Shown: positions 1 to 64,000 of the stretch, piece by piece
Position numbering within the stretch: position 1 is the stretch's first letter
Layout: the number at the start of each line of letters is the position of its first letter
Assembly: GCA_018645325.1 (NCBI GenBank)
Contig: JABGOU010000001.1
Coordinates: 62,001-126,000 of the forward strand
DNA from: Desulfobacula sp.
GTDB taxonomy: Bacteria > Desulfobacterota > Desulfobacteria > Desulfobacterales > Desulfobacteraceae
Direction: 5' to 3'
DNA: 64,000 nucleotides
The notes under the pieces: model-generated
Seen by the model: the letters and a program-made list of their open reading frames with translations, nothing else
Told to the model about the DNA's origin: nothing
Database searches by the model: none
Program-made: the position numbers and the translations under genes

Positions 1-1
1 C

Positions 2-259
2 TTAAAAGCAGAAGATATTGATGTATCAGCAGGAATGTATGTTTACACCCCGGATGACAAACCTGTTATCGGCCCCTGCGATGAAATCAAGGGATTACAC
101 CTGAACTGCGGGTATTGGTGCGGAGTCATGATGTCTCCTGCCGCAGGTAAGAGAGTTGCAGATATTGCCACGGGCATTATGGACAACAAGGATAACCTTC
201 TGCGGTACAGTCGTTTTAAAGAAGGTGATTTTGAAAAAGGTGATACATTTTTAAAATAA
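2..259 (+). CDS. FAD-dependent amine oxidoreductase (DAO family), C-terminal end only
   Basis: The frame is open from the left edge of the window, so only about the last 85 residues are visible. They carry the C-terminal FAD-closing part of D-amino-acid/sarcosine/glycine oxidase-like enzymes: a 'KPVIGP' stretch followed by 'GLHLNCGYWCGVMMSPAAGK', which in this family contacts the flavin. Such enzymes oxidise the C-N bond of sarcosine, dimethylglycine or amino acids. The gene lies 34 bases upstream of the DUF1638-hydantoinase gene on the same strand and is probably in one operon with it. Substrate cannot be judged because the N-terminal part is missing. Confidence 0.8.
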   Translation, partial: LKAEDIDVSAGMYVYTPDDKPVIGPCDEIKGLHLNCGYWCGVMMSPAAGKRVADIATGIMDNKDNLLRYSRFKEGDFEKGDTFLK

Positions 260-293
260 AAATAAACAAAGGATAAATGATCGGGGTAATAAT

Positions 294-3128
294 TTGAAAA
301 AAAAGACTTATGCAATTGGATGCGCTGTTCTGGCCATTGATATGAAGCATTGCGCAAAAAAATTAGGAATTGATATTGAATATAAATTTCTAGAGGCAGG
401 ACTTCACAACAATCCAAAACTGCTCAAAGAAAAACTCCAGGCCGCAATTGATGAAATTTGTGCAACGGATTTGTGCGACCGCATTATCATCGGATATGGA
501 ATTTGCGGCAAAGGAACCATTGGTATTCAATCGGGCTCGGTCCCCTTGGTCATTCCCAAAGTACATGACTGCGTTGCTTTGTTTCTGGGAGGAGATCAGG
601 CCTACAAACGTGAATTTAAAAAATATCCCGGGACTTATTATCTTTCAGCCGGATGGTGTGAAGAAAAAACCGAACCCATATCCCAGAGAAAACAATGGGT
701 CTATTTTGGTGATAAAAAACTTAATTTTAATGACCTGGTTGAAAAACACGGCCAGGATGCTGCCGAGCATACCTTTGATTTTTTAAATTCATGGCAGAAA
801 AACTATCAAAGGGCGGCTTTTATAGAAACCGGTGCAAAAACATCCCCTAAGTATGAAAAATTAGCACTCGAAATGGCCTCTGAATACAAGTGGAAATATG
901 ATAAAATAAATGGAAGCGGTGAGTTGATTGGAAAAATGCTCACTGCCTTTGATTCAACATCTGATATCCTTTTTGTACCCCCCGAACATGTGATCGGATT
1001 CGATGCCATCCAGTCCACCCTGTCAGCCAATCCCATCTTGGACCTTAAAACAAATCTGAAGAAAACCAGTTCTAAAAAAATAATCCCAGGTATCAAAATT
1101 CATCCCGATTCTTATATAAAAACCGGTTTGGGTATTGATGCCGGCGGTACTTACACAGATGCGGTGATCTATGATCTTAAAGAAGATAAAACCCTTTGCA
1201 AAAGTAAATCTTTGACAACAAAATGGGATTTCACTAAAGGAATTGGCAGCGCATTAAAAAAACTGGATCAGGAAAAACTGCTACGGGTGGAACTGGTTTC
1301 TTTGTCTACAACCCTTGCCACCAATGCCATTGTTGAAAATGAAGGTCAAAAAGTCGGTATGATTCTCATGCCGCCCTATGGACTTGGTATTGATAAAAAT
1401 ATATTATTTTACCCTAAAAGTGTTATTCAGGGACAGCTCAAGATCACGGGTAGAGAAGTCATTCCCATTGATCCGGATGAAGTCCGACAAAAAGCCGTAC
1501 AAATGATTGAAAACCATGGGGTTACCGCCTTTGCAGTATCAGGGTTTGCAGGATCTATTAACCCTGAGCATGAAATCCAGGTAAAAGACATTATCCATGA
1601 ACACACCGGCCTCTTTGTTACCTGTGGTCATGAATTATCCGACACCTTAAATTTTCAGACAAGGGCGATAACGGCCATGCTCAATGCACGGATTATCCCC
1701 CGGCTTGCAAGCCTGCTTCTGGATCTTGAAAAAGTCTTGGATGCGCTTGGTATTCATGCCCCAATCGTTGTGGTAAAAGGGGATGGCACATTGATGAGCT
1801 CAACCATGGCCAAACAACGACCCGTTGAAACAATTCTTTCCGGTCCTGCCGCCAGCGTTGCAGGTGCAAGGCATCTGACAGGAATTAAAAATGCCCTGGT
1901 TGTGGACATGGGGGGGACAACGACGGATACGGCAGCTCTCACGGACAACCTTGTAAACCTCAATGAAAAAGGGTCAAATGTAGGGGGGCACAGGACCCAT
2001 GTTAAAGCTCTTGAAATTAGAACTGCCGGCCTTGGCGGGGACAGCTTGATTGAATTTACAAAGGGAGAATTTTTAATCGGTCCCAAAAGAGTGGCTCCCA
2101 TTGCCTGGCTGGGGCAGATGTATAAAGGGGCTCACGAGGCTTTAGAATTTTTAAACCAGAACATGCATCACTATGGCACCACCACCCGGAAAATGCAAAT
2201 TCTTGCTTTAACAGGTTCTGTAAAGCAGCTTGACTTGATATCCATGGAAAAAAAGATTGTTTCCCTGCTGAAAACTAGACCGCATTCCATTGATGAACTG
2301 GTTCAAAAAACAAACGTTCTTGCCGACTTCAGTCTTCCTTTGCAGAGGCTTGAAGAAAATTTTATCCTGCAGCGCTGCGGACTGACCCTAACTGATCTTT
2401 TACATATAACAGGACAGTTTGAAAAATGGGATAAAAACATTGCAAAAGAATATTGCCGGATGTTTTGTTTTCTGACAAAAAAAACAATGCCTGAATTGAC
2501 CGAGCATCTTCTGAATATGGGGGTAAATCTTTTAACCCTTGAACTTTTAAAACGCCAGCTGGATGATGAGACAGATCCCGAAGCCATAAGCAGTTGTCCT
2601 GTATGTAAGGTCCTGATAGATAATCTTTTGACCCGAAAAAATCCCGATTATGAAGTTGCCATTAACCTTAAACGCCCAGTTATCGGTATCGGTGCTCCCA
2701 CTAAATTTTTTCTTTCAAAAGCTGTAAAGCCCCTTAATGCAGAAGCCATCCTGCCTGAGGATGCGGATGTGGCCAATGCCATCGGTGCTATTACAAGTAA
2801 TGTTGTTATAACAAAACAATTAAGAATCGTACCTGGAGACAAGGGCGAGTTTATAGTGGAAGGGGTTGCCGGAACCCGTCGCTTTAAAAGTTTTAATAAT
2901 GCAGATCATTTTGCCAGGGAAGAATTGGTTCGGATTGTAAGGGAAAGAGCCCGGGTTTCCGGGACCAGTTGCCAGGAAGTAACTCTGGAAACTTGCGACA
3001 AGATCCCGACCACTGCCGGCGGCGACCCGATTTTTATGGGAAGAACACTTTATGCCAGCTTAAAAGGCAGACCTGACATTGTATTGGAAAAAAATCCTTT
3101 AAAAACTAAAATGGAATCTCTTGTTTAA
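294..3128 (+). CDS. DUF1638 domain fused to hydantoinase/oxoprolinase-type ASKHA ATPase
   Basis: The first 230 or so residues match the DUF1638 type (N-terminal 'GCAVLAIDM', then 'IIIGYGICGKGTIG' and 'VPKVHDCVALFLGG'). From about residue 278 an ASKHA ATPase of the hydantoinase A/oxoprolinase type begins ('GIDAGGTYTDAVIYD'), with a second phosphate loop near residue 538 ('VVDMGGTTTDTAAL'). Residues 640-720 look like a helical winged-helix-type insert, and a Cys pair 'SSCPVC' lies near 768-771. DUF1638 and hydantoinase-like proteins often sit beside corrinoid methyltransferase genes, so a role in activating a corrinoid protein or hydrolysing a cyclic amide is possible; this is inference. The start is TTG at 294 with only a weak ribosome site. 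Confidence 0.75.
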   Translation: MKKKTYAIGCAVLAIDMKHCAKKLGIDIEYKFLEAGLHNNPKLLKEKLQAAIDEICATDLCDRIIIGYGICGKGTIGIQSGSVPLVIPKVHDCVALFLGGDQAYKREFKKYPGTYYLSAGWCEEKTEPISQRKQWVYFGDKKLNFNDLVEKHGQDAAEHTFDFLNSWQKNYQRAAFIETGAKTSPKYEKLALEMASEYKWKYDKINGSGELIGKMLTAFDSTSDILFVPPEHVIGFDAIQSTLSANPILDLKTNLKKTSSKKIIPGIKIHPDSYIKTGLGIDAGGTYTDAVIYDLKEDKTLCKSKSLTTKWDFTKGIGSALKKLDQEKLLRVELVSLSTTLATNAIVENEGQKVGMILMPPYGLGIDKNILFYPKSVIQGQLKITGREVIPIDPDEVRQKAVQMIENHGVTAFAVSGFAGSINPEHEIQVKDIIHEHTGLFVTCGHELSDTLNFQTRAITAMLNARIIPRLASLLLDLEKVLDALGIHAPIVVVKGDGTLMSSTMAKQRPVETILSGPAASVAGARHLTGIKNALVVDMGGTTTDTAALTDNLVNLNEKGSNVGGHRTHVKALEIRTAGLGGDSLIEFTKGEFLIGPKRVAPIAWLGQMYKGAHEALEFLNQNMHHYGTTTRKMQILALTGSVKQLDLISMEKKIVSLLKTRPHSIDELVQKTNVLADFSLPLQRLEENFILQRCGLTLTDLLHITGQFEKWDKNIAKEYCRMFCFLTKKTMPELTEHLLNMGVNLLTLELLKRQLDDETDPEAISSCPVCKVLIDNLLTRKNPDYEVAINLKRPVIGIGAPTKFFLSKAVKPLNAEAILPEDADVANAIGAITSNVVITKQLRIVPGDKGEFIVEGVAGTRRFKSFNNADHFAREELVRIVRERARVSGTSCQEVTLETCDKIPTTAGGDPIFMGRTLYASLKGRPDIVLEKNPLKTKMESLV

Positions 3129-3166
3129 AAAACAGGCCGGAAGATATACTCCCGACCTGTTTTTTT
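3127..3166. terminator. Bidirectional hairpin terminator between convergent genes
   Basis: A stem formed by AACAGGcCGG and CCGaCCTGTT is flanked by an A run on the left and a T run on the right. It can end transcription from the DUF1638-hydantoinase gene (plus) and from the substrate-binding gene (minus). Confidence 0.8.
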
Positions 3167-3192
3167 GGGTTTAATGAATGGTTATGGGATGA

Positions 3193-4782
3193 TTACTTCT
3201 TCCACCAGCGTTCGCCGACTCTCATTCCATCCAGGGCCATGGCCGCAGACAGCGGTCCATGTGCAAATTTATCTGAACTGGCTTCAACCATCTGGTTGAA
3301 CATGGGAACAACGGTTCCGCTGTCATTCCTGCAGATTTCCTGCATGTCATAGTACATTTTCCGGCGTTTTTCTTTATCCAGCTCTGCTCTTGCAGCGATC
3401 AAAATTTCATTGAACTTTTTATTGCTCCAGTGGGTATCATTCCAGGGGGCACCTTCTGAATATGCAACTGAGAACATCATATCCTCAATGGCACGCCCGC
3501 CCCAATAACACATACACCACTCTTTTTTAATCCAGACATTGCTCCAGTATCCATCATCAGGCTCCCTGACAACATTTATCTTGATACCGGCTTTTTTTGC
3601 ATGTTCCTTGATAAGGATTGCGGCATCCACTGCCCCGGCAAAAGCTGCATCTGCTGCATGCAGGTTAAAGACATGGTCAAGCATACCCGCTTTTTTCATA
3701 TGAAATTTGGCTTTTTCAGGATCATATTTTCTTTGCTCCAGATCCTTAGCATGATATTGTTGTACAGGTGCAATGGGATGATCATTACCAACGGAGCCAT
3801 ATCCCCGCAGGATCTGTTTCACTAAAGCTTCACGGTCAATGGCAAGCTTTAAAGCAGTTCGAACATCATTGTTGCCATAAGGTTTTTGGTCCACCAGCAT
3901 GGGGATGGTGTAGTGTGCCGTTCCAGTTGTGGAATGGACTTTTACGCCGGGCATTTTTTTCATTAGATGGACTGTTTTTAGTTCAACACGATCCATATAG
4001 TCTATCTGACCTGTTTTTAAGGCGTTTGTTCTGGCATTGGTATCAACTATGGACAGGGTCTCAATTTCATCAAAGTGGGCTCTTCCCTCTTTCCAGTAAT
4101 TGGGATTGCGTTTTGAAAAAGCTCTGACACCGGGTTCCCACTTATCCAGAATATATCCACCCGTACCGATACCCTTTTCAAATTCCGCACCCTTGGTTCC
4201 GGCCGGACAAATGGTCAAATGATAATCCCCCAGGATAAAGGGAAAGTCAGCGCTGCCGCCGGAAAGTTCAAAAACAACTTCATTCTTTCCGTCTGATTTT
4301 ATATTTGTAATGCTGCCCAAATTGCCTTTTGCTGCAGATTTGGATTCTTCACTGAGATGGTGGTTTATGGAAAAAATCACATCTTCTGCCGTCATGGTTT
4401 TGCCATTATGGAATTCTACACCCTTGCGCAGCTTAAAGGTCCATTTTTTTGCATCTGCCGAAGCGCCCCAGGATTCAGCCAGCTCAGGTATGGCATTAAA
4501 ATTATGGTCGATTTCAACAAGATTATTTCTTATCTGCCAGTTGACGTTCTGGTTCATGTTGGAGGTCAGTGTTCCAGGATCCATGGAATCGGTAGTTGAC
4601 CCGCCCGTAATACCAATTCTAAAACGTCCCCCTTTTTTAGGAACAGAAGCCTGGGCAGTGCCTGCGAGCAGCGCAGGGGATACAGCTGCTGCAAGACCCA
4701 GAGCTGAAACCTGGCTGAGAAAACGCCTTCTACTAATTTTGTTTTGTTCAAACATCTTAGTTAACCTTGATAGTTCTGACAT
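3193..4782 (-). CDS. ABC transporter substrate-binding protein, family 5 (peptide/opine type), Tat-exported
   Basis: This 529-residue protein is a family 5 solute-binding protein, the DppA/OppA class that captures peptides, nickel or modified amines in the periplasm. A twin-arginine signal is visible near residues 17-23 ('SRRRFLSQ') followed by a hydrophobic stretch ending at AQA, so export should go through Tat and the protein probably folds in the cytoplasm. Typical family sequence follows, including 'ESWGASADAKKWTFKLRKGV' and 'VRTALKLAIDREALVKQIL'. It is the last gene of a dppB-C-DF-A order and lies 45 bases after the ATPase gene. The ligand cannot be read from the sequence; neighbouring betaine and amine genes make a modified amine possible. 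Confidence 0.9.
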   Translation of the reverse strand: MSELSRLTKMFEQNKISRRRFLSQVSALGLAAAVSPALLAGTAQASVPKKGGRFRIGITGGSTTDSMDPGTLTSNMNQNVNWQIRNNLVEIDHNFNAIPELAESWGASADAKKWTFKLRKGVEFHNGKTMTAEDVIFSINHHLSEESKSAAKGNLGSITNIKSDGKNEVVFELSGGSADFPFILGDYHLTICPAGTKGAEFEKGIGTGGYILDKWEPGVRAFSKRNPNYWKEGRAHFDEIETLSIVDTNARTNALKTGQIDYMDRVELKTVHLMKKMPGVKVHSTTGTAHYTIPMLVDQKPYGNNDVRTALKLAIDREALVKQILRGYGSVGNDHPIAPVQQYHAKDLEQRKYDPEKAKFHMKKAGMLDHVFNLHAADAAFAGAVDAAILIKEHAKKAGIKINVVREPDDGYWSNVWIKKEWCMCYWGGRAIEDMMFSVAYSEGAPWNDTHWSNKKFNEILIAARAELDKEKRRKMYYDMQEICRNDSGTVVPMFNQMVEASSDKFAHGPLSAAMALDGMRVGERWWKK

Positions 4783-4827
4783 GTTTTTACTCCTCCTTAT
4801 TGAATTATTAAATGTTGCGTTATTAAA

Positions 4828-6444
4828 TTAAATAAATGTTGAGGCACGCTTTTCTAAAAGGTTGTCCAGCCAATCCGGATCCATTTCAGGAACAGATGCC
4901 AACAGTTTATCCGTATACTCATGGTGAGGCGGGGTCAGGATTTCTTTTTTTGCACCTTGTTCAACAATTTTACCTTGAAGCATAATAACAATTTTATCTG
5001 CAATGGCTTTGACTGTTGCAAGATCATGGGTAATAAACAAATAAGACATGTTTGTTTTATTCTGCAGATCCTGCAAAAGATCTAAAATTCCTTCTGCCAC
5101 CAATTGATCCAGCGCAGATGTGACTTCATCACAAATGATCAGATCAGGTTTGGCAGCCAGGGCTCTGGCTATGCAGATCCTCTGTTTTTCACCACCGGAA
5201 AGCTCTGTGGTCAATCGGCCGATATAGTGATCCGGGTCAAGTTCGATATCCACCAAAAGTTGTCTGATCTGTTCTTCAGCCTCTTTACCCCTTATCCCAA
5301 AATAAAATTCAAGGGGCCTGCCAATTACTTTTCTGACGGTCTGTTTTGGATTTAATGCAGTATCAGGCATCTGATATATCATCTGCATTTTTCTTAAGTC
5401 ATCTTTTACTCTGTCTTTTAATTTTCTGGGAAGTTCTTTTCCCAAAAATTTTATGGAGCCGTTATTGGCAGGAAGAAGGCCTGTAATAATTTTTGCCACG
5501 GTGCTTTTCCCACTGCCTGATTCTCCTACCAGGGCAACAGTTCTGCCTTTTCTTACAGTCAGATCTATATCCTCAACTACATTTTTATCTCCTGTGTAAG
5601 TTGCAGCCACGTTTTTGATATTAAGGATCACATCCATTTTATCATGAATGGTTTTGTTTTCCCTCAAGGATCTTACATTTAACAATTCCCTGGTATATTT
5701 TTCTTTGGGATTTTTAATCAATTCTCTAGTTTCATTCATTTCAACAAGCCGGCCGTTTCTTAATACCATGATTCTATGGGCTACCTGTGCCACCACAGCC
5801 AGATCATGAGTTATATACAGTGCGGCTTTGTTCATCTTCTCTGTTATTTCTTTGACGGCTGCCAATACTTCGATCTGAGTTGTCACATCCAGTGCTGTTG
5901 TGGGCTCATCAAACACAATGATATCTGGTTTGCATGACATGGCCATAGCCACCATTGCCCTTTGAAGCTGGCCTCCTGAAAGTTCATGGGGATATCGGTA
6001 TCCAATTTTGTCCGGACTGGGTAAAAACAGGCGTTCGTAAAGTTCAATGGCTTCTTTTTCAGCTTGGACCGAACTCATCAATCCATGTTGGACAGGTGCT
6101 TCTGCATATTGTTTTATAACACGATGAGCAGGATTAAAAGAAGCGGCCGCGCTCTGTGCCACATAGGATATTTTTGACCCCCTGACCTTTCTTAAATCTT
6201 TATTTGATGCATTAAACATTTCTATGCCGTCAAGATTTATGGATCCGGATGCAATTCTGCATCCCTGTCTTGCATACCCCATGGCAGCCAGGCCGATAGT
6301 GGATTTACCGGCCCCGGATTCACCAATGAGCCCAAGCACTTCTCCTCTTTTCAAATCAAAGCTGATGTCATGGACAATGGGCTGCCATTTTTCTTCATAA
6401 TAGGCTTCAAGATATAAATTTTTTATTTCCAGCAGATTGTTCAA
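4828..6444 (-). CDS. Fused two-domain ABC ATPase (DppD-DppF type)
   Basis: One 538-residue chain carries two complete ATP-binding cassettes. Cassette 1 has Walker A 'GESGAGKST', signature 'LSGGQLQRA' and Walker B 'IIVFDEPTTALD'. Cassette 2 has Walker A 'GESGSGKST', signature 'LSGGEKQR' and Walker B 'LIICDEVTSALD'. In most Dpp/Opp systems these are two proteins; the fusion, as in YejF and GsiA, supplies both ATPase halves. It energises the adjacent DppB/DppC-type permeases on the inner face of the membrane. The gene starts 14 bases after the dppC-like gene, consistent with one mRNA. Confidence 0.92.
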   Translation of the reverse strand: MNNLLEIKNLYLEAYYEEKWQPIVHDISFDLKRGEVLGLIGESGAGKSTIGLAAMGYARQGCRIASGSINLDGIEMFNASNKDLRKVRGSKISYVAQSAAASFNPAHRVIKQYAEAPVQHGLMSSVQAEKEAIELYERLFLPSPDKIGYRYPHELSGGQLQRAMVAMAMSCKPDIIVFDEPTTALDVTTQIEVLAAVKEITEKMNKAALYITHDLAVVAQVAHRIMVLRNGRLVEMNETRELIKNPKEKYTRELLNVRSLRENKTIHDKMDVILNIKNVAATYTGDKNVVEDIDLTVRKGRTVALVGESGSGKSTVAKIITGLLPANNGSIKFLGKELPRKLKDRVKDDLRKMQMIYQMPDTALNPKQTVRKVIGRPLEFYFGIRGKEAEEQIRQLLVDIELDPDHYIGRLTTELSGGEKQRICIARALAAKPDLIICDEVTSALDQLVAEGILDLLQDLQNKTNMSYLFITHDLATVKAIADKIVIMLQGKIVEQGAKKEILTPPHHEYTDKLLASVPEMDPDWLDNLLEKRASTFI

Positions 6445-6458
6445 TCTTATCTTCCTTT

Positions 6459-7277
6459 CTATTCGTGCAGACCACTTGATAAATGCAAGAACCAGTCAAC
6501 AATTAAATTGATGCCCACCGTTAAAACAGCAATGGCTGCCGCCGGGATTAAAGGGATAAATATACCAAATGTAATGGCTCCTGAATTTTCCCTGACCATT
6601 CCTCCCCAGTCTGCAAGAGGGGGTTGAAGGCCTAATCCAAGAAAACTTAAAGAAGCGATAAAAAGGAATACAAAACAGAATCTCAAACCAAATTCTGCAA
6701 TAAGTGGCGGCAGTGCGTTGGGCAGGATTTCATGGCGAATGAGCCACCAGAGTCCCTCTCCTCTTAGTCTGGCTGCCTCTACAAATTCCATTACCTCAAT
6801 ATCCATGGCAACTGCACGGGATAATCGATACACCCGGGTTAAATCTACAAGGGCTATGGTAAAAACCAGGTTTGGGATGGATGAACCTATAACAGACAAA
6901 ATCATCAAAGCAAAAATAAGAGTTGGAAATGCCATGATGATATCAATACATCGGCTGATCAGCTGGTCCGTCCATGCGCCTTTTACCGCAGCAACTAAGC
7001 CTAGAAGAGAACCGACCAGAAATGAAATTGCAGTTGTGACTAGTGCAAGTGCGATTGTATTCCTTGCACCGTAAATCATGCGGGTGAGAAGATCTCTTCC
7101 CAGATGGTCGGTTCCCAAATAAAATTTAGTAGAAGAACTTTCCCAGACATCCCCGACCACACTTGTTTCTCCATAAGGTGCGATCAAAGGTGCAAACAAA
7201 GCGACCAGAATATTCAGTATGACGATACCCATACCGATTCTGGCGGAGAGTGGAGATTGTCGTAATAACTTAAGCAC
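6459..7277 (-). CDS. ABC transporter permease, DppC type
   Basis: This 272-residue inner-membrane permease has an N-terminal membrane segment, a periplasmic stretch with the DppC-type 'FYLGTDHLGRDLLTRMIYG', and a group of five further membrane segments. The EAA loop that contacts the ATPase is seen as 'EAARLRGEGLWWLIRHEILPN'. It pairs with the upstream DppB-type permease (14-base gap) to form the channel for a family 5 importer. Confidence 0.93.
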   Translation of the reverse strand: MLKLLRQSPLSARIGMGIVILNILVALFAPLIAPYGETSVVGDVWESSSTKFYLGTDHLGRDLLTRMIYGARNTIALALVTTAISFLVGSLLGLVAAVKGAWTDQLISRCIDIIMAFPTLIFALMILSVIGSSIPNLVFTIALVDLTRVYRLSRAVAMDIEVMEFVEAARLRGEGLWWLIRHEILPNALPPLIAEFGLRFCFVFLFIASLSFLGLGLQPPLADWGGMVRENSGAITFGIFIPLIPAAAIAVLTVGINLIVDWFLHLSSGLHE

Positions 7278-7291
7278 TAAGGAGCTCCTTT

Positions 7292-8251
7292 TTAAATTTG
7301 GGATTGTCTCAGTTTCGGGTTGGAAAGCATGGACAAAATATCAGCCAAAAGGTTTAGAGAAATATAAACTATGGAAAAAACCAACCCTGATGCCTGAACA
7401 ACGGGAAGATCTCTTTTGGCAACTGAATCAACCAGTAACTGCCCTAAGCCCGGATATACAAAAACCACTTCAACGAGGACAACACCCACAATGAGATATG
7501 CCATGTTGACGGCAATTACATTGATCACAGGGGACAATGAATTGGGGAATGCATGGAGCACAATTATTCTGAGCCGCTTCATGCCTTTGATCTCTGCCAT
7601 TTCAATATACGCACTGGCCAGAACATTGATAATAGCCGCCCTTGTCTGCCGCATCATGTGTGCCGTCACAACACAGGTGAGTGTCAAAGAAGGCAGTATA
7701 ATGGCATATATTCTGCCGCTAAGCCCCATTTCAGGATCAATGACGGCCAGGCTGGGAAAAATATTCATTTTAACAGACAGAATACTGATCAGGATATAAG
7801 CAATAAAAAATTCCGGGAACGAAATAAACGAAAGGGTGGTGGTTGAAATCAACTTGTCAAAAAAAGTATTACGATAAAGTGCTGCAAGCATCCCTAAAAT
7901 AATTGCCAGGGGAATTGCAATCATGGCCGTGGAAAGGGCAAGAAACAAGGTGTTGCCGAACCGCCAGCCGATCAAACCTGCAACGGGCCGGCCATTGGCA
8001 AGGGAATTGCCGAACTCACCATGGATAAAATCATTGAGCCAGGCACCATAACGGATATGCGGCGGCAAGTCGAGTTTGAGTTCTTTTCGAAAGGCTTCCA
8101 CCGTCTCAGGTGTTGCTCCCTGGCCCAGAACGGTTTCAGCAACGTCCCCAGGCAATGCCTCCACACCGATAAAAATAATAAGCGAGATAATAAATACGGT
8201 TATCAGGCTTGCTCCACTTCGCTTGAGAATTAAAATTAATACGTTTTTCAT
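7292..8251 (-). CDS. ABC transporter permease, DppB type
   Basis: This 319-residue permease has the usual DppB layout: N-terminal membrane helix ('LITVFIISLIIFIGVEALPG'), the family sequence 'LGLDLPP'-like 'LKLDLPPHIRYGAWLNDFIHGEFGNS' spread over residues 56-81, and a C-terminal transport domain with 'EIKGMKRLRIIVLHAFPNSL' as the ATPase-contact loop. It is the first gene of the importer operon. A sigma-70-like promoter lies about 40 bases upstream and a palindromic operator candidate about 320 bases upstream. Confidence 0.92.
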   Translation of the reverse strand: MKNVLILILKRSGASLITVFIISLIIFIGVEALPGDVAETVLGQGATPETVEAFRKELKLDLPPHIRYGAWLNDFIHGEFGNSLANGRPVAGLIGWRFGNTLFLALSTAMIAIPLAIILGMLAALYRNTFFDKLISTTTLSFISFPEFFIAYILISILSVKMNIFPSLAVIDPEMGLSGRIYAIILPSLTLTCVVTAHMMRQTRAAIINVLASAYIEMAEIKGMKRLRIIVLHAFPNSLSPVINVIAVNMAYLIVGVVLVEVVFVYPGLGQLLVDSVAKRDLPVVQASGLVFSIVYISLNLLADILSMLSNPKLRQSQI

Positions 8252-8293
8252 AAATGAATCCGATTTTTTTAATTATTGCAATTTTATCTAAGG

Positions 8294-8322
8294 ACCATAT
8301 CGAACGCAAATCAGTTTGTCAA
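8294..8322 (-). promoter_or_regulatory. Sigma-70-like promoter for the dpp-like operon
   Basis: On the minus strand TTGACA (8322-8317) and TATGGT (8299-8294) are separated by exactly 17 bases. The predicted start site is about 35 bases before the dppB-type start codon at 8251. Confidence 0.55.
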
Positions 8323-8374
8323 ACCTGTATTCTAATTTTTATTTATAAGGATACCTCTCCTTTGTAAGCTTCAC

Positions 8375-8536
8375 TCAGAACTGTTTTTGTACCTGGAACA
8401 TTGAAAAAAATTTGTTTTGTTTCACAGCGGTTAGCGCTTTGCTTATCTGCTTTGCAAAAGGATTTGCAATACCGCAACTGATAATATCTTTTTCAATAAT
8501 AAGCGTCTGCTTATGATAGGGTGTTTGATTACGAAT
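8375..8536 (-). CDS. Possible 53-residue leader ORF with a non-ATG start
   Basis: On the minus strand a perfect AGGAGG (8549-8544) is followed seven bases later by ATT (8536-8534), which opens a 53-codon frame ending at TGA 8377-8375. An ATA lies directly before it and a TAA closes the frame upstream, so no ATG, GTG or TTG start is available at the proper distance. The peptide reads naturally (for example 'TLIIEKDIISCGIANPFAKQ') but I do not recognise it. It sits between a palindromic operator candidate and the importer genes, so it could be a leader peptide, a small protein with a rare start codon, or a relic whose ATG has mutated. Confidence 0.3.
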   Translation of the reverse strand: MRNQTPYHKQTLIIEKDIISCGIANPFAKQISKALTAVKQNKFFSMFQVQKQF

Positions 8537-8573
8537 TATTTTACCTCCTGCTTAAAAAAAGGTTACTTATTAC

Positions 8574-8589
8574 ACTCTAAATTTAGAGT
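8574..8589. promoter_or_regulatory. Perfect 16-bp palindrome, operator candidate
   Basis: ACTCTAAATTTAGAGT is a perfect palindrome, and the flanks TTAC/GTAA extend it with one extra base on the right. It lies just upstream of a strong ribosome site on the minus strand, a place typical of a dimeric repressor or activator site. No regulator gene is adjacent. Confidence 0.5.
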
Positions 8590-8941
8590 TGTAATATGCT
8601 AACTATTTAATCCAAACTCAAAAAAGCAAATTGTATGCCAGAAGAATACCTAATTCATAAGGTCATGATTTGATGGAATTTATTGAATTTTGTTTATAAG
8701 TATCAAGTATAAATTGATTCGAATATAGTGGGTCTAAATTTAATAAGATCTTGAAATTATGAGATATATTGTTGAAAATTCAAGTTATTCAATACTGATT
8801 CGATTAAATACTTTATAATATCAAATACTTAAATGATAAAATTTTTTATTATAAAGCAATTGTGAATCACATTTCGATCATGGTGCCCATTTAGTTTGGC
8901 TTGATAAAAAATCCATAAATGCGTATTTTGTTTGTCCATTA

Positions 8942-8983
8942 AATGGGGAGTTCCACCACTTTATAAGAGGAAGACTCCCCATT
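8942..8983. repeat. 10-bp perfect inverted repeat
   Basis: AATGGGGAGT (8942-8951) and ACTCCCCATT (8974-8983) are perfect inverted copies separated by 22 bases. No T run follows, so this looks more like a protein site or element end than a terminator. Confidence 0.6.
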
Positions 8984-9055
8984 GATCATCCAAATCCACC
9001 TTCAAATTTTCGTTTGCCTGCTGGCCATGGGTTGTCCGCAATGGGGTTGTGCACC

Positions 9056-9187
9056 ATCCCTGGCCATCAGCAAGGTGCCAGATGCAAGGCGACAAGGAGT
9101 GACGAAAGAGGCGTATAAGTCATACTCCGCAGGGAGGAACGACCGAAGTCAACGTAGCAGGTGGAACCTTGATGGTGGATCAGGGAT
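9056..9187. repeat. Structured REP/MITE-like element
   Basis: The ends are imperfect inverted copies: ATCCCTGgcCATCA..AAGGT on the left, and on the right ACCTTGATGG..ATCAGGGAT. The centre holds GTAT-aagtc-ATAC and repeated GGAGTGACGA / GGAGGAACGA words. From memory, near-identical cores recur between genes in delta-proteobacterial genomes; this cannot be checked here. The element carries no gene. Confidence 0.5.
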
Positions 9188-9197
9188 CAATAAAAGC

Positions 9198-9223
9198 GTT
9201 GACTATAATAGTTGACTATAATA
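9198..9223. repeat. Tandem 13-bp repeat upstream of the BKACE operon
   Basis: GTTGACTATAATA occurs twice directly in tandem (9198-9210 and 9211-9223). Each unit contains TTGACT and TATAAT words, but their spacing is 12 bp or less, so it is not a standard promoter pair. It may be a regulator site or a slippage duplication. Confidence 0.5.
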
Positions 9224-9309
9224 ACAGGTCATCAGAAAGGGCGATTCACATCTCTTTTATACCGTATGGTCTTAGGAGAGGACAAATTTTACAATTACGA
9301 GGAAACAAA

Positions 9310-10182
9310 ATGAATACCAATGTTATTTTAACCTGTGCTGTGACCGGCGGAAGTGATGTTAAAGAAAAACATTCAGGATTACCCGTGACACCCGAACAAA
9401 TTGCAACAGCCGCAATCGAGTCAGCGCAGGCTGGTGCTGCCATCGCCCACATCCACGTCAGGGATCCCAAGACCGGTCTTCCGGGCAGAGATCTTGAGCT
9501 TTACAAAGAAACTGCAAAATTGATCAGATCCAGTGAGGTTGATGTTATTTTGAACATTACCACGGGGATGGGAGGAGATCTGATCCCAAGTAAAAAAAAT
9601 CCTGCCATGGCAGGTCCGGGATCGGATATGATTTCGCCTGCCAGACGTGTACAGCATATACAGGTTATTAAACCAGAAATTTGCACTCTGGATTGCGGCT
9701 CATTCAATTATAGCGCTACTGCATATATTGCCACAATGGATATGCTCAGAGAAAGTGCAAAAAAAATTGCTCAAGCCGGTGTGAGACCTGAAATTGAAGC
9801 TTTTGAACTCGGCCACATATGGCAGGCAAAACAATTAATGAAAGAAAACCTTTTGGACAAGAATGCACTTTTTCAGCTCTGCATGGGAATTCCTTATGGA
9901 GCAGAAGGTACAACCAGGAATCTTGTTGCCATGTACGATGCATTGCCAAAAGGTGTTTTTTGGGGCGCTTTTGGCATTGGAAGACATGAAATGCCTATGT
10001 TAGCTCAATCCGTGATCATGGGCGGCAACGCCCGGGTTGGCCTGGAAGACAATCTATACCTGGACAAAGGCGTGCTGGCCACCAATTCACAATTGGTTTT
10101 GAGAGCAAAAGAGATTATTGAAAGGCTGGGGGCAAAATTGGCAACCCCGGCTGAAGCCAGAAAAAAGCTGGATTTAAGATAA
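9310..10182 (+). CDS. BKACE family beta-keto acid cleavage enzyme (DUF849)
   Basis: This 290-residue protein belongs to the beta-keto acid cleavage enzymes, Zn-dependent TIM-barrel proteins that transfer part of a beta-keto acid to acetyl-CoA to give acetoacetate and a new CoA ester. Family features include the N-terminal 'ILTCAVTGGSDV', the metal-ligand motif 'AAIAHIHVRDPKTGLPGRD', and the C-terminal 'GGNARVGLEDNLYL'. The ATG at 9310 was chosen because GAGGAAAC precedes it and the alignment starts there; an upstream in-frame extension to 9169 runs into repeat DNA. It heads an operon with a PanE-like reductase and an ADP-forming acyl-CoA synthetase. Known members act on 3-keto-5-aminohexanoate or dehydrocarnitine; the operon partners favour a betaine-type substrate, by inference. 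Confidence 0.88.
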   Translation: MNTNVILTCAVTGGSDVKEKHSGLPVTPEQIATAAIESAQAGAAIAHIHVRDPKTGLPGRDLELYKETAKLIRSSEVDVILNITTGMGGDLIPSKKNPAMAGPGSDMISPARRVQHIQVIKPEICTLDCGSFNYSATAYIATMDMLRESAKKIAQAGVRPEIEAFELGHIWQAKQLMKENLLDKNALFQLCMGIPYGAEGTTRNLVAMYDALPKGVFWGAFGIGRHEMPMLAQSVIMGGNARVGLEDNLYLDKGVLATNSQLVLRAKEIIERLGAKLATPAEARKKLDLR

Positions 10183-10212
10183 ATTCGCAAACCTGAAGGC
10201 AGGGATAAAAAA

Positions 10213-11241
10213 ATGCGGGTCGCACTAGTCGGAACAGGATCAATAGGAACTATACTGGGTGCTTTGATCACTATGACAGGTGAAGATATTGAACTTGTTG
10301 ACTCCAACCTGGAACACGTCAATGCCCTGAACAGGAATGGGGCGAAAATTGTGGGGTTCATGAATGCCACAATACCCGTCAAAGCAATAATGCCCAGACA
10401 GATGAATGGAAAATATGACCTGGTCATTTCATTAACAAAACAAACAGCCTTAAAAGAATCCCTGACTTCTGCTTTACAATATATGCACGATGATTCTATT
10501 GTACTCACCCTTCAAAATGGTATTCCTGAGGATATTTCCAGAAAAATAGTTGGAGATGAAAGAGTGATGGGAGGTGGTGTAGAGTTCGGTGCTACCTGGC
10601 TTGGGCCTGGAGTGTCGGAGTTGACATCAGACACATCCTATCTGAAGATTACCTTTGGGCAGCTGGACGGAAAGATTACGAAAAAAACAAAAAAAGTACA
10701 AAAGGTATTTTCTTCCTTCGGCCAATCTGAAATTTCCACAAATATTCTTGGCACCCGATTTTCAAAGCTTACAGACAATTCAACTTTCAGCGCCATGTCT
10801 GCTGTTCTTGGGTGTAACAATGGGAAAATACTGGATTCCTACAAGGCCATGACCTGTATTGCACACCTGGGACGTGAAGCCGGCCTTATCATTGAAGAAA
10901 CAGGGATCTGCCCAGAAAAAATATTCGGCCTTCAACCGATTATGAAAAATGTGGGATTTTCTACAAAAAAACAAATGGATGATGTCATATACAACTATTG
11001 GACTCCAATTTATTCTCCTTTCAGATCCGGTGTTGCCAGTATGCTTCAAGACATTGAAAAGGGTAAAAAATGTGAAGTTAATCAGATCAATGGGAAATTT
11101 ATAGAGCTGGGAAAAAAATTTGGCATTGAAGCTCCTTTTATGAGGACGGTGGTAGAAATTATCACCCGGCTGGAAACAGGTAAATTAAAACTGGAAAATG
11201 CCTGGAAAAATTTAAATTATTTTGATATCCCCGACCTATGA
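10213..11241 (+). CDS. Ketopantoate reductase-like NAD(P)H dehydrogenase (PanE/ApbA family)
   Basis: This 342-residue protein starts with the nucleotide-binding fold 'VALVGTGSIGTILGALI' and continues with the family stretch 'LVISLTKQTALKESL' containing the lysine of PanE, 'VLTLQNGIPE', and the C-terminal lysine segment 'RFSKLTDNSTF'. PanE reduces 2-oxo acids, typically 2-dehydropantoate. In this operon, 30 bases after the BKACE gene and overlapping the acyl-CoA synthetase by ATGA, it more likely reversibly oxidises a hydroxy acid to the keto acid that BKACE cleaves. Length is above the usual 300 residues. A ribosome site AGGCAGGGA precedes ATG 10213. Confidence 0.82.
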   Translation: MRVALVGTGSIGTILGALITMTGEDIELVDSNLEHVNALNRNGAKIVGFMNATIPVKAIMPRQMNGKYDLVISLTKQTALKESLTSALQYMHDDSIVLTLQNGIPEDISRKIVGDERVMGGGVEFGATWLGPGVSELTSDTSYLKITFGQLDGKITKKTKKVQKVFSSFGQSEISTNILGTRFSKLTDNSTFSAMSAVLGCNNGKILDSYKAMTCIAHLGREAGLIIEETGICPEKIFGLQPIMKNVGFSTKKQMDDVIYNYWTPIYSPFRSGVASMLQDIEKGKKCEVNQINGKFIELGKKFGIEAPFMRTVVEIITRLETGKLKLENAWKNLNYFDIPDL

Positions 11242-13343
11242 AAAATAATATCAAACAAAACCTAAAACCTTTGTTAAATCCCAAAAGCATCGCATTTATA
11301 GGTGCCACGACAAAACCGGATGTTGCTGGTAATGATATGCTTTTAGAGATCCTGCTTTCCGGATATAAAGGCCGTATTTATTGTGTGAATCCAAAATATG
11401 ATGAAGTGGAAGGAATCAAGTGCTATCCATCACTATCTGACCTGCCTGAAGTTGTGGATCTGGCTGTCCTTGCCATTGGGAATGCCAGACTGGAAACACA
11501 GACAAAAGAAGCGATTCGGATTGGGGTCAATGCTTTAGTTCTATTTGGCAGTGCCTTTCTTGAAGAGGATATGGATCCCCCCCTGATGGAGAGAATAGCA
11601 CAACTTGCCAAAAGCGCTAATATGCCGATTTGCGGGGCCGGTGGAATGGGATTTTACAATCTGGATACCAAATTAAGAATCTTTCCTCAACATATTGCCA
11701 GAACCTTTCAGGGTGGAAACGTTGCGTATATCAGTCAGTCCGGCTCTGGTTTGACTGCACTGATCTGGAATAATCAAAAAATCAGGTTTAACCTTGCTGT
11801 GTCCACAGGGCAGGAATTAGTGACGACTGCTTCAGATTATTTAGACTATGTATTGGATCTGCCCAGTACAAAAGTCGTGGCTTTTTTTCTGGAATCAGTG
11901 AGAAATCCAAAGGATTTTACAAAAGGTTTGGAAAAAGCCGGAAAAAAGCAAATCCCCATTGTTGTATTAAAAGTGGCCAGGACTGAAGCGGCTGCAAAAC
12001 TGGCGCTGAGTCATTCAGGAGCCATTGCTGGAGATGATTCAGCATTTCAAGCATTATTTGCCCGTTATGGGGTGATTCAGGTCAAATGCATAGATGAACT
12101 GGCTGCCACCTGCCAATTGCTATCAATGGATAAAAAACTTGTGCCCGGCCACCTTTCCGCGATTATGGACTCAGGTGGGGAAAGAGAGTTATTAATGGAC
12201 CTGGCCCAAGAAATGCAGATCAAATTTGCAGATATCGGCAAGGAAACGATCCAGATACTCAAAGAAAATCTGGACCCGGGTCTAAGCCCAGTTAACCCGA
12301 TTGATGCCTGGGGAACGGGGAATAATTATGAAAGCATATATGAAAACTGCATAAAAGCATTGATGAACGATGAACAAACCGCAATTACCCTTTTTATAGC
12401 AGATCTCACATCAGATTTTTGGCTGCATGAAACATTTGCCTCAATCTGTCAAAAAATCTCTCTGAAATCAAACAAACCCCTCCTGGTCATGACCAATCAT
12501 ATCGGAAGCGAATCACAGGATCTGGCATTGCGGCTTCAATCCTCGGGCATAATTGTGCTCAGCGGCACCATTCCAGCACTTCAAGCCATTAAGCATGCTT
12601 TTGAGTACAGAGATTTTATAAAACAAGATCACATGGTAGCAACAAATTTTCAAAGTAATTGCCATAAAAATAAATGGGTCAGCCGATTACAAAAACCTGA
12701 ACCTCTGGATGAACTGGAAAGCCTCGCCCTTTTGAAAGATTATCATATTCCCGTCCAAACTGCTGATATCGCCATAAATCTGGATGAAGCAATTAGCCTG
12801 GCAAAAAAAATCGGATATCCTGTTGCTATGAAAACTGCAATGCCGGAAATCTTACACAAATCCGATGTCAAGGGAGTCAAATTAAACTTATCAACCGAGC
12901 AAGATGTCCAAGACGCCTATGTGGATCTGGCAAATCGTCTGGGTGAAAGGATTTTAGTGTCAGGCATGGAAAAAGGCAGTGTTGAAGTGGCTTTCGGTTA
13001 TATTAAAAATTCTCAATTCGGCCCCTTGATTTTGATTGCAAGCGGTGGAATATTTATTGAAATCCTTAAAGACAAGCAGATTGCCCTGGCACCCTTTGGG
13101 AAAAAAGAGGCTCTAAAAATGATCAACTGCCTAAAAATCAAACCATTGCTGGATGGAATAAGAGGTACGGACATTTGTGATAAAAAGGCCTTAGCCACAG
13201 CTCTGGCCAATTTTTCCTTATTGGCCCATGATTTGGGAGAATTCATTGAAGAAATGGATGTCAATCCCATAAAAGTCAGTTCCGATGGATGTGTGGCAGT
13301 AGACGTCATGATCGTTCACAAGCGTTTCCCGGGCAATGGGTAG
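11238..13343 (+). CDS. ADP-forming acyl-CoA synthetase (acetate-CoA ligase type, alpha-beta fusion)
   Basis: This 701-residue single-chain enzyme has an N-terminal CoA-binding domain ('KSIAFIGATTKPDVAGNDM'), a succinyl-CoA ligase-like central domain with the phosphohistidine site 'ALSHSGAIAGDDSAFQALF', and a C-terminal ATP-grasp domain ('YPVAMKTAMPEILHKSDVKG'). The enzyme converts an acyl-CoA, ADP and phosphate into acid, CoA and ATP, or the reverse. Its start overlaps the stop of the PanE-like gene (ATGA), showing translational coupling. After BKACE it could recover ATP from the CoA ester that BKACE makes, for example betainyl-CoA to glycine betaine; that substrate is inference. The end converges with the iron alcohol dehydrogenase gene with only 25 bases between. 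Confidence 0.92.
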   Translation: MKNNIKQNLKPLLNPKSIAFIGATTKPDVAGNDMLLEILLSGYKGRIYCVNPKYDEVEGIKCYPSLSDLPEVVDLAVLAIGNARLETQTKEAIRIGVNALVLFGSAFLEEDMDPPLMERIAQLAKSANMPICGAGGMGFYNLDTKLRIFPQHIARTFQGGNVAYISQSGSGLTALIWNNQKIRFNLAVSTGQELVTTASDYLDYVLDLPSTKVVAFFLESVRNPKDFTKGLEKAGKKQIPIVVLKVARTEAAAKLALSHSGAIAGDDSAFQALFARYGVIQVKCIDELAATCQLLSMDKKLVPGHLSAIMDSGGERELLMDLAQEMQIKFADIGKETIQILKENLDPGLSPVNPIDAWGTGNNYESIYENCIKALMNDEQTAITLFIADLTSDFWLHETFASICQKISLKSNKPLLVMTNHIGSESQDLALRLQSSGIIVLSGTIPALQAIKHAFEYRDFIKQDHMVATNFQSNCHKNKWVSRLQKPEPLDELESLALLKDYHIPVQTADIAINLDEAISLAKKIGYPVAMKTAMPEILHKSDVKGVKLNLSTEQDVQDAYVDLANRLGERILVSGMEKGSVEVAFGYIKNSQFGPLILIASGGIFIEILKDKQIALAPFGKKEALKMINCLKIKPLLDGIRGTDICDKKALATALANFSLLAHDLGEFIEEMDVNPIKVSSDGCVAVDVMIVHKRFPGNG

Positions 13344-13368
13344 TCTTTACACTCACTTTCAGGTAAAA

Positions 13369-14556
13369 TCAAAGGTCATCATAAGCCTGTCTGTAAAGCC
13401 CTTCTAATTTTTCCTGGGTGGGGATACGGGGACTTCCATAGGTATTATCGTTTTCAAGGGTTGTTTTGGCCATTTTCGGGATCATTGATGGATCATGTTT
13501 TTCCCTGGTCAAAGCGATCGGCAGATCAAGGGATTCTGCAAATTTTTCCATGGCCTCTGCTGCCTTATAAGCTGCATCAAGTCTTCCAATCCCCTGAACA
13601 TTTTCCCCCATTGCTTTTGCAACTTCAATCATCCGGTCTACACATGCCATGGTGTTGAACCGCATGACCGGACCTGCCATGATAGCAAGGGTTTCGCCAT
13701 GACTTAATCCAAATTTAGAGGTCAGTTGAAGCCCTGACGAATGGATTAATGCACAACCCGTATTCATTGCAAAACCAGCTTCCATTGCGCCTAAAAGCAT
13801 TTGTTCCCGGGCTTTCATATCCTCTCCATTGGCCACGGCGCGGCCCAGGAACTTGACAATCCTTTTTATGGCTGTAATGGCATACATGTCCGTCTGTGGC
13901 ATTTTATAGCGGTGATAGTAGGCTTCAAGTCCATGGATCAAGGCATCAAACCCGGTTGAAGCAGTCAGTTTCGGCGGCATGCTGACGGTCATCACGGGAT
14001 CCAATAAGGCAATTTTAGGCATGCACATCCATCCGCCACAGAATCCTTTATAATTTTCAAGCGTATTGGTTACCACTGTCCAGGCCCCCACCTCGCTTCC
14101 GGTGCCGGCAGTTGTCGGGATCAAAATTGTTGGTGGGATCGCATTTTTATTGGGAGTGTCATAGGGATCCGTTACATAGTTCATGACAAAATTGTCTCTG
14201 ATTGAACCCGGATTTGTGGCGATGATTCCGATTGATTTGGCCGTATCCAGATTACTTCCCCCTCCTACACCAATAATAATGTCACATTTTTCTTCTTTAT
14301 AAATTTTGCAGCCGTTGTCAATTTGTACATCCGTAGGATTGACATCGCTTTGTGTATAGAGGTAGTAGTCAATGCCTTTATCTGTCAAAGAAGCTTCAAT
14401 TAATTTAAAAGCCTCAAGATTGGCAATGATTTCATCTGCCACTAAAAAAACTTTTTTACCCCCAAGCTGCTGGGCGTAAGTGCCTGTATCCCGGACAACT
14501 CCGCGACCAAAGATTACTCTTTCAGGACCCATGAATAAACTTCCTTTAAGTGTCAT
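13369..14556 (-). CDS. Iron-containing (group III) alcohol dehydrogenase
   Basis: This protein of about 395 residues shows the iron-ADH features: GGGSNLD nucleotide loop ('IIGVGGGSNLDTAKSIG'), 'TTAGTGSEVGAWTVVTN', and metal ligands in 'FDALIHGLEAYYH' and 'HSSGLQLTSKFGLSHGETLAIM'. The start is set at ATG 14556 because GGAGGA lies seven bases before it; an earlier ATG at 14577 would place that ribosome site inside the gene. It is the last gene of the eight-gene minus operon, 32 bases after MttB. It would interconvert an alcohol and an aldehyde with NAD(P)H. Confidence 0.92.
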   Translation of the reverse strand: MTLKGSLFMGPERVIFGRGVVRDTGTYAQQLGGKKVFLVADEIIANLEAFKLIEASLTDKGIDYYLYTQSDVNPTDVQIDNGCKIYKEEKCDIIIGVGGGSNLDTAKSIGIIATNPGSIRDNFVMNYVTDPYDTPNKNAIPPTILIPTTAGTGSEVGAWTVVTNTLENYKGFCGGWMCMPKIALLDPVMTVSMPPKLTASTGFDALIHGLEAYYHRYKMPQTDMYAITAIKRIVKFLGRAVANGEDMKAREQMLLGAMEAGFAMNTGCALIHSSGLQLTSKFGLSHGETLAIMAGPVMRFNTMACVDRMIEVAKAMGENVQGIGRLDAAYKAAEAMEKFAESLDLPIALTREKHDPSMIPKMAKTTLENDNTYGSPRIPTQEKLEGLYRQAYDDL

Positions 14557-14588
14557 TTCTTTTCTCCTCCATGGCACAAATCTCCTTT

Positions 14589-16022
14589 CTATTTTTTTGT
14601 TATTTCTTTTTTGCGTTTATCAACAAATGCCTTTAACTCCTTTTCAATATCCGGTTCGATAAAAGGCTTTTCATAGGAAGCAAGACGTTGATCTTTGTAT
14701 TCTGCGGCTCTTTCCCAGATCTTTTTTTTACCTTTTTTCTGCCAATTGTCATATCCCCCCCGCACGGCCAGTTTGGGAATAAAAAATTCTTTTTTGAACT
14801 GAAAAAATGTTTCAGGGAACGTCAGGTAAGACCCGCCGATACCGGCTCTTTTGATTTGATCCATGGCAATGGTTTCATCGCTGACTTCAATGGGCCTTAA
14901 AATACTTCTTACATATCCGCAGGTTTCTTCGTCAATTAAGAATTTTTCAAAACTCATGGCATTAAAACAGGCTAAAATACCGCAGGCCTGGTCCATCATG
15001 TGAACCCCTGATGCAAGAGCGGTAAACAGACTGATGGAAGACTCAATCCCAGCTTGCATATCTGGAAAAAATGAGTCAGTGACTGATCCGCCGGATTTGC
15101 ACGGAAGACCATAAAAATTTGCAATCTGGGTAATGGCCTTTGTGTGAATTATGGCCTCGGCCCCCCCCAGGGCCATGCCACCCGTGCGCATATCCGTTGA
15201 ACAGGAAACGTTGCCAATCACACAGGGGACCCCTGGATTAATTATCTGGGCAAGAACAATACCTGCCAGTGTTTCTGCACAAAGGATGGCTAAACAGCCG
15301 GGAAGTGTAACCGGCCCTGTGCTGCCGGCCTGGACAATACTGGGGAATTGCAAAGGTTGCCCCAGACGTGCATATTCAATGAGAGCGCCTGCCATCTCTT
15401 CAGAATAAATCAAAGGAGATATGGGATTGATTTTAGACACCGTGACCGGTCTGTTTTGAATTTTATCCCTTCCGCCCCATAGAATACTGAGCATCTCAAT
15501 GTTGTCAATGGCTTTTTGTCTGTCCTGGGGGCTTGCCATGGTGGCTTTATCCGTATACAAAAGGTTGGCCAAAAACATATCAAGATGGGAGATATCCGAA
15601 GGAATATCAGAAGGCATAACCATCAAATAACCCATCATATCAATATGTTCGGATGTATGTACCAATTTGCAAAAATCAATATAATCTTCCATCAATGCAT
15701 TGCGCTGATCCCCATTATTATTTATGATAAAAGGCGCTCCCCATCCGGGCAGCAAAGCAAAGTCCTTACCCCCTATAGCCACATCCTTTTCAGGATTTCT
15801 TGAGCGGACAATAAACCGGGAAGGTGCAGTGGAAAGATATTCCATAGCCTGTTTTTCCTTAAAAAAAACCGTTTTACCATGGACCTTAAAACCGTTTTCC
15901 TTAAAAATATCCAAGGCTTGGGGATCATGAAAAGCAACCCCGATATCCCTAAGAATTTCCATGGCTGCATCGTGAATTTTATTTATTTCAAATTTACTGA
16001 AGTCCGTCACTCGTTGAAACAT
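14589..16022 (-). CDS. MttB superfamily corrinoid methyltransferase, non-pyrrolysine
   Basis: The 477-residue protein is a trimethylamine-methyltransferase-like TIM-barrel enzyme that moves a methyl group from a quaternary or tertiary amine to a corrinoid protein. Family features include 'AMEILRDIGVAFHDPQAL' near the N-terminus, 'ALMEDYIDFCKLVHTSEHIDMMGY' (split here for length: ALMEDYIDFCKLVHTSE), 'NPISPLIYSEEMAGAL' and 'GGAEAIIHTKAITQIANFYG'. There is no internal TAG, so this is the MtgB/MtpB/MtcB type acting on betaines, not the pyrrolysine MttB acting on trimethylamine. Unusually, no corrinoid protein gene or activator is adjacent. It lies between an FGGY kinase and an iron ADH in the same operon. 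Confidence 0.9.
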   Translation of the reverse strand: MFQRVTDFSKFEINKIHDAAMEILRDIGVAFHDPQALDIFKENGFKVHGKTVFFKEKQAMEYLSTAPSRFIVRSRNPEKDVAIGGKDFALLPGWGAPFIINNNGDQRNALMEDYIDFCKLVHTSEHIDMMGYLMVMPSDIPSDISHLDMFLANLLYTDKATMASPQDRQKAIDNIEMLSILWGGRDKIQNRPVTVSKINPISPLIYSEEMAGALIEYARLGQPLQFPSIVQAGSTGPVTLPGCLAILCAETLAGIVLAQIINPGVPCVIGNVSCSTDMRTGGMALGGAEAIIHTKAITQIANFYGLPCKSGGSVTDSFFPDMQAGIESSISLFTALASGVHMMDQACGILACFNAMSFEKFLIDEETCGYVRSILRPIEVSDETIAMDQIKRAGIGGSYLTFPETFFQFKKEFFIPKLAVRGGYDNWQKKGKKKIWERAAEYKDQRLASYEKPFIEPDIEKELKAFVDKRKKEITKK

Positions 16023-16137
16023 GAAAAATCTCCTTTGTTGAAACTTTTAAAAAAAATCCCTTGATCGAGATTGGATAAGGGTCTTGAATCATAGTCATGT
16101 GACACTCTTTCTCTATAGTTTAAAATTGTTAAAGCAT
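16023..16137 (-). promoter_or_regulatory. Kinase-mttB gap with GTCA-N2-TGAC site
   Basis: The 115-base gap before the MttB start contains GTCATGTGAC (16094-16103), an inverted GTCA/TGAC pair. The word ATGTGACA also occurs twice upstream of the PanB operon at 60.3 kb. It may be an internal promoter or operator; a shared regulator is speculative. Confidence 0.3.
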
Positions 16138-17589
16138 CTAATCCACTAAAGCACTAAGCTCCTTTAGAATTGGGTCAAAATGCGGGTTGACTTGTGCGTA
16201 GACTTTTTCATTGAGTTTTTTATAAAATTTAGTGTTTTCAAAGTTGGGCTTAAATTCATCATCCTTATGAACCATTTTTTCCACGGCTTTCTCATATGAA
16301 TCAAAAGCGTTTACTGCCATTCCTGCGTTGATGACACAACCGATAGCTGCCGAGCCTTTCATTTGATTACGGCTGGTTGTAACACCGAATATATCTGCAA
16401 AAATCTGCATGAATACATTAGAATTGGCCCCTCCACCTGAAATAATCAGATGCTTGATTGGGGTATTCAGCTCCTGGTTCATTTTATCCATATGATTTTT
16501 TACAGTGAATGCGATACCTTCTAAAATGGAGCGATAGATATGAGCCCGGGTATGGCGCCCGTCAAATCCAAACATCACGCCTTTACGATATTCGGCTTCC
16601 ACAGGGGGAGCCCAGTCATGAATAGTTAAAAGTCCTTCACAGCCGGCCGGGATTTTCTGGGCCTCCCGATTAAATAATTCTTCAATTGTCATCCCTAGAT
16701 TTTTCGCTTCATCAATGATGCCTTCACCAAATTGATCACAAAACCAGCTGATGGTCCACATGCCCCGTCGAACACCCATGCATTCATATAAATAACGACC
16801 TGGAACAGATGCCTGGAATGCCCAGAAATTTTTTGCCTCTTTCATATTTTTATGACCATGGACCAAAGCGCCGATATAAGTTCCCAAAGATATCAGTCCG
16901 ATACCAGGGGCAAGAGAGCCTGCACCCAATGCTTCCACAGCCTTATCATGGGCCGTGGCAACTACGGGGATCCCTTTCGGCAGGCCAATGGTCTTTCCTG
17001 CTTCATCGCTCAAAACTCCGAGGATCTCCCCGGGTTTCACCACATCAAACAGCATCTGTCTTGGCACATTGCATTCTTTGATCAGTTCATCGTCCTTACT
17101 CCAATCCAAGGTATCATTATCCATTGGCCACCAGCCGATATAGTTGGCACAGGTATCTTTAAACTCATTTGTCAAACGATGGGTGATATAGCCGGAGGTG
17201 GTTGTGACATATCTCACATCCCCATAGGCGGCCCTGTGTTCATAGGGTGTATTGAGACGTTTATCCATCCAGTCAATCACAGGATAGGCAAGCCTCCCGT
17301 TTTCCTTGAGCAGTACCCGGCAGCACCGGATGATACAGATGCCCATGGAAAGGATATCTTCAACATTTCCTTTCACCTCATCGTTAAACCTTGTCATTAC
17401 TTGATGAAAAGCAATTTTAAGTGCATCCCAAAGGTCGTCATCCGGATGTACTGCCAGTTGCGGAGCCGGAATATCCATTTTGCGCAGGGCTTGACTGCCT
17501 TGGCAAACAATATTGCCCTCCAGATCAATTATAATTACCTTGGCGCTTTGGGTGCCGACATCTACCCCCATTAGATATTTTTTAGTCAT
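16138..17589 (-). CDS. FGGY-family carbohydrate kinase (xylulokinase-like)
   Basis: This protein of about 483 residues has the FGGY kinase layout: N-terminal phosphate loop 'YLMGVDVGTQSAKVIIID', the middle 'TAHDKAVEALGAGSLAPG' and the C-terminal 'HLIISGGGANSNVFMQIFAD' adenosine loop. The ATG at 17589 was chosen because family similarity starts there; upstream in-frame ATGs at 17619 and 17682 would add residues without similarity, and the latter overlaps the previous gene. It would phosphorylate a sugar, polyol or related hydroxy compound. It is co-operonic with two GlcD-type oxidases, ETF, MttB and an iron ADH. A second FGGY kinase lies at 23.6 kb. Confidence 0.88.
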   Translation of the reverse strand: MTKKYLMGVDVGTQSAKVIIIDLEGNIVCQGSQALRKMDIPAPQLAVHPDDDLWDALKIAFHQVMTRFNDEVKGNVEDILSMGICIIRCCRVLLKENGRLAYPVIDWMDKRLNTPYEHRAAYGDVRYVTTTSGYITHRLTNEFKDTCANYIGWWPMDNDTLDWSKDDELIKECNVPRQMLFDVVKPGEILGVLSDEAGKTIGLPKGIPVVATAHDKAVEALGAGSLAPGIGLISLGTYIGALVHGHKNMKEAKNFWAFQASVPGRYLYECMGVRRGMWTISWFCDQFGEGIIDEAKNLGMTIEELFNREAQKIPAGCEGLLTIHDWAPPVEAEYRKGVMFGFDGRHTRAHIYRSILEGIAFTVKNHMDKMNQELNTPIKHLIISGGGANSNVFMQIFADIFGVTTSRNQMKGSAAIGCVINAGMAVNAFDSYEKAVEKMVHKDDEFKPNFENTKFYKKLNEKVYAQVNPHFDPILKELSALVD

Positions 17590-17629
17590 TCTTTGGTTTC
17601 CATTTAAAGTTGTTGTCATTGTGTTTTTA

Positions 17630-19258
17630 TTATTTACAGGAATCCAGCATATTGTCGGGATTCCATAATCCATCCGGGTCAAGTTGGTGTTTTACACTGC
17701 CAATCCATTTCAAAGCATTCGGTAAAGGAATGGAGGCAAATAAATCCTTATTGATTTTTCCAACACCATGGGCTGTCACAATACTGGCTTTTTGGGTATC
17801 AATTTTTTTTGTCCACTCTTTTATAAGTGCCCTTCCCTTTTTAAATTCCTGATAATTTTGAGGCAATATATTGATTTGAAGATGCTCACATGCGCTATGT
17901 CCGAAAATGGCAGCTTTGAGGCCATGGATCAGCAGATCCTTCTGGTACATCCCAAGTACTTTGGACAAAGACGCATTTTCAAGACCCATATCCATTCCAA
18001 GCGTTATGATCCGGGAATCTTTCAGCCTGGCTTTGTCAATGAACCAAAAAACAGATTCAGCAGCTGCATGAAGGAAGATACGAGGCCGTTCCATCTCAAT
18101 ATCACTGCAAAAAGCCCAGGTATTGTCCGGATCACCACCGCATTGGATCGCTGTTTCCAACAGCATTTCAGACAGCGCCTCAACGGATTGGGGCCCGTTT
18201 CCATGAATTTGTACATACACTGCCGCGCTAAGGGTTTTGTCTATATCCGGTAATTGTTTTACCCTTGTGTTCACCTGTTTATAGTCTTTGATACAATCAA
18301 GTGTGGTGTGATCCATAAACTCAATGGCCACAATGTCCGTTTCCGATCCTGTTCTTTGTCTTTTTTGTCTGGGTTTAATCCTGAGAATAAAATCAAGAGC
18401 GCAGGACTGATGCTCAAAGAAAAAAACAATCCCCCATCGCTCTTTGGGCAAAGGCAAAAGAGATAAGGTCAATTGTGTAATCACGCCAAACATGCCTTCA
18501 CTGCCAAGGTAGAGATCCATAAGATCGTATGGCTCTGTAAAATAATCAAACGACTGGCCGTAAAAGAGCGCAGGATCCAGCTTAATTACCCGGCCTCCAG
18601 GTAAAGGACAGACCCCTTGGGAAAAAATATACTGGCCTCTTGAAATTGAAACAATTTCTCCACGGGTATCAACCACACGCATACCTTTGATATGAAGACG
18701 GGCAGGCCCATAATGAAGTGAGCAGATACCCCGGCTGTTGTTTGCGGCAATGCCGCCAATGGATGCTGATCTTTCCGAAGGGTCAGGCGGCCAGAAAAGT
18801 CTGTCTGCCTTCTTAAACGCCTCCAAAGCCTTAAGCTTTTTTTTATCAAAAGCCTCACCATTAAAACGGCCGCTAAAAATCTGCTCATTCAGTTCGGATA
18901 AACAGATCCCAGGTTGAACCCTTATGGAAAATTGACCGTCTGAATCCCTTTCCAGACCTGTCACCTTTATCATCTTGGAAAGATTTAGAATATGGCCGCC
19001 CATGGGCACGGCTCCACCTGTAATTCCAGTCCTGCTGCCCTGCACTGTTATGGGTGTTTTCTGTTTCAAAAGAATTTTTACAATATCTTGGACTTGTGTT
19101 TCATTTTCCGGAAAAGAGATAGTTTCAGCCTTTCCAGAAATTCGGGACTCATCTTTTAAATAGTCTTTGTGAAGGTCTTGTAAAGGCAAAATTAAATTGC
19201 GCCCGCTTTTGACTTTAATCGGGTCTTTGGCTTTGATCATGTCTTTGGCTTTGGTCAT
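17630..19258 (-). CDS. FAD-linked oxidase, GlcD/lactate dehydrogenase type
   Basis: The 542-residue flavoprotein has a PCMH-type FAD domain ('TVQGSRTGITGGAVPMGG', 'SIGGIAANNSRGI', 'YLGSEGMFGVITQLTLSL') and a C-terminal substrate domain with the histidine motifs 'GHSACEHLQINILP' and 'TAHGVGKINKDLF'. These enzymes oxidise 2-hydroxy acids. The start codon overlaps the etfA stop (ATGA), so electrons very likely go to that ETF. The first 18 residues are a threefold imperfect hexapeptide repeat (MTKAKD-MIKAKD-PIKVKS) made by an 18-base tandem repeat, which also creates a second possible start at 19240. Confidence 0.88.
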   Translation of the reverse strand: MTKAKDMIKAKDPIKVKSGRNLILPLQDLHKDYLKDESRISGKAETISFPENETQVQDIVKILLKQKTPITVQGSRTGITGGAVPMGGHILNLSKMIKVTGLERDSDGQFSIRVQPGICLSELNEQIFSGRFNGEAFDKKKLKALEAFKKADRLFWPPDPSERSASIGGIAANNSRGICSLHYGPARLHIKGMRVVDTRGEIVSISRGQYIFSQGVCPLPGGRVIKLDPALFYGQSFDYFTEPYDLMDLYLGSEGMFGVITQLTLSLLPLPKERWGIVFFFEHQSCALDFILRIKPRQKRQRTGSETDIVAIEFMDHTTLDCIKDYKQVNTRVKQLPDIDKTLSAAVYVQIHGNGPQSVEALSEMLLETAIQCGGDPDNTWAFCSDIEMERPRIFLHAAAESVFWFIDKARLKDSRIITLGMDMGLENASLSKVLGMYQKDLLIHGLKAAIFGHSACEHLQINILPQNYQEFKKGRALIKEWTKKIDTQKASIVTAHGVGKINKDLFASIPLPNALKWIGSVKHQLDPDGLWNPDNMLDSCK

Positions 19259-20259
19259 GTCTCAATCCTTGATCCAGCCATGTCGTCACGCCCTTTTTTT
19301 TTATTATCAGCCTTGATAACTTTTTCCAATTCAAGAAGAAACTCCAGAAGATCGCCAACAATGCCCACATCTGCCATCTGAAAAATCGGGGCCTTGTTGT
19401 CAATGTTTATGGCAACAATAAAGGCACTGTTTTTAATTCCTGCGCTGAAAACACCCGTACCGGAAACACCTGCTGCAATGCAAATCTTTGGCGATATGAT
19501 CAATCCGGATGCGCCGATCAACCGGTTCATATCAATCCAGGCATTCATCACCACGGGACGGCTGGCACCCAGTTTCGCACCCATGGTATTTGCAATGCCC
19601 TGCAGAACATCCATGGTTTCTTTGTTGTTTACTCCCTGGCCCGCCACAATAACCAGATCTGCATCAGAGAGCCCCGAACTCTGCTCATCGCAAATTGTCT
19701 GGGTTTCTTTTACCCAAAAAGGCTGAGTCTGACCCAGTTCACACTCTTCTATGCTCACAGATTCACAGGGGATCATTTTTACGGGACAAAATACTTGCTT
19801 AGCCACTGAAAGGCAACAGGGAAAAGATTCTAAAACAAACCGTGCCGTCAAATTGTTCCCATACACGGGTTTTATGATCTCTAGTTTACCTGATTTCAAA
19901 CTGCATGCTTCAACCTGAAGACAGGAACTGCCTTTCAGTCGATAGCCCAGGCGACTTGCAAGTTCTTGTCCCAGCCCGTCGCTTGCAAACACCAGCATAT
20001 CCATTGGATACTGGCCCATTAAATGCTCAAGCAATTGAAGATAGGATTCAGGAGAATTGACATTTTCAATCCTTATCAGTTTAATAGATGATAAAGAACT
20101 ATGGATTTCTGGGAATACTTCGGGTTTTGAATCCTGGTAAAACAGCCACATTTCCAAACTGGAAAACCCTGTCTCAATCGTGTCCAGCATTGACTTAATT
20201 TCATGGGCCTGGTGTTGTAATGAAATACTGCCAGCATATAACACGATTGCAGCTTTCAT
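19255..20259 (-). CDS. etfA: Electron transfer flavoprotein alpha subunit
   Basis: The 334-residue protein carries the ETF alpha C-terminal FAD domain: 'VIVAGQGVNNKETMDVL', 'KLGASRPVVMNAWIDMNR', 'ISPKICIAAGVSGTGVF' and 'KAPIFQMADVGIVGDLLEFL'. It takes electrons from the flanking GlcD-type oxidases. No N-terminal ferredoxin domain is present, unlike some LctC proteins of bifurcating lactate dehydrogenases. The N-terminal half is diverged. It overlaps etfB by one base and the GlcD-type gene by four. Confidence 0.9.
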   Translation of the reverse strand: MKAAIVLYAGSISLQHQAHEIKSMLDTIETGFSSLEMWLFYQDSKPEVFPEIHSSLSSIKLIRIENVNSPESYLQLLEHLMGQYPMDMLVFASDGLGQELASRLGYRLKGSSCLQVEACSLKSGKLEIIKPVYGNNLTARFVLESFPCCLSVAKQVFCPVKMIPCESVSIEECELGQTQPFWVKETQTICDEQSSGLSDADLVIVAGQGVNNKETMDVLQGIANTMGAKLGASRPVVMNAWIDMNRLIGASGLIISPKICIAAGVSGTGVFSAGIKNSAFIVAINIDNKAPIFQMADVGIVGDLLEFLLELEKVIKADNKKKGRDDMAGSRIET

Positions 20260-21101
20260 TATTGCAACCGCTCTTTCAAATATTGATGATAGAGTTGCCG
20301 GGCCTGATCCCGGCCCGTTTGTCCTTCCAGAAAAATGCAGGAAGACTTTTTCTTTGGCCTGTGTAAGTCAATAAGGGTTTTGTCTGTGTTGAGCCATACC
20401 TTATTTAGCCCTGCCTTATTATTGGGTTTAAGGTCATGCTCGCTCAAAAGAGTCACCTGCTTTTTTTTAGCCTCTAATTTCTGTTTCAGGTTTGGTATAC
20501 GCAGATAAGGTGAGTCCTTGGAATGGCCGATGATAAGCACCATGGGCAAATTGACTATTTGCACCAAGGCTGCCCCATCAATCCTGCTTGTAACTTTCAA
20601 AAAATCAGGTGATTCAGTTTTTATCACATCTGTTACTTCCCGAATGCAGGGCCATCCCAATTGTTCGGCAACAAGGAACCCGGTTTGGCCATTTTCACCT
20701 TCCCCCCCCTGCATCCCTAAAATAACAAGTTTTTGACACTTCTTCTGAATATAGGCTGAAATCAAACTTGCGACCACTGAAGGATTAAACCTTAAATCGG
20801 TCTTTTCCCCTTTACAACAAATTCGCACCCCATGGTCAAAACCCACTGCCATCAGGTGTTTGAGAAAAAGATCCCCCAGCCCGTCATCCATAGTTAATGC
20901 AGTGAGTTCTAAATTATCACAGGAATTTTCCAATTGCCCGGCAAGCTTTAAAGCTGTTTCCAATGCACTTTCATCAAAACAATTGAAAACACGTCTGACA
21001 AAACTCGTATCAACTAAATAATGATCATCCCATACCCAGTCTTTTGGGGACAACCGGTCGTAATCTGCTATAATTTTAAAACAGACCGCAATTTTCATCA
21101 T
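20259..21101 (-). CDS. etfB: Electron transfer flavoprotein beta subunit
   Basis: The 280-residue protein is an ETF beta subunit: 'MKIAVCFKIIADYD', 'FNCFDESALETALKLA' and the nucleotide region 'LVILGMQGGEGENGQTGFLVAEQLGW' (read as LVILGMQGGEGENGQTG). It pairs with the downstream etfA. The start overlaps the stop of the upstream GlcD-type oxidase (ATGATGA), and either of two adjacent ATGs could be used. Compared with usual ETF beta it has a diverged C-terminus rich in Lys. Confidence 0.9.
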   Translation of the reverse strand: MMKIAVCFKIIADYDRLSPKDWVWDDHYLVDTSFVRRVFNCFDESALETALKLAGQLENSCDNLELTALTMDDGLGDLFLKHLMAVGFDHGVRICCKGEKTDLRFNPSVVASLISAYIQKKCQKLVILGMQGGEGENGQTGFLVAEQLGWPCIREVTDVIKTESPDFLKVTSRIDGAALVQIVNLPMVLIIGHSKDSPYLRIPNLKQKLEAKKKQVTLLSEHDLKPNNKAGLNKVWLNTDKTLIDLHRPKKKSSCIFLEGQTGRDQARQLYHQYLKERLQ

Positions 21102-22552
21102 TCCACCGGATAAATGGTTCCTGTGTTCATTATACCATTTGGATCAAACTGATCCTTCAGCCCTTTTAAAATATAGTATGCTGATCCATGCTCCTGCTTT
21201 GTCCAGGGTGTCCTATACTTACCTATACCATGATGGTGGACCATTGAACCTCCGGCCTTCAGTGTTTCTTCCACGATCAAGGCGTTTAAAGCAATATGAT
21301 ACTTATTGATTTCTTCCTCTGGTTTACAGTCCTTTACATCGTAATCGTAAACAAAGTACAAGTTGGTTCCTGTCTGGTAACTATGGGATGAGTGGCCTCC
21401 GAGCATGGTCAAATCATCCATATGGGGGTAGTTTTCCCGAATTTTTTTGATGGCATTTTCATAGATTGTGTTGATACAGTCCCAATTGCCCGAGACTTCT
21501 GTAGTGTATGCCATATGCTGAGTTTTTAGAATTATCTCACGTTCTTCAGCAATTTTTTCCGGTCCCCAGTTTAGATGGTTAAACCAGTTCTCGATGAGCC
21601 TGCTGTCAATTGGCCGGCACTCTTCATATTTTTCAACAACCTGGGCAATCCCCTTTGCCGTGGCATTGGCCAGGTGTTTATTGCCTTCCGCCATAAACAT
21701 TAAAACGCATTTATCCTGCGCAAACTGATCAAAGCTGTGCTGAACACCATCTTCCGCATCATAAAGCCGTGCAACGGAAGGTCGATACCCTTGGACCATG
21801 ACTTCCCTCAGGATCTTAAACCCCATAGACATGTCATCTAACGCCCATGCAAGAAATTTATTGTTTTCAGGAAAGTATTTGTAAATTTTAACCGTGACTT
21901 CCGTGATAAAGCAGAGCGCTCCTTCATTGCCGATAATCACGTGACGGATATCCGGGCCGCAGGCCCTTCTGGGAACATTTTTAATCCGGATGATCTCACC
22001 ATTGGGGAAAACCGCTTCCAGACCTATGACCATATCCTCAATGCCACCATAAAGAGTGGAAAACTGGCCGATACTGCGGGTTGCAACCAGCCCCCCCATA
22101 TGGGCCAGGGGTTTGGACTGGGGGGAGTGACCAGTGGTAAAGCCCTGCTCCCGGAGGAGGTCTTCGAACTCACCCAGATTTACCCCGCATTGTGCTGTTG
22201 CCTGCATATTTGTGGAGTCAATCTTAATGATTTGATTCATTTGCGAACCGTCAAGGACCACTGAATTTTCAACAATGGTTTCAAGTCCGCCCTCCGTGGC
22301 TGTCCCCCCCGTACGGGCGACACTATTGACTTTATTTTTGTTTAAGAATTTCAACACATCAGAAACCTGTTTTGTATCTGCCAGTTTCACCACTGCTGCC
22401 GGAATCGGGGTGGTATAAATACCAAAAATAGTTTCCAGTTTTTTATACCGGTCATGGCTGTTTTCCTTTAATACCTGCTCATCTGTGATCACACGATCCT
22501 TGCCTGTAATATTTTTCAGACCATCAACAATGGCTTGCCTGGTTAATGTCAT
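21098..22552 (-). CDS. FAD-linked oxidase, alkyl-DHAP synthase/GlcD type
   Basis: This 484-residue flavoprotein has the PCMH FAD domain ('VARTGGTATEGGLETIVENS', 'GHSPQSKPLAHMGGLVATRS', 'IIGNEGALCFITEVTVKIY') and a C-terminal domain with 'MVHHHGIGKYRTPW', resembling the 'HHHGIGK' motif of alkyl-dihydroxyacetone-phosphate synthases and related lactate oxidases. It is a different subtype from the GlcD-like protein downstream. It is the second gene of the operon, 70 bases after the SDR gene and overlapping etfB by four bases. Confidence 0.87.
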   Translation of the reverse strand: MTLTRQAIVDGLKNITGKDRVITDEQVLKENSHDRYKKLETIFGIYTTPIPAAVVKLADTKQVSDVLKFLNKNKVNSVARTGGTATEGGLETIVENSVVLDGSQMNQIIKIDSTNMQATAQCGVNLGEFEDLLREQGFTTGHSPQSKPLAHMGGLVATRSIGQFSTLYGGIEDMVIGLEAVFPNGEIIRIKNVPRRACGPDIRHVIIGNEGALCFITEVTVKIYKYFPENNKFLAWALDDMSMGFKILREVMVQGYRPSVARLYDAEDGVQHSFDQFAQDKCVLMFMAEGNKHLANATAKGIAQVVEKYEECRPIDSRLIENWFNHLNWGPEKIAEEREIILKTQHMAYTTEVSGNWDCINTIYENAIKKIRENYPHMDDLTMLGGHSSHSYQTGTNLYFVYDYDVKDCKPEEEINKYHIALNALIVEETLKAGGSMVHHHGIGKYRTPWTKQEHGSAYYILKGLKDQFDPNGIMNTGTIYPVE

Positions 22553-22622
22553 TTTAGTTCCTTTTAATGAATTTTGAATAATAAAAATTTTGTATTATAA
22601 TTCTGGTTGATTGCCTATAAGA

Positions 22623-23399
22623 CTATCGCACCCGGTAGCCACCGTCAACAACGAGCACATGACCATTTACATAATCAGAGGCCTGGCTTGCCAGAAATAC
22701 TGCCGTTCCCATCAAGTCCAGAAGTTCGCCCCAGCGATTGGTTGGAATATGCTCCAATACCCTTTTATTGGTTTCAGGGTTGCTCCTTGTAGCAGTGGTA
22801 AGCTCCGTGGCATAATATCCCGGTGCAATACCGTTTACCTGGATATTATATTGTGCCAGTTCATCGCAATAGGCTTTGGTCAAACCGGCAATACCATGTT
22901 TGGTTGCGGCATAGGCAGCAGATCCCTGGCCTCCCAGATAAGAAAATAAAGAACAGATGTTGATCATTTTACCGCTTTTTTGGGGGATCATTATTTTGGC
23001 GGCTTCATGACTTAATTCAAATGCAGCCGTTAAATTAACGGCAACCATGGGATCCCAGTCATTGCGATCAAATTCCAATACGGGGTTTGACCTGCAAATT
23101 CCTGCATTATTAATTAAAATATCAAGGGTTTCAAACTTTTTGACACAGGCTTTGATGACTTTTTCCGGCGCACCTGCTTTCGTGATATCAATTTCCATCA
23201 ATTCAACTACATTTCCCTGTTTTTCAATTAATTGCCTGGCTTCCCCTTCATCCATGACAGCGCTTGGAATGAAAAGATTAGCTCCGGCTTTTGCTAAAGC
23301 CGTGGAAAAGGCCAGTCCAAGCCCGCTGTTCCCCCCGGTCACGAGGGCTGTTTTTCCTTTTAAGGAAAAAAAATCCATGGAAAACTCATCAATATTCAT
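22623..23399 (-). CDS. Short-chain dehydrogenase/reductase (gluconate 5-dehydrogenase-like)
   Basis: This 258-residue NAD(P)-dependent enzyme has the classical SDR motifs: 'ALVTGGNSGLGLAFSTALA' (TGxxxGxG), 'LDILINNAGICRSNP' (NNAG), the catalytic Ser in 'INICSLFSYLGG' and 'YAATK' (YxxxK), and 'GIAPGYYATELT'. It resembles KduD and gluconate 5-dehydrogenase, which act on sugar acids or polyols. As the first gene of the operon it may make the keto compound used by the kinase or the flavin oxidases. Confidence 0.88.
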   Translation of the reverse strand: MNIDEFSMDFFSLKGKTALVTGGNSGLGLAFSTALAKAGANLFIPSAVMDEGEARQLIEKQGNVVELMEIDITKAGAPEKVIKACVKKFETLDILINNAGICRSNPVLEFDRNDWDPMVAVNLTAAFELSHEAAKIMIPQKSGKMINICSLFSYLGGQGSAAYAATKHGIAGLTKAYCDELAQYNIQVNGIAPGYYATELTTATRSNPETNKRVLEHIPTNRWGELLDLMGTAVFLASQASDYVNGHVLVVDGGYRVR

Positions 23400-23649
23400 T
23401 GGTTCAAACTCCCTTTAAAAAACGGTTTAAGATATGGAACCTTTTTTGCTTGATTTAAATCTATCCCCGCACTGCTGGTTAGAATTCACCTGTCCCTAAA
23501 AAGTAAAACACAGTAAATATCCGCAACAAATATTCCATAGTTTGATTTTTGTAAAGTACTTTCCTAAACTATTAAATAATAGGGAATGAAAAGACTTGTT
23601 TTTTGATACCTCTTTATGAAATTGTGTATAAAACTTAAGGAGCCATGTT
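23400..23649. promoter_or_regulatory. Divergent promoter region between SDR operon and second FGGY kinase
   Basis: This 250-base gap separates outward-facing genes and has no coding signal. It must hold promoters for both. The kinase side ends in a good ribosome site AAGGAG (23638-23643). Confidence 0.5.
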
Positions 23650-25200
23650 TTGACGGATAAAACATTACTTGCAATAGACTGCGGAACCCAGAGCTTAAGG
23701 GCTATCATTTTCTCAGAAAAAGGTGAACTCCTTGAGAGTGTACAAATTGAATATGAACCCTATTTTTCCAATCACCCGGGATGGGCGGAACAAGACCCTG
23801 AACTGTATTGGAATAGTCTTACCAAAGCCTGTCAAAAACTTAAATCCTTAAACAGAGAACTTTTTTTAAATATTGCCGGTGTCGGGATCACGTCCCAGAG
23901 AGGCAGTATGATCAATGTTGATGAAAAAGCTAACCCTTTAAGACCTGCAATCATCTGGCTTGACCAGAGAAAAGCCCGACCCTTTTTTGCAGTTAAAGGG
24001 TTATTGAATCTGGGGCTTAAGATGGTGAACCTTGAAAAACTTATTGTGGGAATTCAAGCAGAGGGCAAATCCAACTGGATCAAGCAGAATCAGCCTGAGA
24101 TCTGGAAGAAAACCCATAAATATCTTCAGATTTCCGGATTCTTAAATGTCAGGCTCACGGGTAATTTCATTGATTCCGTTGCTTCCCAGATCGGGCATAT
24201 TCCTTTTAGCTATAAAAAGCAGGCCTGGGCAAAAAAATATGAGCTGCCGGCAATACTTTTTCCCATAGAAAAAGAAAAACTGCCTCAGCTTGCAATCCCG
24301 GGTGAAACCTTAGGCAAAATAACGTCCCGGGCAGCAGAGGCAACAGGTCTTGAAAAAGGTATCCCTGTGATTGCATGCGGTTCTGACAAAGGGTGCGAAA
24401 CCCTTGGTGCCGGAGTGATCACCCAGAACATGGCAAGCCTTAGTTTCGGTACCATTGCAACGGTACAGACCACTTCCGACAAATATTTTGAAGCCATCAA
24501 ATTATTGCCTGCCTATCCTGCGCCCGTACCAGGCTGTTTTAATTCTGAAATTGAGATCTTCAGGGGCTTCTGGATGATTACCTGGTTTAAAAAAGAATTT
24601 GCCCAAAAGGAAGTTGAACAGGCAAGAAAAGCCGGCATCCCTGCGGAAGAAATCTTAAACCAATTTCTAGCCAGGACCGAACCCGGTGCCATGGGGCTTG
24701 TTGTACAGCCTTATTGGAGCCCCGGCATTGGCCAGCCAAAAGCAAAAGGCGCCATGATAGGTTTTGGAGATGTACACACAAAATCCCATATCTATCGTGC
24801 CGTTATTGAAGGCCTCGGGTTTGCACTTTGTGAAGGCAAAGATAAAATTGAGAAAAAAACAAAGATCAAAATCGAAAAAGCGGCTGTTTCAGGCGGTGCA
24901 TCCCAGAGTGATGAAATCTGTAAAATCACTGCAGATATTTTTAATATTCCCATGGTCAAGGGCAGGACCCATGAAACCTCCGGACTTGGGGTTGCCATCA
25001 TTACGGCAAAGGGCATCGGTATATATTCAAGCCTTGATGAAGCCATTGACAATATGATTAAAATCAAACGGGTTTTTGAGCCTGACCCGAACCATGTTCA
25101 AATATACAAAGAACTTTACGCAAACGTGTATAGTAAAATGTATCAAGCCCTTGAACCCTTATATTTACAAATCCAGCAAATCACGGGATATCCAAAATGA
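23650..25200 (+). CDS. Second FGGY-family carbohydrate kinase
   Basis: The 516-residue kinase starts with 'TLLAIDCGTQSLRAIIFSE' and contains 'GVGITSQRGSMINVDEKANP', 'ACGSDKGCETLGAGVITQN' and 'KAAVSGGASQSDEICKITAD'. It is an FGGY sugar or polyol kinase related to, but not a close copy of, the kinase at 16.1-17.6 kb. Translation starts at TTG 23650, eight bases after AAGGAG; an ATG five bases earlier is out of frame and stops at once. It is divergent from the SDR/ETF operon and probably part of the same pathway. Confidence 0.88.
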   Translation: MTDKTLLAIDCGTQSLRAIIFSEKGELLESVQIEYEPYFSNHPGWAEQDPELYWNSLTKACQKLKSLNRELFLNIAGVGITSQRGSMINVDEKANPLRPAIIWLDQRKARPFFAVKGLLNLGLKMVNLEKLIVGIQAEGKSNWIKQNQPEIWKKTHKYLQISGFLNVRLTGNFIDSVASQIGHIPFSYKKQAWAKKYELPAILFPIEKEKLPQLAIPGETLGKITSRAAEATGLEKGIPVIACGSDKGCETLGAGVITQNMASLSFGTIATVQTTSDKYFEAIKLLPAYPAPVPGCFNSEIEIFRGFWMITWFKKEFAQKEVEQARKAGIPAEEILNQFLARTEPGAMGLVVQPYWSPGIGQPKAKGAMIGFGDVHTKSHIYRAVIEGLGFALCEGKDKIEKKTKIKIEKAAVSGGASQSDEICKITADIFNIPMVKGRTHETSGLGVAIITAKGIGIYSSLDEAIDNMIKIKRVFEPDPNHVQIYKELYANVYSKMYQALEPLYLQIQQITGYPK

Positions 25201-25544
25201 TAGGGAGAACAAATTAGCTGCAAAAAGAAACTGCACAAACAACAGATCAAAAATCTGGATGAGGCGGTAAAATATATTTTCAAGCAAAAGCTTAACCGCA
25301 TGTTCAGTTTTTTGATTGTAATCCTCCAGAAATCGGGTTGATAGGCTTCTTACCCTCTCTTATTAAACTAATTTGTATTTATTCAGCTCTTACGCTTGAA
25401 ACCGCCCTGTCTGATGGATATTTGTTTCGATGCTAAACGCTTAACCTCATGCAAATATCCATCAGACAGGGCTTTGAGGATAATTTTTATTAAAGGGCTG
25501 AACAATCACACTAATTTTTATATAAAAATCGTTCGATTCTTTCA
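25201..25544. repeat. Long nested hairpin, MITE-like
   Basis: A perfect 21-bp inverted repeat (25404-25424 and 25452-25472; arms begin GCCCTGTCTGATGG) encloses a 27-base loop. It is nested in an outer 10-bp pair with one mismatch (25382-25391 and 25493-25502, TTCAGCTCTT/AAGGGCTGAA). No T run follows on either strand. The rest of the gap holds no gene. Confidence 0.7.
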
Positions 25545-26699
25545 TCAAAAGCGTCTTCTATAGTCTAATAATGAAGACCACTTTTCCCAGTCAAGATCAT
25601 AACTGGCACTCCTGCCCCCTCCTGGCATTTTAATCAAAATACCTTTCTTTACAAGATCGGATAATTCCCTCTGGGCCGTAGCACGGCTGGTATGTGCGAT
25701 TCCCATATATTTCTTGTTCTTTAGCCCACATTCAAAACCACCAGAGCCAGCGTCAAGCAGCCGGTTAATCACTTTTGTTTGCCGTTCATGCAGCCTTGTC
25801 TGGGCAAATTCCTGCCAGAACAATGCTTTTATCATTATTTTTCTAAATAAGGTATGGGAATTCAGAATAGCCCTATTCATGCATTCAAGAAACCATGTCA
25901 ACCACTGTGTAATATCACCTGTACCTGCTTGTGCGGCTTTCAAAATTTCATAATATTCATTTCTCTCAGCCATAATCTGTGAAGAAAGACTATAAAATCT
26001 TTTTGGATTGTTTTCATCTCTGGCAAGTAGCATATCAGTCAAAGTTCTTGCGATACGACCATTACCGTCATCAAATGGATGAATTGTAACAAACCATATA
26101 TGAGCGAGCCCGGCTCTGATAATGCCATCCAATTGATCTTTTGTATTTACCCAGTATGTGAATGCTTGCATCTCTTTATCAATGTTTTTTGCAGGGGGTG
26201 CTTCAAAATGAACTTTCTCCTGTCCAATAGGTCCGGAAACTACTTGCATCGGTCCTTTACTATCATCTCGCCATTGACCAACAGATATCTTTACCATACC
26301 GGAGTAACCCGTTGGAAAAAGTGCTGCATGCCAACCCCAAATTCGATCCAGACTCATTTCTTTTGAATAATTAATGGTCGCATCCAGCAAAATTTCTACA
26401 AGGCCCTCGGCCTTTTGGTCGCTTATATCTTTTAATCCAGCATCCGGCAGACCAAGCCTGCGTCCAACAGAAGATCGAACAGCATCGGGATCTAATTTTT
26501 CACCCTCAATCGCCGACGTCTTTAATGCTTCCTCAACAAGAACATCTGCCCGTGCTGACTGCTGGATTTCAAACCCAAGCTCCTTGATCTGAGTTATTAA
26601 AGATCCTTGGCTGAATCTGATATTGCCCAAGGGTTTTAACAGTTTGGCATAGTCCCATTTGAAGCCTGGCCAGGACTTTGTTTGCCAAATGTATTTCAT
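25545..26699 (-). CDS. Fic family protein with DUF4172-type N-terminus and winged helix
   Basis: This protein of about 384 residues is a Fic-fold AMP-transferase-like protein. It begins 'MKYIWQTKSWPGFKWD' (DUF4172-type start), has the complete Fic motif 'HPFDDGNGRIARTL' near residue 207, and the inhibitory-helix-like 'SAIEGEKLD' near residues 60-70. The C-terminal part ('YMGIAHTSRATAQRELSDLV') is a winged helix. The family start motif fixes ATG 26699 rather than the earlier ATG at 26723. It could modify a target protein or act as an autoregulator; repeated boxes lie immediately upstream. Confidence 0.9.
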   Translation of the reverse strand: MKYIWQTKSWPGFKWDYAKLLKPLGNIRFSQGSLITQIKELGFEIQQSARADVLVEEALKTSAIEGEKLDPDAVRSSVGRRLGLPDAGLKDISDQKAEGLVEILLDATINYSKEMSLDRIWGWHAALFPTGYSGMVKISVGQWRDDSKGPMQVVSGPIGQEKVHFEAPPAKNIDKEMQAFTYWVNTKDQLDGIIRAGLAHIWFVTIHPFDDGNGRIARTLTDMLLARDENNPKRFYSLSSQIMAERNEYYEILKAAQAGTGDITQWLTWFLECMNRAILNSHTLFRKIMIKALFWQEFAQTRLHERQTKVINRLLDAGSGGFECGLKNKKYMGIAHTSRATAQRELSDLVKKGILIKMPGGGRSASYDLDWEKWSSLLDYRRRF

Positions 26700-26730
26700 A
26701 ATATGAGTTGATCCCCTTTCCATAAAATTG

Positions 26731-26775
26731 ATATTTGAGTCGTTTAATCTACTAATCAGCTCAATATTTGAGTCG
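26731..26775. promoter_or_regulatory. Repeated TTTGAGTCG boxes upstream of fic
   Basis: ATATTTGAGTCG occurs at 26731-26742 and 26764-26775, 33 bases apart. A related inverted copy (TCAACTCAAA, near 26790) and an ATATGAGTTGAT at 26701 suggest a multi-site operator. The C-terminal winged helix of the Fic protein is the obvious candidate binder. Confidence 0.45.
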
Positions 26776-27242
26776 ATTGTTGTATTGATTCAACTCAAAG
26801 TCAAGAGAATATTGTAGCTGATGTTGAAATGAACAAAGATCCCTGGTATTTGACGGTGGGTAAAACCCCCCTTGAAAGGGTCTGAAAATTGTTGTCAAAG
26901 CTACACTCTATAAGGGTTTGCAAGGATAAGGGGTCACAGGTTTTCTGGGATCCAGAGGTATTGTTGAACAAATATGTACAACCGGTAACAGCAATCTTTA
27001 AAAACCTGCCTAAGTCATTGAAATGGCAGTCTTTTTTGGCGCATGATCTGAATTTATTAACCGACATTCCCTTAAAAGTTCAAAAAGCATCCGTGAAACT
27101 TGACTTAAACAAAGCAAAGATATAAAAAGCATTTCTGGACAAAAGCGCTTAAACATGCACAGGGAAACCATTTGCTACTTTTGCAGCAACGCAGTAGATG
27201 GGTGAGTTTTCCTTCAAACACAAGTTATAAACTTTGCAGTCC
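26776..27242. other. Intergenic region, no recognised gene
   Basis: A plus-strand open frame at 26889-27125 (78 codons) has no ribosome site and no similarity I recognise. It could be a relic or chance. Otherwise I see only spacer DNA before the pqiC stop. Confidence 0.4.
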
Positions 27243-27848
27243 TTAAGGTAAGGTTTCAATAATACCCCGAACAATTTCTTGACTGAGCTTTTCCAGGCAA
27301 GTGTTCATTGCCGTGACGTATTCCATATAACCTGGGCCACCTGTGGGTTCTATCAAAGAAGACCGTCGGGTTAAAAGCCTTTTATTGTTTTCTATCTCAA
27401 CTATCCACCAGACTGATTCCAGGGTAATGGATCCTTTAGTTTCCCCTTCAAAATGCCTGATATCGATATAGAGCTGATAGGCTGGGGCAAAAGGTCTTTC
27501 CCAGGGGTAGGCGCTGACGTTGGTTGTGTTCAGCAATGCAGACAGGTTTTCAAGCAGAACCCCTGTTATCTGGGCTTCCAATGAATCCCCCCATCGGTGA
27601 AATTCATTGACGGCCAATATATTTTCTCCCTGCCGGGTAACAATTTGGGGGCGTTTTAAAAATTCCGGTATCCTGATGGGCCCCAGGCCAAGACCTTGAT
27701 GAGAAACAAGAGACTGCACGCTTGATTGTTCCTGGGAAGCATTGAAAACATAGTATACAGATTTTTGCGAAACCCCGACACATCCCCCCATAAGGACTGG
27801 TAGTAAAATTATAAAAAGTGTGTATAAACTTAAATTTTTTCGATTCAT
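27243..27848 (-). CDS. pqiC: PqiC-type outer-membrane lipoprotein
   Basis: This protein of about 201 residues has an N-terminal signal ending in a lipobox-like 'LMGGC', followed by the PqiC/DUF330 features 'GLGPIRIPEFLKRPQIVTR' and 'FHRWGDSLEAQITGVLLENL'. It is thought to anchor the PqiB barrel at the outer membrane for lipid transport. The ATG at 27848 overlaps the pqiB stop (TGATG). Confidence 0.85.
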   Translation of the reverse strand: MNRKNLSLYTLFIILLPVLMGGCVGVSQKSVYYVFNASQEQSSVQSLVSHQGLGLGPIRIPEFLKRPQIVTRQGENILAVNEFHRWGDSLEAQITGVLLENLSALLNTTNVSAYPWERPFAPAYQLYIDIRHFEGETKGSITLESVWWIVEIENNKRLLTRRSSLIEPTGGPGYMEYVTAMNTCLEKLSQEIVRGIIETLP

Positions 27849-29548
27849 CAATATTCCCTTCCTTTCCCTTTGATGATGGATTCAGGATGTCTTTCCAGAT
27901 GGTCAGCAAGTCTGCTGATGCTCTGGGCTGCCCTGGCAAATTCTTTTAAAACACGTTTCAGTTCAAAAACAACGTCTGAGTCTGATGCAGTCAATTTCTC
28001 GATTTTTCCAAGCGTGGCTATGGTTCGCTTTGATACTGTATTAATGGCAGAAGGCAGCTCTTTCTCCAACTCAGATGTTAACCCCTGTATTTGTTCAAGG
28101 CTCAGGGTAAGGGAATGGATAGCCTTTTCTAATTCGCTGGAGGAAACAATCTGGCTGATCCCATCCCCGGCTTTCCTGAAACTAATACCTGCCTCATTTA
28201 AGCTTTTAATGGTATCCAGTGTTGCTGATCCGATCTCTTCCAAAGGAATGCTTGAAAGCTTGTTTAAAAGGGCTGTCAAGTCATTGGTTAATTCGTCAAG
28301 AGATGTCGGGACTGTAGGGATCTCAATAAGATCACCATGCATTACTATTGAGGCTGGGGGGGAATTGTTAAAAAAATCTATTGCCACATACTTACCGCCA
28401 GTGATGAAGTTCCCGGTTTTAAGTTGGGCACGCAACCCATGGCTCACAAGGTTTTCAAGACCATTATGGGGTGCATCATTGTTTTTTATTAATTGTTCGA
28501 TACGTTCGGGTTCAACCTCAATCTTGACGGGAATTTTCATTCGGTTGTGTTCCCAGTCCTGCTCCAGTGTAATATCCACAACATGGCCAAAAGGAAATCC
28601 TCTGAACTCTACTGGTGCTCCGATGGAAAGGCCACGGACAGAGTTATTAAATTTTAACAAATAGTAAACTTTGTGGGTGTATCTCATGGCAATGGCATCT
28701 TCAGGAGAGTTAAATAGAGGGAAGACATCTCCCTGCTTGGCAGGTGAACCCTGTATGTTTTGATCTGGATTTGAAAAAGCCAGGCCGCCGATCATCATGG
28801 AAACCAGCGACTGGGTATCAATCCGCACCCCTTTTGCATCCATAACCATATCCAGCCCGCTTGCAAACCAGAAGCGCGTGGTGTCATAAACATTACGATC
28901 ATATGGTGCATCAATAAAAACTTTTATTTCCAGATCTTTATTTTTATCTGAAAACTGATATCCCTCCACCTGACCAACTTTAATGCCTTTAAAATATATG
29001 GGAGATCCATATTCCAGTGATCCCAACCTGGGGGCGGTTAACTGAAAATGACGTCCCGGCGTATCAGAGGTTACCACAGGCGGTATATCCAACCCTATAA
29101 AATTTAGTTTTTCCTCACCTTTTGGACCCGGATCTATGGCAATATAGATACCTGAAAACAATGTCCCAAGACCACTGACAATACCACGAGAAAACCGGGC
29201 ACGTACCACCCAGAAGCGCGTCTTTTCGGATAGATATCCTTCTGTCTCTTTGGCCAGTTGCGCCGTCACTATGATATTTTTTAAATCCGGACTGACCTTT
29301 ACTGTTTCAACCTCACCAATGGTGACATCTTTATACTTGATTTTGGTTTTACCGACTTCAACTCCTGCAGCTGATTTAAAAGTGATTGTAACAACAGGAC
29401 CTTTTTCAGTCAGTGTTTTATAAATAAGGCCTGCAGCAATAATAACGGCGACAAGCGGAATAACCCAGACAATGGATATCCCTTTTTCCCTTTGGATAAC
29501 TGCATGGGGCAGTGTATCAGACTGTACCTGTTCTTCAATTGTGTTCAT
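27848..29548 (-). CDS. pqiB: PqiB, MCE-domain lipid transport protein
   Basis: This protein of about 566 residues has one N-terminal membrane helix ('VIPLVAVIIAAGLIYKTL') and three MCE domains, starting near 'VVTITFKSAAGVEVGKT', 'LGSLEYGSPIYFKGIKVGQV' and 'VRGLSIGAPVEFRGFPFGHV', then a long C-terminal helical part. MCE proteins of this type form periplasm-spanning tubes that carry lipids between membranes. The start is set at ATG 29548, five bases after GGAGGA, overlapping the end of pqiA by 14 bases. Confidence 0.9.
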   Translation of the reverse strand: MNTIEEQVQSDTLPHAVIQREKGISIVWVIPLVAVIIAAGLIYKTLTEKGPVVTITFKSAAGVEVGKTKIKYKDVTIGEVETVKVSPDLKNIIVTAQLAKETEGYLSEKTRFWVVRARFSRGIVSGLGTLFSGIYIAIDPGPKGEEKLNFIGLDIPPVVTSDTPGRHFQLTAPRLGSLEYGSPIYFKGIKVGQVEGYQFSDKNKDLEIKVFIDAPYDRNVYDTTRFWFASGLDMVMDAKGVRIDTQSLVSMMIGGLAFSNPDQNIQGSPAKQGDVFPLFNSPEDAIAMRYTHKVYYLLKFNNSVRGLSIGAPVEFRGFPFGHVVDITLEQDWEHNRMKIPVKIEVEPERIEQLIKNNDAPHNGLENLVSHGLRAQLKTGNFITGGKYVAIDFFNNSPPASIVMHGDLIEIPTVPTSLDELTNDLTALLNKLSSIPLEEIGSATLDTIKSLNEAGISFRKAGDGISQIVSSSELEKAIHSLTLSLEQIQGLTSELEKELPSAINTVSKRTIATLGKIEKLTASDSDVVFELKRVLKEFARAAQSISRLADHLERHPESIIKGKGREY

Positions 29549-30791
29549 CGGATTCCTCCATTGCATCCCAGATCAAACGGGGATCAAAACTTTCAGCAGC
29601 CAGCATGGTTATCACCACAACAGCAGAAAAATAGACCACGCCCGGACCTGCGGCAATATTGGCAAGGGGTTCTAATTGCACGAGAGATACCAGTATGGTC
29701 ACAACAAATACATCGACCATGGACCACCGCCCGACAACTTCAGTGATTCGATAGAGACGGGTACGGTCTTTGGGTTTCCAGGTGGATTTTTTATGAACTG
29801 ATATTAAAAGGTAGACCAGAATAATTAGTTTCGTCAGAGGAATAAGTATACTGGCAACAAAAATGACCAATGCAATATGCCAGGATCCGGAAAAAAGAAA
29901 ATAAATGACACCGCTTAAAATTGTGTCTGCCTGTTCATGACCAGGTGCGCTCGTCAAGGTGACAGGAAAGATATTGGCTGGAAAATAAAGGACTGCCGCT
30001 GCAATAACCAGAGCCCAGGTCCGGCTGACACTGTTGGGTTTACGAATGTGAAGCAGTGCCTGACAACGCGGACAAGTATGATGAGCAGTCATCATCTGGG
30101 TCCGGCATAACAGTTTACAGGAGTGGCAGCCGATGAGTATAGATCCTTTTTTAGTGTTCCCGGAAAACACCTTGTTTTTAAACTGCAACCGTGTCCAGAC
30201 ATCCTCTGGATTTAAACCGGAAAGGGTTGTCGTTAATATGCAGATCAATACCATTAAAGCAAATGAAGCAAATCCAGGGATAATGGTGGCCATTTTAGCC
30301 AACTTGATCATGGAGATCAGGATGCCAAGAATATACACCTCCATCATCCCCCAGCGCTGAAGATGACGGATGGCTCGAAATATCCGGGCTGTTTTCCAGG
30401 GCATGTAACCAAACTTCATGGGAAGATAAATATAAATCAGTCCCAGTATCTGAAAAAGGGGGAGAACAAATATTGTCAGTAGCACCAGCAGGGCAATTTC
30501 AGGCATTCCCTGATGATATAGTTCCACAACACCCGTTATCAGATGGGTCTGTTGTACAAACCCTTCGATACGCATTGCAAGGAATGGATAAATATTTATG
30601 ATGACAAAAAGAATAAGGCTTGTAAATGCCAGTGCCAGGGTTCTGTCGGTTGTGTCAGGGGTACCGCTCAGAAGTTTGGCATTGCAGCGAAAACATCTTG
30701 CGATTGTTTTATCCTGCATTTTGGGAACCTGGACCAACTGACCACAGTCCTGGCAGGCGATTGTTCTATTAAAATTTTTGGGGCCAATCAT
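29535..30791 (-). CDS. pqiA: PqiA, paraquat-inducible membrane protein A
   Basis: This 418-residue membrane protein has two tandem PqiA domains, each with a cytoplasmic zinc ribbon and four membrane helices. The ribbons are visible as 'CQDCGQLVQVP'/'CFRCNAKLL' (residues 14-42) and 'CHSCKLLCRTQ'/'CPRCQALLHI' (about 200-232). It is the inner-membrane partner of the PqiB/PqiC lipid transport line and the first gene of the operon. A 186-base spacer lies before the cyclase gene. Confidence 0.9.
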   Translation of the reverse strand: MIGPKNFNRTIACQDCGQLVQVPKMQDKTIARCFRCNAKLLSGTPDTTDRTLALAFTSLILFVIINIYPFLAMRIEGFVQQTHLITGVVELYHQGMPEIALLVLLTIFVLPLFQILGLIYIYLPMKFGYMPWKTARIFRAIRHLQRWGMMEVYILGILISMIKLAKMATIIPGFASFALMVLICILTTTLSGLNPEDVWTRLQFKNKVFSGNTKKGSILIGCHSCKLLCRTQMMTAHHTCPRCQALLHIRKPNSVSRTWALVIAAAVLYFPANIFPVTLTSAPGHEQADTILSGVIYFLFSGSWHIALVIFVASILIPLTKLIILVYLLISVHKKSTWKPKDRTRLYRITEVVGRWSMVDVFVVTILVSLVQLEPLANIAAGPGVVYFSAVVVITMLAAESFDPRLIWDAMEESDEHN

Positions 30792-30977
30792 TGCTTTTCC
30801 AAAAAATTTTACAATTATTCAACACTGAAAATAATCAAATATTAAGAGATCCGATCTTTAAAAGCAACCCTCATTAAAGAATATCCTGCAATTGATTCTT
30901 CCCTATAAAGTTAGACATAGGTTAATTCACTTTGTGGTATTGGAATAGTTTAGATTCGCCTAAACTTATCAATCGGG

Positions 30978-32882
30978 TTATTTGTATTTTTCGATCTTTT
31001 TTAACATTTCCACAAATTTTTTCGTTTGAACTGGATCTTTATAAGGCAATCTTTGTTCCCACTTTTCATGCAGAATATTCTTATTTTCTTTTAAAACTTT
31101 TTTTGCAGCGATCTTAAATTGTTCTTTCATCCCTTTTGCATCGTAAGATGCTGCCATCAAAAAGTGTGATGGCCAGAAACCCGGATCCTGATCAACCGCC
31201 TTTTCAAGATTTAAAATGGCATTATCATAATCCGCTGTCAAAAAATATGCATGCCCCAGGCCATACAAATACCAGACAGGATATTTCGGATCCAGACGCA
31301 TGGCCTTGGTAATTAAGTCAATCCCCTGTTCAGGATTATTTGAATAGGTCAGCAACTCTCCATAAGTGGCCAGCCATTCAGCATTATTCGGATCAAGGGC
31401 AATTGCTTTTTTTATCTTTTCAATGCCGGCCTCATGCTGCTTTGTCCACAGATAATAATGGGCCATTTCGCTGTAACCCGACGGTTCTTCCGGATTGATT
31501 TCGATGGCTTTTTGAGCCCACTCATAGACTTTATCTAAAATCGCCTGATCTTTGTCCGGTCCAAAAATCCATTGTGTAAAATAAGTTTTCCCCATTGCTG
31601 AGTAAGCTTTTGCAAAATTCGGATCCAGCCGGATGGCTTCTATAAGAATTTTCCTTCCTTTTTCCAATTTTCCAAGATCTATTGTGTTGCACAAATCCTT
31701 TGCCTTGAGATAGTAATCATAGGCTTCAAGATTATCGGTTTTCTTCACCATGATCCGTTTTTTATCAAAACTGGTTACCTGGACGGCCAGAGCAGTGACA
31801 ATTTTTTTACGCACCTCATCTTGAACCGTAAAAATATCCTTGAAGTCACGGTCATATCGTTCAGCCCATACATGTCCCTCTGTTTTTGAATCAATGAGCT
31901 GTGCTGTAATCCGAACACGGTCACCCACCTTTCTGACACTGCCTTCCAGAATATATTTTACGCCCAGTTCACGTCCGATCTGATCAATTTTTACATTTTT
32001 TCCTTTATAAAAAAACACTGAATTACGGGCAATGACAAAAAGACCTGAAACCTTGGAAAGATCTGTGATCAAATCCTCTGTAAGCCCATCTGAAAAGTAT
32101 TCCTGTTCTGTGTCACCACTCATATTCATAAAGGGTAAAACAGCAATGGACGGCTTGTCCGGTATACTTAAACTCATTAATTTTTGTTTGATAATCTTCC
32201 GGCGTTCCGTGTGATTAAAAGAGGTATAATTCTTTAAATAAATATTGATACCGCCAATCAATATGAATAAAACAAGCCCTATAGCCAACCATTTTTTCCG
32301 TTTATATTGCGGATTATCTTTTATACATTTGTATTTTAGTTTTCCAGCTAAAGCAGGATCGGTAAGAACTCTGTACACAGGAACTGGGTCAATAATATTT
32401 TTCAATTCCTGATTTCCTAAAAACTCATATCCTAAAGACAATTTGTTTTTTATCTGATCATAAATCGACCCGGAAATGCAAATACCAGCGCCTTGGGCAA
32501 TACTTTCAAGCCTTGCGGCAATATTAATACCGTCTCCATAAATGCGTTCATCATCCTCAATAATATCGCCCAGGTTAATCCCAATTCTGAACTCCATTTT
32601 TCGATTATCTGGAAAATCTTTATTATGTTTTTGCAGCACATTTTGGATTTCTACAGAACATTGGACTGCATCTATAACACTTGAAAATTCAGATAGAATA
32701 TTGTCACCGGGAGAATCGACTACCCGGCCATGGTGGGCTAAAATTTTTTGAAAAAGCAATTCCCGACAGGATTTGATGGCCTTTATCGTTTCGACCTCAT
32801 TATCAGCCATGAGCCGGCTATACCCTTTAACATCAGTTGAAACAATGGCCGCAAGTCTTCGTTTTACCTTCCCGCCGTCCAT
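30978..32882 (-). CDS. Adenylate/guanylate cyclase with TolB-like and TPR domains
   Basis: The 634-residue protein starts with a class III cyclase domain (residues 1-170: 'LAAIVSTDVKGYSRLM', 'VVDSPGDNILSEFSSV', 'GINLGDIIEDDERIYGDGIN'), in which both metal-binding Asp residues are present. A single membrane helix follows near 197-217. After it comes a TolB N-terminal-like domain ('PSIAVLPFMNMSGDTEQEYF', 'ELGVKYILEGSVRKVGDRV') and at least four TPR units. This arrangement is common in proteobacterial cyclases and suggests cAMP production tuned by a protein-binding region. It stands alone, without an operon partner. Confidence 0.9.
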   Translation of the reverse strand: MDGGKVKRRLAAIVSTDVKGYSRLMADNEVETIKAIKSCRELLFQKILAHHGRVVDSPGDNILSEFSSVIDAVQCSVEIQNVLQKHNKDFPDNRKMEFRIGINLGDIIEDDERIYGDGINIAARLESIAQGAGICISGSIYDQIKNKLSLGYEFLGNQELKNIIDPVPVYRVLTDPALAGKLKYKCIKDNPQYKRKKWLAIGLVLFILIGGINIYLKNYTSFNHTERRKIIKQKLMSLSIPDKPSIAVLPFMNMSGDTEQEYFSDGLTEDLITDLSKVSGLFVIARNSVFFYKGKNVKIDQIGRELGVKYILEGSVRKVGDRVRITAQLIDSKTEGHVWAERYDRDFKDIFTVQDEVRKKIVTALAVQVTSFDKKRIMVKKTDNLEAYDYYLKAKDLCNTIDLGKLEKGRKILIEAIRLDPNFAKAYSAMGKTYFTQWIFGPDKDQAILDKVYEWAQKAIEINPEEPSGYSEMAHYYLWTKQHEAGIEKIKKAIALDPNNAEWLATYGELLTYSNNPEQGIDLITKAMRLDPKYPVWYLYGLGHAYFLTADYDNAILNLEKAVDQDPGFWPSHFLMAASYDAKGMKEQFKIAAKKVLKENKNILHEKWEQRLPYKDPVQTKKFVEMLKKIEKYK

Positions 32883-33105
32883 ATAGGTTCCTTTTTAAAC
32901 AGATATGTCATATGAAACGAAAATTATAGTAATAAATTTATCTGCAAATAACAAGAGACCCTATAGGCAATGGATTCTTTTTACAACCAATGACACTAAA
33001 TGTCTTTAAAAACAAAACTTTACAAATATGAATTCTGTTTTATTTTTAGGATATATCCTGTGAGTCAGTTAATTATTCATCACATCTTTCATAGGAGAAA
33101 TTATT

Positions 33106-33195
33106 ATGTATAACAAAAATCAAATCTGTGAAAAAATCAGAAAAACATATCCAGATATCGGAGAGTGCGGGATCAACCAGCTAAAACATTGTTAA
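33106..33195 (+). pseudogene. Truncated small protein gene (internal deletion likely)
   Basis: A good ribosome site (AGGAGA) precedes ATG 33106. The 29-residue product begins 'NQICEKIRKTYPDIGECGI', resembling the N-terminus of a small family of about 80 residues often seen in Desulfo- and Geobacter-type genomes, then jumps to 'NQLKHC' and stops. The sequence after 'ECG' looks like the end of that family, so an internal deletion is likely. The family recall is from memory. Confidence 0.5.
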
Positions 33196-33206
33196 GGAGA
33201 AAAATA

Positions 33207-33377
33207 ATGGAAGCTGAAAAAATATGTCCGGAATGCAATGGTAAAAAAATTATTGAAGGGTTATGCTAATGCAATATGGAATGGCGAAGTAATGAAGGTG
33301 AAAACGGGTGGGACGACTGCCGATTCGATGCTGACCATGAATGTCCGACCTGTTCGGGTAACGGTTTTATTGATTAA
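33207..33377 (+). pseudogene. Small zinc-ribbon protein gene broken by one in-frame TAA
   Basis: ATG 33207 is preceded by AAGGAG. The frame reads 'KICPECNGKKIIEGLC', TAA at 33267-33269 (codon 21), then continues in the same frame for 35 codons as 'CNMEWRSNEGENGWDDC' and 'HECPTCSGNGFID' to TAA 33375-33377. The CxxC pairs on both sides of the stop fit a single zinc-ribbon protein of 56 residues. TAA is not a selenocysteine or pyrrolysine codon. Confidence 0.7.
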
Positions 33378-33395
33378 GAGTCCTTTAAAAAAATT

Positions 33396-33440
33396 ATAGG
33401 GGATGGTTTTTCCATCCCCTATGGAAGTTTTAAAAATTTT
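33396..33440 (+). terminator. Strong hairpin terminator
   Basis: ATAGGGGATGG (33396-33406) pairs perfectly with CCATCCCCTAT (33412-33422) around a five-base loop, and a T run follows. It ends the two small plus-strand genes and may also serve the minus-strand small gene. Confidence 0.85.
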
Positions 33441-33454
33441 TTTGTCCCCGTTTA

Positions 33455-33619
33455 TTATTTACCACAAGAACAATCACATTGGGCCCGTTGCATATTACAA
33501 ACGGATTCGTGTTCACCCTTATCAGTGCATTCAAAATATTCCTGGTTGCATTTAATTGAGCAACTCATATCTTTTTTCTCAGATTTTTTTCCATGATACC
33601 CTCCCCTTGGGCAATACAT
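33455..33619 (-). CDS. Small Cys-rich protein, 54 residues
   Basis: The product holds eight Cys in 54 residues, with 'SCSIKCNQEYFEC' and 'CNMQRAQCDCSCGK'. Such spacing suits metal binding or a disulfide-linked fold. The ATG at 33619 was chosen because AAGGA lies about ten bases upstream; a TTG at 33637 is a possible longer start. I do not recognise the family. Confidence 0.6.
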   Translation of the reverse strand: MYCPRGGYHGKKSEKKDMSCSIKCNQEYFECTDKGEHESVCNMQRAQCDCSCGK

Positions 33620-33942
33620 TTTAATATTTTCCTTCAAATACTATAGATAATAAATCAAATCGATTGCCCTGGTTTTTTCATTTATGGTCTTTTCCGAAGC
33701 TGATATTTTTATCGGGATTCGGATAGCTATAAAATAACCATTCACTTTTATTTATCAAACTTTAATTTGCCAGCAAAACAAAAGCTGTCAATCGACTATG
33801 CAATTTTATTGTGATTGAATTGCGCGTCATTGAATTGATATGTTCAGAGAATAAATTTGACTTTGTCTGTGGGGTGTATATTTTGTAACTTAAATGGACG
33901 CTTGTGTTTTTCAACTTATTTATTTTAACTTTAGGAGGAAAT
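33620..33942 (+). promoter_or_regulatory. Spacer with promoter candidate for the zinc-repeat gene
   Basis: The spacer has no gene. TTGACT (33857-33862) and TATTTT (33879-33884), 16 bases apart, form a plausible promoter about 60 bases upstream of the start at 33943. Confidence 0.4.
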
Positions 33943-34173
33943 ATGACTTCTTATACCTGTAAATCATGTGGAAAAATATCATCAGAGGGCGGGCATCTGT
34001 GTGATCCTACAGCTGCTGGAGAGATATATAGCTGTGAAAGCTGTGGCCAGCAGGCTAAAAAGAAAAAACATCTTTGCAAACCCAAGGTAGCAGAATTTAA
34101 GTTTTTCTGTGGCGGTTGTGGAAGGGGTGCTGCTAAAGAAGATGATGTATGTGATCCAAAGCCAATGAAATAA
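33943..34173 (+). CDS. Small protein with three zinc-knuckle repeats
   Basis: This 76-residue protein is built of three copies of a CxxCG-x(9-10)-[LV]C-[DK]P unit: 'YTCKSCGKISSEGGHLCDP', 'YSCESCGQQAKKKKHLCKP' and 'FFCGGCGRGAAKEDDVCDP'. Each unit has three Cys. It is probably a metal-binding small protein, perhaps for nucleic acid or metal storage. ATG 33943 follows AGGAGG by four bases; an upstream in-frame start at 33904 has no ribosome site. Confidence 0.8.
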   Translation: MTSYTCKSCGKISSEGGHLCDPTAAGEIYSCESCGQQAKKKKHLCKPKVAEFKFFCGGCGRGAAKEDDVCDPKPMK

Positions 34174-34252
34174 AAGACCAAAATCAGATGGACCTCTCAG
34201 GCCAATAGACGCAAAGGGAATCATTAAAAAGCTGTTGTTTTAAAATATTAGA

Positions 34253-34282
34253 GGGCTGTCTTCTAAACAAAAAGGACAGCCC
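34253..34282. terminator. Hairpin between convergent genes
   Basis: GGGCTGTC (34253-34260) pairs with GACAGCCC (34275-34282). It lies between the zinc-repeat gene and hcp, which face each other, and can serve both. Confidence 0.65.
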
Positions 34283-34294
34283 CGTAAAATTCAA

Positions 34295-35923
34295 TCAGTT
34301 TAAAATTGCAGCAAGATCCTCATCCGGAGTCGTTATCGGTTTGATATCAAACAGCTTTACAAGGGTTTCCAGGATATTGGGAGTTAAAAATGCCGGCAGG
34401 GATGGACCCAGACGAATATTTTTTATCCCCAGGTGAAGGAGTGCCAGGAGAACACATACAGCCTTTTGCTCATACCAGGAAATTATTAATGACAATGGCA
34501 GTTCATTTAAGCCGACATTAAACTCTTTTGCCAGTGCTGCTGCAATTTGAATAGAAGAATAAGAATCATTGCATTGACCTGCATCTAAAAGTCTTGGGAT
34601 ACCGCCTATATCCCCAAGATCTTTATCAAAAAACCTGTATTTACCACAGGCACAGGTCAGAATAACGCAATCCTTTGGCACTTTTTCAACAAACTCTGTG
34701 TAATAATTTCTACCCGGCTTTGCACCATCACAACCTGCCACAAGGAAAAAATGCCTTATATCACCGGCTTTAACCGATTCAACAACTTTATCAGCAACAT
34801 TGAGCACGGCATTCCTGGCAAACCCTACCATTGCCTCCCCAATAACTTTATCTTCGGTAAACCCGGGAAGACTAAGCGCTCGATCAATAACGGGCTTGAA
34901 ATTCAAATCGGAAATATGTGGAATTCCCGGCCATCCGACCATCCCGGATGTAAACAAATTGTCATGATATGATTTTTGAGGTCTTTGAATACAATTGGTG
35001 GTCATCAGAATTGCTCCTGGGAAATCTGCAAACTCTTTGATCTGCTTTTGCCAGGCAGTTCCAAACTGTCCATAAAAATGTTTGTATTTCTTTAATTCAG
35101 GATATCCATGGGTTGACAGCATTTCACCGTGGGTATAAATATTTATACCTTTCCCTTGCGTCTGCTTCAAAAGTTCTTCAAGATCTTTTAAGTCGTGCCC
35201 GGAAACCAGTATGGCCTTGCCTTTTTTATAGCCCAATGTCACCTTTGTCGGAACGGGATGCCCGTATATTCCAGTATTCCCGGCATCCAGCAGTTCCATA
35301 GCTTTTAAAGCAGCCTCACCGCATTTAAGGGTCAAGCCCAGCCAGTCTTCCAATGCTAAATCCGTTCTCTGAATTGCTGCAAGCCCTTCATGAACATATG
35401 CAAAAACACTATCATCCATCTTTCCTAAAATATAAGCATGGTCTGCATATGCACTTACACCTTTAATGCCATAAAGAACCGTGTGTTTTAATGAAAGGAT
35501 ATCAGGATTATCAGCCGGATATGTTTTGATCCCGACCATTTCTCCCTGTTTAACCAGTTCTTCCAGGTTAGCTCCTGGTGTAAAGCAGGTAGCACCTTCA
35601 AGATAATCAACACTTTTGCCACTATCCTTGATTCTTGTCTTTAAATCCTCACGCAAAGATACAGCTTCATGGATCAGCTGTGAAAATCTTTCAGGATCAA
35701 AGTCAACGTTTGTTAATGTAGAAAATGCAGCTTGAACCGTAAAAACACCTGTTTTTTCATCTATGATATTTTGTTTACGTGCATCAAGTGCCACCTGGGA
35801 CAATCCCATTAACGTATATAGCAGCAAATCCTGTAATGCCGCCACATCAGGTTGCTTACCGCAAACGCCCTGGATAGTACAACCCGTTCCCTTAAAGGTT
35901 TGTTCACATTGGTAACAAAACAT
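34295..35923 (-). CDS. hcp: Hybrid-cluster protein / hydroxylamine reductase, class I
   Basis: The 542-residue protein starts 'MFCYQCEQTFKGTGCTIQGVC' (given here as Cx2Cx8Cx5C at residues 3-21), the 4Fe-4S binding pattern of class I Hcp from strict anaerobes. Further cluster ligands are visible in 'HGEMLSTHGYPELKKYKH', 'TTNCIQRPQKSY' and 'ILTCACGKYRFFDKDLG'. The enzyme reduces hydroxylamine and is now linked mostly to nitric oxide detoxification. The ribosome site AAGGAGG is strong. No hcr reductase gene is adjacent. Confidence 0.95.
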   Translation of the reverse strand: MFCYQCEQTFKGTGCTIQGVCGKQPDVAALQDLLLYTLMGLSQVALDARKQNIIDEKTGVFTVQAAFSTLTNVDFDPERFSQLIHEAVSLREDLKTRIKDSGKSVDYLEGATCFTPGANLEELVKQGEMVGIKTYPADNPDILSLKHTVLYGIKGVSAYADHAYILGKMDDSVFAYVHEGLAAIQRTDLALEDWLGLTLKCGEAALKAMELLDAGNTGIYGHPVPTKVTLGYKKGKAILVSGHDLKDLEELLKQTQGKGINIYTHGEMLSTHGYPELKKYKHFYGQFGTAWQKQIKEFADFPGAILMTTNCIQRPQKSYHDNLFTSGMVGWPGIPHISDLNFKPVIDRALSLPGFTEDKVIGEAMVGFARNAVLNVADKVVESVKAGDIRHFFLVAGCDGAKPGRNYYTEFVEKVPKDCVILTCACGKYRFFDKDLGDIGGIPRLLDAGQCNDSYSSIQIAAALAKEFNVGLNELPLSLIISWYEQKAVCVLLALLHLGIKNIRLGPSLPAFLTPNILETLVKLFDIKPITTPDEDLAAILN

Positions 35924-36074
35924 GGTGTATTCCCTCCTTAATGTTTTTCTTCATAATTAAAGCCTATACCGATAGTATTTTTAAAAAAATATCCTTCTAT
36001 TTCTCAGGTTCAAAAAATCATCATACGCTGATGTTCTATTTATGGCCAACTCCTTAAAAATCAAATCATTGCTT

Positions 36075-36947
36075 CTACTCCATAGATGCCAGCCTTTGCC
36101 CGGCAAAAACAATGATCGCCACCCCAAAAATTACGATGGTGCCGCCAATCATTGTCATTACACCTGGTCGTTCACCTAAAAATAGAACAGCACCGGCGAT
36201 TGATGACACCGGCACCAGGAGCAGGAAAGGCATCACCTGATTAACATCATATTTTTTTAAAATCTGATACCATATACCATAACCGACTGTGGTCATTATA
36301 ACACCAAGATAAATAACGGTTCCCCAGCCTACTATTGTAGCATTTTTAACAGATTCGAGCTGGCCGTGTTCAATCAATAGGGAAGCAATAAACATTTGTG
36401 GACCTGCAAAAAACGAAAGCCATGCTATGAGCTGAAATCCAGTGATCAAAATCATCTTTTTTATCATGATCTGGCCGAGAGCCCAGGTGAATGCACCACA
36501 GACAACCAAAAAAGCTGAAAAAAATTGATTATGTATGCTGGGTGTGCCCGTGATCAACCCAACCCCGGAAAACACCAAGACCATACCCAGAGCACGTATC
36601 CATCCCAAATTGTCTTTTAAAATAATTGAGGCAAGCAATGCTCCAAAAGGAACTTCTAATTGGACTAAAAGGACAGCAGTCGATGCATCCAATCCTTTAA
36701 GACCAGTGAATGTGAGACCATACTGGATTGTAGCACTGACCAGTGCCAATAGGAAAATAACCTTGAATTGTTCTATTGGCGGCGGGTAAAACCAGCATAG
36801 TATTAATGCTGACAGAGAAAACCGCAAGCTCATTAAAAAAAGTGGAGGAAATTCATTTAAACCGGCTTTTGCAAAAGTGAACCCCATGCCCCATATGACA
36901 GGCACAGACAAAGCTAATCCAAAATCCTTTATAGTAAGGCGCAACAT
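36075..36947 (-). CDS. EamA/DMT-family membrane transporter
   Basis: The 290-residue protein has ten predicted membrane helices in two EamA halves, with 'PVIWGMGFTFAKAGLNEFPP' in the first and 'VCGAFTWALGQIMIKKMI' in the second. Members export amino acids or metabolites, sometimes drugs. The gene stands alone between hcp and a Usp relic. Substrate unknown. Confidence 0.9.
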   Translation of the reverse strand: MLRLTIKDFGLALSVPVIWGMGFTFAKAGLNEFPPLFLMSLRFSLSALILCWFYPPPIEQFKVIFLLALVSATIQYGLTFTGLKGLDASTAVLLVQLEVPFGALLASIILKDNLGWIRALGMVLVFSGVGLITGTPSIHNQFFSAFLVVCGAFTWALGQIMIKKMILITGFQLIAWLSFFAGPQMFIASLLIEHGQLESVKNATIVGWGTVIYLGVIMTTVGYGIWYQILKKYDVNQVMPFLLLVPVSSIAGAVLFLGERPGVMTMIGGTIVIFGVAIIVFAGQRLASME

Positions 36948-37132
36948 ATAATTTTTTTTAACTCATTCAATATTTAAGGTATTGTCCCATCCATTTCAGC
37001 ATTTTTCATAATTTCAGGCCCATACCATTAATTTTACAAAAAAGAATACCACTGATGATTACAAAATAAAAATTGTATTTCAGAATTTTCCGATTTTTCT
37101 CTTCTTCTGTATATGCGGATTTTATTTGCATG

Positions 37133-37312
37133 TCACAAAAACTGAAATAGGCGACCTGCGAAGTATTTTTCAGCAGTACTTCCCATGAGCGCCTTTTTTA
37201 AATTTGTTCTCCCGTGTGAGCCTGCAAAAACAAGGTCATAGTTGCCGTTTTCTATTTAATAAAGACAGCTGATGTATGGGATACCTTTCCGGATTTTGCG
37301 TTCATAGTTCAT
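37133..37312 (-). pseudogene. Universal stress protein relic
   Basis: On the minus strand an ATG at 37312 opens 'RKIRKGIPYISCLY', TAA at 37258-37256 interrupts, and the same frame continues 'NGNYDLVFAGSHGRTNLKKA', 'LMGSTAEKYF' to TGA 37135-37133. The 'GSHGRT...GSTAEK' segment is the nucleotide-binding C-terminus of UspA-type proteins. Only about 60 codons remain of the usual 140 to 150, so the gene has lost its N-terminal half as well. The rest of the 36948-37326 gap holds nothing I recognise. Confidence 0.7.
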
Positions 37313-37326
37313 TTTTCTGATTTATT

Positions 37327-38031
37327 CTAAGTTTTTTGGAAAAAATTATTTATCCATTCTGCAAAAATATGAGGATGAATTGATCCATTTAAACTTGAAA
37401 TAGCAGTCGAGACAATATTACGACCGATCAATTCAACTCTTGACTTATAAAGGGTTTCGACAAATTTTTTTTCAAATTCAGGATGCCCCTGAATTCCTAA
37501 TACAATATTTTCTATCTCATACATGAAATATTGGCAATGTGAATTGCCCGCCAATAAAGATCCTTTTGGGGGAAGAGATTCTATCTGATCTTGATAACTA
37601 GCAAGTATGTTTAATTCATCGCTGAAAGGCTTCATCCATTCCATAATTTTATTGATTTTTATAGCTTGCACCCCAATACCCCACCCTTTTGAAGAACGAA
37701 CGACTTTCCCTCCCAGTGCCTCAGCAATAATCTGGTGACCAAAACAAATACCAACAATTTTTTTTTTTTGATGATAGATATTTTGAATAAATTTTTTAAG
37801 CTCTATTATCCACGCTTCATCATCATATGCCGAGTGAGGGCTTCCTGTGCATAAAAAGCCTTTTAATTCTCCATCAAGATCAGGGAAATCTCCATTAACA
37901 ACATCATATACTTCCAGTTCGATTTCGGGGGCAAATTTCTCAAAGAAATTATTAAAAATATCAGATATATCACCAGATATATGGAACATAGCTTCTGGAA
38001 CAGAATAACATTTCAATAAACCAATTTTCAT
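37327..38031 (-). CDS. Class I glutamine amidotransferase-like protein
   Basis: This protein of about 234 residues has the triad of class I amidotransferases: nucleophile Cys in 'KIVGICFGHQIIAEALGGKV' and the His-Glu pair in 'LGIQGHPEFEKKF'. It stands free of a synthetase domain, like the gamma-glutamyl hydrolase/YLR126C-type members. The ATG at 38031 follows TAGGA and begins the family sequence 'MKIGLLKCYSVPEA'. It lies 30 bases after the RpiR regulator gene and is probably co-transcribed. Confidence 0.85.
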   Translation of the reverse strand: MKIGLLKCYSVPEAMFHISGDISDIFNNFFEKFAPEIELEVYDVVNGDFPDLDGELKGFLCTGSPHSAYDDEAWIIELKKFIQNIYHQKKKIVGICFGHQIIAEALGGKVVRSSKGWGIGVQAIKINKIMEWMKPFSDELNILASYQDQIESLPPKGSLLAGNSHCQYFMYEIENIVLGIQGHPEFEKKFVETLYKSRVELIGRNIVSTAISSLNGSIHPHIFAEWINNFFQKT

Positions 38032-38061
38032 AAATTTTTTCCTAATAATATTATATTTCAA

Positions 38062-38949
38062 TTATTTGGGATTGAACTGGGAATAATGTTTCGGACTAAG
38101 CTGTACAACTCGTTGAAATTCTTTCAATGCTTTAGTAGTTTTGTCATTTTTAATTAATACGATTCGCTCAAGTATTAAATTTATAAAACACATAGGAGCT
38201 GTAAGTGATATAATCTGGAATTCATGGCCTGATAAATCAAAATAAAAACTCAAATCTGCACAAGAAACAATCTTAGCTGTTGAATCATTAGTAAAGGTAA
38301 TAATTTTTATCTTATTGTTTTTATTTCGAACATACTCTACTGCTTCTTGCACTTCTGCAGAATAAAGGAGCAGATCAAAAACGATAAGGGCATCATTATC
38401 TTTCAAATTAAATATCTGCTGAATTAAAGGCCTTCTTTCTCTCACAACCGATCTTGAATCAAAAGACAAAAAGTTGAGACCAAAAGACAAAAACTCTGCT
38501 AGAAAAGAAGAATATCCCCAGCCCATACAGAATATTCTTCTTGCTGAAGCTATCATTTCAACTAAAGCCTCGAATTCTTCAGGAGAAAAATTGTTCATGG
38601 TTTTTTTTATGTACTCAATATCTTTATTAACAACGGTTTTAATATAAGGACGATCTTTTTCTTTTATTATACTTTTTTTGCTCGTGGGATATATTATATA
38701 CCTTATATATTCAATGAGATTTTCACGCAGTTCCTGAAAACCTTTAAATCCTATTTTTTTTGCAAACCGAATCAAACTTGCGTCTGACACTCCAAGTTCT
38801 TTGGATATTTCTTTGAGAGGTAAAAAAGTTGCTTTTTCCAAATTATGGAGTATAAAATCTGCTATCTTTCTATTGGTTTCATTAAGAACAGAATAACTCT
38901 GTTGAATTGTTTGAACAATATTCAAATCTGACTGTTTTGGGGAGGGCAT
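38062..38949 (-). CDS. RpiR/MurR family transcriptional regulator
   Basis: This protein of about 295 residues has an N-terminal HTH_6 domain ('KEISKELGVSDASLIRFAKK', residues 45-65) and a C-terminal SIS domain ('ARRIFCMGWGYSSFLAEFLS', 'FNLKDNDALIVFDLLLYS'). RpiR proteins usually sense phosphosugars, though some control amino-acid and betaine genes. The start at 38949 is supported by AGGAG nine bases upstream. It borders the accessory catabolic region on the AOR side and may control it. Confidence 0.9.
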   Translation of the reverse strand: MPSPKQSDLNIVQTIQQSYSVLNETNRKIADFILHNLEKATFLPLKEISKELGVSDASLIRFAKKIGFKGFQELRENLIEYIRYIIYPTSKKSIIKEKDRPYIKTVVNKDIEYIKKTMNNFSPEEFEALVEMIASARRIFCMGWGYSSFLAEFLSFGLNFLSFDSRSVVRERRPLIQQIFNLKDNDALIVFDLLLYSAEVQEAVEYVRNKNNKIKIITFTNDSTAKIVSCADLSFYFDLSGHEFQIISLTAPMCFINLILERIVLIKNDKTTKALKEFQRVVQLSPKHYSQFNPK

Positions 38950-39045
38950 ATGACTTTTTCTCCTCATTATTTTGATCATACCTGTAAAAAATAAAATATT
39001 ATTATATCATCCAATCGAGTCCCAATCTCTAAATGGTACCCACCC

Positions 39046-40920
39046 TTAAATGGTCCATTCCAGGCCCAGCTCCCTTAATCTCCCCGGTTCTGGATTCCCA
39101 GTTTCAGGATTCCATCCCAGATGCTCGTAATATTGACTGACCATCTCGGACCATAGTTCTTCATCTACGGATCGTCCTTTAGCCGGACCGTCTGGCAGGG
39201 GCTGGAACAGCCGTTTGGGAAGGGTATCGTCTTTCACCGTAAACCCCTGGCGGGAATTAATTTGGCGGAGCATTGTGATCCGCCGTTCCCCTGCCTTCAT
39301 AAGTTCGAACATAGAGGTCTCCCAACCCGTGGCCGCTTTTATCAGATTTTCCAGATCCCGGTAGCTGTATAGACTACCACAACCCCAGGGGAACATGCAG
39401 AGACAGAGGCTATCCAGAAGACTGTAATAATATTGGGAATACACCGTCATCCTAACCTTTTTCAGATCGGCGCAGGAGGTGTCTCCCTCACCGAGTATAC
39501 CGATACTTTTGGAAAAATCCGCCTCCGAGGAGAGAAGCCAGTCATGTTCGTTGGACATGTGGTCAGCGCCGATAGGGCAAACTGCATACATGAGTGCCAG
39601 ACTGGGCTTGACCTGGGCCATATGCACGGCCGGCACCTTATTTTTTACGTGGATGGCGTATGGTTCTGTTTTCTTCCCCAATTTTTCCACAGCTGTTTTC
39701 AAGCCGTTGGCCAGGCTATCACCGATGCCGTCCCGGTTGACGATTTTGTCTATGAGCCAGAACAGTCCTTCTGCATCACCAAAACCCAGGGATTTTCCGT
39801 CACAGTCAGTAGAAGACAGAACACCCTTTTCAAGGCATTCAAACAGATATGAGGCCACCCCGCCCATGGTAATGGTATCCAATCCGTAATTATTGCAAAG
39901 TTCATTGGCTTTGGAGACAGCCACCGGGTCCATGATATCCAGATTGGAGCCCAGCAACCCCAAGGTTTCAAACTCAGGTCCCCCTAAACGGTCTGTCACC
40001 GGCCATGGGCTTTGGGCACGCACCTTTTTTCGACAGGCGATCACGCAGCCATAACAGGTGGTGGCACCGGCGGAGAGAGTGCCTTCATAGGTTGCCCCAT
40101 GGAGATTGAGATAATCCTCATGCCAGGATCTTGAAAAATTATGGGTGGCCAGGTTGCCACCCTCGGCCTGGGGTCCCAGAACCCCCGGGGTCCCATATTT
40201 TTTAAGGGTTTCGGGAAATCCTGACCCGGGAAGGCGTTGTATCCCCAATTTGGATAGTTCTGTTATTCCGTCGGGATCGGCAAACTCCAAGGCCGGACCG
40301 TTCCCCAGAACCACAACGGCCCTAAGATTCTTGGACCCGAACACAGCCCCCATACCGCCGCGGCCGGCGGCATCGTTGAAGTCTCCCATAAGGCAGGCAA
40401 ATCTCACCAGGTTTTCGCCGGCCGGACCGCATTGGAGAATGGAAATATTCTTATCCCCGTATTCAGCAGTGAGTGCATCATGAGCCTCCAAAACGGTTTT
40501 CCCCCAAATGGCGGCACCGTCTTTAACGATAACCGTATCCCCATCCACCAGCAGGTAAGAGGGTACGGTTGCCTTACCGGTGATTACAATACCGTCATAC
40601 CCGGCCCGTTTGATCATGGGGCCGATATTGCCACCCAACTGTGTGTCCCCTGCTCCGCCGGTTTCAGGTGAAATAGCTGTGATGCAGCATCGGCTCACCC
40701 CTGTAACTGCGGCCCCGGTGGTAACACCCGGAGCAATGGTCACAATATTTTTTTCGTCAAGGGCCTCGGTCTTCCTTTCCAACTCTTTAAGAAGAAAATA
40801 AGCCCCAAAGGCGGTTCCACCCATATAGGTCCTGTAAAAATCCTCAGGCATCTGCACTTTTTCCACACCATTTCCGGAAAGATCCACTCTTAGCAGCGTG
40901 CCCCTATATCCTTTTGTCAT
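39046..40920 (-). CDS. Aldehyde:ferredoxin oxidoreductase, tungsten type
   Basis: The 624-residue enzyme has the AOR N-terminal tungstopterin domain ('GYRGTLLRVDLSGNGVEKV', 'YMGGTAFGAYFLL', 'SRCCITAISPETGG', 'AAGRGGMGAVFGSKNLRAVV') and the 4Fe-4S ligands 'CYGCVIAC' near residue 288 with the distal Cys in 'SLCLCMFPWGC'. It oxidises aldehydes to acids with ferredoxin, in the cytoplasm. It follows an iron ADH gene by 69 bases on the same strand, forming an alcohol-aldehyde-acid pair at the downstream end of the eut-like region. Confidence 0.93.
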   Translation of the reverse strand: MTKGYRGTLLRVDLSGNGVEKVQMPEDFYRTYMGGTAFGAYFLLKELERKTEALDEKNIVTIAPGVTTGAAVTGVSRCCITAISPETGGAGDTQLGGNIGPMIKRAGYDGIVITGKATVPSYLLVDGDTVIVKDGAAIWGKTVLEAHDALTAEYGDKNISILQCGPAGENLVRFACLMGDFNDAAGRGGMGAVFGSKNLRAVVVLGNGPALEFADPDGITELSKLGIQRLPGSGFPETLKKYGTPGVLGPQAEGGNLATHNFSRSWHEDYLNLHGATYEGTLSAGATTCYGCVIACRKKVRAQSPWPVTDRLGGPEFETLGLLGSNLDIMDPVAVSKANELCNNYGLDTITMGGVASYLFECLEKGVLSSTDCDGKSLGFGDAEGLFWLIDKIVNRDGIGDSLANGLKTAVEKLGKKTEPYAIHVKNKVPAVHMAQVKPSLALMYAVCPIGADHMSNEHDWLLSSEADFSKSIGILGEGDTSCADLKKVRMTVYSQYYYSLLDSLCLCMFPWGCGSLYSYRDLENLIKAATGWETSMFELMKAGERRITMLRQINSRQGFTVKDDTLPKRLFQPLPDGPAKGRSVDEELWSEMVSQYYEHLGWNPETGNPEPGRLRELGLEWTI

Positions 40921-40989
40921 AGACTATTCCTTAAAATTATTTTTTTTAACCCATATCCCTTGGCAAATACATCTTCTATTCTCCCACTC

Positions 40990-42156
40990 TTAGAACACCT
41001 CTTTATACAATGCCATCAAATCTTCCCGAGTGCAGGCCCGAGGATTGGTCCCATGGCATCCATCCATAAAGGCCTTATCAGCCAGTTCTTCTAGGTGCTC
41101 CTCTTTTACCCCCACATCAGAAAGACGTTCCGGTATTCCGATTCTTCTGTTCAGGTCCGCCACTGCCTCAATGGCTTTGTCTGCCGCCTCTTCCTTTGTC
41201 ATGTTAAAGGTGTTGATGCCGAAGGCAGCCGCAACCTTTGTATATTCATCCAGGCAAACCGTCTTATTATATTTCATTACCGGCACAATGCAGATGGCAT
41301 TGGCCAAACCATGAGGGACATGGGAGACGGCGGACAATGAATGGGACAGTGAATGGGCCGTCCCAAGATCCTTCATAAACGCCACAGCCCCCATCATGGC
41401 CGCCAGCATCATATTGCCCCGGGCCTCAACGTTTTCCGGTTCTTTTACCGCGGTTTCCAGGGACTGGGCAATGAATTCGATTCCCTTGAGAGCAATGGCA
41501 TCGCACATGGGATGAAAATCCTTGACTACCAGGGCTTCGACGCAATGGGTAAAGGCGTCCATCCCAGTACCTGCGGTAAGGTTTGGCGGCAGGCCTATAG
41601 TTAGCTCGGGATCCAATAATGCGATTGCCGGCCTCAGCAGAGGGCTGCACACCATAAATTTCCTATTTTCCGCCACAGAGGTGATTACAGAGCAAGATCC
41701 CACTTCTGATCCAGTGCCTGCAGTGGTGGGAACGGCAATACATTGGGCCAGAGGGCCCGTGATATCCCGGTTACCGCCTTTAGCAATGTCATAGTCATTA
41801 ACCCGGCCCCCGTGAGCAGCCAACACCTGGACCACCTTGGCGGCATCCAGAGCGGACCCGCCGCCCAGACCGATCAGCCCGTCACAGGATTTGGTCTTGA
41901 ATACGGCCACTGCCTTGTCAATATCGGAATCCAAAGGATTGGGATTCACATCTGAGAACACGGCATAGTCCATTTGGGCCGCTTTAAGGACTTCTTCAAC
42001 CTTGGAAAATGCATCTGTTTTTAGCATGCCCGGGTCCGTGACCACTAAAGGTTTGGAGAATCCTATATCCTTGATGTACTCCGGTAGGTTGTCAATAGCG
42101 CCGGCCCCGAAATAGATGGTATTGGGAAACGAAAATTGTGAAATTTTTCCAGCCAT
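40990..42156 (-). CDS. Iron-containing alcohol dehydrogenase
   Basis: The 388-residue enzyme has 'LIGLGGGSALDAAKVVQVLA', 'PTTAGTGSEVGSCSVIT', and metal ligands in 'GMDAFTHCVEALV' and 'GTAHSLSHSLSAVSHVPHG'. It is related to, but distinct from, the iron ADH at 13.4 kb. AAGGAAG precedes the start. Its position between EutD-like 1 and AOR suggests it handles an aldehyde or alcohol made by the catabolic region. Confidence 0.93.
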   Translation of the reverse strand: MAGKISQFSFPNTIYFGAGAIDNLPEYIKDIGFSKPLVVTDPGMLKTDAFSKVEEVLKAAQMDYAVFSDVNPNPLDSDIDKAVAVFKTKSCDGLIGLGGGSALDAAKVVQVLAAHGGRVNDYDIAKGGNRDITGPLAQCIAVPTTAGTGSEVGSCSVITSVAENRKFMVCSPLLRPAIALLDPELTIGLPPNLTAGTGMDAFTHCVEALVVKDFHPMCDAIALKGIEFIAQSLETAVKEPENVEARGNMMLAAMMGAVAFMKDLGTAHSLSHSLSAVSHVPHGLANAICIVPVMKYNKTVCLDEYTKVAAAFGINTFNMTKEEAADKAIEAVADLNRRIGIPERLSDVGVKEEHLEELADKAFMDGCHGTNPRACTREDLMALYKEVF

Positions 42157-42198
42157 TATCTTCTTCCTTTTTATATATTCATATTAACTGTTGTTTCT

Positions 42199-43392
42199 TT
42201 ACTCTGAAACAAACAATTTCCTGGGAAAATCTGCTAAGGTTTCGCAACCATTTTCGGTTACCACAAGACTTTCACTGATGATAAAACCCAAATCCTCTTT
42301 ATCTTCATATTTTTGCCAAATTGCCGGTATCATATGAAAAGTCATATTTGGTTTGAGTATTGTTTTATCTCCAGGGCGCATGCTGACAGTTTGTTCTCCC
42401 CAGTCAGGAGGATATCCGATTCCAATCGGGTAGGCCATCCGTTGTTTTTTAACAATTTTGCTTTTAGATATCGAAAACCGCCATTTTGCTTCTACCTCTT
42501 CACAAGAGATACCCTGCTTTACAAAGTCCAGGGTCTCATTTAATCCATCAATAACTGATTTTGCCTTATCGATAAGTGCCTGTGGAGGCTTGCCAGTATA
42601 TATTGTTCGACAAAGCGGTGCATGATATCTTTTTTTACAACCGGCAATTTCTAAATATGAGACTTCATTCTCGTTATATTTTTCATCTGACCAAGACATA
42701 TGAGCAGCTGTGGTTCCAATCCCCGAGGCCATAACCGGAAAAACAGATGTATAATCGCCGCCAAATTCTTTTGTACCTGCCATTTGGGCATTAAGTACCT
42801 TACCGGCAACATCACATTGTCTGACGCCTGACCTGATTGAATCCATAGCAACACCCATTGCTTTTTCAACAATTTTACCAGCCTTTTTCATGTAAGCTAT
42901 CTCATTATCAGATTTAATCAGCCTAACCCAGTTGACAAGCAAATTGGCATTTTGAAATACAGCATTGGGAAGGCTTGCCTTTATTGATAGATAGGCTTGT
43001 GCTGTGAAATAGTATTGGTCCATCTCCAAACCGATCACCTTTTTATCCCAACCATTTTCTTTTAAAATATCCCCCACAAAATCCATTGGATGCTTGACCG
43101 TTGATTGCACATAATCATCACCGTATTCCCTTATATTTTCTTGCTTTAACCATGTGGTTATTTTGGCACCATTTGCATCCATACCTCTACCGAACCAGAT
43201 AGGCTCTTCTTTGTCTATTGATACAATCACTCCTTGATGGACGTAAAAAGAACCACAATCATAACCGGACAGATAATACATGTTTTGGGGTAAGGTTGAT
43301 ATCATAACCTCCAAGCCGCTTTTTTCCATGCTAAGTTTAGTTTTCTTAATTCTCTCTTTATACTCGGATATTTCAAACACAGGTGTTCTCAT
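42199..43392 (-). CDS. EutD/DoeA-like M24-fold hydrolase, paralogue 1
   Basis: The 397-residue protein has a creatinase-type N-terminal domain and a pita-bread C-terminal domain. It resembles ectoine hydrolase EutD/DoeA: 'YLSGYDCGSFYVHQGVIV', 'WFGRGMDANGAK', 'YVQSTVKHPMDFVGD', 'AGTKEFGGDYTSVFPVM', 'PPDWGEQTVSMRPGDKT'. Usual M24 metal ligands are partly replaced: Glu248 in 'YLEIAGC' and His in 'RYHAPLCRT' stand where Asp residues are normal. From memory, a Glu at this place in EutD attacks ectoine covalently. It follows a TRAP transporter and is one of three paralogues here. It keeps Gln in 'GEQT' where the other two have His, so its substrate may differ. Confidence 0.82.
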   Translation of the reverse strand: MRTPVFEISEYKERIKKTKLSMEKSGLEVMISTLPQNMYYLSGYDCGSFYVHQGVIVSIDKEEPIWFGRGMDANGAKITTWLKQENIREYGDDYVQSTVKHPMDFVGDILKENGWDKKVIGLEMDQYYFTAQAYLSIKASLPNAVFQNANLLVNWVRLIKSDNEIAYMKKAGKIVEKAMGVAMDSIRSGVRQCDVAGKVLNAQMAGTKEFGGDYTSVFPVMASGIGTTAAHMSWSDEKYNENEVSYLEIAGCKKRYHAPLCRTIYTGKPPQALIDKAKSVIDGLNETLDFVKQGISCEEVEAKWRFSISKSKIVKKQRMAYPIGIGYPPDWGEQTVSMRPGDKTILKPNMTFHMIPAIWQKYEDKEDLGFIISESLVVTENGCETLADFPRKLFVSE

Positions 43393-43478
43393 CTTAAGAC
43401 CTCTTATATTTTAATTTTTTAATAGCTAAAGGGGAAATTGATTTTCCTAATTAAGTGTATAATCAAATATTACATCTG

Positions 43479-44753
43479 TTAAAAAGCAGCATTAGGTATA
43501 AACAAGGAAATACTTGGAAAAAGAACGAGTAAAATTGTTACGAATATAAGTATTAAAATAAATGGAGGGGTATGCCTGATAACTTCCAGATATGGCCTCC
43601 TAAAGATCAATTGAGCGGTAAATATATCGCAGCCAAATGGTGGTGTTGCCGATCCGATTGCGCACTGAAGTGTTACCAATACTCCCAGAAGGACCGGGTC
43701 GACTCCCGACCCTGTGACGTATGGATGGAAAATAGGGCTCAAAATATAAATCGCAACAATAGGGTCAACAAACATGCAGGCAACAAAATAAGAGATTACT
43801 ACAACAAATATCACCCTGAGCATGGTTGGATCAGCACCAAAGAATATAGGCATTATTTCCTGTGGAATTCTAAGAAAGCTCAACAGCCAGGAAAATGCTT
43901 GGCCTGAACCCACAAGAATTAGAACAACACCTGTGATGACACCTGTTTGAAGAAAGGAGTTTTTAATTTTATCGAATGTCATACTTCTATAGACACACGA
44001 TTCAAGAATCAGGGCATAGGCTACTGAAGCTGCGGCAGCTTCAGTGGGACTGAATATGCCGGAAAATATTCCGCCAATAACCACAACCGGGAAGCCCATT
44101 ACCGGCATGCCGCCTTTAAGTGCTTGTATCCTTTCATTCCAGGTGGCTTTAGGCATACGCCCGATATCTCTTTTTACAGAATAAAAATAACAGTATACCG
44201 AAAACAATAAAAAAATTAATATACCTGGTCCAATACCGGCCAAAAAGAGTTTTCCGACTGATGTACTCGTAGCTACTCCATAAACTATAAAACCGATGCT
44301 GGGTGGAATTAAAAAAGCGATATCACTTGAGTTAATGATCAATCCCAAGGTAAAAGAACTAGGGTAACCAGCTTTTAACAGCATGGGCCTCATAGTACCG
44401 CCAATTGCTGCAACAGTCGCCTGGGTGGAGCCGGAAACACTTCCGAACAAGGTGCAGCTTGCATTTGTGGTGATTGGCAGGCCACCAGGAATATGACCCA
44501 CAAATGTCTGGACCATACGAATCAGTTTTCCAGCTGCTTTTCCGGATGTTATCAGGCTAGCCGCCAGAATAAACATGGGAACACACATCAAAGATGGCGG
44601 TGTTACCCCTGTTAGGATCTGTTGAATTAAAACGGTTAAATTAAAACCGGGAATATATATTGTAAGATAAAGAATCAGTGAACCCAAAAGGACTATCATA
44701 AATGGGAACCCGGTAAGTAGCATAGTGATCAAGCTTGTAACAAATAGTGTCAT
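43479..44753 (-). CDS. TRAP transporter large permease, DctM type (set 1)
   Basis: The 424-residue inner-membrane protein has about twelve helices and the DctM sequences 'CTLFGSVSGSTQATVAAIGG', 'INSSDIAFLIPPSIGFIVYG', 'GGIFSGIFSPTEAAAASVAY' and 'CAIGSATPPFGCDIFTA'. It forms the ion-driven channel of a TRAP importer with the adjacent DctQ and DctP. It lacks the Ig-like N-terminus of the second DctM at 51.2 kb, with which it is otherwise alignable along its length. Confidence 0.93.
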   Translation of the reverse strand: MTLFVTSLITMLLTGFPFMIVLLGSLILYLTIYIPGFNLTVLIQQILTGVTPPSLMCVPMFILAASLITSGKAAGKLIRMVQTFVGHIPGGLPITTNASCTLFGSVSGSTQATVAAIGGTMRPMLLKAGYPSSFTLGLIINSSDIAFLIPPSIGFIVYGVATSTSVGKLFLAGIGPGILIFLLFSVYCYFYSVKRDIGRMPKATWNERIQALKGGMPVMGFPVVVIGGIFSGIFSPTEAAAASVAYALILESCVYRSMTFDKIKNSFLQTGVITGVVLILVGSGQAFSWLLSFLRIPQEIMPIFFGADPTMLRVIFVVVISYFVACMFVDPIVAIYILSPIFHPYVTGSGVDPVLLGVLVTLQCAIGSATPPFGCDIFTAQLIFRRPYLEVIRHTPPFILILIFVTILLVLFPSISLFIPNAAF

Positions 44754-44764
44754 TTTCCAGTCTC

Positions 44765-45325
44765 CTAAATAATTTCATCCTCGTATTCACTTTGTTGTTC
44801 TGGAGACATCCAAGTGTCTTTTTCTGTAAGGTTTTTTATTATTGTCCTGATATATTGTATGCCGGCCATAAAAAATCCCACCGGGATAATGGCGTAAAAA
44901 ATCCAATAAGGAAGCCTTAACGCCCCTGTCTCATGACCTCTGCTCATTGCAGTCATTACATACTCATAGGCAGTAAATGCCATAATAAACATCACAACGG
45001 CACTGACTGTGGCAATAAAAAGCATAAAAAATTTTTCAATTTTAGGGCTCATCATGTCAAAAAAGGCACCCATACGAATGTGTCTGGCCTTCCTGACACC
45101 GTAACTGACACCAACAAAAGTTACGAAAATGAGCAAAAACTCGGCAACTTCCTCTGCGAAATAAATGCTGACAAAAAATTCCCTGGCGATTACATTAATG
45201 ATCAGAAGGCTGGTCAGTAGAAACATACAGAGTATTAGGCTCCAGACTTCGAATGCATTAACAACAATGCCAATAGTTTTATTTATATTTCTAATAACAG
45301 TTCGTATAGAATTATCATCACCCAT
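44765..45325 (-). CDS. TRAP transporter small permease, DctQ type (set 1)
   Basis: The 186-residue protein has four membrane helices with the DctQ pattern 'FAEEVAEFLLIFVTFVGVSY' and 'ARHIRMGAFFDMMSP'. It partners the DctM and DctP genes on either side (11-base gap to dctM). Confidence 0.9.
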   Translation of the reverse strand: MGDDNSIRTVIRNINKTIGIVVNAFEVWSLILCMFLLTSLLIINVIAREFFVSIYFAEEVAEFLLIFVTFVGVSYGVRKARHIRMGAFFDMMSPKIEKFFMLFIATVSAVVMFIMAFTAYEYVMTAMSRGHETGALRLPYWIFYAIIPVGFFMAGIQYIRTIIKNLTEKDTWMSPEQQSEYEDEII

Positions 45326-45400
45326 AACACTCTCTCCATATTAAATGCTGTCCTACGACATTAATTATCTAACACATCGCAGGACAACAAGATAATGAGA

Positions 45401-46450
45401 CTACTTTACACCAAGTTCTTTTTTTGCACTGTCAACGTCTTTTAATAAGGCATCCAACAATTCCTGGGCACCGTCACCACCGATTTTTACAAATTCAGGA
45501 TAAACAGTTTTGGCAATGGCTTTGAATTCAGAAATTTTTTCTTCATCCAGAACAGTAAAAGTCGTACTGGGTTTTTCTTTCATAATTTTCTCTTTATCTC
45601 CAATATTTCTTTCATCTGTCCATTTTACTGAAGCCAAAGTTGCATCTACCCAGTATTGGCGCATTTTGTCCTGGGCATTTTTGGGTAATGAATCAAAAAA
45701 TTTCTTATTGACTGTTGGTATGCCCAGAAAAGGCTCTGCCCAGATAAGTGTTTCATAATCAGTCACTTCAAAAAATTTCATACTGTAATTTCCAAAAATG
45801 GGCTGCATTTGAGCATCAATTATACCCGTTTGAAGGCCACCATAGATTTCACCATATTGCATCGGAGTGGGGCTTGCACCATATGCTTTATAGTTTTCCA
45901 CTAACAGCTTTGAAGACATCAGCCTGAGTTTCAATCCTTTCATATCAGCCAATGAGTTAATGGGTTTTTTTGAAGTTATCCACTGCCAGCCTTCAAACAT
46001 AATGGCCAATGGAACCAAGCCCTTATCCCTGAACTTTGCTTCTAAAATTTTCATGGATTCGCCATTCTTAACTATCCAGTGAAGAGTTTCATTGATTTTT
46101 TCACGCGGCCATATATAGTGTAGTGCCAAAACTTGTGCCTGGGGAACAAATGAGCTGATCCACGCATAATCTGAGAAAACAAAATCAACTACACCAATTT
46201 GACAAAGCTCATTGATGTCTCTTGTTTCTCCTAAAGTTCCATATGGATAGACCGCAATATCTATCTTACCATCGGACCATTTTTTCATTTCTTGTGCAAA
46301 CTCTTCAGCATAGACGGTCATAAAATCACCGTCAAGCTCTTCTGATGCTAGTTTGGCCTTGATCTTTCCACCTGTGTATTCTCCCGCTGAAACACCTATG
46401 GCTGATGTTGAAATCAGTACTGCCAATAAAATGATAAAAAAATTTTTCAT
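45401..46450 (-). CDS. TRAP transporter solute-binding protein, DctP type (set 1)
   Basis: The 349-residue protein begins with a signal peptide ('FIILLAVLISTSAIGVSAGE') and has the DctP features 'YAEEFAQEMKKWSDGKIDIAV' (shown to 20: YAEEFAQEMKKWSDGKIDIA), 'YPYGTLGETRDINELCQIG', 'GLKLRLMSSKLLVENYKAYG' with the solute-carboxylate Arg, and 'PTPMQYGEIYGGLQTGIIDA'. It captures an organic acid or zwitterion in the periplasm. GGAGGGAA precedes the start. The Arg in 'LKLRLM' suits a carboxylate-bearing ligand such as ectoine. Confidence 0.9.
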   Translation of the reverse strand: MKNFFIILLAVLISTSAIGVSAGEYTGGKIKAKLASEELDGDFMTVYAEEFAQEMKKWSDGKIDIAVYPYGTLGETRDINELCQIGVVDFVFSDYAWISSFVPQAQVLALHYIWPREKINETLHWIVKNGESMKILEAKFRDKGLVPLAIMFEGWQWITSKKPINSLADMKGLKLRLMSSKLLVENYKAYGASPTPMQYGEIYGGLQTGIIDAQMQPIFGNYSMKFFEVTDYETLIWAEPFLGIPTVNKKFFDSLPKNAQDKMRQYWVDATLASVKWTDERNIGDKEKIMKEKPSTTFTVLDEEKISEFKAIAKTVYPEFVKIGGDGAQELLDALLKDVDSAKKELGVK

Positions 46451-46588
46451 GAAAAATTCCCTCCTGTTTAATGGTTAGTTATGGCTGATTAGACCCGACT
46501 TCTTATGGTTGGTTTTTCCTCAGCACTATAAATTATCAACAAAATAAAAAATAATGGTATATACCTAGTAAAACATGAAATGCTGGCA

Positions 46589-47323
46589 TCAAAGAAATCC
46601 TTTATAGGAACATTGGACAACAGCAGTGAATACAAATTTAATCATTGTTACATAGTCGAAAACCGGTAGATTGACTGCGTTTTGTACAGACAATGCGTAT
46701 GGTGGCAACAGGCTGCATTCCAGTAGGATGGCACGGATAGCAGGGTCATCGGCCACCAGTTCCTTGGCCGTATCTACAACCTCATTTTTAACCGCTTCAA
46801 CATCCAAACGCCCAGTTTCTTTAATTGCGAATTGATCAAAGTTAGGTTGATCCTCCAACCCGGCAATCATCAAATTAGATGAATTTGAAACGCCCACGGC
46901 CGTTAACAAATCTGCGGTTAAATTTTTCGCATTGGCAGTTATAACACCAATTTTTGAATCGATACCAATAATAGTAGAGATAAAAGGAATCTGAGTAAGG
47001 CTTGACAAAAAAATGGGAACTTCAATTTCTTTGGCAAGTTTTTTTTGGTGGATACCCATAAAACCGCAACCACCGGTGATTGCTCTTACTCCCTGCTGTT
47101 CCAGTGATTTTGCTGATTCTAATAGATTTTTATATATGGAAGGATCTTTGCCAATCGCTTTTTGAACTGAAAAACCATCTACATTTTGATACCTGATGGG
47201 AAAGGGGTAGGTTGATGCATTATTAACATCCCCGGGAATAAATGCCACGGGGCTACTTTCAAGCGTGAGTATGCCAATCGCCTCACCACCAGTGTATTGT
47301 CCCTTTTTGCCATGATAAATCAT
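46589..47323 (-). CDS. Aspartate/glutamate racemase family protein
   Basis: The 244-residue protein has the two-Cys active site of the family, in 'AITGGCGFMGIHQKKLA' and 'AILLECSLLPPYA'. Members are racemases, hydantoin racemases or decarboxylases, and EutA of hydroxyectoine use falls in the same superfamily; I cannot say which this is. GGGAGGAG precedes the start. It lies between the M20 scrap and TRAP set 1. A second, heavily deleted copy is visible at 48941-49024. Confidence 0.8.
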   Translation of the reverse strand: MIYHGKKGQYTGGEAIGILTLESSPVAFIPGDVNNASTYPFPIRYQNVDGFSVQKAIGKDPSIYKNLLESAKSLEQQGVRAITGGCGFMGIHQKKLAKEIEVPIFLSSLTQIPFISTIIGIDSKIGVITANAKNLTADLLTAVGVSNSSNLMIAGLEDQPNFDQFAIKETGRLDVEAVKNEVVDTAKELVADDPAIRAILLECSLLPPYALSVQNAVNLPVFDYVTMIKFVFTAVVQCSYKGFL

Positions 47324-47452
47324 CTCTCCTCCCTCACAAACATAAGGTTTATTTTATAAGTTGTATTCACAACATTTTTGTAATGAACATAACCATGGCT
47401 TTTATTTTGTTTTATGTCAAGTCTTTTTTAAAAAAAAATCAAAAGGCAATTA

Positions 47453-47872
47453 TCATTCTTTAACCGATTGAGTTAAAAAGGTCAAAGCGCCTTTGACATG
47501 CAACTCTGCGTCTTTCATTAAAACGTATTCGTCGATATTAAAACTGGGGTTGTGCAAGGGAATATCCGTTTTCTTTTCCGGGTCAGCACATCCCAGAAGA
47601 ATAAAAACACCCGGCACACGGGATGTATACTCACTGAAATCTTCACTGGTGATATACCGGCCTGGATCAATCACATCAATACTGCCAAATACCTCGGCAG
47701 TTGTTTGTTTAGCAAAGGCCGCCATCTTTTCGTCATTGACCAAAGGAATGTTTTCATGTTCAATTTTTATGTCGCAGGAACATTGATGCGCCCGGCAGAT
47801 GGCTTTGCTGATTCGGACAAACCTTTGGGTTGGATTGTTATCGTCATCCGATGCCATACCGTAAGATAAGAT
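47453..47872 (-). pseudogene. C-terminal scrap of an M20 amidohydrolase
   Basis: About 139 codons remain, aligning with residues about 265 to 405 of the complete M20 enzyme at 54762-55988: 'NPTQRFVRISKAICRAHQCS' against 'KPTQRFIRVAEQVCATHRCR', and 'SEDFSEYTSRVPGVFILLG' against 'SEDFSEFSEKVPGVFIFLG'. Similarity starts at 'ILSYGMASDD', directly after a TGA at 47875-47873, so the whole N-terminal two thirds including the metal-binding residues is gone. A residual open frame from ATG 47857 cannot be active. Confidence 0.85.
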
Positions 47873-47936
47873 TCAAAAAACGCCATTCAAAAATGCGTTA
47901 CAAGAGATTATGGGTATGGTAGATCAGTTTGCAGGT

Positions 47937-48929
47937 TTAATCCATGGATATTTTAATACCAAGGTTTTGATTTTCAGCCTGTTTCATTGCAAGATCAGCA
48001 ATGGCAGTATCCTGAACACCGGTACCGGAAAAATCACAGATGGTAATTTGTTCCTCTGACTGTCTTCCCTTATGAATGCCGGATATGATGTCACCCAGTT
48101 CCAAAACCTGGTTTTCATCCAGCTGGATACCGTCGGCTTTGGTATTAAACAGCTCACCTGCTGAAAAACTTTGGGATCGTTTGTCGCAGGCAATAATATC
48201 GGCTTTTGCAAACACCTCTGACATGATTTCCTGTTTGTCCGGCAGGTCAGCTCCCATGGCTGTAATATGCAGGACAGGATGAATAAAGGCAGGATCAATA
48301 AAAGGCTTTTTGGAAGGAGTGCAGGTAACCACAACCTGACTTTGGGTCACAACTTCTTTAACGTTTCGGGCAGCAAGAACCTCTACGTCAAGCTGTAGTG
48401 CCATATCCTTTACATATTTTATCAAAAGTACCGGATCCTTGTCATAGACCATAAGCTGTTTAAAATCTCTGACCTGTTTTAAGGCCATCATCTGATATCG
48501 TCCCTGGGCACCGGCACCAATCACACCGGCACATGTTACGCTTTCAGGTGCAAGGTATTTTGCCGCTACAGCACCGGCCGCAGCAGTTCTGACATCCGTC
48601 AGGTAAGCATTGTCAAGCAAAATGGCTTGTGTCATACCGGTTACAGCACTGATCACAACCATCATCGCAGGACTTGAAGGCAAGCCCAGTTTGTGGTTTT
48701 GAAAGAAACCAGCGCCTATTTTAACGGCAAACCGATCAAGATTCTTTACATAGGCGGACTTAATGTCAACATCTCCCTTATGTTCCGGGATTTCAATATG
48801 CATGATGGGCGGCATGGTGACCAACCCTTTGGATAGCCATAAAAAAGCATTGGCAACAGCATCAATGGATGCTTTATCAATTTTGACAATATCCCGAAGT
48901 TCTTTTTCAGTTAATATAAGGACACTCAT
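47937..48929 (-). CDS. eutC: EutC-like ornithine cyclodeaminase/mu-crystallin family protein
   Basis: This protein of about 330 residues is an ornithine cyclodeaminase-family NAD enzyme: 'MPPIMHIEIPEHKGDVDIKS', 'DNAYLTDVRTAAAGAVAAKY', the NAD loop 'GVIGAGAQGRYQMMAL', 'LHITAMGADLPDKQEI' and 'DFSGTGVQDTAIADLAMK'. This combination fits EutC of hydroxyectoine utilisation better than true cyclodeaminases, from my recall of the family. Its neighbours EutD-like and EutB-like support this. ATG 48929 follows GGAG; a TTG one codon earlier is less likely. Confidence 0.75.
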   Translation of the reverse strand: MSVLILTEKELRDIVKIDKASIDAVANAFLWLSKGLVTMPPIMHIEIPEHKGDVDIKSAYVKNLDRFAVKIGAGFFQNHKLGLPSSPAMMVVISAVTGMTQAILLDNAYLTDVRTAAAGAVAAKYLAPESVTCAGVIGAGAQGRYQMMALKQVRDFKQLMVYDKDPVLLIKYVKDMALQLDVEVLAARNVKEVVTQSQVVVTCTPSKKPFIDPAFIHPVLHITAMGADLPDKQEIMSEVFAKADIIACDKRSQSFSAGELFNTKADGIQLDENQVLELGDIISGIHKGRQSEEQITICDFSGTGVQDTAIADLAMKQAENQNLGIKISMD

Positions 48930-48940
48930 CAATATTTCTC

Positions 48941-49024
48941 CTACATAAATCCTTTGTACGGTTTTTTAACCACGGCATTGACAACTTCTGCCTTGATTTT
49001 TTGGGTATCAAGGCTTCCCTTTTT
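48941..49024 (-). pseudogene. Scrap of a second Asp/Glu racemase gene
   Basis: Directly after the EutD-like 2 stop, the same frame reads 'KKGSLDTQKIKAEVVNAVV' and 'KKPYKGFM' to TAG 48943-48941. The first part matches 'GRLDVEAVKNEVVDTAKELV' and the end matches 'CSYKGFL' of the racemase at 46589-47323, with the middle missing. A GCCTTGAT/ATCAAGGC hairpin falls inside it. It might also be read as a lost C-terminal extension of EutD-like 2, which is less likely. Confidence 0.6.
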
Positions 49025-50194
49025 TTATTTTACAAATAATTGTCTGGGGATGGCGGCAAAAGTTTTGCATCCGTCCGGGGTAACATAAATAGCTTCGCTG
49101 CATTCAAATCCCAGCGTATCTGTCCATATGCCCGGCATAACGTGAATGGTCATGCCCGGTTGGATAACAGTTGTATCACCCGGTCTCAGACTGATGGTGT
49201 GCTCTCCCCAGTCCGGCGGGTAGTTTGCTCCGAATGAATATCCGATCCGGGATTCTTTAACCACCCTGGAACCGGAAATGGACTCCCGCCACTTGGCTTC
49301 AATATCCTGGGCCTGGATACCGGGCTTTATGAAATCCACCACGGTATTCAGTCCGTGAATCACTGTTTTGGAGATTTCATTCAGCTCCCGGGAGGGTTTT
49401 CCCGTGATAACGGTTCGAGATAAAGGGGCATGATACCGGTGCTTGCATCCGGACAATTCCAAAAGGACAATCTCATCTTTTTGATATTTTCTGTCTGTCC
49501 AAGACAAGTGAGCAGTGGTTGTCCTTCTGCCCGACGGCATGATGGGAATTATGGCAGCGTAATCTCCTGTAAACTCCTTTGTACCAGCGATCATGGTTTT
49601 ATACACCTGGGCTGCAACATCACCTTCTCTGACACCTGGCTCGATGAGATTTACAGCGGTTTCCATAACATTTTCAAGGATTTTTCCAGCCATTTTCATA
49701 TAGTCTATTTCTTTGTCTGACTTGATGGCTCTGAGCCAGTTGATGATCAGTTCGCCGTCCAGGATCTTGGCAATAGGAAGTCCTTTTACCAGATGTTCGT
49801 AACACCTGGCTGTGAAATAATAATTATCTTTTTCAACACCGATGGTTTTGTCGGCACACTCGTGTTCCTTAATCAGGTCTACCACAAAATCATAAGCGTG
49901 GATGGTCTGGGACTGAACATAATGATCGGGATAACCAATGATGTTGTCATCATCCAACCAGGTAGTGATACGGGCGCCATTGCTGTCCTGCGCTCGCCCG
50001 AACCAGACAGGCTGATCCTTATCTTTGAAAATAATCAGGCCCTGGTGGACGTAAAAAGACCAACCGTCATACCCAGAGATATAATTCATATTGGCAGGAT
50101 CTGTAACAATGAGACCATCCAGGCCTTTTTTGGCCATCTGTTCTTTTGTTTTGTTTAATCGTTGCCGGTATTCGGAAACGTCAAAATAAAGCAT
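49025..50194 (-). CDS. eutD: EutD/DoeA-like M24-fold hydrolase, paralogue 2
   Basis: The 389-residue protein has the EutD/DoeA layout: 'DPANMNYISGYDGWSFYVHQ', 'VWFGRAQDSNGARITTWL', 'IIGYPDHYVQSQTIHAYDF', 'NYPPDWGEHTISLRPGDTT'. Glu246 in 'LLELSGC' and 'RYHAPLSRT' replace the usual M24 Asp metal ligands, which suggests a metal-independent reaction as in creatinase and EutD. Ectoine hydrolase opens the pyrimidine ring of ectoine to N-acetyl-diaminobutyrate. It sits directly between the EutB-like and EutC-like genes, so of the three paralogues this one is the best eutD candidate. Confidence 0.82.
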   Translation of the reverse strand: MLYFDVSEYRQRLNKTKEQMAKKGLDGLIVTDPANMNYISGYDGWSFYVHQGLIIFKDKDQPVWFGRAQDSNGARITTWLDDDNIIGYPDHYVQSQTIHAYDFVVDLIKEHECADKTIGVEKDNYYFTARCYEHLVKGLPIAKILDGELIINWLRAIKSDKEIDYMKMAGKILENVMETAVNLIEPGVREGDVAAQVYKTMIAGTKEFTGDYAAIIPIMPSGRRTTTAHLSWTDRKYQKDEIVLLELSGCKHRYHAPLSRTVITGKPSRELNEISKTVIHGLNTVVDFIKPGIQAQDIEAKWRESISGSRVVKESRIGYSFGANYPPDWGEHTISLRPGDTTVIQPGMTIHVMPGIWTDTLGFECSEAIYVTPDGCKTFAAIPRQLFVK

Positions 50195-50208
50195 TCTCTA
50201 AACTCCGA

Positions 50209-51210
50209 TTATGTTATGGATTTTTCTTTTGGTGACAGATATCTGGACAGGATGTCAAAGGCCAGATTTTTATCCACGTTTCCGCCGGAAAGGATACCGG
50301 CAATATGGTTTCCCGGAACCTCAATCTCTGGTTTTAAAAGCCAGGCCAGGGTAACAGCAGCCGCACCTTCTATGAGAATACCATGGTGTTCATAGGCAAA
50401 CAAAATTCCTTTTTCAATCTCTTTTTCACTGACAAGCTCAATGGTGTCCACATATTTTTCAACCATGGAAAATGTAAATTGATTGTCCAGACCGATTCCA
50501 CCTAAAAGGGCATCGGCCAGAGAGTCTTTTTCCTCTACTTCCACGGGCTTCCCTGCTTTGATGGAATGATACATGGCAGGAGCACATTCCATGGACACTC
50601 CGATAATCTTTATACTGGGATCTGCGGTTTTTAACACTTTGGCCACGCCGGCAGCCAGTCCGCCACCGGAAACCGGGACCACCAAAGTGTCAACATGAGG
50701 AGCCCGGTTTAATATCTCCAGGCCAATGGTGCCCTGGCCAGCGATGACAAGCGGATCATCAAAGGGCTTGATCATGGTTAAGTTTTCATCTTTCTCAAGC
50801 TTCAATGCAACTTCATAGGCATCATCCTGACTTTTACCTTTCTGTACAACAATTGCCCCGAATTTTTCCATGGCCGCAACTCGGTATTGGGGGACACGCT
50901 CAGATAGGCAAACCACGCATTTAATACCAAACCTGCCAGCGACATATGCAACGGCCCGGCCGTGATTCCCGGTTGAAAAGGCCAGGACGCCTTTCTCTTT
51001 CTGAGCGTCTGACAAGCTCAGCAGGGCATTGGCAGCCCCCCGCAGTTTAAAGGAACCTGTTTTTTGGAGGCACTCCAGTTTTAAAAGAATTGATTTTCCT
51101 AAACGATCCGACATTGATGGAGACTCAACAAGCGGCGTATGCCGGACCATGCCTGCAATTCTTTTTTGGGCCTGAAATATTTTTCTTAAGGTAATATCTG
51201 TTTGACTCAT
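50209..51210 (-). CDS. eutB: EutB-like PLP dehydratase (threonine dehydratase family)
   Basis: This protein of about 333 residues is a fold II PLP enzyme with the Schiff-base Lys in 'TGSFKLRGAANALLSLSD', the 'FSTGNHGRAVAYVAGRFG' Asn loop and the 'PVSGGGLAAGVA' phosphate loop. The stretch 'AGKPVEVEEKDSLADALLGG' followed by 'IGLDNQFTFSMVEKYVD' resembles EutB of hydroxyectoine use more than biosynthetic threonine dehydratase, and no regulatory ACT domain is present. EutB removes the hydroxyl from the hydroxyectoine-derived product. ATG 51210 is preceded by AAGGGA; an earlier start at 51240 would overlap dctM. Confidence 0.78.
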   Translation of the reverse strand: MSQTDITLRKIFQAQKRIAGMVRHTPLVESPSMSDRLGKSILLKLECLQKTGSFKLRGAANALLSLSDAQKEKGVLAFSTGNHGRAVAYVAGRFGIKCVVCLSERVPQYRVAAMEKFGAIVVQKGKSQDDAYEVALKLEKDENLTMIKPFDDPLVIAGQGTIGLEILNRAPHVDTLVVPVSGGGLAAGVAKVLKTADPSIKIIGVSMECAPAMYHSIKAGKPVEVEEKDSLADALLGGIGLDNQFTFSMVEKYVDTIELVSEKEIEKGILFAYEHHGILIEGAAAVTLAWLLKPEIEVPGNHIAGILSGGNVDKNLAFDILSRYLSPKEKSIT

Positions 51211-51223
51211 CTGTCTTTTTCCC

Positions 51224-52909
51224 TTATCTAAAGGCCACATCTCTTAAGTAAAGCGCAATCTCCGGGAAGAAGATCATCGCTACAGCGACGCTTAAGAGAA
51301 TGAATATAAATGGCGGTGTTCCTTTGACAACTTCAATGTAAGGGCGTTTAAATATTGCAATAGCGGTAAAAATATCACAGCCAAATGGCGGTGTGGCAGA
51401 ACCAATGGCACATTGGAGCGTAATAATCGTACCCACTAAAACAGGATCAAGTCCAACATCATGAACAACAGGTGCAAAAATAGGCACTAAGATCAAAATC
51501 ACCACAATCGGATCAACAAACATACATCCGACAAAAAAGGCAACAGAGATAACAAAGAGTACGTCATATTGGCCCATCTCAGAAATGCCGATCATCCCCA
51601 AAAGTTGTTGGGGAACTTGCGCATAAGATAGCACCCAGGCAAAAGCAGCTCCAGCACCTACCAGGATAAAAACAACGGCTGTCACTAACCCTGTTGACTT
51701 GGCGGTTGCATAAAAGTCGTCAAGCTTCATCGTTTTAAAAATAAGGCCCTCCAGCACGATGGCATACGCCACGCTCACAGCTGCTGCTTCTGTGGGGCTG
51801 AAGATACCGCCGAAGATTCCACCGATAATAATAACCGGGAATCCCAAAGGCCACAGTGCGTGATACACTGCCTTTCCCCGCTCGCTCCATGAGGCTCTCT
51901 GTTCGGTGGGGATCTTGTTTAAACACGCATAGATAACACTGTAGATTGAAAACAAAAGTAAGATCAACAGTCCGGGACCGATTCCTGCGATAAAAAGTTC
52001 AGGTATAGAGGCTTTCGCGACAATTCCATAGATAATCATGCCAATGCTGGGAGGAATCAGAAAAGCAATATCACTGGAGTTGATAATGAGTGCTAAAATA
52101 AAGGAGTCTTTGTATCCCCCTTCTTGCAGCTTGGGACGGAGGGGTGATCCAATCGCTACAACAGTAGCTTGAGTCGAACCGGAAACCGCACCAAACACCG
52201 CACATGCTCCAGCTGTACTCACAGCAAGCCCCCCTTTGATGTGTCTGACAAATGCCATCACTAGATCAATCAGTTTTCCAGCTGACTTACCTCTGGTCAT
52301 AATATCGGCTGAGAGGATAAACATTGGCACGGCAATGAGTGCTGCCGGACGAATCCCTGCCATCATCTGCTGAATCATAAACTGCATCTGTGACATATCC
52401 CCATCGTATAGCAGATACACCCCAAGCGTTGCTCCGGCAATCAGAGGGATCTTCATAGGAAACCCTAATAGCAGTAAAATGACCATCAGCAAAAATATAG
52501 TAGCAGCAAAATGATTATTCATAAACCCAACAAAACTAAAACTGGTATCCAAGACAGCTATAGAGGTGGTTTGTGCCATTGTTTTTCCGGCTTCATCTTT
52601 AAGCATTGCTGTAATGGTGATCTTACCATCACTCAGTGTGTTGATATCAACCTCTTCAACGCCCCAATTGCCGATTTTATTGATCTCAGCAGTTAGTTCA
52701 AGACTTTTTTCGTCACCATCACTTAAGGTGATACTCACCTCTTGCCGTCTAACCACACCCTCGGCATAGCCGTACACAAAAAGTTTTGTTTTTTGTTCAA
52801 TCATTGTCTCTTCTATGACCACTGTGGCAGAATCTGATGCAAAAAGAGGCATGGTAAAAAAACAACTGAACGCAAATAGCAGTATTATTTTCTTAATTTG
52901 AAATCTCAT
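51224..52909 (-). CDS. TRAP large permease DctM with N-terminal Ig-like domain (set 2)
   Basis: The protein of about 561 residues has two parts. Residues 1-25 are a signal-type helix ('IILLFAFSCFFTMPLFASDS'), and 28-125 form a bacterial Ig-like sandwich ('IGNWGVEEVDINTLSDGKIT', 'LKDEAGKTMAQTTSIAVLD'). From about 130 a normal DctM follows ('CAVFGAVSGSTQATVVAIGS', 'IINSSDIAFLIPPSIGMII', 'GGIFGGIFSPTEAAAVSVAY'). Standard DctM is about 425-430 residues, so about 130 residues are extra. The Ig domain should lie in the periplasm, perhaps docking the binding protein. Two ATGs (52909, 52912) and a GTG (52915) are adjacent; 52909 has the best spacing from GAGG. Confidence 0.88.
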   Translation of the reverse strand: MRFQIKKIILLFAFSCFFTMPLFASDSATVVIEETMIEQKTKLFVYGYAEGVVRRQEVSITLSDGDEKSLELTAEINKIGNWGVEEVDINTLSDGKITITAMLKDEAGKTMAQTTSIAVLDTSFSFVGFMNNHFAATIFLLMVILLLLGFPMKIPLIAGATLGVYLLYDGDMSQMQFMIQQMMAGIRPAALIAVPMFILSADIMTRGKSAGKLIDLVMAFVRHIKGGLAVSTAGACAVFGAVSGSTQATVVAIGSPLRPKLQEGGYKDSFILALIINSSDIAFLIPPSIGMIIYGIVAKASIPELFIAGIGPGLLILLLFSIYSVIYACLNKIPTEQRASWSERGKAVYHALWPLGFPVIIIGGIFGGIFSPTEAAAVSVAYAIVLEGLIFKTMKLDDFYATAKSTGLVTAVVFILVGAGAAFAWVLSYAQVPQQLLGMIGISEMGQYDVLFVISVAFFVGCMFVDPIVVILILVPIFAPVVHDVGLDPVLVGTIITLQCAIGSATPPFGCDIFTAIAIFKRPYIEVVKGTPPFIFILLSVAVAMIFFPEIALYLRDVAFR

Positions 52910-52918
52910 CATCACACC

Positions 52919-53497
52919 TCAAACCTCAATATCAGTGTCAGTGTCAGAATATCCATCCTTAACATTGGTTGAAAGATAGACATCTTTTTCTGTTAGATTC
53001 TTAACCACCGTAAATGCGTACTGCAATCCTGTCACAACAAAACCAATGGGTACCCACAAATAGATATAAAAGACGGGCAGCCCCAAAGCCGGCAAAATCC
53101 GTCCACTCTTATACACCTCAAAAATATAGTAGTACGAATAAAAAGAGAGAAAAAACATAAACGCCGACGTCACGGATGCCATCACAATCATCAACGCTTT
53201 GCGCGTCTTTGCGGGCATTGCATCATAAATAGCAGACATCCTGATATGTCGTCCATTGCGTGCTGCGTAACTTAAGCCTGCATACGTCACCACAACGATA
53301 AATATCATATTAAGCTCATCAGTAAAGGTAATCGCACTATTAAAAACAAACCGACTAATCACAGCGGCAATGGTATTAACAGTCATTGCTATCACTCCAA
53401 CAGCCAGCATAACCCCTTCAAACCTGCTTATTAAGGTATCAATAAAATCGAGCATTTTTAATATTGGATTGAGCCTAGTTTCTTCTACTTCATCCAT
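52919..53497 (-). CDS. TRAP transporter small permease, DctQ type (set 2)
   Basis: This protein of about 192 residues has four membrane helices with 'ITFTDELNMIFIVVVTYAGL' and 'NGRHIRMSAIYDAMPAKTR'. ATG 53497 is chosen because GGAG lies just upstream (GGAGAAAAG); a longer frame to 53530 would include that site. It partners the flanking dctM and dctP. Confidence 0.9.
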   Translation of the reverse strand: MDEVEETRLNPILKMLDFIDTLISRFEGVMLAVGVIAMTVNTIAAVISRFVFNSAITFTDELNMIFIVVVTYAGLSYAARNGRHIRMSAIYDAMPAKTRKALMIVMASVTSAFMFFLSFYSYYYIFEVYKSGRILPALGLPVFYIYLWVPIGFVVTGLQYAFTVVKNLTEKDVYLSTNVKDGYSDTDTDIEV

Positions 53498-53572
53498 CTT
53501 TTCTCCTGAATAGCAAAATAGATCGCGCATAAAAAATTACAATCTATTTTGCTATTCTTTGTGTTTTTAAGA

Positions 53573-54607
53573 TTATTTAGCGTTTGCTTCCGCTTCTTTT
53601 AGATCAGCCATCATTTGACCCAAAACTTTTTTGTTTGAAGCGCTCTTTGATGCAAACGACGCTTGTACAACCTTTGCAGCTTTTATAAACGGTGCCCGCT
53701 CACTTTCAGTGAGTGTCACAATCTTATAGTCTGGGTTGGTTCTGACAATGCGACCAACGCCATAAGCATCCAGCTTTTGAGCCTCAACTAGGATAATTTT
53801 GTGTGCATGGGCAGCAGCTGCGTGAACAAGTTTTTTATCTCTTTCGCTAAGCTCGTCAAAAAACTTTTTGTTTGCTGATGCTGATGCATTGAAGTGTCCA
53901 TGTCCGGTATATGTCAATACTTTTGTCAAGTTATCCAGATCATATGCTTCAATCCATACAGTTGGATTTTCCTGACCATCTACCATATTAGTCTTAAGTG
54001 CACCAATCAGATCGCCCCAGCTCATTGGAACAGGTGAAGCACCAAAGGCTTTATAGGTCTCAACCAAGATAGGCGATCCCGGCATAACACGCATCTTTTT
54101 GCCCTTTAAATCTTCTGGTGAGTGAAATGGAACAAAGGTTGTAACCGCCATCTCACCTTCCGGGAAGATAGAGAGTAACTCAAGTCCGTGTTGATTGAAA
54201 ATTGGAGGAAGCATATTGGTAATCGCTTTTGAGTTTTTGAAAAAATAATCAAGCTGCTTCGTATCTGTTGGCAGAACATAAGGCAGTGTAAACAGATCCA
54301 TCTCAGGAATCGTACCACCCATATAGCCGGTTGATTGTCCTAAAAACTGTAAGATCCCAGCTTTAGTTTGTTCCATCATATCCGTCTCTTCGCCAAGGCT
54401 TCCTACTGGATAGATTTTGATTTTATGTCTGGAATTTTCCTCAATGTAGCTCTTAAATGCCACAGCATAGATACCTTGGGGATCACTCAAACCCTCTCCC
54501 ATTGCATACTTCCACTCCGCTGCATACACGTTCATACCTGTTACTGCGATCAGCAGACATCCTGCAAGTAATACTTTAAATACTTTTAAACTCATAATTT
54601 TTTCCAT
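53573..54607 (-). CDS. TRAP transporter solute-binding protein, DctP type (set 2)
   Basis: The 344-residue protein has a signal peptide ('VFKVLLAGCLLIAVTGMNVY'), 'FKSYIEENSRHKIKIYPVGS', 'GEETDMMEQTKAGILQFLG', and the ligand Arg in 'LKGKKMRVMPGSPILVETYK'. 'ASPVPMSWGDLIGALKTNMV' completes the family pattern. It is clearly related to DctP set 1 but diverged in the ligand region. AAGGAG precedes ATG 54607. A perfect inverted repeat lies upstream. Confidence 0.9.
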   Translation of the reverse strand: MEKIMSLKVFKVLLAGCLLIAVTGMNVYAAEWKYAMGEGLSDPQGIYAVAFKSYIEENSRHKIKIYPVGSLGEETDMMEQTKAGILQFLGQSTGYMGGTIPEMDLFTLPYVLPTDTKQLDYFFKNSKAITNMLPPIFNQHGLELLSIFPEGEMAVTTFVPFHSPEDLKGKKMRVMPGSPILVETYKAFGASPVPMSWGDLIGALKTNMVDGQENPTVWIEAYDLDNLTKVLTYTGHGHFNASASANKKFFDELSERDKKLVHAAAAHAHKIILVEAQKLDAYGVGRIVRTNPDYKIVTLTESERAPFIKAAKVVQASFASKSASNKKVLGQMMADLKEAEANAK

Positions 54608-54642
54608 TGTCCAACTCCTTTTGTATTTGGGCCGAAAATTTT

Positions 54643-54684
54643 ATAAGTTGAACGAAAATCCTTCACAATTTATGTTCAACTTAT
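54643..54684. promoter_or_regulatory. 11-bp perfect inverted repeat upstream of TRAP set 2
   Basis: ATAAGTTGAAC (54643-54653) and GTTCAACTTAT (54674-54684) are perfect inverted copies with a 20-base gap. On the minus strand no T run follows, so an operator or mRNA processing hairpin between the M20 gene and dctP is more likely than a terminator. Confidence 0.5.
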
Positions 54685-54761
54685 TTCATCTCCGATCCTT
54701 GGGTTAATATATGGTTTTTGATTCGGCTGATTTGTAGTAAATATAGTTTCACCAGCTCCCC

Positions 54762-55988
54762 TTACTTTTGTTTTAAAAATGATAATTGGTTTGCCTTTTC
54801 AAAAAAATGGAGTGTGCCCCGGACAAATATCTCCACCCCCTTTGGAAGGATTGTCTCATCGATATTGAATTTCGGATGGTGGTGGGATAGATTCGTCCCG
54901 ATGGCCTCGTTACCCGCTCCAAGGAAGATAAATACCCCCGGCACCTTCTCGCTGAATTCTGAAAAATCTTCACTGGCAATTGTCTGATTGTCGATGATCT
55001 CTTTTTCAGAAGGAAAAATTTCAATGGCGGTTTCCCTCGCCAGGGCGGTCATTTCTTTATGATTGATCAATGGTATATTTTCATGGGTGATATCGATGTC
55101 ACACCTGCATCGGTGCGTGGCGCATACCTGCTCGGCAACACGGATAAATCGTTGTGTCGGCTTCTCTTCACTGTCCGGTCCGCCCGGGTAGAGAAACCGT
55201 ATGGAACCTTCCAGTTCCACTTTATCCGGGATAATATTGCTTTTGGTGCCACCTTTGATTTTTCCGAACATGATGACGGTGGCTTTCAGATTGCTGATCT
55301 CTCGTGTTTGGATGATCTGTGATGTCTGGATAAGATTTGCCGCAGCAATGATGGGATCAATAGCGTCTTCCGGCAACCCCGTATGGCCGCCTTTACCGTG
55401 GATGGTAATCTTGAAAACATCCAGCCCACCCATAACCGGTCCCGATGTGATAGCGATTTTTCCCGAATCAATCGGTGTCCAGACATGGATACCCATCACG
55501 GCATCAACTTTGGGATTTTCCAGGACTCCCTCTTCTATCATATGGATGGCGCCTGCGATTTCTTCGTTGGGTTGAAAGACAAATTTGATTTTACCATTTA
55601 GAGATGTTTTGTTTTCTTTAAGTACCCGGGCAGCCACCAGAAGCATGGCCATATGTGCATCATGACCACAGGCATGCATGACCCCTTCATTTCTTGACTT
55701 ATAATCCACCTCATTGATTTGGGTGATTGGCAGGGCATCCATATCGGCCCGCAGCATCAATACCGGGCCTGGTCTGCCGCTGTCAAGAATAGTGACCACA
55801 CCTGTTTTAGCCATCCGAATTGTTTCATATCCAAGATTCTGAAGATAATTTTCAATCTTCTCAGCAGTCCTGAATTCCTGGAAACCCAGTTCAGGATACA
55901 TGTGAAAGTCACGGCGAAGTGCAATAAGTTCTTGTTTAAGCTCGAGGATCCGGTTCTGGATATTATCTGGTTCTTTTGTGGTATTCAT
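54762..55988 (-). CDS. M20D family amidohydrolase (aminoacylase/hippurate hydrolase type)
   Basis: The 408-residue enzyme is complete: 'MLRADMDALPITQINEVDY', the metal-binding 'MHACGHDAHMAMLLVAARVL', 'KFVFQPNEEIAGAIHMIEEG' with the catalytic Glu pair, and 'ASEDFSEFSEKVPGVFIFLG'. M20D enzymes remove acyl groups from N-acyl amino acids. In a eut-like region that lacks EutE/DoeB it could hydrolyse N-acetyl-diaminobutyrate; this is inference. It follows EutD-like 3 by 25 bases. A second copy survives as a scrap at 47.5 kb. Confidence 0.9.
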   Translation of the reverse strand: MNTTKEPDNIQNRILELKQELIALRRDFHMYPELGFQEFRTAEKIENYLQNLGYETIRMAKTGVVTILDSGRPGPVLMLRADMDALPITQINEVDYKSRNEGVMHACGHDAHMAMLLVAARVLKENKTSLNGKIKFVFQPNEEIAGAIHMIEEGVLENPKVDAVMGIHVWTPIDSGKIAITSGPVMGGLDVFKITIHGKGGHTGLPEDAIDPIIAAANLIQTSQIIQTREISNLKATVIMFGKIKGGTKSNIIPDKVELEGSIRFLYPGGPDSEEKPTQRFIRVAEQVCATHRCRCDIDITHENIPLINHKEMTALARETAIEIFPSEKEIIDNQTIASEDFSEFSEKVPGVFIFLGAGNEAIGTNLSHHHPKFNIDETILPKGVEIFVRGTLHFFEKANQLSFLKQK

Positions 55989-56013
55989 GGGAAAATGCCT
56001 TTTTTGTCTTTAC

Positions 56014-57186
56014 TTAAATGACAAATAATTTTCGGTCAAAGGATGCGAATGTTTTGGCACCCGTTTGGGTTACCCTGAAAGATTCAGAGCATTCAAATCC
56101 GAAATTATCCATCCACATGCCCAGAATCATGTGAAAGGTCATATTGGGTTTTAAAATCGTCTTGTCTCCGGGCCTCAGGCTTGCCGTGTGCTCGCCCCAG
56201 TCCGGGGGATAATTTAGCCCCATGGAGTATCCGATGCGGGATTCCTTTTCAAACCCCTTTCTGGCAATGTGTTCCCGCCAGATCCGTTCCACATCTTCTC
56301 CCGTGAGTCCGGGTTTGATGCTTTCCAGGGTCAGGTTCAGTCCTTCCACAGTGATATCTGCAAGGGTCTTAAGTTTTTCCGGGGGATTGTTCCCGATAAA
56401 GGCGGTTCTTGCTATGGGACAATGGTAACGATTCCGGCAGCCTGCCAGTTCAAGATTTACAGCCTGGCCGCTTTCATAAGGATCATCCGTCCATGTCAAA
56501 TGGGGGGCAGAGGTTTTTTCACCCGTTGGCATCATGGGGACGATGGAAGGATAGTCGCCGCCAAAATCAGGCGTGCCGGACACTTGGGCCTGGTAGACAG
56601 CTGCCACTGCATCACATTCCCGGGTACCGGGGGCAAGATTGGCAAGGGCGGTTGACATGACTTTTTCCGCAATTTTTCCGGCCTGCTTCATCAAATTAAT
56701 TTCTGCATCTGACTTGATAATTCGTACCCAGCTGACCAGCAGGTTGCCGTCTAAAAGGGTGTCTTTTCCCAGACTTTTTTTCAGTTCCATGTCGCTTCTT
56801 GCCGTATAATAATAGGCATCGGTTTCAACCCCGATCGTTTTTTGAGCCCATCCTTTTTCTTTGATGATGTCTGCCATAAAATTCATGGGATGTTTGATAT
56901 CAGACTGGACATAATCATCCGGATACCCTATGGCGTTCTCGGGCCGGAGAAAAGCCGTATGTTTGGCTCCGTTCGTATCCATGCCCCTGCCAATCCAGAC
57001 GGGTTCTTCCTGGTCGTCAATTACCAGGACTGCCTGGGGAACATAAAAGGACCAGCCGTCATAACCTGTGAGATAATTCATATTAGCAGGGTCACACACC
57101 ACAAGTATTTCAATTCCCTTTTTTGCCATGGACTCCTTGGTTTTGGTGATCCGTTCAAGGAATTCGTTTCTACTAAATAAGGTCAT
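56014..57186 (-). CDS. EutD/DoeA-like M24-fold hydrolase, paralogue 3
   Basis: The 390-residue protein closely resembles paralogue 2: 'DPANMNYLTGYDGWSFYVPQ', 'VWIGRGMDTNGAKHTAFL', 'YPDDYVQSDIKHPMNFMAD', 'NYPPDWGEHTASLRPGDKT'. Glu246 lies in 'NLELAGC', and 'RYHCPIART' replaces the metal-binding segment. GGAGGA precedes the start. It lies directly upstream of the M20 gene, so hydrolysis by the EutD-like enzyme followed by deacylation by M20 is an attractive order of reaction. Confidence 0.82.
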   Translation of the reverse strand: MTLFSRNEFLERITKTKESMAKKGIEILVVCDPANMNYLTGYDGWSFYVPQAVLVIDDQEEPVWIGRGMDTNGAKHTAFLRPENAIGYPDDYVQSDIKHPMNFMADIIKEKGWAQKTIGVETDAYYYTARSDMELKKSLGKDTLLDGNLLVSWVRIIKSDAEINLMKQAGKIAEKVMSTALANLAPGTRECDAVAAVYQAQVSGTPDFGGDYPSIVPMMPTGEKTSAPHLTWTDDPYESGQAVNLELAGCRNRYHCPIARTAFIGNNPPEKLKTLADITVEGLNLTLESIKPGLTGEDVERIWREHIARKGFEKESRIGYSMGLNYPPDWGEHTASLRPGDKTILKPNMTFHMILGMWMDNFGFECSESFRVTQTGAKTFASFDRKLFVI

Positions 57187-57272
57187 TATTCCTCCTGTTC
57201 AATTATGGGATACCAGGTCCGAAAACCATAAAACGATTAGCGGTTGTCGGTCCTGGTTTTTATTCTCATGGA

Positions 57273-58439
57273 CTAGATGCCGGCAATACCTTTTTCCAGC
57301 TTTTCCAGTGCTGTTTCAATATTCCGGGAGCTTGTGGCAAAGGAGAGCCTTGCAAATCCTTCTCCATTCTCTCCAAATATGGAACCCGGTAAAAGAGCCA
57401 GTTTATGCTCTTTAACCATATATTTTGCAAAATCCCAGGATGACATCCCAAAAGAAGAGATATTGGGGAATGCATAAAAAGTAGATTCCGGCTTGACGCA
57501 GGAAATACCTTTAATGCTGTTAAGCCCATTATACATCAATTCCCTTCTTTTGGCATACCGTTCCACCATCTGTTTGACACAATCCTGTGATTCGGTTATG
57601 GCCGCAAGGGCTGCCCGCTGGGCAACTGCTGTCACCCCGGACACCATATGTTCCATCAGTTTTTCCATTTCATCGATGATGGCTTTGTCGGCCACCACAT
57701 ATCCGACCCTCCAGCCCGTCATGGCATAGGATTTGGAAAGTGTATAAATGGAAACAGTCAAATCTTTCATGCCATCAAGAGATCCTATGGAAACATGTTC
57801 ATTCCCGTCAAACAGGATGTGTTCATAGGGTTCGTCCGAGATAACCATAATTTCGTGTTCTTTACAGATGGCCGCAATCTGTTCTAAGCTTTCTCTATCA
57901 AACACTGCACCCGTTGGATTTGAAGGTGTATTCAAGATAATGGCCTTGGTTTTGAGAGTTACGGCTTTTTTAACGTCTTTTGGGTCAAGCTTGAACCGGT
58001 TTTCTTCTTTGACTGCCACCCTGACCGGTACCCCTCCGAACAGACGGATCTGGGAATAATAATCATACCCCGGATCAACGACAATGACCTCGTCTCCGGG
58101 GTTAACAAGATGAAGCATGACATTAAAAATTCCCTGCATCGCCCCCACACTGATAAATATTTCAGAATCCGGGTCTGCCTGCAATTTGTTTTCAGCCTCA
58201 ACCTTTCGGGCCACAGCTTCTCTTAAATCCTGGAACCCTGCGGCCGGCGGATATCGGGTATACCCCTGGTCAAGACCCTTTTTGGCGGCATCCCGTATAT
58301 GGACCGGCGTGTCAAAATCCGGCTGACCAATACCCAGGTTCGTCACCCCTTCTATTTTATCAGCCATGGCAAACATTATTCGGATACCGGACCACTCCAC
58401 TCCGGCATTCCTTTTGGCAAATAACTTTTCAATATTCAT
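57273..58439 (-). CDS. Class I/II PLP aminotransferase
   Basis: The 388-residue enzyme has the fold I aminotransferase features: 'VTNLGIGQPDFDTPVHIRDA', 'EIFISVGAMQGIFNVML', 'LNTPSNPTGAVFDRESL', 'MVISDEPYEHILFDG' and the PLP Lys in 'TLSKSYAMTGWRVGYVV', with Arg in 'ARLSFATSSRNIE'. It resembles aspartate/aromatic aminotransferases. Placed upstream of EutD-like 3, it may deaminate an amino acid released by the EutD/M20 steps, a role that DoeD fills in ectoine users. The specific substrate is unknown. Confidence 0.9.
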   Translation of the reverse strand: MNIEKLFAKRNAGVEWSGIRIMFAMADKIEGVTNLGIGQPDFDTPVHIRDAAKKGLDQGYTRYPPAAGFQDLREAVARKVEAENKLQADPDSEIFISVGAMQGIFNVMLHLVNPGDEVIVVDPGYDYYSQIRLFGGVPVRVAVKEENRFKLDPKDVKKAVTLKTKAIILNTPSNPTGAVFDRESLEQIAAICKEHEIMVISDEPYEHILFDGNEHVSIGSLDGMKDLTVSIYTLSKSYAMTGWRVGYVVADKAIIDEMEKLMEHMVSGVTAVAQRAALAAITESQDCVKQMVERYAKRRELMYNGLNSIKGISCVKPESTFYAFPNISSFGMSSWDFAKYMVKEHKLALLPGSIFGENGEGFARLSFATSSRNIETALEKLEKGIAGI

Positions 58440-58465
58440 GGTATTGTATCTTTTCTTTTTATGAT

Positions 58466-59413
58466 TTAAGGTTTTGTAAGAACCAGATCTTTGGCGCCTT
58501 TGTTAGAAGTCAGCATTTCAGGCGCATGTTTATCCATAATCTCCATGACAATTGAGGCAATTTTAACTTTTTCTTTAATAAAATTTTCATGCCACTCCTC
58601 TGCAACCCAAGGCATGTAAATGTCTGCTTCAGATGTACCGGGTTCAAATTTAAAATAGCAAGGAGAAGCCACTTTAGCGATTTCCGGCGCTTCATAGGCT
58701 CTGAAGCTACCGCCAAAGGAAAGTGGCACGATGATGTATACATCCAGCGGGATATCAATTGCCTGACGGATGGAAGATAAGATGGGCCGAGAAACATCGC
58801 AGACTGGATTCAGCGAATTGGCACCCATACTTTCAACGACTTTTGCACCGGCTGCGCTACCGCACCCGCCAAATACTGAAAATTTAAAAATGGTTTCAGC
58901 AGGAATCAAACCTTCTGCCCTCATTTTATTAAGCAGAAACAAAACCCCTTCGTCATAGACAAGAAAACCTCTGAATCCTAAGTCGATACTCCTCATGATG
59001 TCAGCAATATGATAGGAAATATTATCTGATCCCCGATGACGGGGACCCTGAACCTGGCCTTCGGAAGTACAGGACTCCTTGGCACCGGCGTCCCATGCTT
59101 TTCGATGACCAACAGTCATAATAGTTTCAATATTTTCATCTTTGGCCATTTGAGCCATATCTTTTAATTCATGGGCATCACAATATGTGGATCCGCCAAC
59201 TGCTGCAATGGCGCGATGAATAACGACATTTCTTTTGTGAGACTCTTTAATCATGGCCTCCATTGTGCTGGCACGTTCAACGCCTGCAATTTCTATTCTG
59301 AAATTTGCTCCGTCAGGAAATGCTTTGCCCGATGCTGCAAGTTCATACCCATCCCGTCCCGGGATTCCCTCTTTTTCCATAAAATTTCTGATTGTATTTA
59401 GTACTTCACTCAT
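58466..59413 (-). CDS. Peptidase U32-like TIM-barrel protein of unknown function
   Basis: The 315-residue protein resembles proteins labelled U32-peptidase-like in clostridia and other anaerobes: 'GANFRIEIAGVERASTMEAM', 'RHRGSDNISYHIADIMRSID', 'LGFRGFLVYDEGVLFLLNKM', 'SPCYFKFEPGTSEADIYMPW'. The label comes from recall and the actual activity is not known to me; no protease motif is evident. It lies five bases from the panB-like stop and upstream of the aminotransferase, so it belongs to that unit. Confidence 0.6.
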   Translation of the reverse strand: MSEVLNTIRNFMEKEGIPGRDGYELAASGKAFPDGANFRIEIAGVERASTMEAMIKESHKRNVVIHRAIAAVGGSTYCDAHELKDMAQMAKDENIETIMTVGHRKAWDAGAKESCTSEGQVQGPRHRGSDNISYHIADIMRSIDLGFRGFLVYDEGVLFLLNKMRAEGLIPAETIFKFSVFGGCGSAAGAKVVESMGANSLNPVCDVSRPILSSIRQAIDIPLDVYIIVPLSFGGSFRAYEAPEIAKVASPCYFKFEPGTSEADIYMPWVAEEWHENFIKEKVKIASIVMEIMDKHAPEMLTSNKGAKDLVLTKP

Positions 59414-59417
59414 GTGG

Positions 59418-60272
59418 TTATCCTTTTTTTAAATTTGTTATCAGTTTATCCAGTTCTCCATCCACCATTTTATAGGTATGTTCCAGCGCTGGAAATTTGC
59501 CTTCCTTTACATCATCTCTGTAATCTGAAAAAGCTTTAATCGTTTTGTCTGCAAGGTTTTCATACTTTTTTACAAATTTTGGGGTAAAGGCCTGAAAAAC
59601 CCCGGCCACATCAGAAGAAATCATCAACTGACCATCGGCATCAATACCGGCCCCTATGCTGTATACAGGAATGGTCAATGTTTTCCTGATAATATTACAG
59701 ACTTCCGGGGGTACCGCTTCCACCAGCACTGAAAATGCACCTGCTTTTTGAATCGCTTTAGCATCTTCAATCAACTCAAAGGCTGCGTCAGCCGTTCTTC
59801 CCTGGGCTTTAAACCCGCCTAACTGACCTGAACTCTGAGGGGTCAGACCTATATGTCCCATTACCAGCATCCCGCCGTCCGTGATTGCCCGGATTTGGGG
59901 GCAGACCCTTTTGCCACCCTCAAGTTTGATGGCATCCACTGCCGCTTCTTTATGGAATCTTCCGGCATTCAATACTGCATTTTCAATGCTGATCTGATAT
60001 GAAAGAAACGGCATGTCACCGACGATAAATGTATTTTTTGCAGCCCTGCGAACCGCTTCTGAATGATAGATACATTGCTCCATGGTAACAGGCACTGTAC
60101 TTTCATATCCATAAACACACATCCCAAGTGAATCACCGACCAGAATCATATCCATACCGGCTTTTTCTGCAAAAGATGCGTTCCAGTAATCATATGCAGT
60201 TATCCATACTGCCTTTTCACCGGATTCCTTCATTTTTTGAAGATCCCATCTTGTTAATTTTTTCTTGCCCAT
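59418..60272 (-). CDS. PanB-like ketopantoate hydroxymethyltransferase homologue
   Basis: The 284-residue protein has the PanB features 'MILVGDSLGMCVYGYESTVP', 'YQISIENAVLNAGRFHKEAA', 'DAIKLEGGKRVCPQI', 'MGHIGLTPQSSGQLGGFKAQ' and the catalytic Glu in 'SVLVEAVPPEVC'. PanB adds a hydroxymethyl group from methylene-THF to a 2-oxo acid. Here no panC or panD is near, and the gene heads a catabolic operon with an aminotransferase and hydrolases, so a breakdown role on a related oxo acid seems more likely than vitamin synthesis. That is inference. GGGGGCAAA precedes the start. Confidence 0.85.
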   Translation of the reverse strand: MGKKKLTRWDLQKMKESGEKAVWITAYDYWNASFAEKAGMDMILVGDSLGMCVYGYESTVPVTMEQCIYHSEAVRRAAKNTFIVGDMPFLSYQISIENAVLNAGRFHKEAAVDAIKLEGGKRVCPQIRAITDGGMLVMGHIGLTPQSSGQLGGFKAQGRTADAAFELIEDAKAIQKAGAFSVLVEAVPPEVCNIIRKTLTIPVYSIGAGIDADGQLMISSDVAGVFQAFTPKFVKKYENLADKTIKAFSDYRDDVKEGKFPALEHTYKMVDGELDKLITNLKKG

Positions 60273-60315
60273 TTTGCCCCCAACTATAATAGTGATATTG
60301 TTCTAATTGATTTTT

Positions 60316-60353
60316 GTCATATATTATGTGACAATCATTTTTATTATGTGACA
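60316..60353. promoter_or_regulatory. IclR-type operator candidate for the PanB-led operon
   Basis: ATTATGTGACA occurs twice as a direct repeat, at 60323-60333 and 60343-60353, exactly 20 bases (two helix turns) apart. GTCA at 60316 also forms an inverted pair with the first TGAC. The IclR gene lies just upstream on the same strand. Confidence 0.55.
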
Positions 60354-60420
60354 CTTATTTAATTAAAAAAGTCTCTGGGTATTGTCAAGAATTATTTTTA
60401 ATAAAAAACTTGATAATGGA

Positions 60421-61185
60421 TCAAGGAATTCCCATCGCGTCGGATAATTCGGAAGCTGCCTGCAAAATATCTGTTTTCATTTTTTCAAGTACCCGGTGGG
60501 TCTGTCTTGTTGAAGGCCCAGAAACGCTCAGAGCATAAGCGGGATAAGAATTATGATCAAAAACAGGAGCACCAATACAGCGAAGCCCTATACACATTTC
60601 TTCATCATCAATTGCATATCCGTTCTGCCTAACCTTGGACAGTTCGGCTAAGAATTCCTTTTTGTCCGTGATAGTATTTGAGTTCAGCCTTTTAAATTCA
60701 ACGCTTTCAAGGTAGTATGCCAACTCGTGATCCGGGAGAAACGCAAGGATGGCTTTACCAAGAGCGGTACAATAGGCCGGGGCTTTATCGCCCAGCGCAG
60801 AATCCATTCTCAATACCTCAAGGCTGTCAATCTTGTCGAGATGGATGATTTCATTATTTTTAAAAAAACCCAGGTTTATGGTTTCCTTATATTTCATGGA
60901 AAGCCTGTGCATATGCGGTCTTGCTATTCTACGGATTTCGAACCGGTTAGCCACCTTTGTTGCCAGTTTCATGATTTTAAGCGTTGGCTGATATTTATTG
61001 TTTTCATTTTTTTCAACATATCCAAGATCCTTTAAAGTGGAAATGAATCGGTGACTCCCGGCACGATTGGTGCCCATAAGCTTGGCTGTCTCACTAACGC
61101 TCAACTCTCCATGTTGGACCAATAGCTCAAGAATTTTGATCCCCTTTTCAAGGGAGGCAATCGTATAATATTTATTTTCTGTCAT
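60421..61185 (-). CDS. IclR family transcriptional regulator
   Basis: The 254-residue regulator has an N-terminal winged helix ('IASLEKGIKILELLVQHGEL', 'SVSETAKLMGTNRAGSHRFI') and a C-terminal IclR effector domain ('APAYCTALGKAILAFLPDHE', 'YAIDDEEMCIGLRCIGAPVF'). IclR proteins usually control catabolic genes for acids, aromatics and osmolytes. It precedes the PanB-led operon by 148 bases on the same strand, and matching boxes lie before both its own gene and panB. It is the natural candidate regulator of the 42-60 kb region. Confidence 0.92.
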   Translation of the reverse strand: MTENKYYTIASLEKGIKILELLVQHGELSVSETAKLMGTNRAGSHRFISTLKDLGYVEKNENNKYQPTLKIMKLATKVANRFEIRRIARPHMHRLSMKYKETINLGFFKNNEIIHLDKIDSLEVLRMDSALGDKAPAYCTALGKAILAFLPDHELAYYLESVEFKRLNSNTITDKKEFLAELSKVRQNGYAIDDEEMCIGLRCIGAPVFDHNSYPAYALSVSGPSTRQTHRVLEKMKTDILQAASELSDAMGIP

Positions 61186-61502
61186 CTTTAATCCTTTTTA
61201 GACGTGGTCACATATTAAAAACTACATAGCGTGTATACGTGACAAAATATGAATGTTTTGTGTTTGATGTCAAGTTAAACTTTAGAGGCGAAGTGATATC
61301 TATTCGTCGCTTCAATGGATTGTGCATATAATTCATCTATTATAAATGAACACTGTTAATCCCAGGAACATGTTCCAATAATTGATATAAATTCCCATGC
61401 TTTATTCCCTCATTCTTTTTAATAGGATATAAAGATATCTTGATTTTTGAGAACGGTTGTGGGTATCACAGACGTATTATTAAAGGATAAAGTTTTCAAA
61501 CA
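61186..61502. promoter_or_regulatory. Divergent region upstream of iclR with matching boxes
   Basis: TGGTCACATATTA (61205-61217) is a near match, in the other orientation, to the TATTATGTGACA boxes before panB, and CGTGACA (61238-61244) gives a second half-site. This suggests autoregulation by IclR. The remainder of the gap up to the plus-strand pseudogene at 61503 holds no gene. Confidence 0.45.
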
Positions 61503-62456
61503 ATGGGACCTACTAAAAATAAATTGCTAATTCTGGCCAGGAATTCGGATTATTACGTCCGAATTCTTAAGGATGCTGCAATCGAAAGACTTGAAATACA
61601 TAGCGTTTACACCCCGGAAGAAGCTGAGACTTTCTGTGAAAGGGTAAATATTGTTCTGGGAGAACCGGATTTAATAAAGCCGATTTTGTCCCGGATGAAA
61701 CACCTTGAATGGGTTCAATCGATATGGGCCGGGGTCCGTCCCCTGGTGGGACAGGGCTGCAGAAAAGACTATCTGCTTACCAACGTAAGGGATATCTTCG
61801 GCCCCCTCATGGCGGAATATGTATGCTGCCATATGCTCATGCATGAAAAAAAATCTCTTGAGCGCTTCATCTCTCAGCAACACAAAAGATGGGATACTAT
61901 AGCCCCGGGACAATTAAAAAACAAATCCATCGGTATCCTAGGTGTAGGATCCATTGGGAAATCCATTGCCCGGGCAGCTTAATTTTTTCAGATGAAAACA
62001 AAGGGATATGCCAGAAATCCAATTACATGCAAGTATATTGATGAGGGATATACCCAGACAGATGATATTACAGCCTTTGTCCGGGATCTGGATTATCTGG
62101 TTTCCACGCTTCCAGATACGCCTGCCACAAGCGGCCTGCTGAATCGTCTCGTTTTCAGCGCCATGAAACCGGCATCGGTCCTGATCAACGTGGGCAGGGG
62201 AAATGTTCTGGATGAGACTGCTCTCGTGGATGCCGTCTGTAATGGGAAGATCGCCGGAGCAGTGCTGGATGTGTTTAAAACAGAACCGTTGCCCATCGAC
62301 CACCCTTTCTGGACAACCAAGGGGATTCTCATTACAGCCCATACTGCTGCATTAAGTATTCTTGTAGATATTGCTCCTATTTTCATGGAAAATTTTAAAC
62401 GGTTTCAAAAGGGTGTCCCTCTGAAATATTGTGTGGATTTCAATAAAGGGTATTAA
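61503..62456 (+). pseudogene. D-isomer-specific 2-hydroxyacid dehydrogenase gene broken by one in-frame TAA
   Basis: The gene reads as one frame of 318 codons with TAA at 61980-61982 as codon 160. Before it: 'KNKSIGILGVGSIGKSIARA', the Rossmann GxGxxG of the family. After it, in the same frame: 'FFQMKTKGYAR', 'LVSTLPDTPATSGLLNRL', 'LINVGRGNVLDETALVDAV' and the catalytic 'HPFWTTKGILITAHTAA'. Family alignment expects a Lys where the stop is, so AAA to TAA explains it. Otherwise no frameshift is seen, so the break looks recent. The intact enzyme would have reduced 2-oxo acids with NADH. Confidence 0.85.
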
Positions 62457-62499
62457 AGGGGAGAACATTGCCGTAACCGGTGATTAAAAAAGGATTCAT

Positions 62500-64000
62500 A
62501 TGACGTCAAAACCCACTTATGAAGAACTGAAAAAAAGAATTCAGAAATTAGAACAATCTGAGAAAAAGGCAAAGCAGAGCGAGGAACGATATCGATTAGC
62601 ATTTCAGACAAGTCCTGATGCGATTAATCTGAATAGGGTTTCTGACGGGATGTATTTAGATTGCAACGAGGGATTTACCAAAATAATGGGATACACCAGA
62701 GAAGAGGTTATCGGAAAAACGTCTCTTTCTCTGAATATCTGGGAAAATATAGAAGACAGAAAAAAATTGATCAATAGATTATCAAAGAACGGCCATGTGA
62801 ACAATATGGAGGCCCGGTTTGTTGATAAAAAAGGAAAGATCAAAACCGGCCTGATGTCCGCCCACATAATGCAAACCAAAGGAGAGAAAATCATTCTTTC
62901 AGTCACCCGGGATATTACCAAAATCAAGAATTCCGAAGAGGCTTTAAGGGCATCCCATGAAAGATTCCTTATGGTATTGAACAGTCTTGATGCCACCATT
63001 TATGTCGCTGATATGAAAACATATGAAATCCTTTTTATGAATAATTATATGATTAATAGCTTTGGCAGGGATATGACAGGAGAAATATGCTGGAAGGTCT
63101 TTAGAGGGGAATCCGGACCATGCCCCCATTGTAAAAATGATGAATTAATTGACGAAAAGGGAAAACCCACAGACGTTTGTGTGTGGCAAGATAAAAATCC
63201 CATCACAGGCAAATGGTACATTAATTATGATCGGGCCATAGAATGGACAGATGGGCGTATGGTTAAGCTTCAAATAGCTACGGATATAACCGAGCGAAAA
63301 CAGATCGAAGAAGATTTAAGAAAAAGTGAAGAACTTTATCGGGAGTACTTTGAAGAAAATATTTCAGGAACTTATATTTCAACCCCTGAAGGACAACTGC
63401 TTGCATGTAATAAGGAATATGTTAAGATTTTCGGGTTAGACAGTATTCAACATGCTAAGGATATACCGGTTACTGAGATTATTATAAATCCTGATAAGAG
63501 AGTAAAATTTTTAAATCGCATTAGAAAAGAAAAACGGGTAACAGGCTATGAACCTATATTAAAGAAAATCGATGGAACACCCATTCATTTGTTCGAAAAT
63601 GCTACAGGCGTGTTTGATGAAAAAGGTAAATTAACCCATATTCGAGGTTCCATATTGGATGTAACCGAGCAGAGAAGACTTGAAATCCAGCTGCAGCAGT
63701 CTCAGAAAATGGAAGCCATTGGAACGCTTGCCGGTGGCATTGCCCATGATTTTAATAACATCCTCTTCCCCATCATGGGTCATAGTGAAATGTTGATGAT
63801 GGACTTACCAGAAGACAGTCCTTCATACATGAGTCTAAATGAAATTTATACGGGGGCCATAAGAGCAAGGGATCTTGTAAAACAAATACTTGCATTTTCA
63901 CGCCAGGAAAATAATGAATTAAAACTGATGCGAATACAGCCTGTTATTGTGGAAGCATTAAAACTTATAAGGGCTTTAATCCCCAAAACAATTGAAATTG
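62500..64000 (+). CDS. Multi-PAS sensor histidine kinase, cut by window end
   Basis: From ATG 62500 the frame is open to the last base, giving 500 residues of an incomplete protein. A short coiled coil ('EELKKRIQKLEQSEKKAKQS') leads into three PAS-type domains (about 30-145, 150-270 and 282-400), each ending in the usual 'DITK', 'DITER' or 'DVTEQRR' linker. The second PAS holds a 'GPCPHC' Cys group near 203. The H-box 'GTLAGGIAHDFNNIL' begins near 409, with the phospho-acceptor His near 416. The ATPase domain, and possibly a receiver domain, lie beyond the window. No membrane helix is seen, so the sensor is probably cytoplasmic. Confidence 0.9.
   Translation, partial: MTSKPTYEELKKRIQKLEQSEKKAKQSEERYRLAFQTSPDAINLNRVSDGMYLDCNEGFTKIMGYTREEVIGKTSLSLNIWENIEDRKKLINRLSKNGHVNNMEARFVDKKGKIKTGLMSAHIMQTKGEKIILSVTRDITKIKNSEEALRASHERFLMVLNSLDATIYVADMKTYEILFMNNYMINSFGRDMTGEICWKVFRGESGPCPHCKNDELIDEKGKPTDVCVWQDKNPITGKWYINYDRAIEWTDGRMVKLQIATDITERKQIEEDLRKSEELYREYFEENISGTYISTPEGQLLACNKEYVKIFGLDSIQHAKDIPVTEIIINPDKRVKFLNRIRKEKRVTGYEPILKKIDGTPIHLFENATGVFDEKGKLTHIRGSILDVTEQRRLEIQLQQSQKMEAIGTLAGGIAHDFNNILFPIMGHSEMLMMDLPEDSPSYMSLNEIYTGAIRARDLVKQILAFSRQENNELKLMRIQPVIVEALKLIRALIPKTIEI

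Follow-up and report, generated by a model that had tools for sequence, protein, structure and literature searches.

Introduction

Ectoine is a widespread osmolyte. Known eut-type gene clusters for the catabolism of ectoine and hydroxyectoine have a UehA-type TRAP importer and homologues of EutB, EutC and EutD in common with the locus described here, in which, however, EutE, Ssd and EnuR are not seen among the operon genes, a regulator of the IclR family stands at the operon head, an M20 amidohydrolase is present instead of EutE, and PanB, a TIM-barrel protein termed U32x and a class I aminotransferase have been added. An IclR label is found within 10 kb of U32x in 35/59 loci. No usp gene stands behind the TRAP genes in the window, that is, the whole stretch of 64,000 nucleotides that was analysed, whereas some relatives keep one in that place (locus L048 by Pfam; 3/59 U32x loci by BLAST).

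Tentative ectoine clusters in Thermodesulfobacteriota, orthologous to the present locus and including one of Desulfospira joergensenii in a figure, were published in 2026 (PMC13188858). These clusters comprise 9-13 genes with usually two eutD homologues and without eutE or ssd, the figure legend names a TRAP-type uehPQM together with eutA, eutB and eutC, some genes are drawn in grey, and 'panB' occurs 0 times in the main text. The D. joergensenii locus (L038/L068) is the same locus as that of the window in a close relative; relative to the published clusters, the window has a further EutD (its third) and one more importer (its second). What the present analysis adds to that article is the comparison of receptors, the group of PanBs, the link to U32x and a relative in Chloroflexota.

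Further related systems differ in more respects. A plasmid cluster of Priestia (Bacillota) shares eutB, an EutD-like gene, a cyclodeaminase and M20, but also encodes homoserine dehydrogenase, an aldehyde dehydrogenase and an enzyme of the cystathionine gamma-synthase family, along with a PucR regulator and an MFS transporter; neither PanB nor U32x was found in the part of it that was read. The doeBDAC genes of Methylotuvimicrobium encode a mutant-supported ectoine route with a DoeB only 22% identical to that of Halomonas; this route, however, turns over ectoine inside the cells of an aerobe that produces it, and includes DoeD and DoeC (PMC7192451). In an engineered Escherichia coli pathway, a transaminase makes 4-hydroxy-2-oxobutanoate (HOB) from homoserine, and the panB enzyme is reported to act on HOB, yielding pyruvate and transferring the one-carbon unit to tetrahydrofolate (PMC6966089). 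That pathway is synthetic, and the review describing it calls HOB non-natural, while the corresponding step considered here would be natural and catabolic.

Gene content of the locus

Coordinates are positions within the 64,000-nucleotide stretch, and in the list of open reading frames with translations the genes of the set named in the preliminary description below are all intact and lie on the minus strand.

60421..61185, minus strand: IclR-family regulator, operon head (Pfam IclR_C, 175.6 bits)
59418..60272, minus strand: PanB2, paralogue of ketopantoate hydroxymethyltransferase (TIGR00222, 294 bits, cut-off 207.55)
58466..59413, minus strand: U32x, TIM-barrel protein without assigned function (AlphaFold2 pLDDT 91.8)
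57273..58439, minus strand: class I aminotransferase, AT12 (Pfam Aminotran_1_2, 270 bits)
56014..57186, minus strand: EutD1, ectoine-hydrolase-like, M24 fold (TIGR02993, 475.8 bits)
54762..55988, minus strand: M20 amidohydrolase, DoeB2-like, candidate N-acetyl-DABA deacetylase (NF038260, 296 bits)
51224-54607, minus strand: TRAP-1 as a whole, three subunits (open reading frames)
53573..54607, minus strand: TRAP-1 substrate-binding protein, UehA/TeaA-like (3fxb, 290 bits)
52919..53530, minus strand: TRAP-1 small membrane subunit, an open reading frame named from its position and kept in several relatives
51224..52915, minus strand: TRAP-1 large membrane subunit (TIGR00786, 334 bits, above cut-off)
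50209..51240, minus strand: EutB-like PLP dehydratase (PRK07476, 410.7 bits)
49025..50194, minus strand: EutD2, second EutD-like protein (TIGR02993, 461.8 bits)
47937..48932, minus strand: EutC-like cyclodeaminase-family reductase (PRK08291, 410.8 bits)
47453..47857, minus strand: second M20 gene, truncated, C-terminal part only (tblastn)
46589..47323, minus strand: Asp/Glu-racemase-family protein, possible EutA stand-in (PRK07475, 273.5 bits, cut-off 231)
43479..46450, minus strand: TRAP-2 importer, three subunits (binding protein 45401-46450, weaker UehA relative)
42199..43392, minus strand: EutD3, third EutD-like protein (TIGR02993, 468.4 bits)
40990-42156: iron alcohol dehydrogenase, following the EutD3 part
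39046-40920: AOR, following the EutD3 part
14589-16022: MttB-family protein, family confirmed

In a preliminary description of this DNA, an aminotransferase, an M20 hydrolase and a pair of TRAP importers had been assigned alongside EutB-like, EutC-like and three EutD-like genes. Intact reading frames and Eut models at first or second rank bear out this assignment, in a genome of Desulfobacula type. The range given for the set, 47937-57186, takes in EutC, EutD1, EutD2, EutB, TRAP-1 and M20, while EutD3, TRAP-2 and the aminotransferase lie just outside. AOR, hcp and MttB-family genes are, as had been stated, present in the surroundings. PanB, U32x, the IclR regulator and the truncated second M20 had been overlooked, and the real oddity of the locus is the part formed by PanB and the TIM-barrel protein. 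Acetyl-CoA synthase is present in the organism's own genome. Since a search of this genome for dsrA recovered no more than part of the protein (156 bits over positions 1-111, below cut-off), the label of a sulfate reducer rests on the named relatives.

Importers and EutD-like proteins

Compared with the sequences of solved structures, the binding protein of TRAP-1 reached 290 and 279 bits with UehA (3FXB and 3GYY) and 271 bits with TeaA (2VPN/2VPO), the next structure being 4pfi with 124 bits, so that it stands closer to UehA/TeaA than to other solved TRAP receptors. The protein is a UehA/TeaA relative, and ectoine binding is predicted from this kinship. The binding protein of TRAP-2 scored 183, 159 and 156 bits with the UehA/TeaA structures (183 with 3fxb) and 140 bits with the next non-ectoine receptor. 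A UehA query of the own genome gave 7 matches in all, with TRAP-1 at 288.6 bits and 46%, TRAP-2 at 180.8 bits and 36% and the third-best receptor at 71 bits. The motif DGQENP is present in the TRAP-1 binding protein, but absent from that of TRAP-2.

In the NCBIfam profile search, Eut models rank first or second for the Eut-like proteins. The creatinase/prolidase alternative raised in the preliminary description was examined for EutD1, which in comparison with structure sequences scored 372 bits (45% identity) with ectoine hydrolase 6TWK, 84 with prolidase and 31 with creatinase, and an ordinary creatinase or prolidase is rejected. The EutD/DoeA model TIGR02993, on the other hand, places EutD1, EutD3 and EutD2 (475.8, 468.4 and 461.8 bits) all below its cut-off of 613; the EutB-like and EutC-like proteins equally stay below the cut-offs of TIGR02991 and TIGR02992, the TIGRFAM models for EutB and EutC. 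A placement with characterised EutD/DoeA was not recovered either, as in the EutD tree the reference group with the EutDs adjoining eutE (8 rows) excludes EutD1, EutD2 and EutD3, from which paralogues with other gene neighbours are not separated. EutD2, EutD3 and the Priestia EutD form one group (support 98/95) and EutD3 pairs with an EutD of Chloroflexota (locus L087; 100/98), in a tree that, like the PanB tree below, has long branches, possibly false deep joins and a midpoint root. E255, a functional residue of EutD, and RYH are conserved in all three proteins, E255 also in the paralogues. Among 56 motif columns, defined as invariant in five reference EutDs within windows picked by eye, EutD1 conserves 45, including E255, RYH and YPPDWGE, while EutD2 (39/56) and EutD3 (37/56) lie at the upper edge of seven paralogues with different neighbours (23-38). 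With scores below the EutD cut-off and a position outside the eutE-linked group in the tree, the EutD-like proteins allow their substrate only to be inferred.

These findings leave some room for the reading that ectoine is not the substrate and that the EutD-like proteins open or cleave another zwitterionic solute or an N-acyl amino acid, be it methylated, N-acetylated or cyclic, with M20 as deacylase. EutD-like paralogues on alphaproteobacterial plasmids do adjoin M20, racemase, gamma-glutamyltransferase or ABC importer genes without a full eut set, and none of the EutDs in the window reaches the score demanded by the EutD model; however, with the TRAP-1 binding protein clearly within the UehA/TeaA group and EutB and EutC at or near a family cut-off, we consider this reading improbable. 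Uptake and ring opening of an ectoine-type solute are regarded as quite probable. A point against is that in many relatives the sole importer behind EutD1 is of the TRAP-2 type, with the weaker UehA relative as its receptor.

A mixed locus is a more serious competitor, though one that we hold to be somewhat less than an even chance. EutD1 and TRAP-1 would be devoted to ectoine, EutD2, EutD3 and TRAP-2 would have diverged towards a related solute, and two partly decayed operons would have fused. The separate group of EutD2, EutD3 and Priestia, the weaker TRAP-2 receptor without the motif, the remains of the truncated M20, and relative G004, with an internal stop in EutD2 and a fragmentary EutC, are in line with such a history. 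Against it, a TRAP-2-type importer stands directly behind EutD1 and M20 in many relatives; TRAP-2 is therefore not tied to EutD3.

EutB, EutC, racemase and M20

The EutB-like protein is 46.6% identical to EutB of Sinorhizobium meliloti and stays below both of its models (PRK07476, 410.7 bits, 2.3 short of the cut-off of 413; TIGR02991, 378.3 bits, cut-off 413.35). The EutC-like protein, 44.7% identical to S. meliloti EutC, exceeds the cut-off of 408 of the 'cyclodeaminase' model PRK08291 with 410.8 bits, but not that of TIGR02992 (351.5 bits, cut-off 471.65). The beta-hydroxyaspartate pathway was set aside (EutB 410.7 versus BhcB 220.9 bits; EutC 410.8 versus BhcD 182.1 bits). None of the 24 window reference proteins matched S. 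meliloti EutA at 1e-3, and PRK07475 is the only model that the racemase-family protein matches.

With 296.1 bits to NF038260 (DoeB2), M20 is 254 below the cut-off of 550, and it exceeds the cut-off of TIGR01891 with 355.6 bits. In the own genome (90% complete), no EutE was found above cut-off, the best score being 98.1 versus 402.7 bits, and M20 is therefore the likely deacetylase, an assignment from sequence that we rate as reasonably probable. A tblastn search with M20 against 46500-49100 recovers residues 234-399 only of the second M20.

PanB2, U32x and their conservation in relatives

The genome encodes two PanB copies besides PanB2, three in all. In the PanB tree, all 32 U32x-linked PanBs, the window's included, form one group (100/99), which does not take in the PanB of five genomes that have a single copy; PanBs outside this group are presumed to be housekeeping copies. 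The other 7 members of the PanB2 group adjoin class I aminotransferases in 3 cases, one of them together with alanine dehydrogenase, and a GDH-like CBS protein in 2. Invariant alignment columns are common to 39 PanB2 and 13 other PanB rows, no PanC adjoins PanB in the 22 PanB loci examined, and in relative G090 the operon PanB is the only copy found.

For U32x, no match to Pfam at E 5 or to NCBIfam at 1e-5 and only chance-level matches to PDB sequences (phmmer, E 1.5 and worse) were obtained. The annotation U32 family peptidase is carried by two distant relatives on plasmids (35% and 31%), but U32x itself matches no such family in Pfam or NCBIfam, and a U32 peptidase structure comes at rank 13 of its weak fold matches. 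The AlphaFold2 model has weak TIM-barrel fold matches to class II aldolases (TM about 0.5), too weak to assign a function.

EutD1 has an ortholog in 12 relatives (73-93% identity), and PanB and U32x lie upstream in 9/9 relatives whose EutD1 contig extends that far, 4 of which have EutB; this upstream pair is new as far as the literature searched shows. Across 97 relatives, EutD1 and U32x are found together in 11, the EutD1 query only in 3, U32x only in 2 and neither in 81 (Fisher 2.7e-10, a statistic that ignores kinship). With U32x as bait, 22 loci with an EutD and sufficient flank contain PanB (19/22), an aminotransferase or GDH-type gene (21/22), M20 (21/22), TRAP (20/22) and EutB (11/22). 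PanB is thus absent from 3/22 of these loci, and from 11/16 U32x loci without EutD. The arrangement recurs in the genomes of relatives and is therefore not due to chance. Variants occur: in some relatives a glutamate-dehydrogenase-family protein takes the aminotransferase position (in L074, of GdhA type, below cut-off), and G017 has PanB, U32x and the aminotransferase with no EutD behind them.

An ordinary lower half, in which DABA is converted to aspartate semialdehyde and on to aspartate by AOR or other aldehyde oxidisers while PanB serves the supply of coenzyme A or ketopantoate, would agree with the known route, which ends at aspartate (PMC5924519), with AOR and the iron alcohol dehydrogenase behind the EutD3 part, and with distant AOR homologues near the operon in several relatives. 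When 24 window genes were used as BLAST references, however, AOR in the relatives' neighbourhoods was only about 28-33% identical and the alcohol dehydrogenase had no match, while PanB occurs in most of the loci; moreover, the tree sets the operon PanB apart from the PanB of the five single-copy genomes, and two further PanB copies exist in the organism's own genome. We therefore regard an ordinary lower half as unlikely.

Discussion

We read the locus as an operon for the catabolism of ectoine-type solutes whose lower half departs from the canonical route, at a probability of about 0.62. It would allow a marine sulfate reducer to feed on ectoine and probably also on 5-hydroxyectoine. TRAP-1 would import the solute, as the kinship of its binding protein suggests, EutD1 would open the ring to N-alpha-acetyl-DABA, and M20, in place of EutE, would remove acetate to give DABA. 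EutB, EutC and perhaps the racemase may handle the hydroxyl group of hydroxyectoine as proposed for known clusters. The aminotransferase, or in some relatives the glutamate-dehydrogenase-family protein, would deaminate DABA, with aspartate semialdehyde and homoserine as intermediates on the way to HOB, or with the 4-amino analogue of HOB as the alternative product; a homoserine dehydrogenase gene is found elsewhere in the genome, with none in the operon. PanB2 would split either oxo acid into pyruvate and methylene-tetrahydrofolate, a step that we put forward with some reserve, U32x would act beside it, and the products would be oxidised with sulfate.

Still more tentatively, a natural pathway of anaerobes may be envisaged that leads from ectoine to 4-hydroxy- or 4-amino-2-oxobutanoate and, through the PanB2 group and U32x, to pyruvate and methylene-tetrahydrofolate, with related gene sets performing the same route for other homoserine- or DABA-type compounds. 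Among the papers listed in the literature search, a one-carbon-releasing cleavage of HOB by PanB was found only for engineered E. coli (PMC8879981; PMC6966089), and no paper joined any three of U32 family peptidase, PanB, ectoine, homoserine degradation and M24 family.

The preliminary description had suggested an undescribed anaerobic route for ectoine-type osmolytes. The UehA/TeaA-like receptor, and an EutD1 that falls with neither creatinase nor prolidase, speak for an ectoine-type route in a genome with anaerobic kin, but 'undescribed' is not supported, as the 2026 article already reports such clusters as putative ectoine clusters (PMC13188858). An experimental demonstration of ectoine use without oxygen was not found among the papers listed in the literature search. 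The operon, for which Desulfospira joergensenii DSM 10085 has an ortholog, would link ectoine to sulfate reduction. If PanB2 indeed cleaves a C4 oxo acid, a family of vitamin biosynthesis would have a catabolic job and the TIM-barrel family of U32x a role, and one-carbon units would feed directly into the oxidative Wood-Ljungdahl pathway.

Operon layout and published precedent

We assign a probability of about 0.6 to the operon being anaerobic and of the ectoine type, its lower half being non-canonical. It is situated in a 4.39-Mb draft genome (GCA_018645325.1, 90% complete) with Desulfobacula, Desulfotignum and Desulfospira joergensenii as named kin. Its features are arranged as follows:

60421-61185, minus strand: IclR regulator, one flank of the operon
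Minus strand, gene order from the IclR side, first part: PanB (ketopantoate hydroxymethyltransferase paralogue), U32x (TIM-barrel protein without family match, 315 residues), class I aminotransferase, EutD1 (ectoine-hydrolase-like), M20 (amidohydrolase), TRAP importer, EutB
Minus strand, gene order, second part: EutD2, EutC, truncated M20, racemase-family protein, second TRAP importer, EutD3
47453-47857: second M20 gene, a C-terminal remnant matching M20 residues 234-399 only
39046-42156, minus strand: iron alcohol dehydrogenase and AOR, the other flank

The M20 remnant may point to the fusion of two paralogous operons, one of which was partly lost.

The preliminary description had considered the route possibly undescribed. 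Putative ectoine clusters, usually with two eutD homologues and lacking eutE/ssd, have however been reported in Thermodesulfobacteriota in a 2026 paper, which calls them tentative (PMC13188858) and includes in its Figure 1D Desulfospira joergensenii, the locus of which is among those fetched here (L038/L068); the finding as first stated is therefore already published in this tentative form. The term 'panB' is absent from the main text of that paper, and a receptor comparison, a PanB group or a U32x core was not seen in its text as available to us.

Probable solute and ring opening

The kinship of the TRAP-1 receptor represents the strongest evidence for ectoine as the probable solute of the first of the two importers, TRAP-1 and TRAP-2. 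Compared with solved structures, this receptor scores 290 bits with UehA (3FXB), 279 bits with 3GYY, which we take to be a TeaA entry, and 271 bits with TeaA (2VPN/2VPO), the next receptor following at 124 bits. Conversely, a UehA query of the own genome gave seven matches, with TRAP-1 at 288.6 bits (46%), TRAP-2 at 180.8 bits (36%) and the others at 71 bits or less. Both 3FXB and 2VPN/2VPO are ectoine receptors (PMC5924519). Against the ectoine reading stands that many relatives carry behind EutD1 and M20 an importer of the TRAP-2 type only. The gene order in R. pomeroyi is uehABC-usp-eutABCDE (PMC5924519); a usp gene equally follows the TRAP genes in some relatives (L048 by Pfam; 3 of 59 loci by BLAST), whereas it is absent at this position in the window.

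The preliminary assignment of EutB, EutC and the three EutDs is in part upheld by an NCBIfam profile search, as an Eut model takes first or second place with each of the five proteins, although EutD1-3 stay 137-151 bits and EutB 2.3 bits under the cut-off, and EutC passes one of its two models but not the other. Among solved structures, EutD1 comes closest to 6TWK, an ectoine hydrolase, with 372 bits and about 45% identity. A placement with the reference EutDs was not recovered: in a tree of 61 sequences, EutD1-3 all fall outside the supported reference group, which consists of four EutDs adjoining doeB/eutE, 6TWK and three other alphaproteobacterial proteins. EutD2 and EutD3 group with a Priestia protein (support 98/95), while the tree gives no firm order among EutD1, the paralogues of haloarchaea and further alphaproteobacterial ones. 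Among 56 motif columns invariant in the four doeB/eutE-adjacent EutDs and 6TWK, in windows chosen by eye, EutD1 keeps 45, EutD2 39 and EutD3 37, compared with 23-38 in seven paralogues and 44-48 in the three alphaproteobacterial reference-group members. EutD1 is thus a good candidate for ring opening, with EutD2 and EutD3 being less sure candidates.

Related genes are also found on plasmids. A Eut-like cluster on a Rhizobium etli Mim1 plasmid comprises a racemase, an EutD-like protein (575.6 bits, under the cut-off), eutB, eutC, M20 and an aspartoacylase-family gene. On a Priestia plasmid, a gene annotated as 2-dehydropantoate 2-reductase (L032 1527-2579) is found upstream of eutB in the Priestia cluster, at a distance of about 8 kb. 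Ectoine hydrolase matches occur on 28 Klebsiella plasmid records, the five listed ones being annotated as doeA. An EutD-like gene on a Halorussus vallis plasmid is directly followed by a gene annotated as glutamate dehydrogenase GdhB; a protein of this family adjoins EutD1 in some Desulfobacterota operons too.

The constant core of the operon

EutB and EutC are not part of the constant core of the operon. Apart from the own genome, 12 relatives possess EutD1 orthologs with 73-93% identity; the sole match in a further genome, G090, is of the EutD2 type. PanB and U32x lie upstream of EutD1 in all nine relatives whose contig extends that far, the contigs of the other three starting within U32x (G019) or the aminotransferase (G036, G057). 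Within the stretches read, EutB occurs in four of these nine (G001, G004, G034 and, on another contig, G014). Because in G004 EutD2 contains an in-frame TGA after 321 codons (L040 14670-15860), for which decay is likelier than selenocysteine, and EutC is fragmentary, the EutB-EutD2-EutC part seems dispensable.

Starting from U32x, 60 loci were fetched, many from close kin, and 59 counted with neighbours up to 10 kb, the fragment L115 being left out. With flanks of at least 2 kb left and 4 kb right, 38 of the 59 could be considered, 22 of which possess an EutD-like gene. These 22 harbour PanB (19), M20 (21), TRAP (20), racemase (16) and either an aminotransferase (16) or a glutamate-dehydrogenase-family protein (5; one or the other in 21), together with EutB in at least 11, a lower bound as the stretches stop 10 kb out. 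PanB accompanies U32x in 5 of the 16 loci without EutD. Among 97 relatives, the EutD1 query matches 14 genomes, U32x 13 and both 11 (Fisher 2.7e-10, uncorrected for kinship); the two genomes with U32x only are G031, with a contig that stops just past the aminotransferase gene, and G017, which has other genes at that point. On a Chloroflexota contig (L087), a distant TRAP importer, an EutD3 relative, racemase, M20 and U32x are consecutive. The U32x model is a confident TIM barrel (pLDDT 91.8), which in a fold search gave weak matches only, with class II aldolases on top.

A distinct PanB group

Three PanB genes are encoded by the own genome, and at least two occur in 13 of the 14 genomes matching the EutD1 query (own genome included) versus 22 of 83 without match. 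In a tree of 56 PanB rows, which took in U32x-locus copies of at least 220 residues, the window copy, 31 U32x-locus copies and 7 others form one group, PanB2, on a long stem (100/99), leaving 17 rows outside; as 20 extra loci were chosen by hand, these counts of 7 and 17 do not amount to a census. The U32x-linked members derive from Desulfobacterota, Chloroflexota, Bacillota and Synergistota. The outside rows, which include the C35 copy of the own genome, are presumed to be housekeeping copies because the sole PanB of each of G007, G041, G061, G067 and G072 is among them. Against this label count the lack of an adjoining PanC at the 22 PanB loci examined, the LarA-type racemase next to the C35 copy and G090, where the sole PanB found is the operon copy. 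Core residues are common to PanB2 and outside PanBs, while nine positions taken together set the two apart, including an isoleucine-to-tyrosine change adjoining the IGAG loop.

Neighbours were determined for six of the seven PanB2 members without U32x (L144 left out). A class I aminotransferase adjoins PanB2 in L132, in L139 with alanine dehydrogenase and in L143 with a methyltransferase of the MttB family and an FAD oxidoreductase, which is sarcosine-oxidase-like; in L140, the neighbours are MttB and an enzyme of the tartrate-dehydrogenase type. In L054 (own genome, C77, 2429-6488) and L134, two genes come after PanB2: one for a protein of 421 residues that matched neither Pfam nor NCBIfam at the thresholds applied, the other for a GDH-like CBS protein. 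A protein adjoining U32x and PanB in Acetomicrobium (L104) shares 55% identity with the 421-residue protein. Next to PanB and U32x are also found an amino-acid-dehydrogenase-type protein (L102), a glutamate-dehydrogenase-family protein (L089, L074) and a 2-hydroxyacid dehydrogenase (L090). An enzyme able to make a 2-oxo acid, then PanB, is the common theme. In L132, L139, L140 and L143, the genes could serve the use of homoserine betaine, which forms the head group of betaine lipids, with the PanB cleavage proposed below as the last step.

Proposed pathway

Known ectoine use proceeds via N-alpha-acetyl-DABA, DABA and aspartate semialdehyde to aspartate (PMC5924519). EutE was not found above cut-off in the own genome, a 90% complete draft, and an M20-type deacetylase may take its place. 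This substitution is reasonable because M20 matches the NCBIfam DoeB2 model, under the cut-off, and because a divergent Methylotuvimicrobium DoeB, 22% identical to Halomonas DoeB, is backed by a mutant (PMC7192451); the Methylotuvimicrobium protein is probably M20-type. In engineered E. coli, a transaminase reportedly turns homoserine into 4-hydroxy-2-oxobutanoate, from which the panB enzyme yields pyruvate, with the C1 unit passed to tetrahydrofolate (PMC6966089). DABA might be converted via aspartate semialdehyde and homoserine to 4-hydroxy-2-oxobutanoate; the own genome encodes one homoserine dehydrogenase, and one is also part of the Bacillota (Priestia) cluster. Alternatively, DABA might directly give the 4-amino analogue. 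In the proposed pathway, PanB cleavage would then release pyruvate and methylene-THF; we infer the direction of PanB, the acid cleaved and the role of U32x. Acetyl-CoA synthase is present in the own genome, and according to one paper Desulfobacula may use the Wood-Ljungdahl pathway in the reverse direction (PMC8318568). Pyruvate and methylene-THF would suit an organism oxidising via this reverse pathway, and the PanB route is the part that deserves tests.
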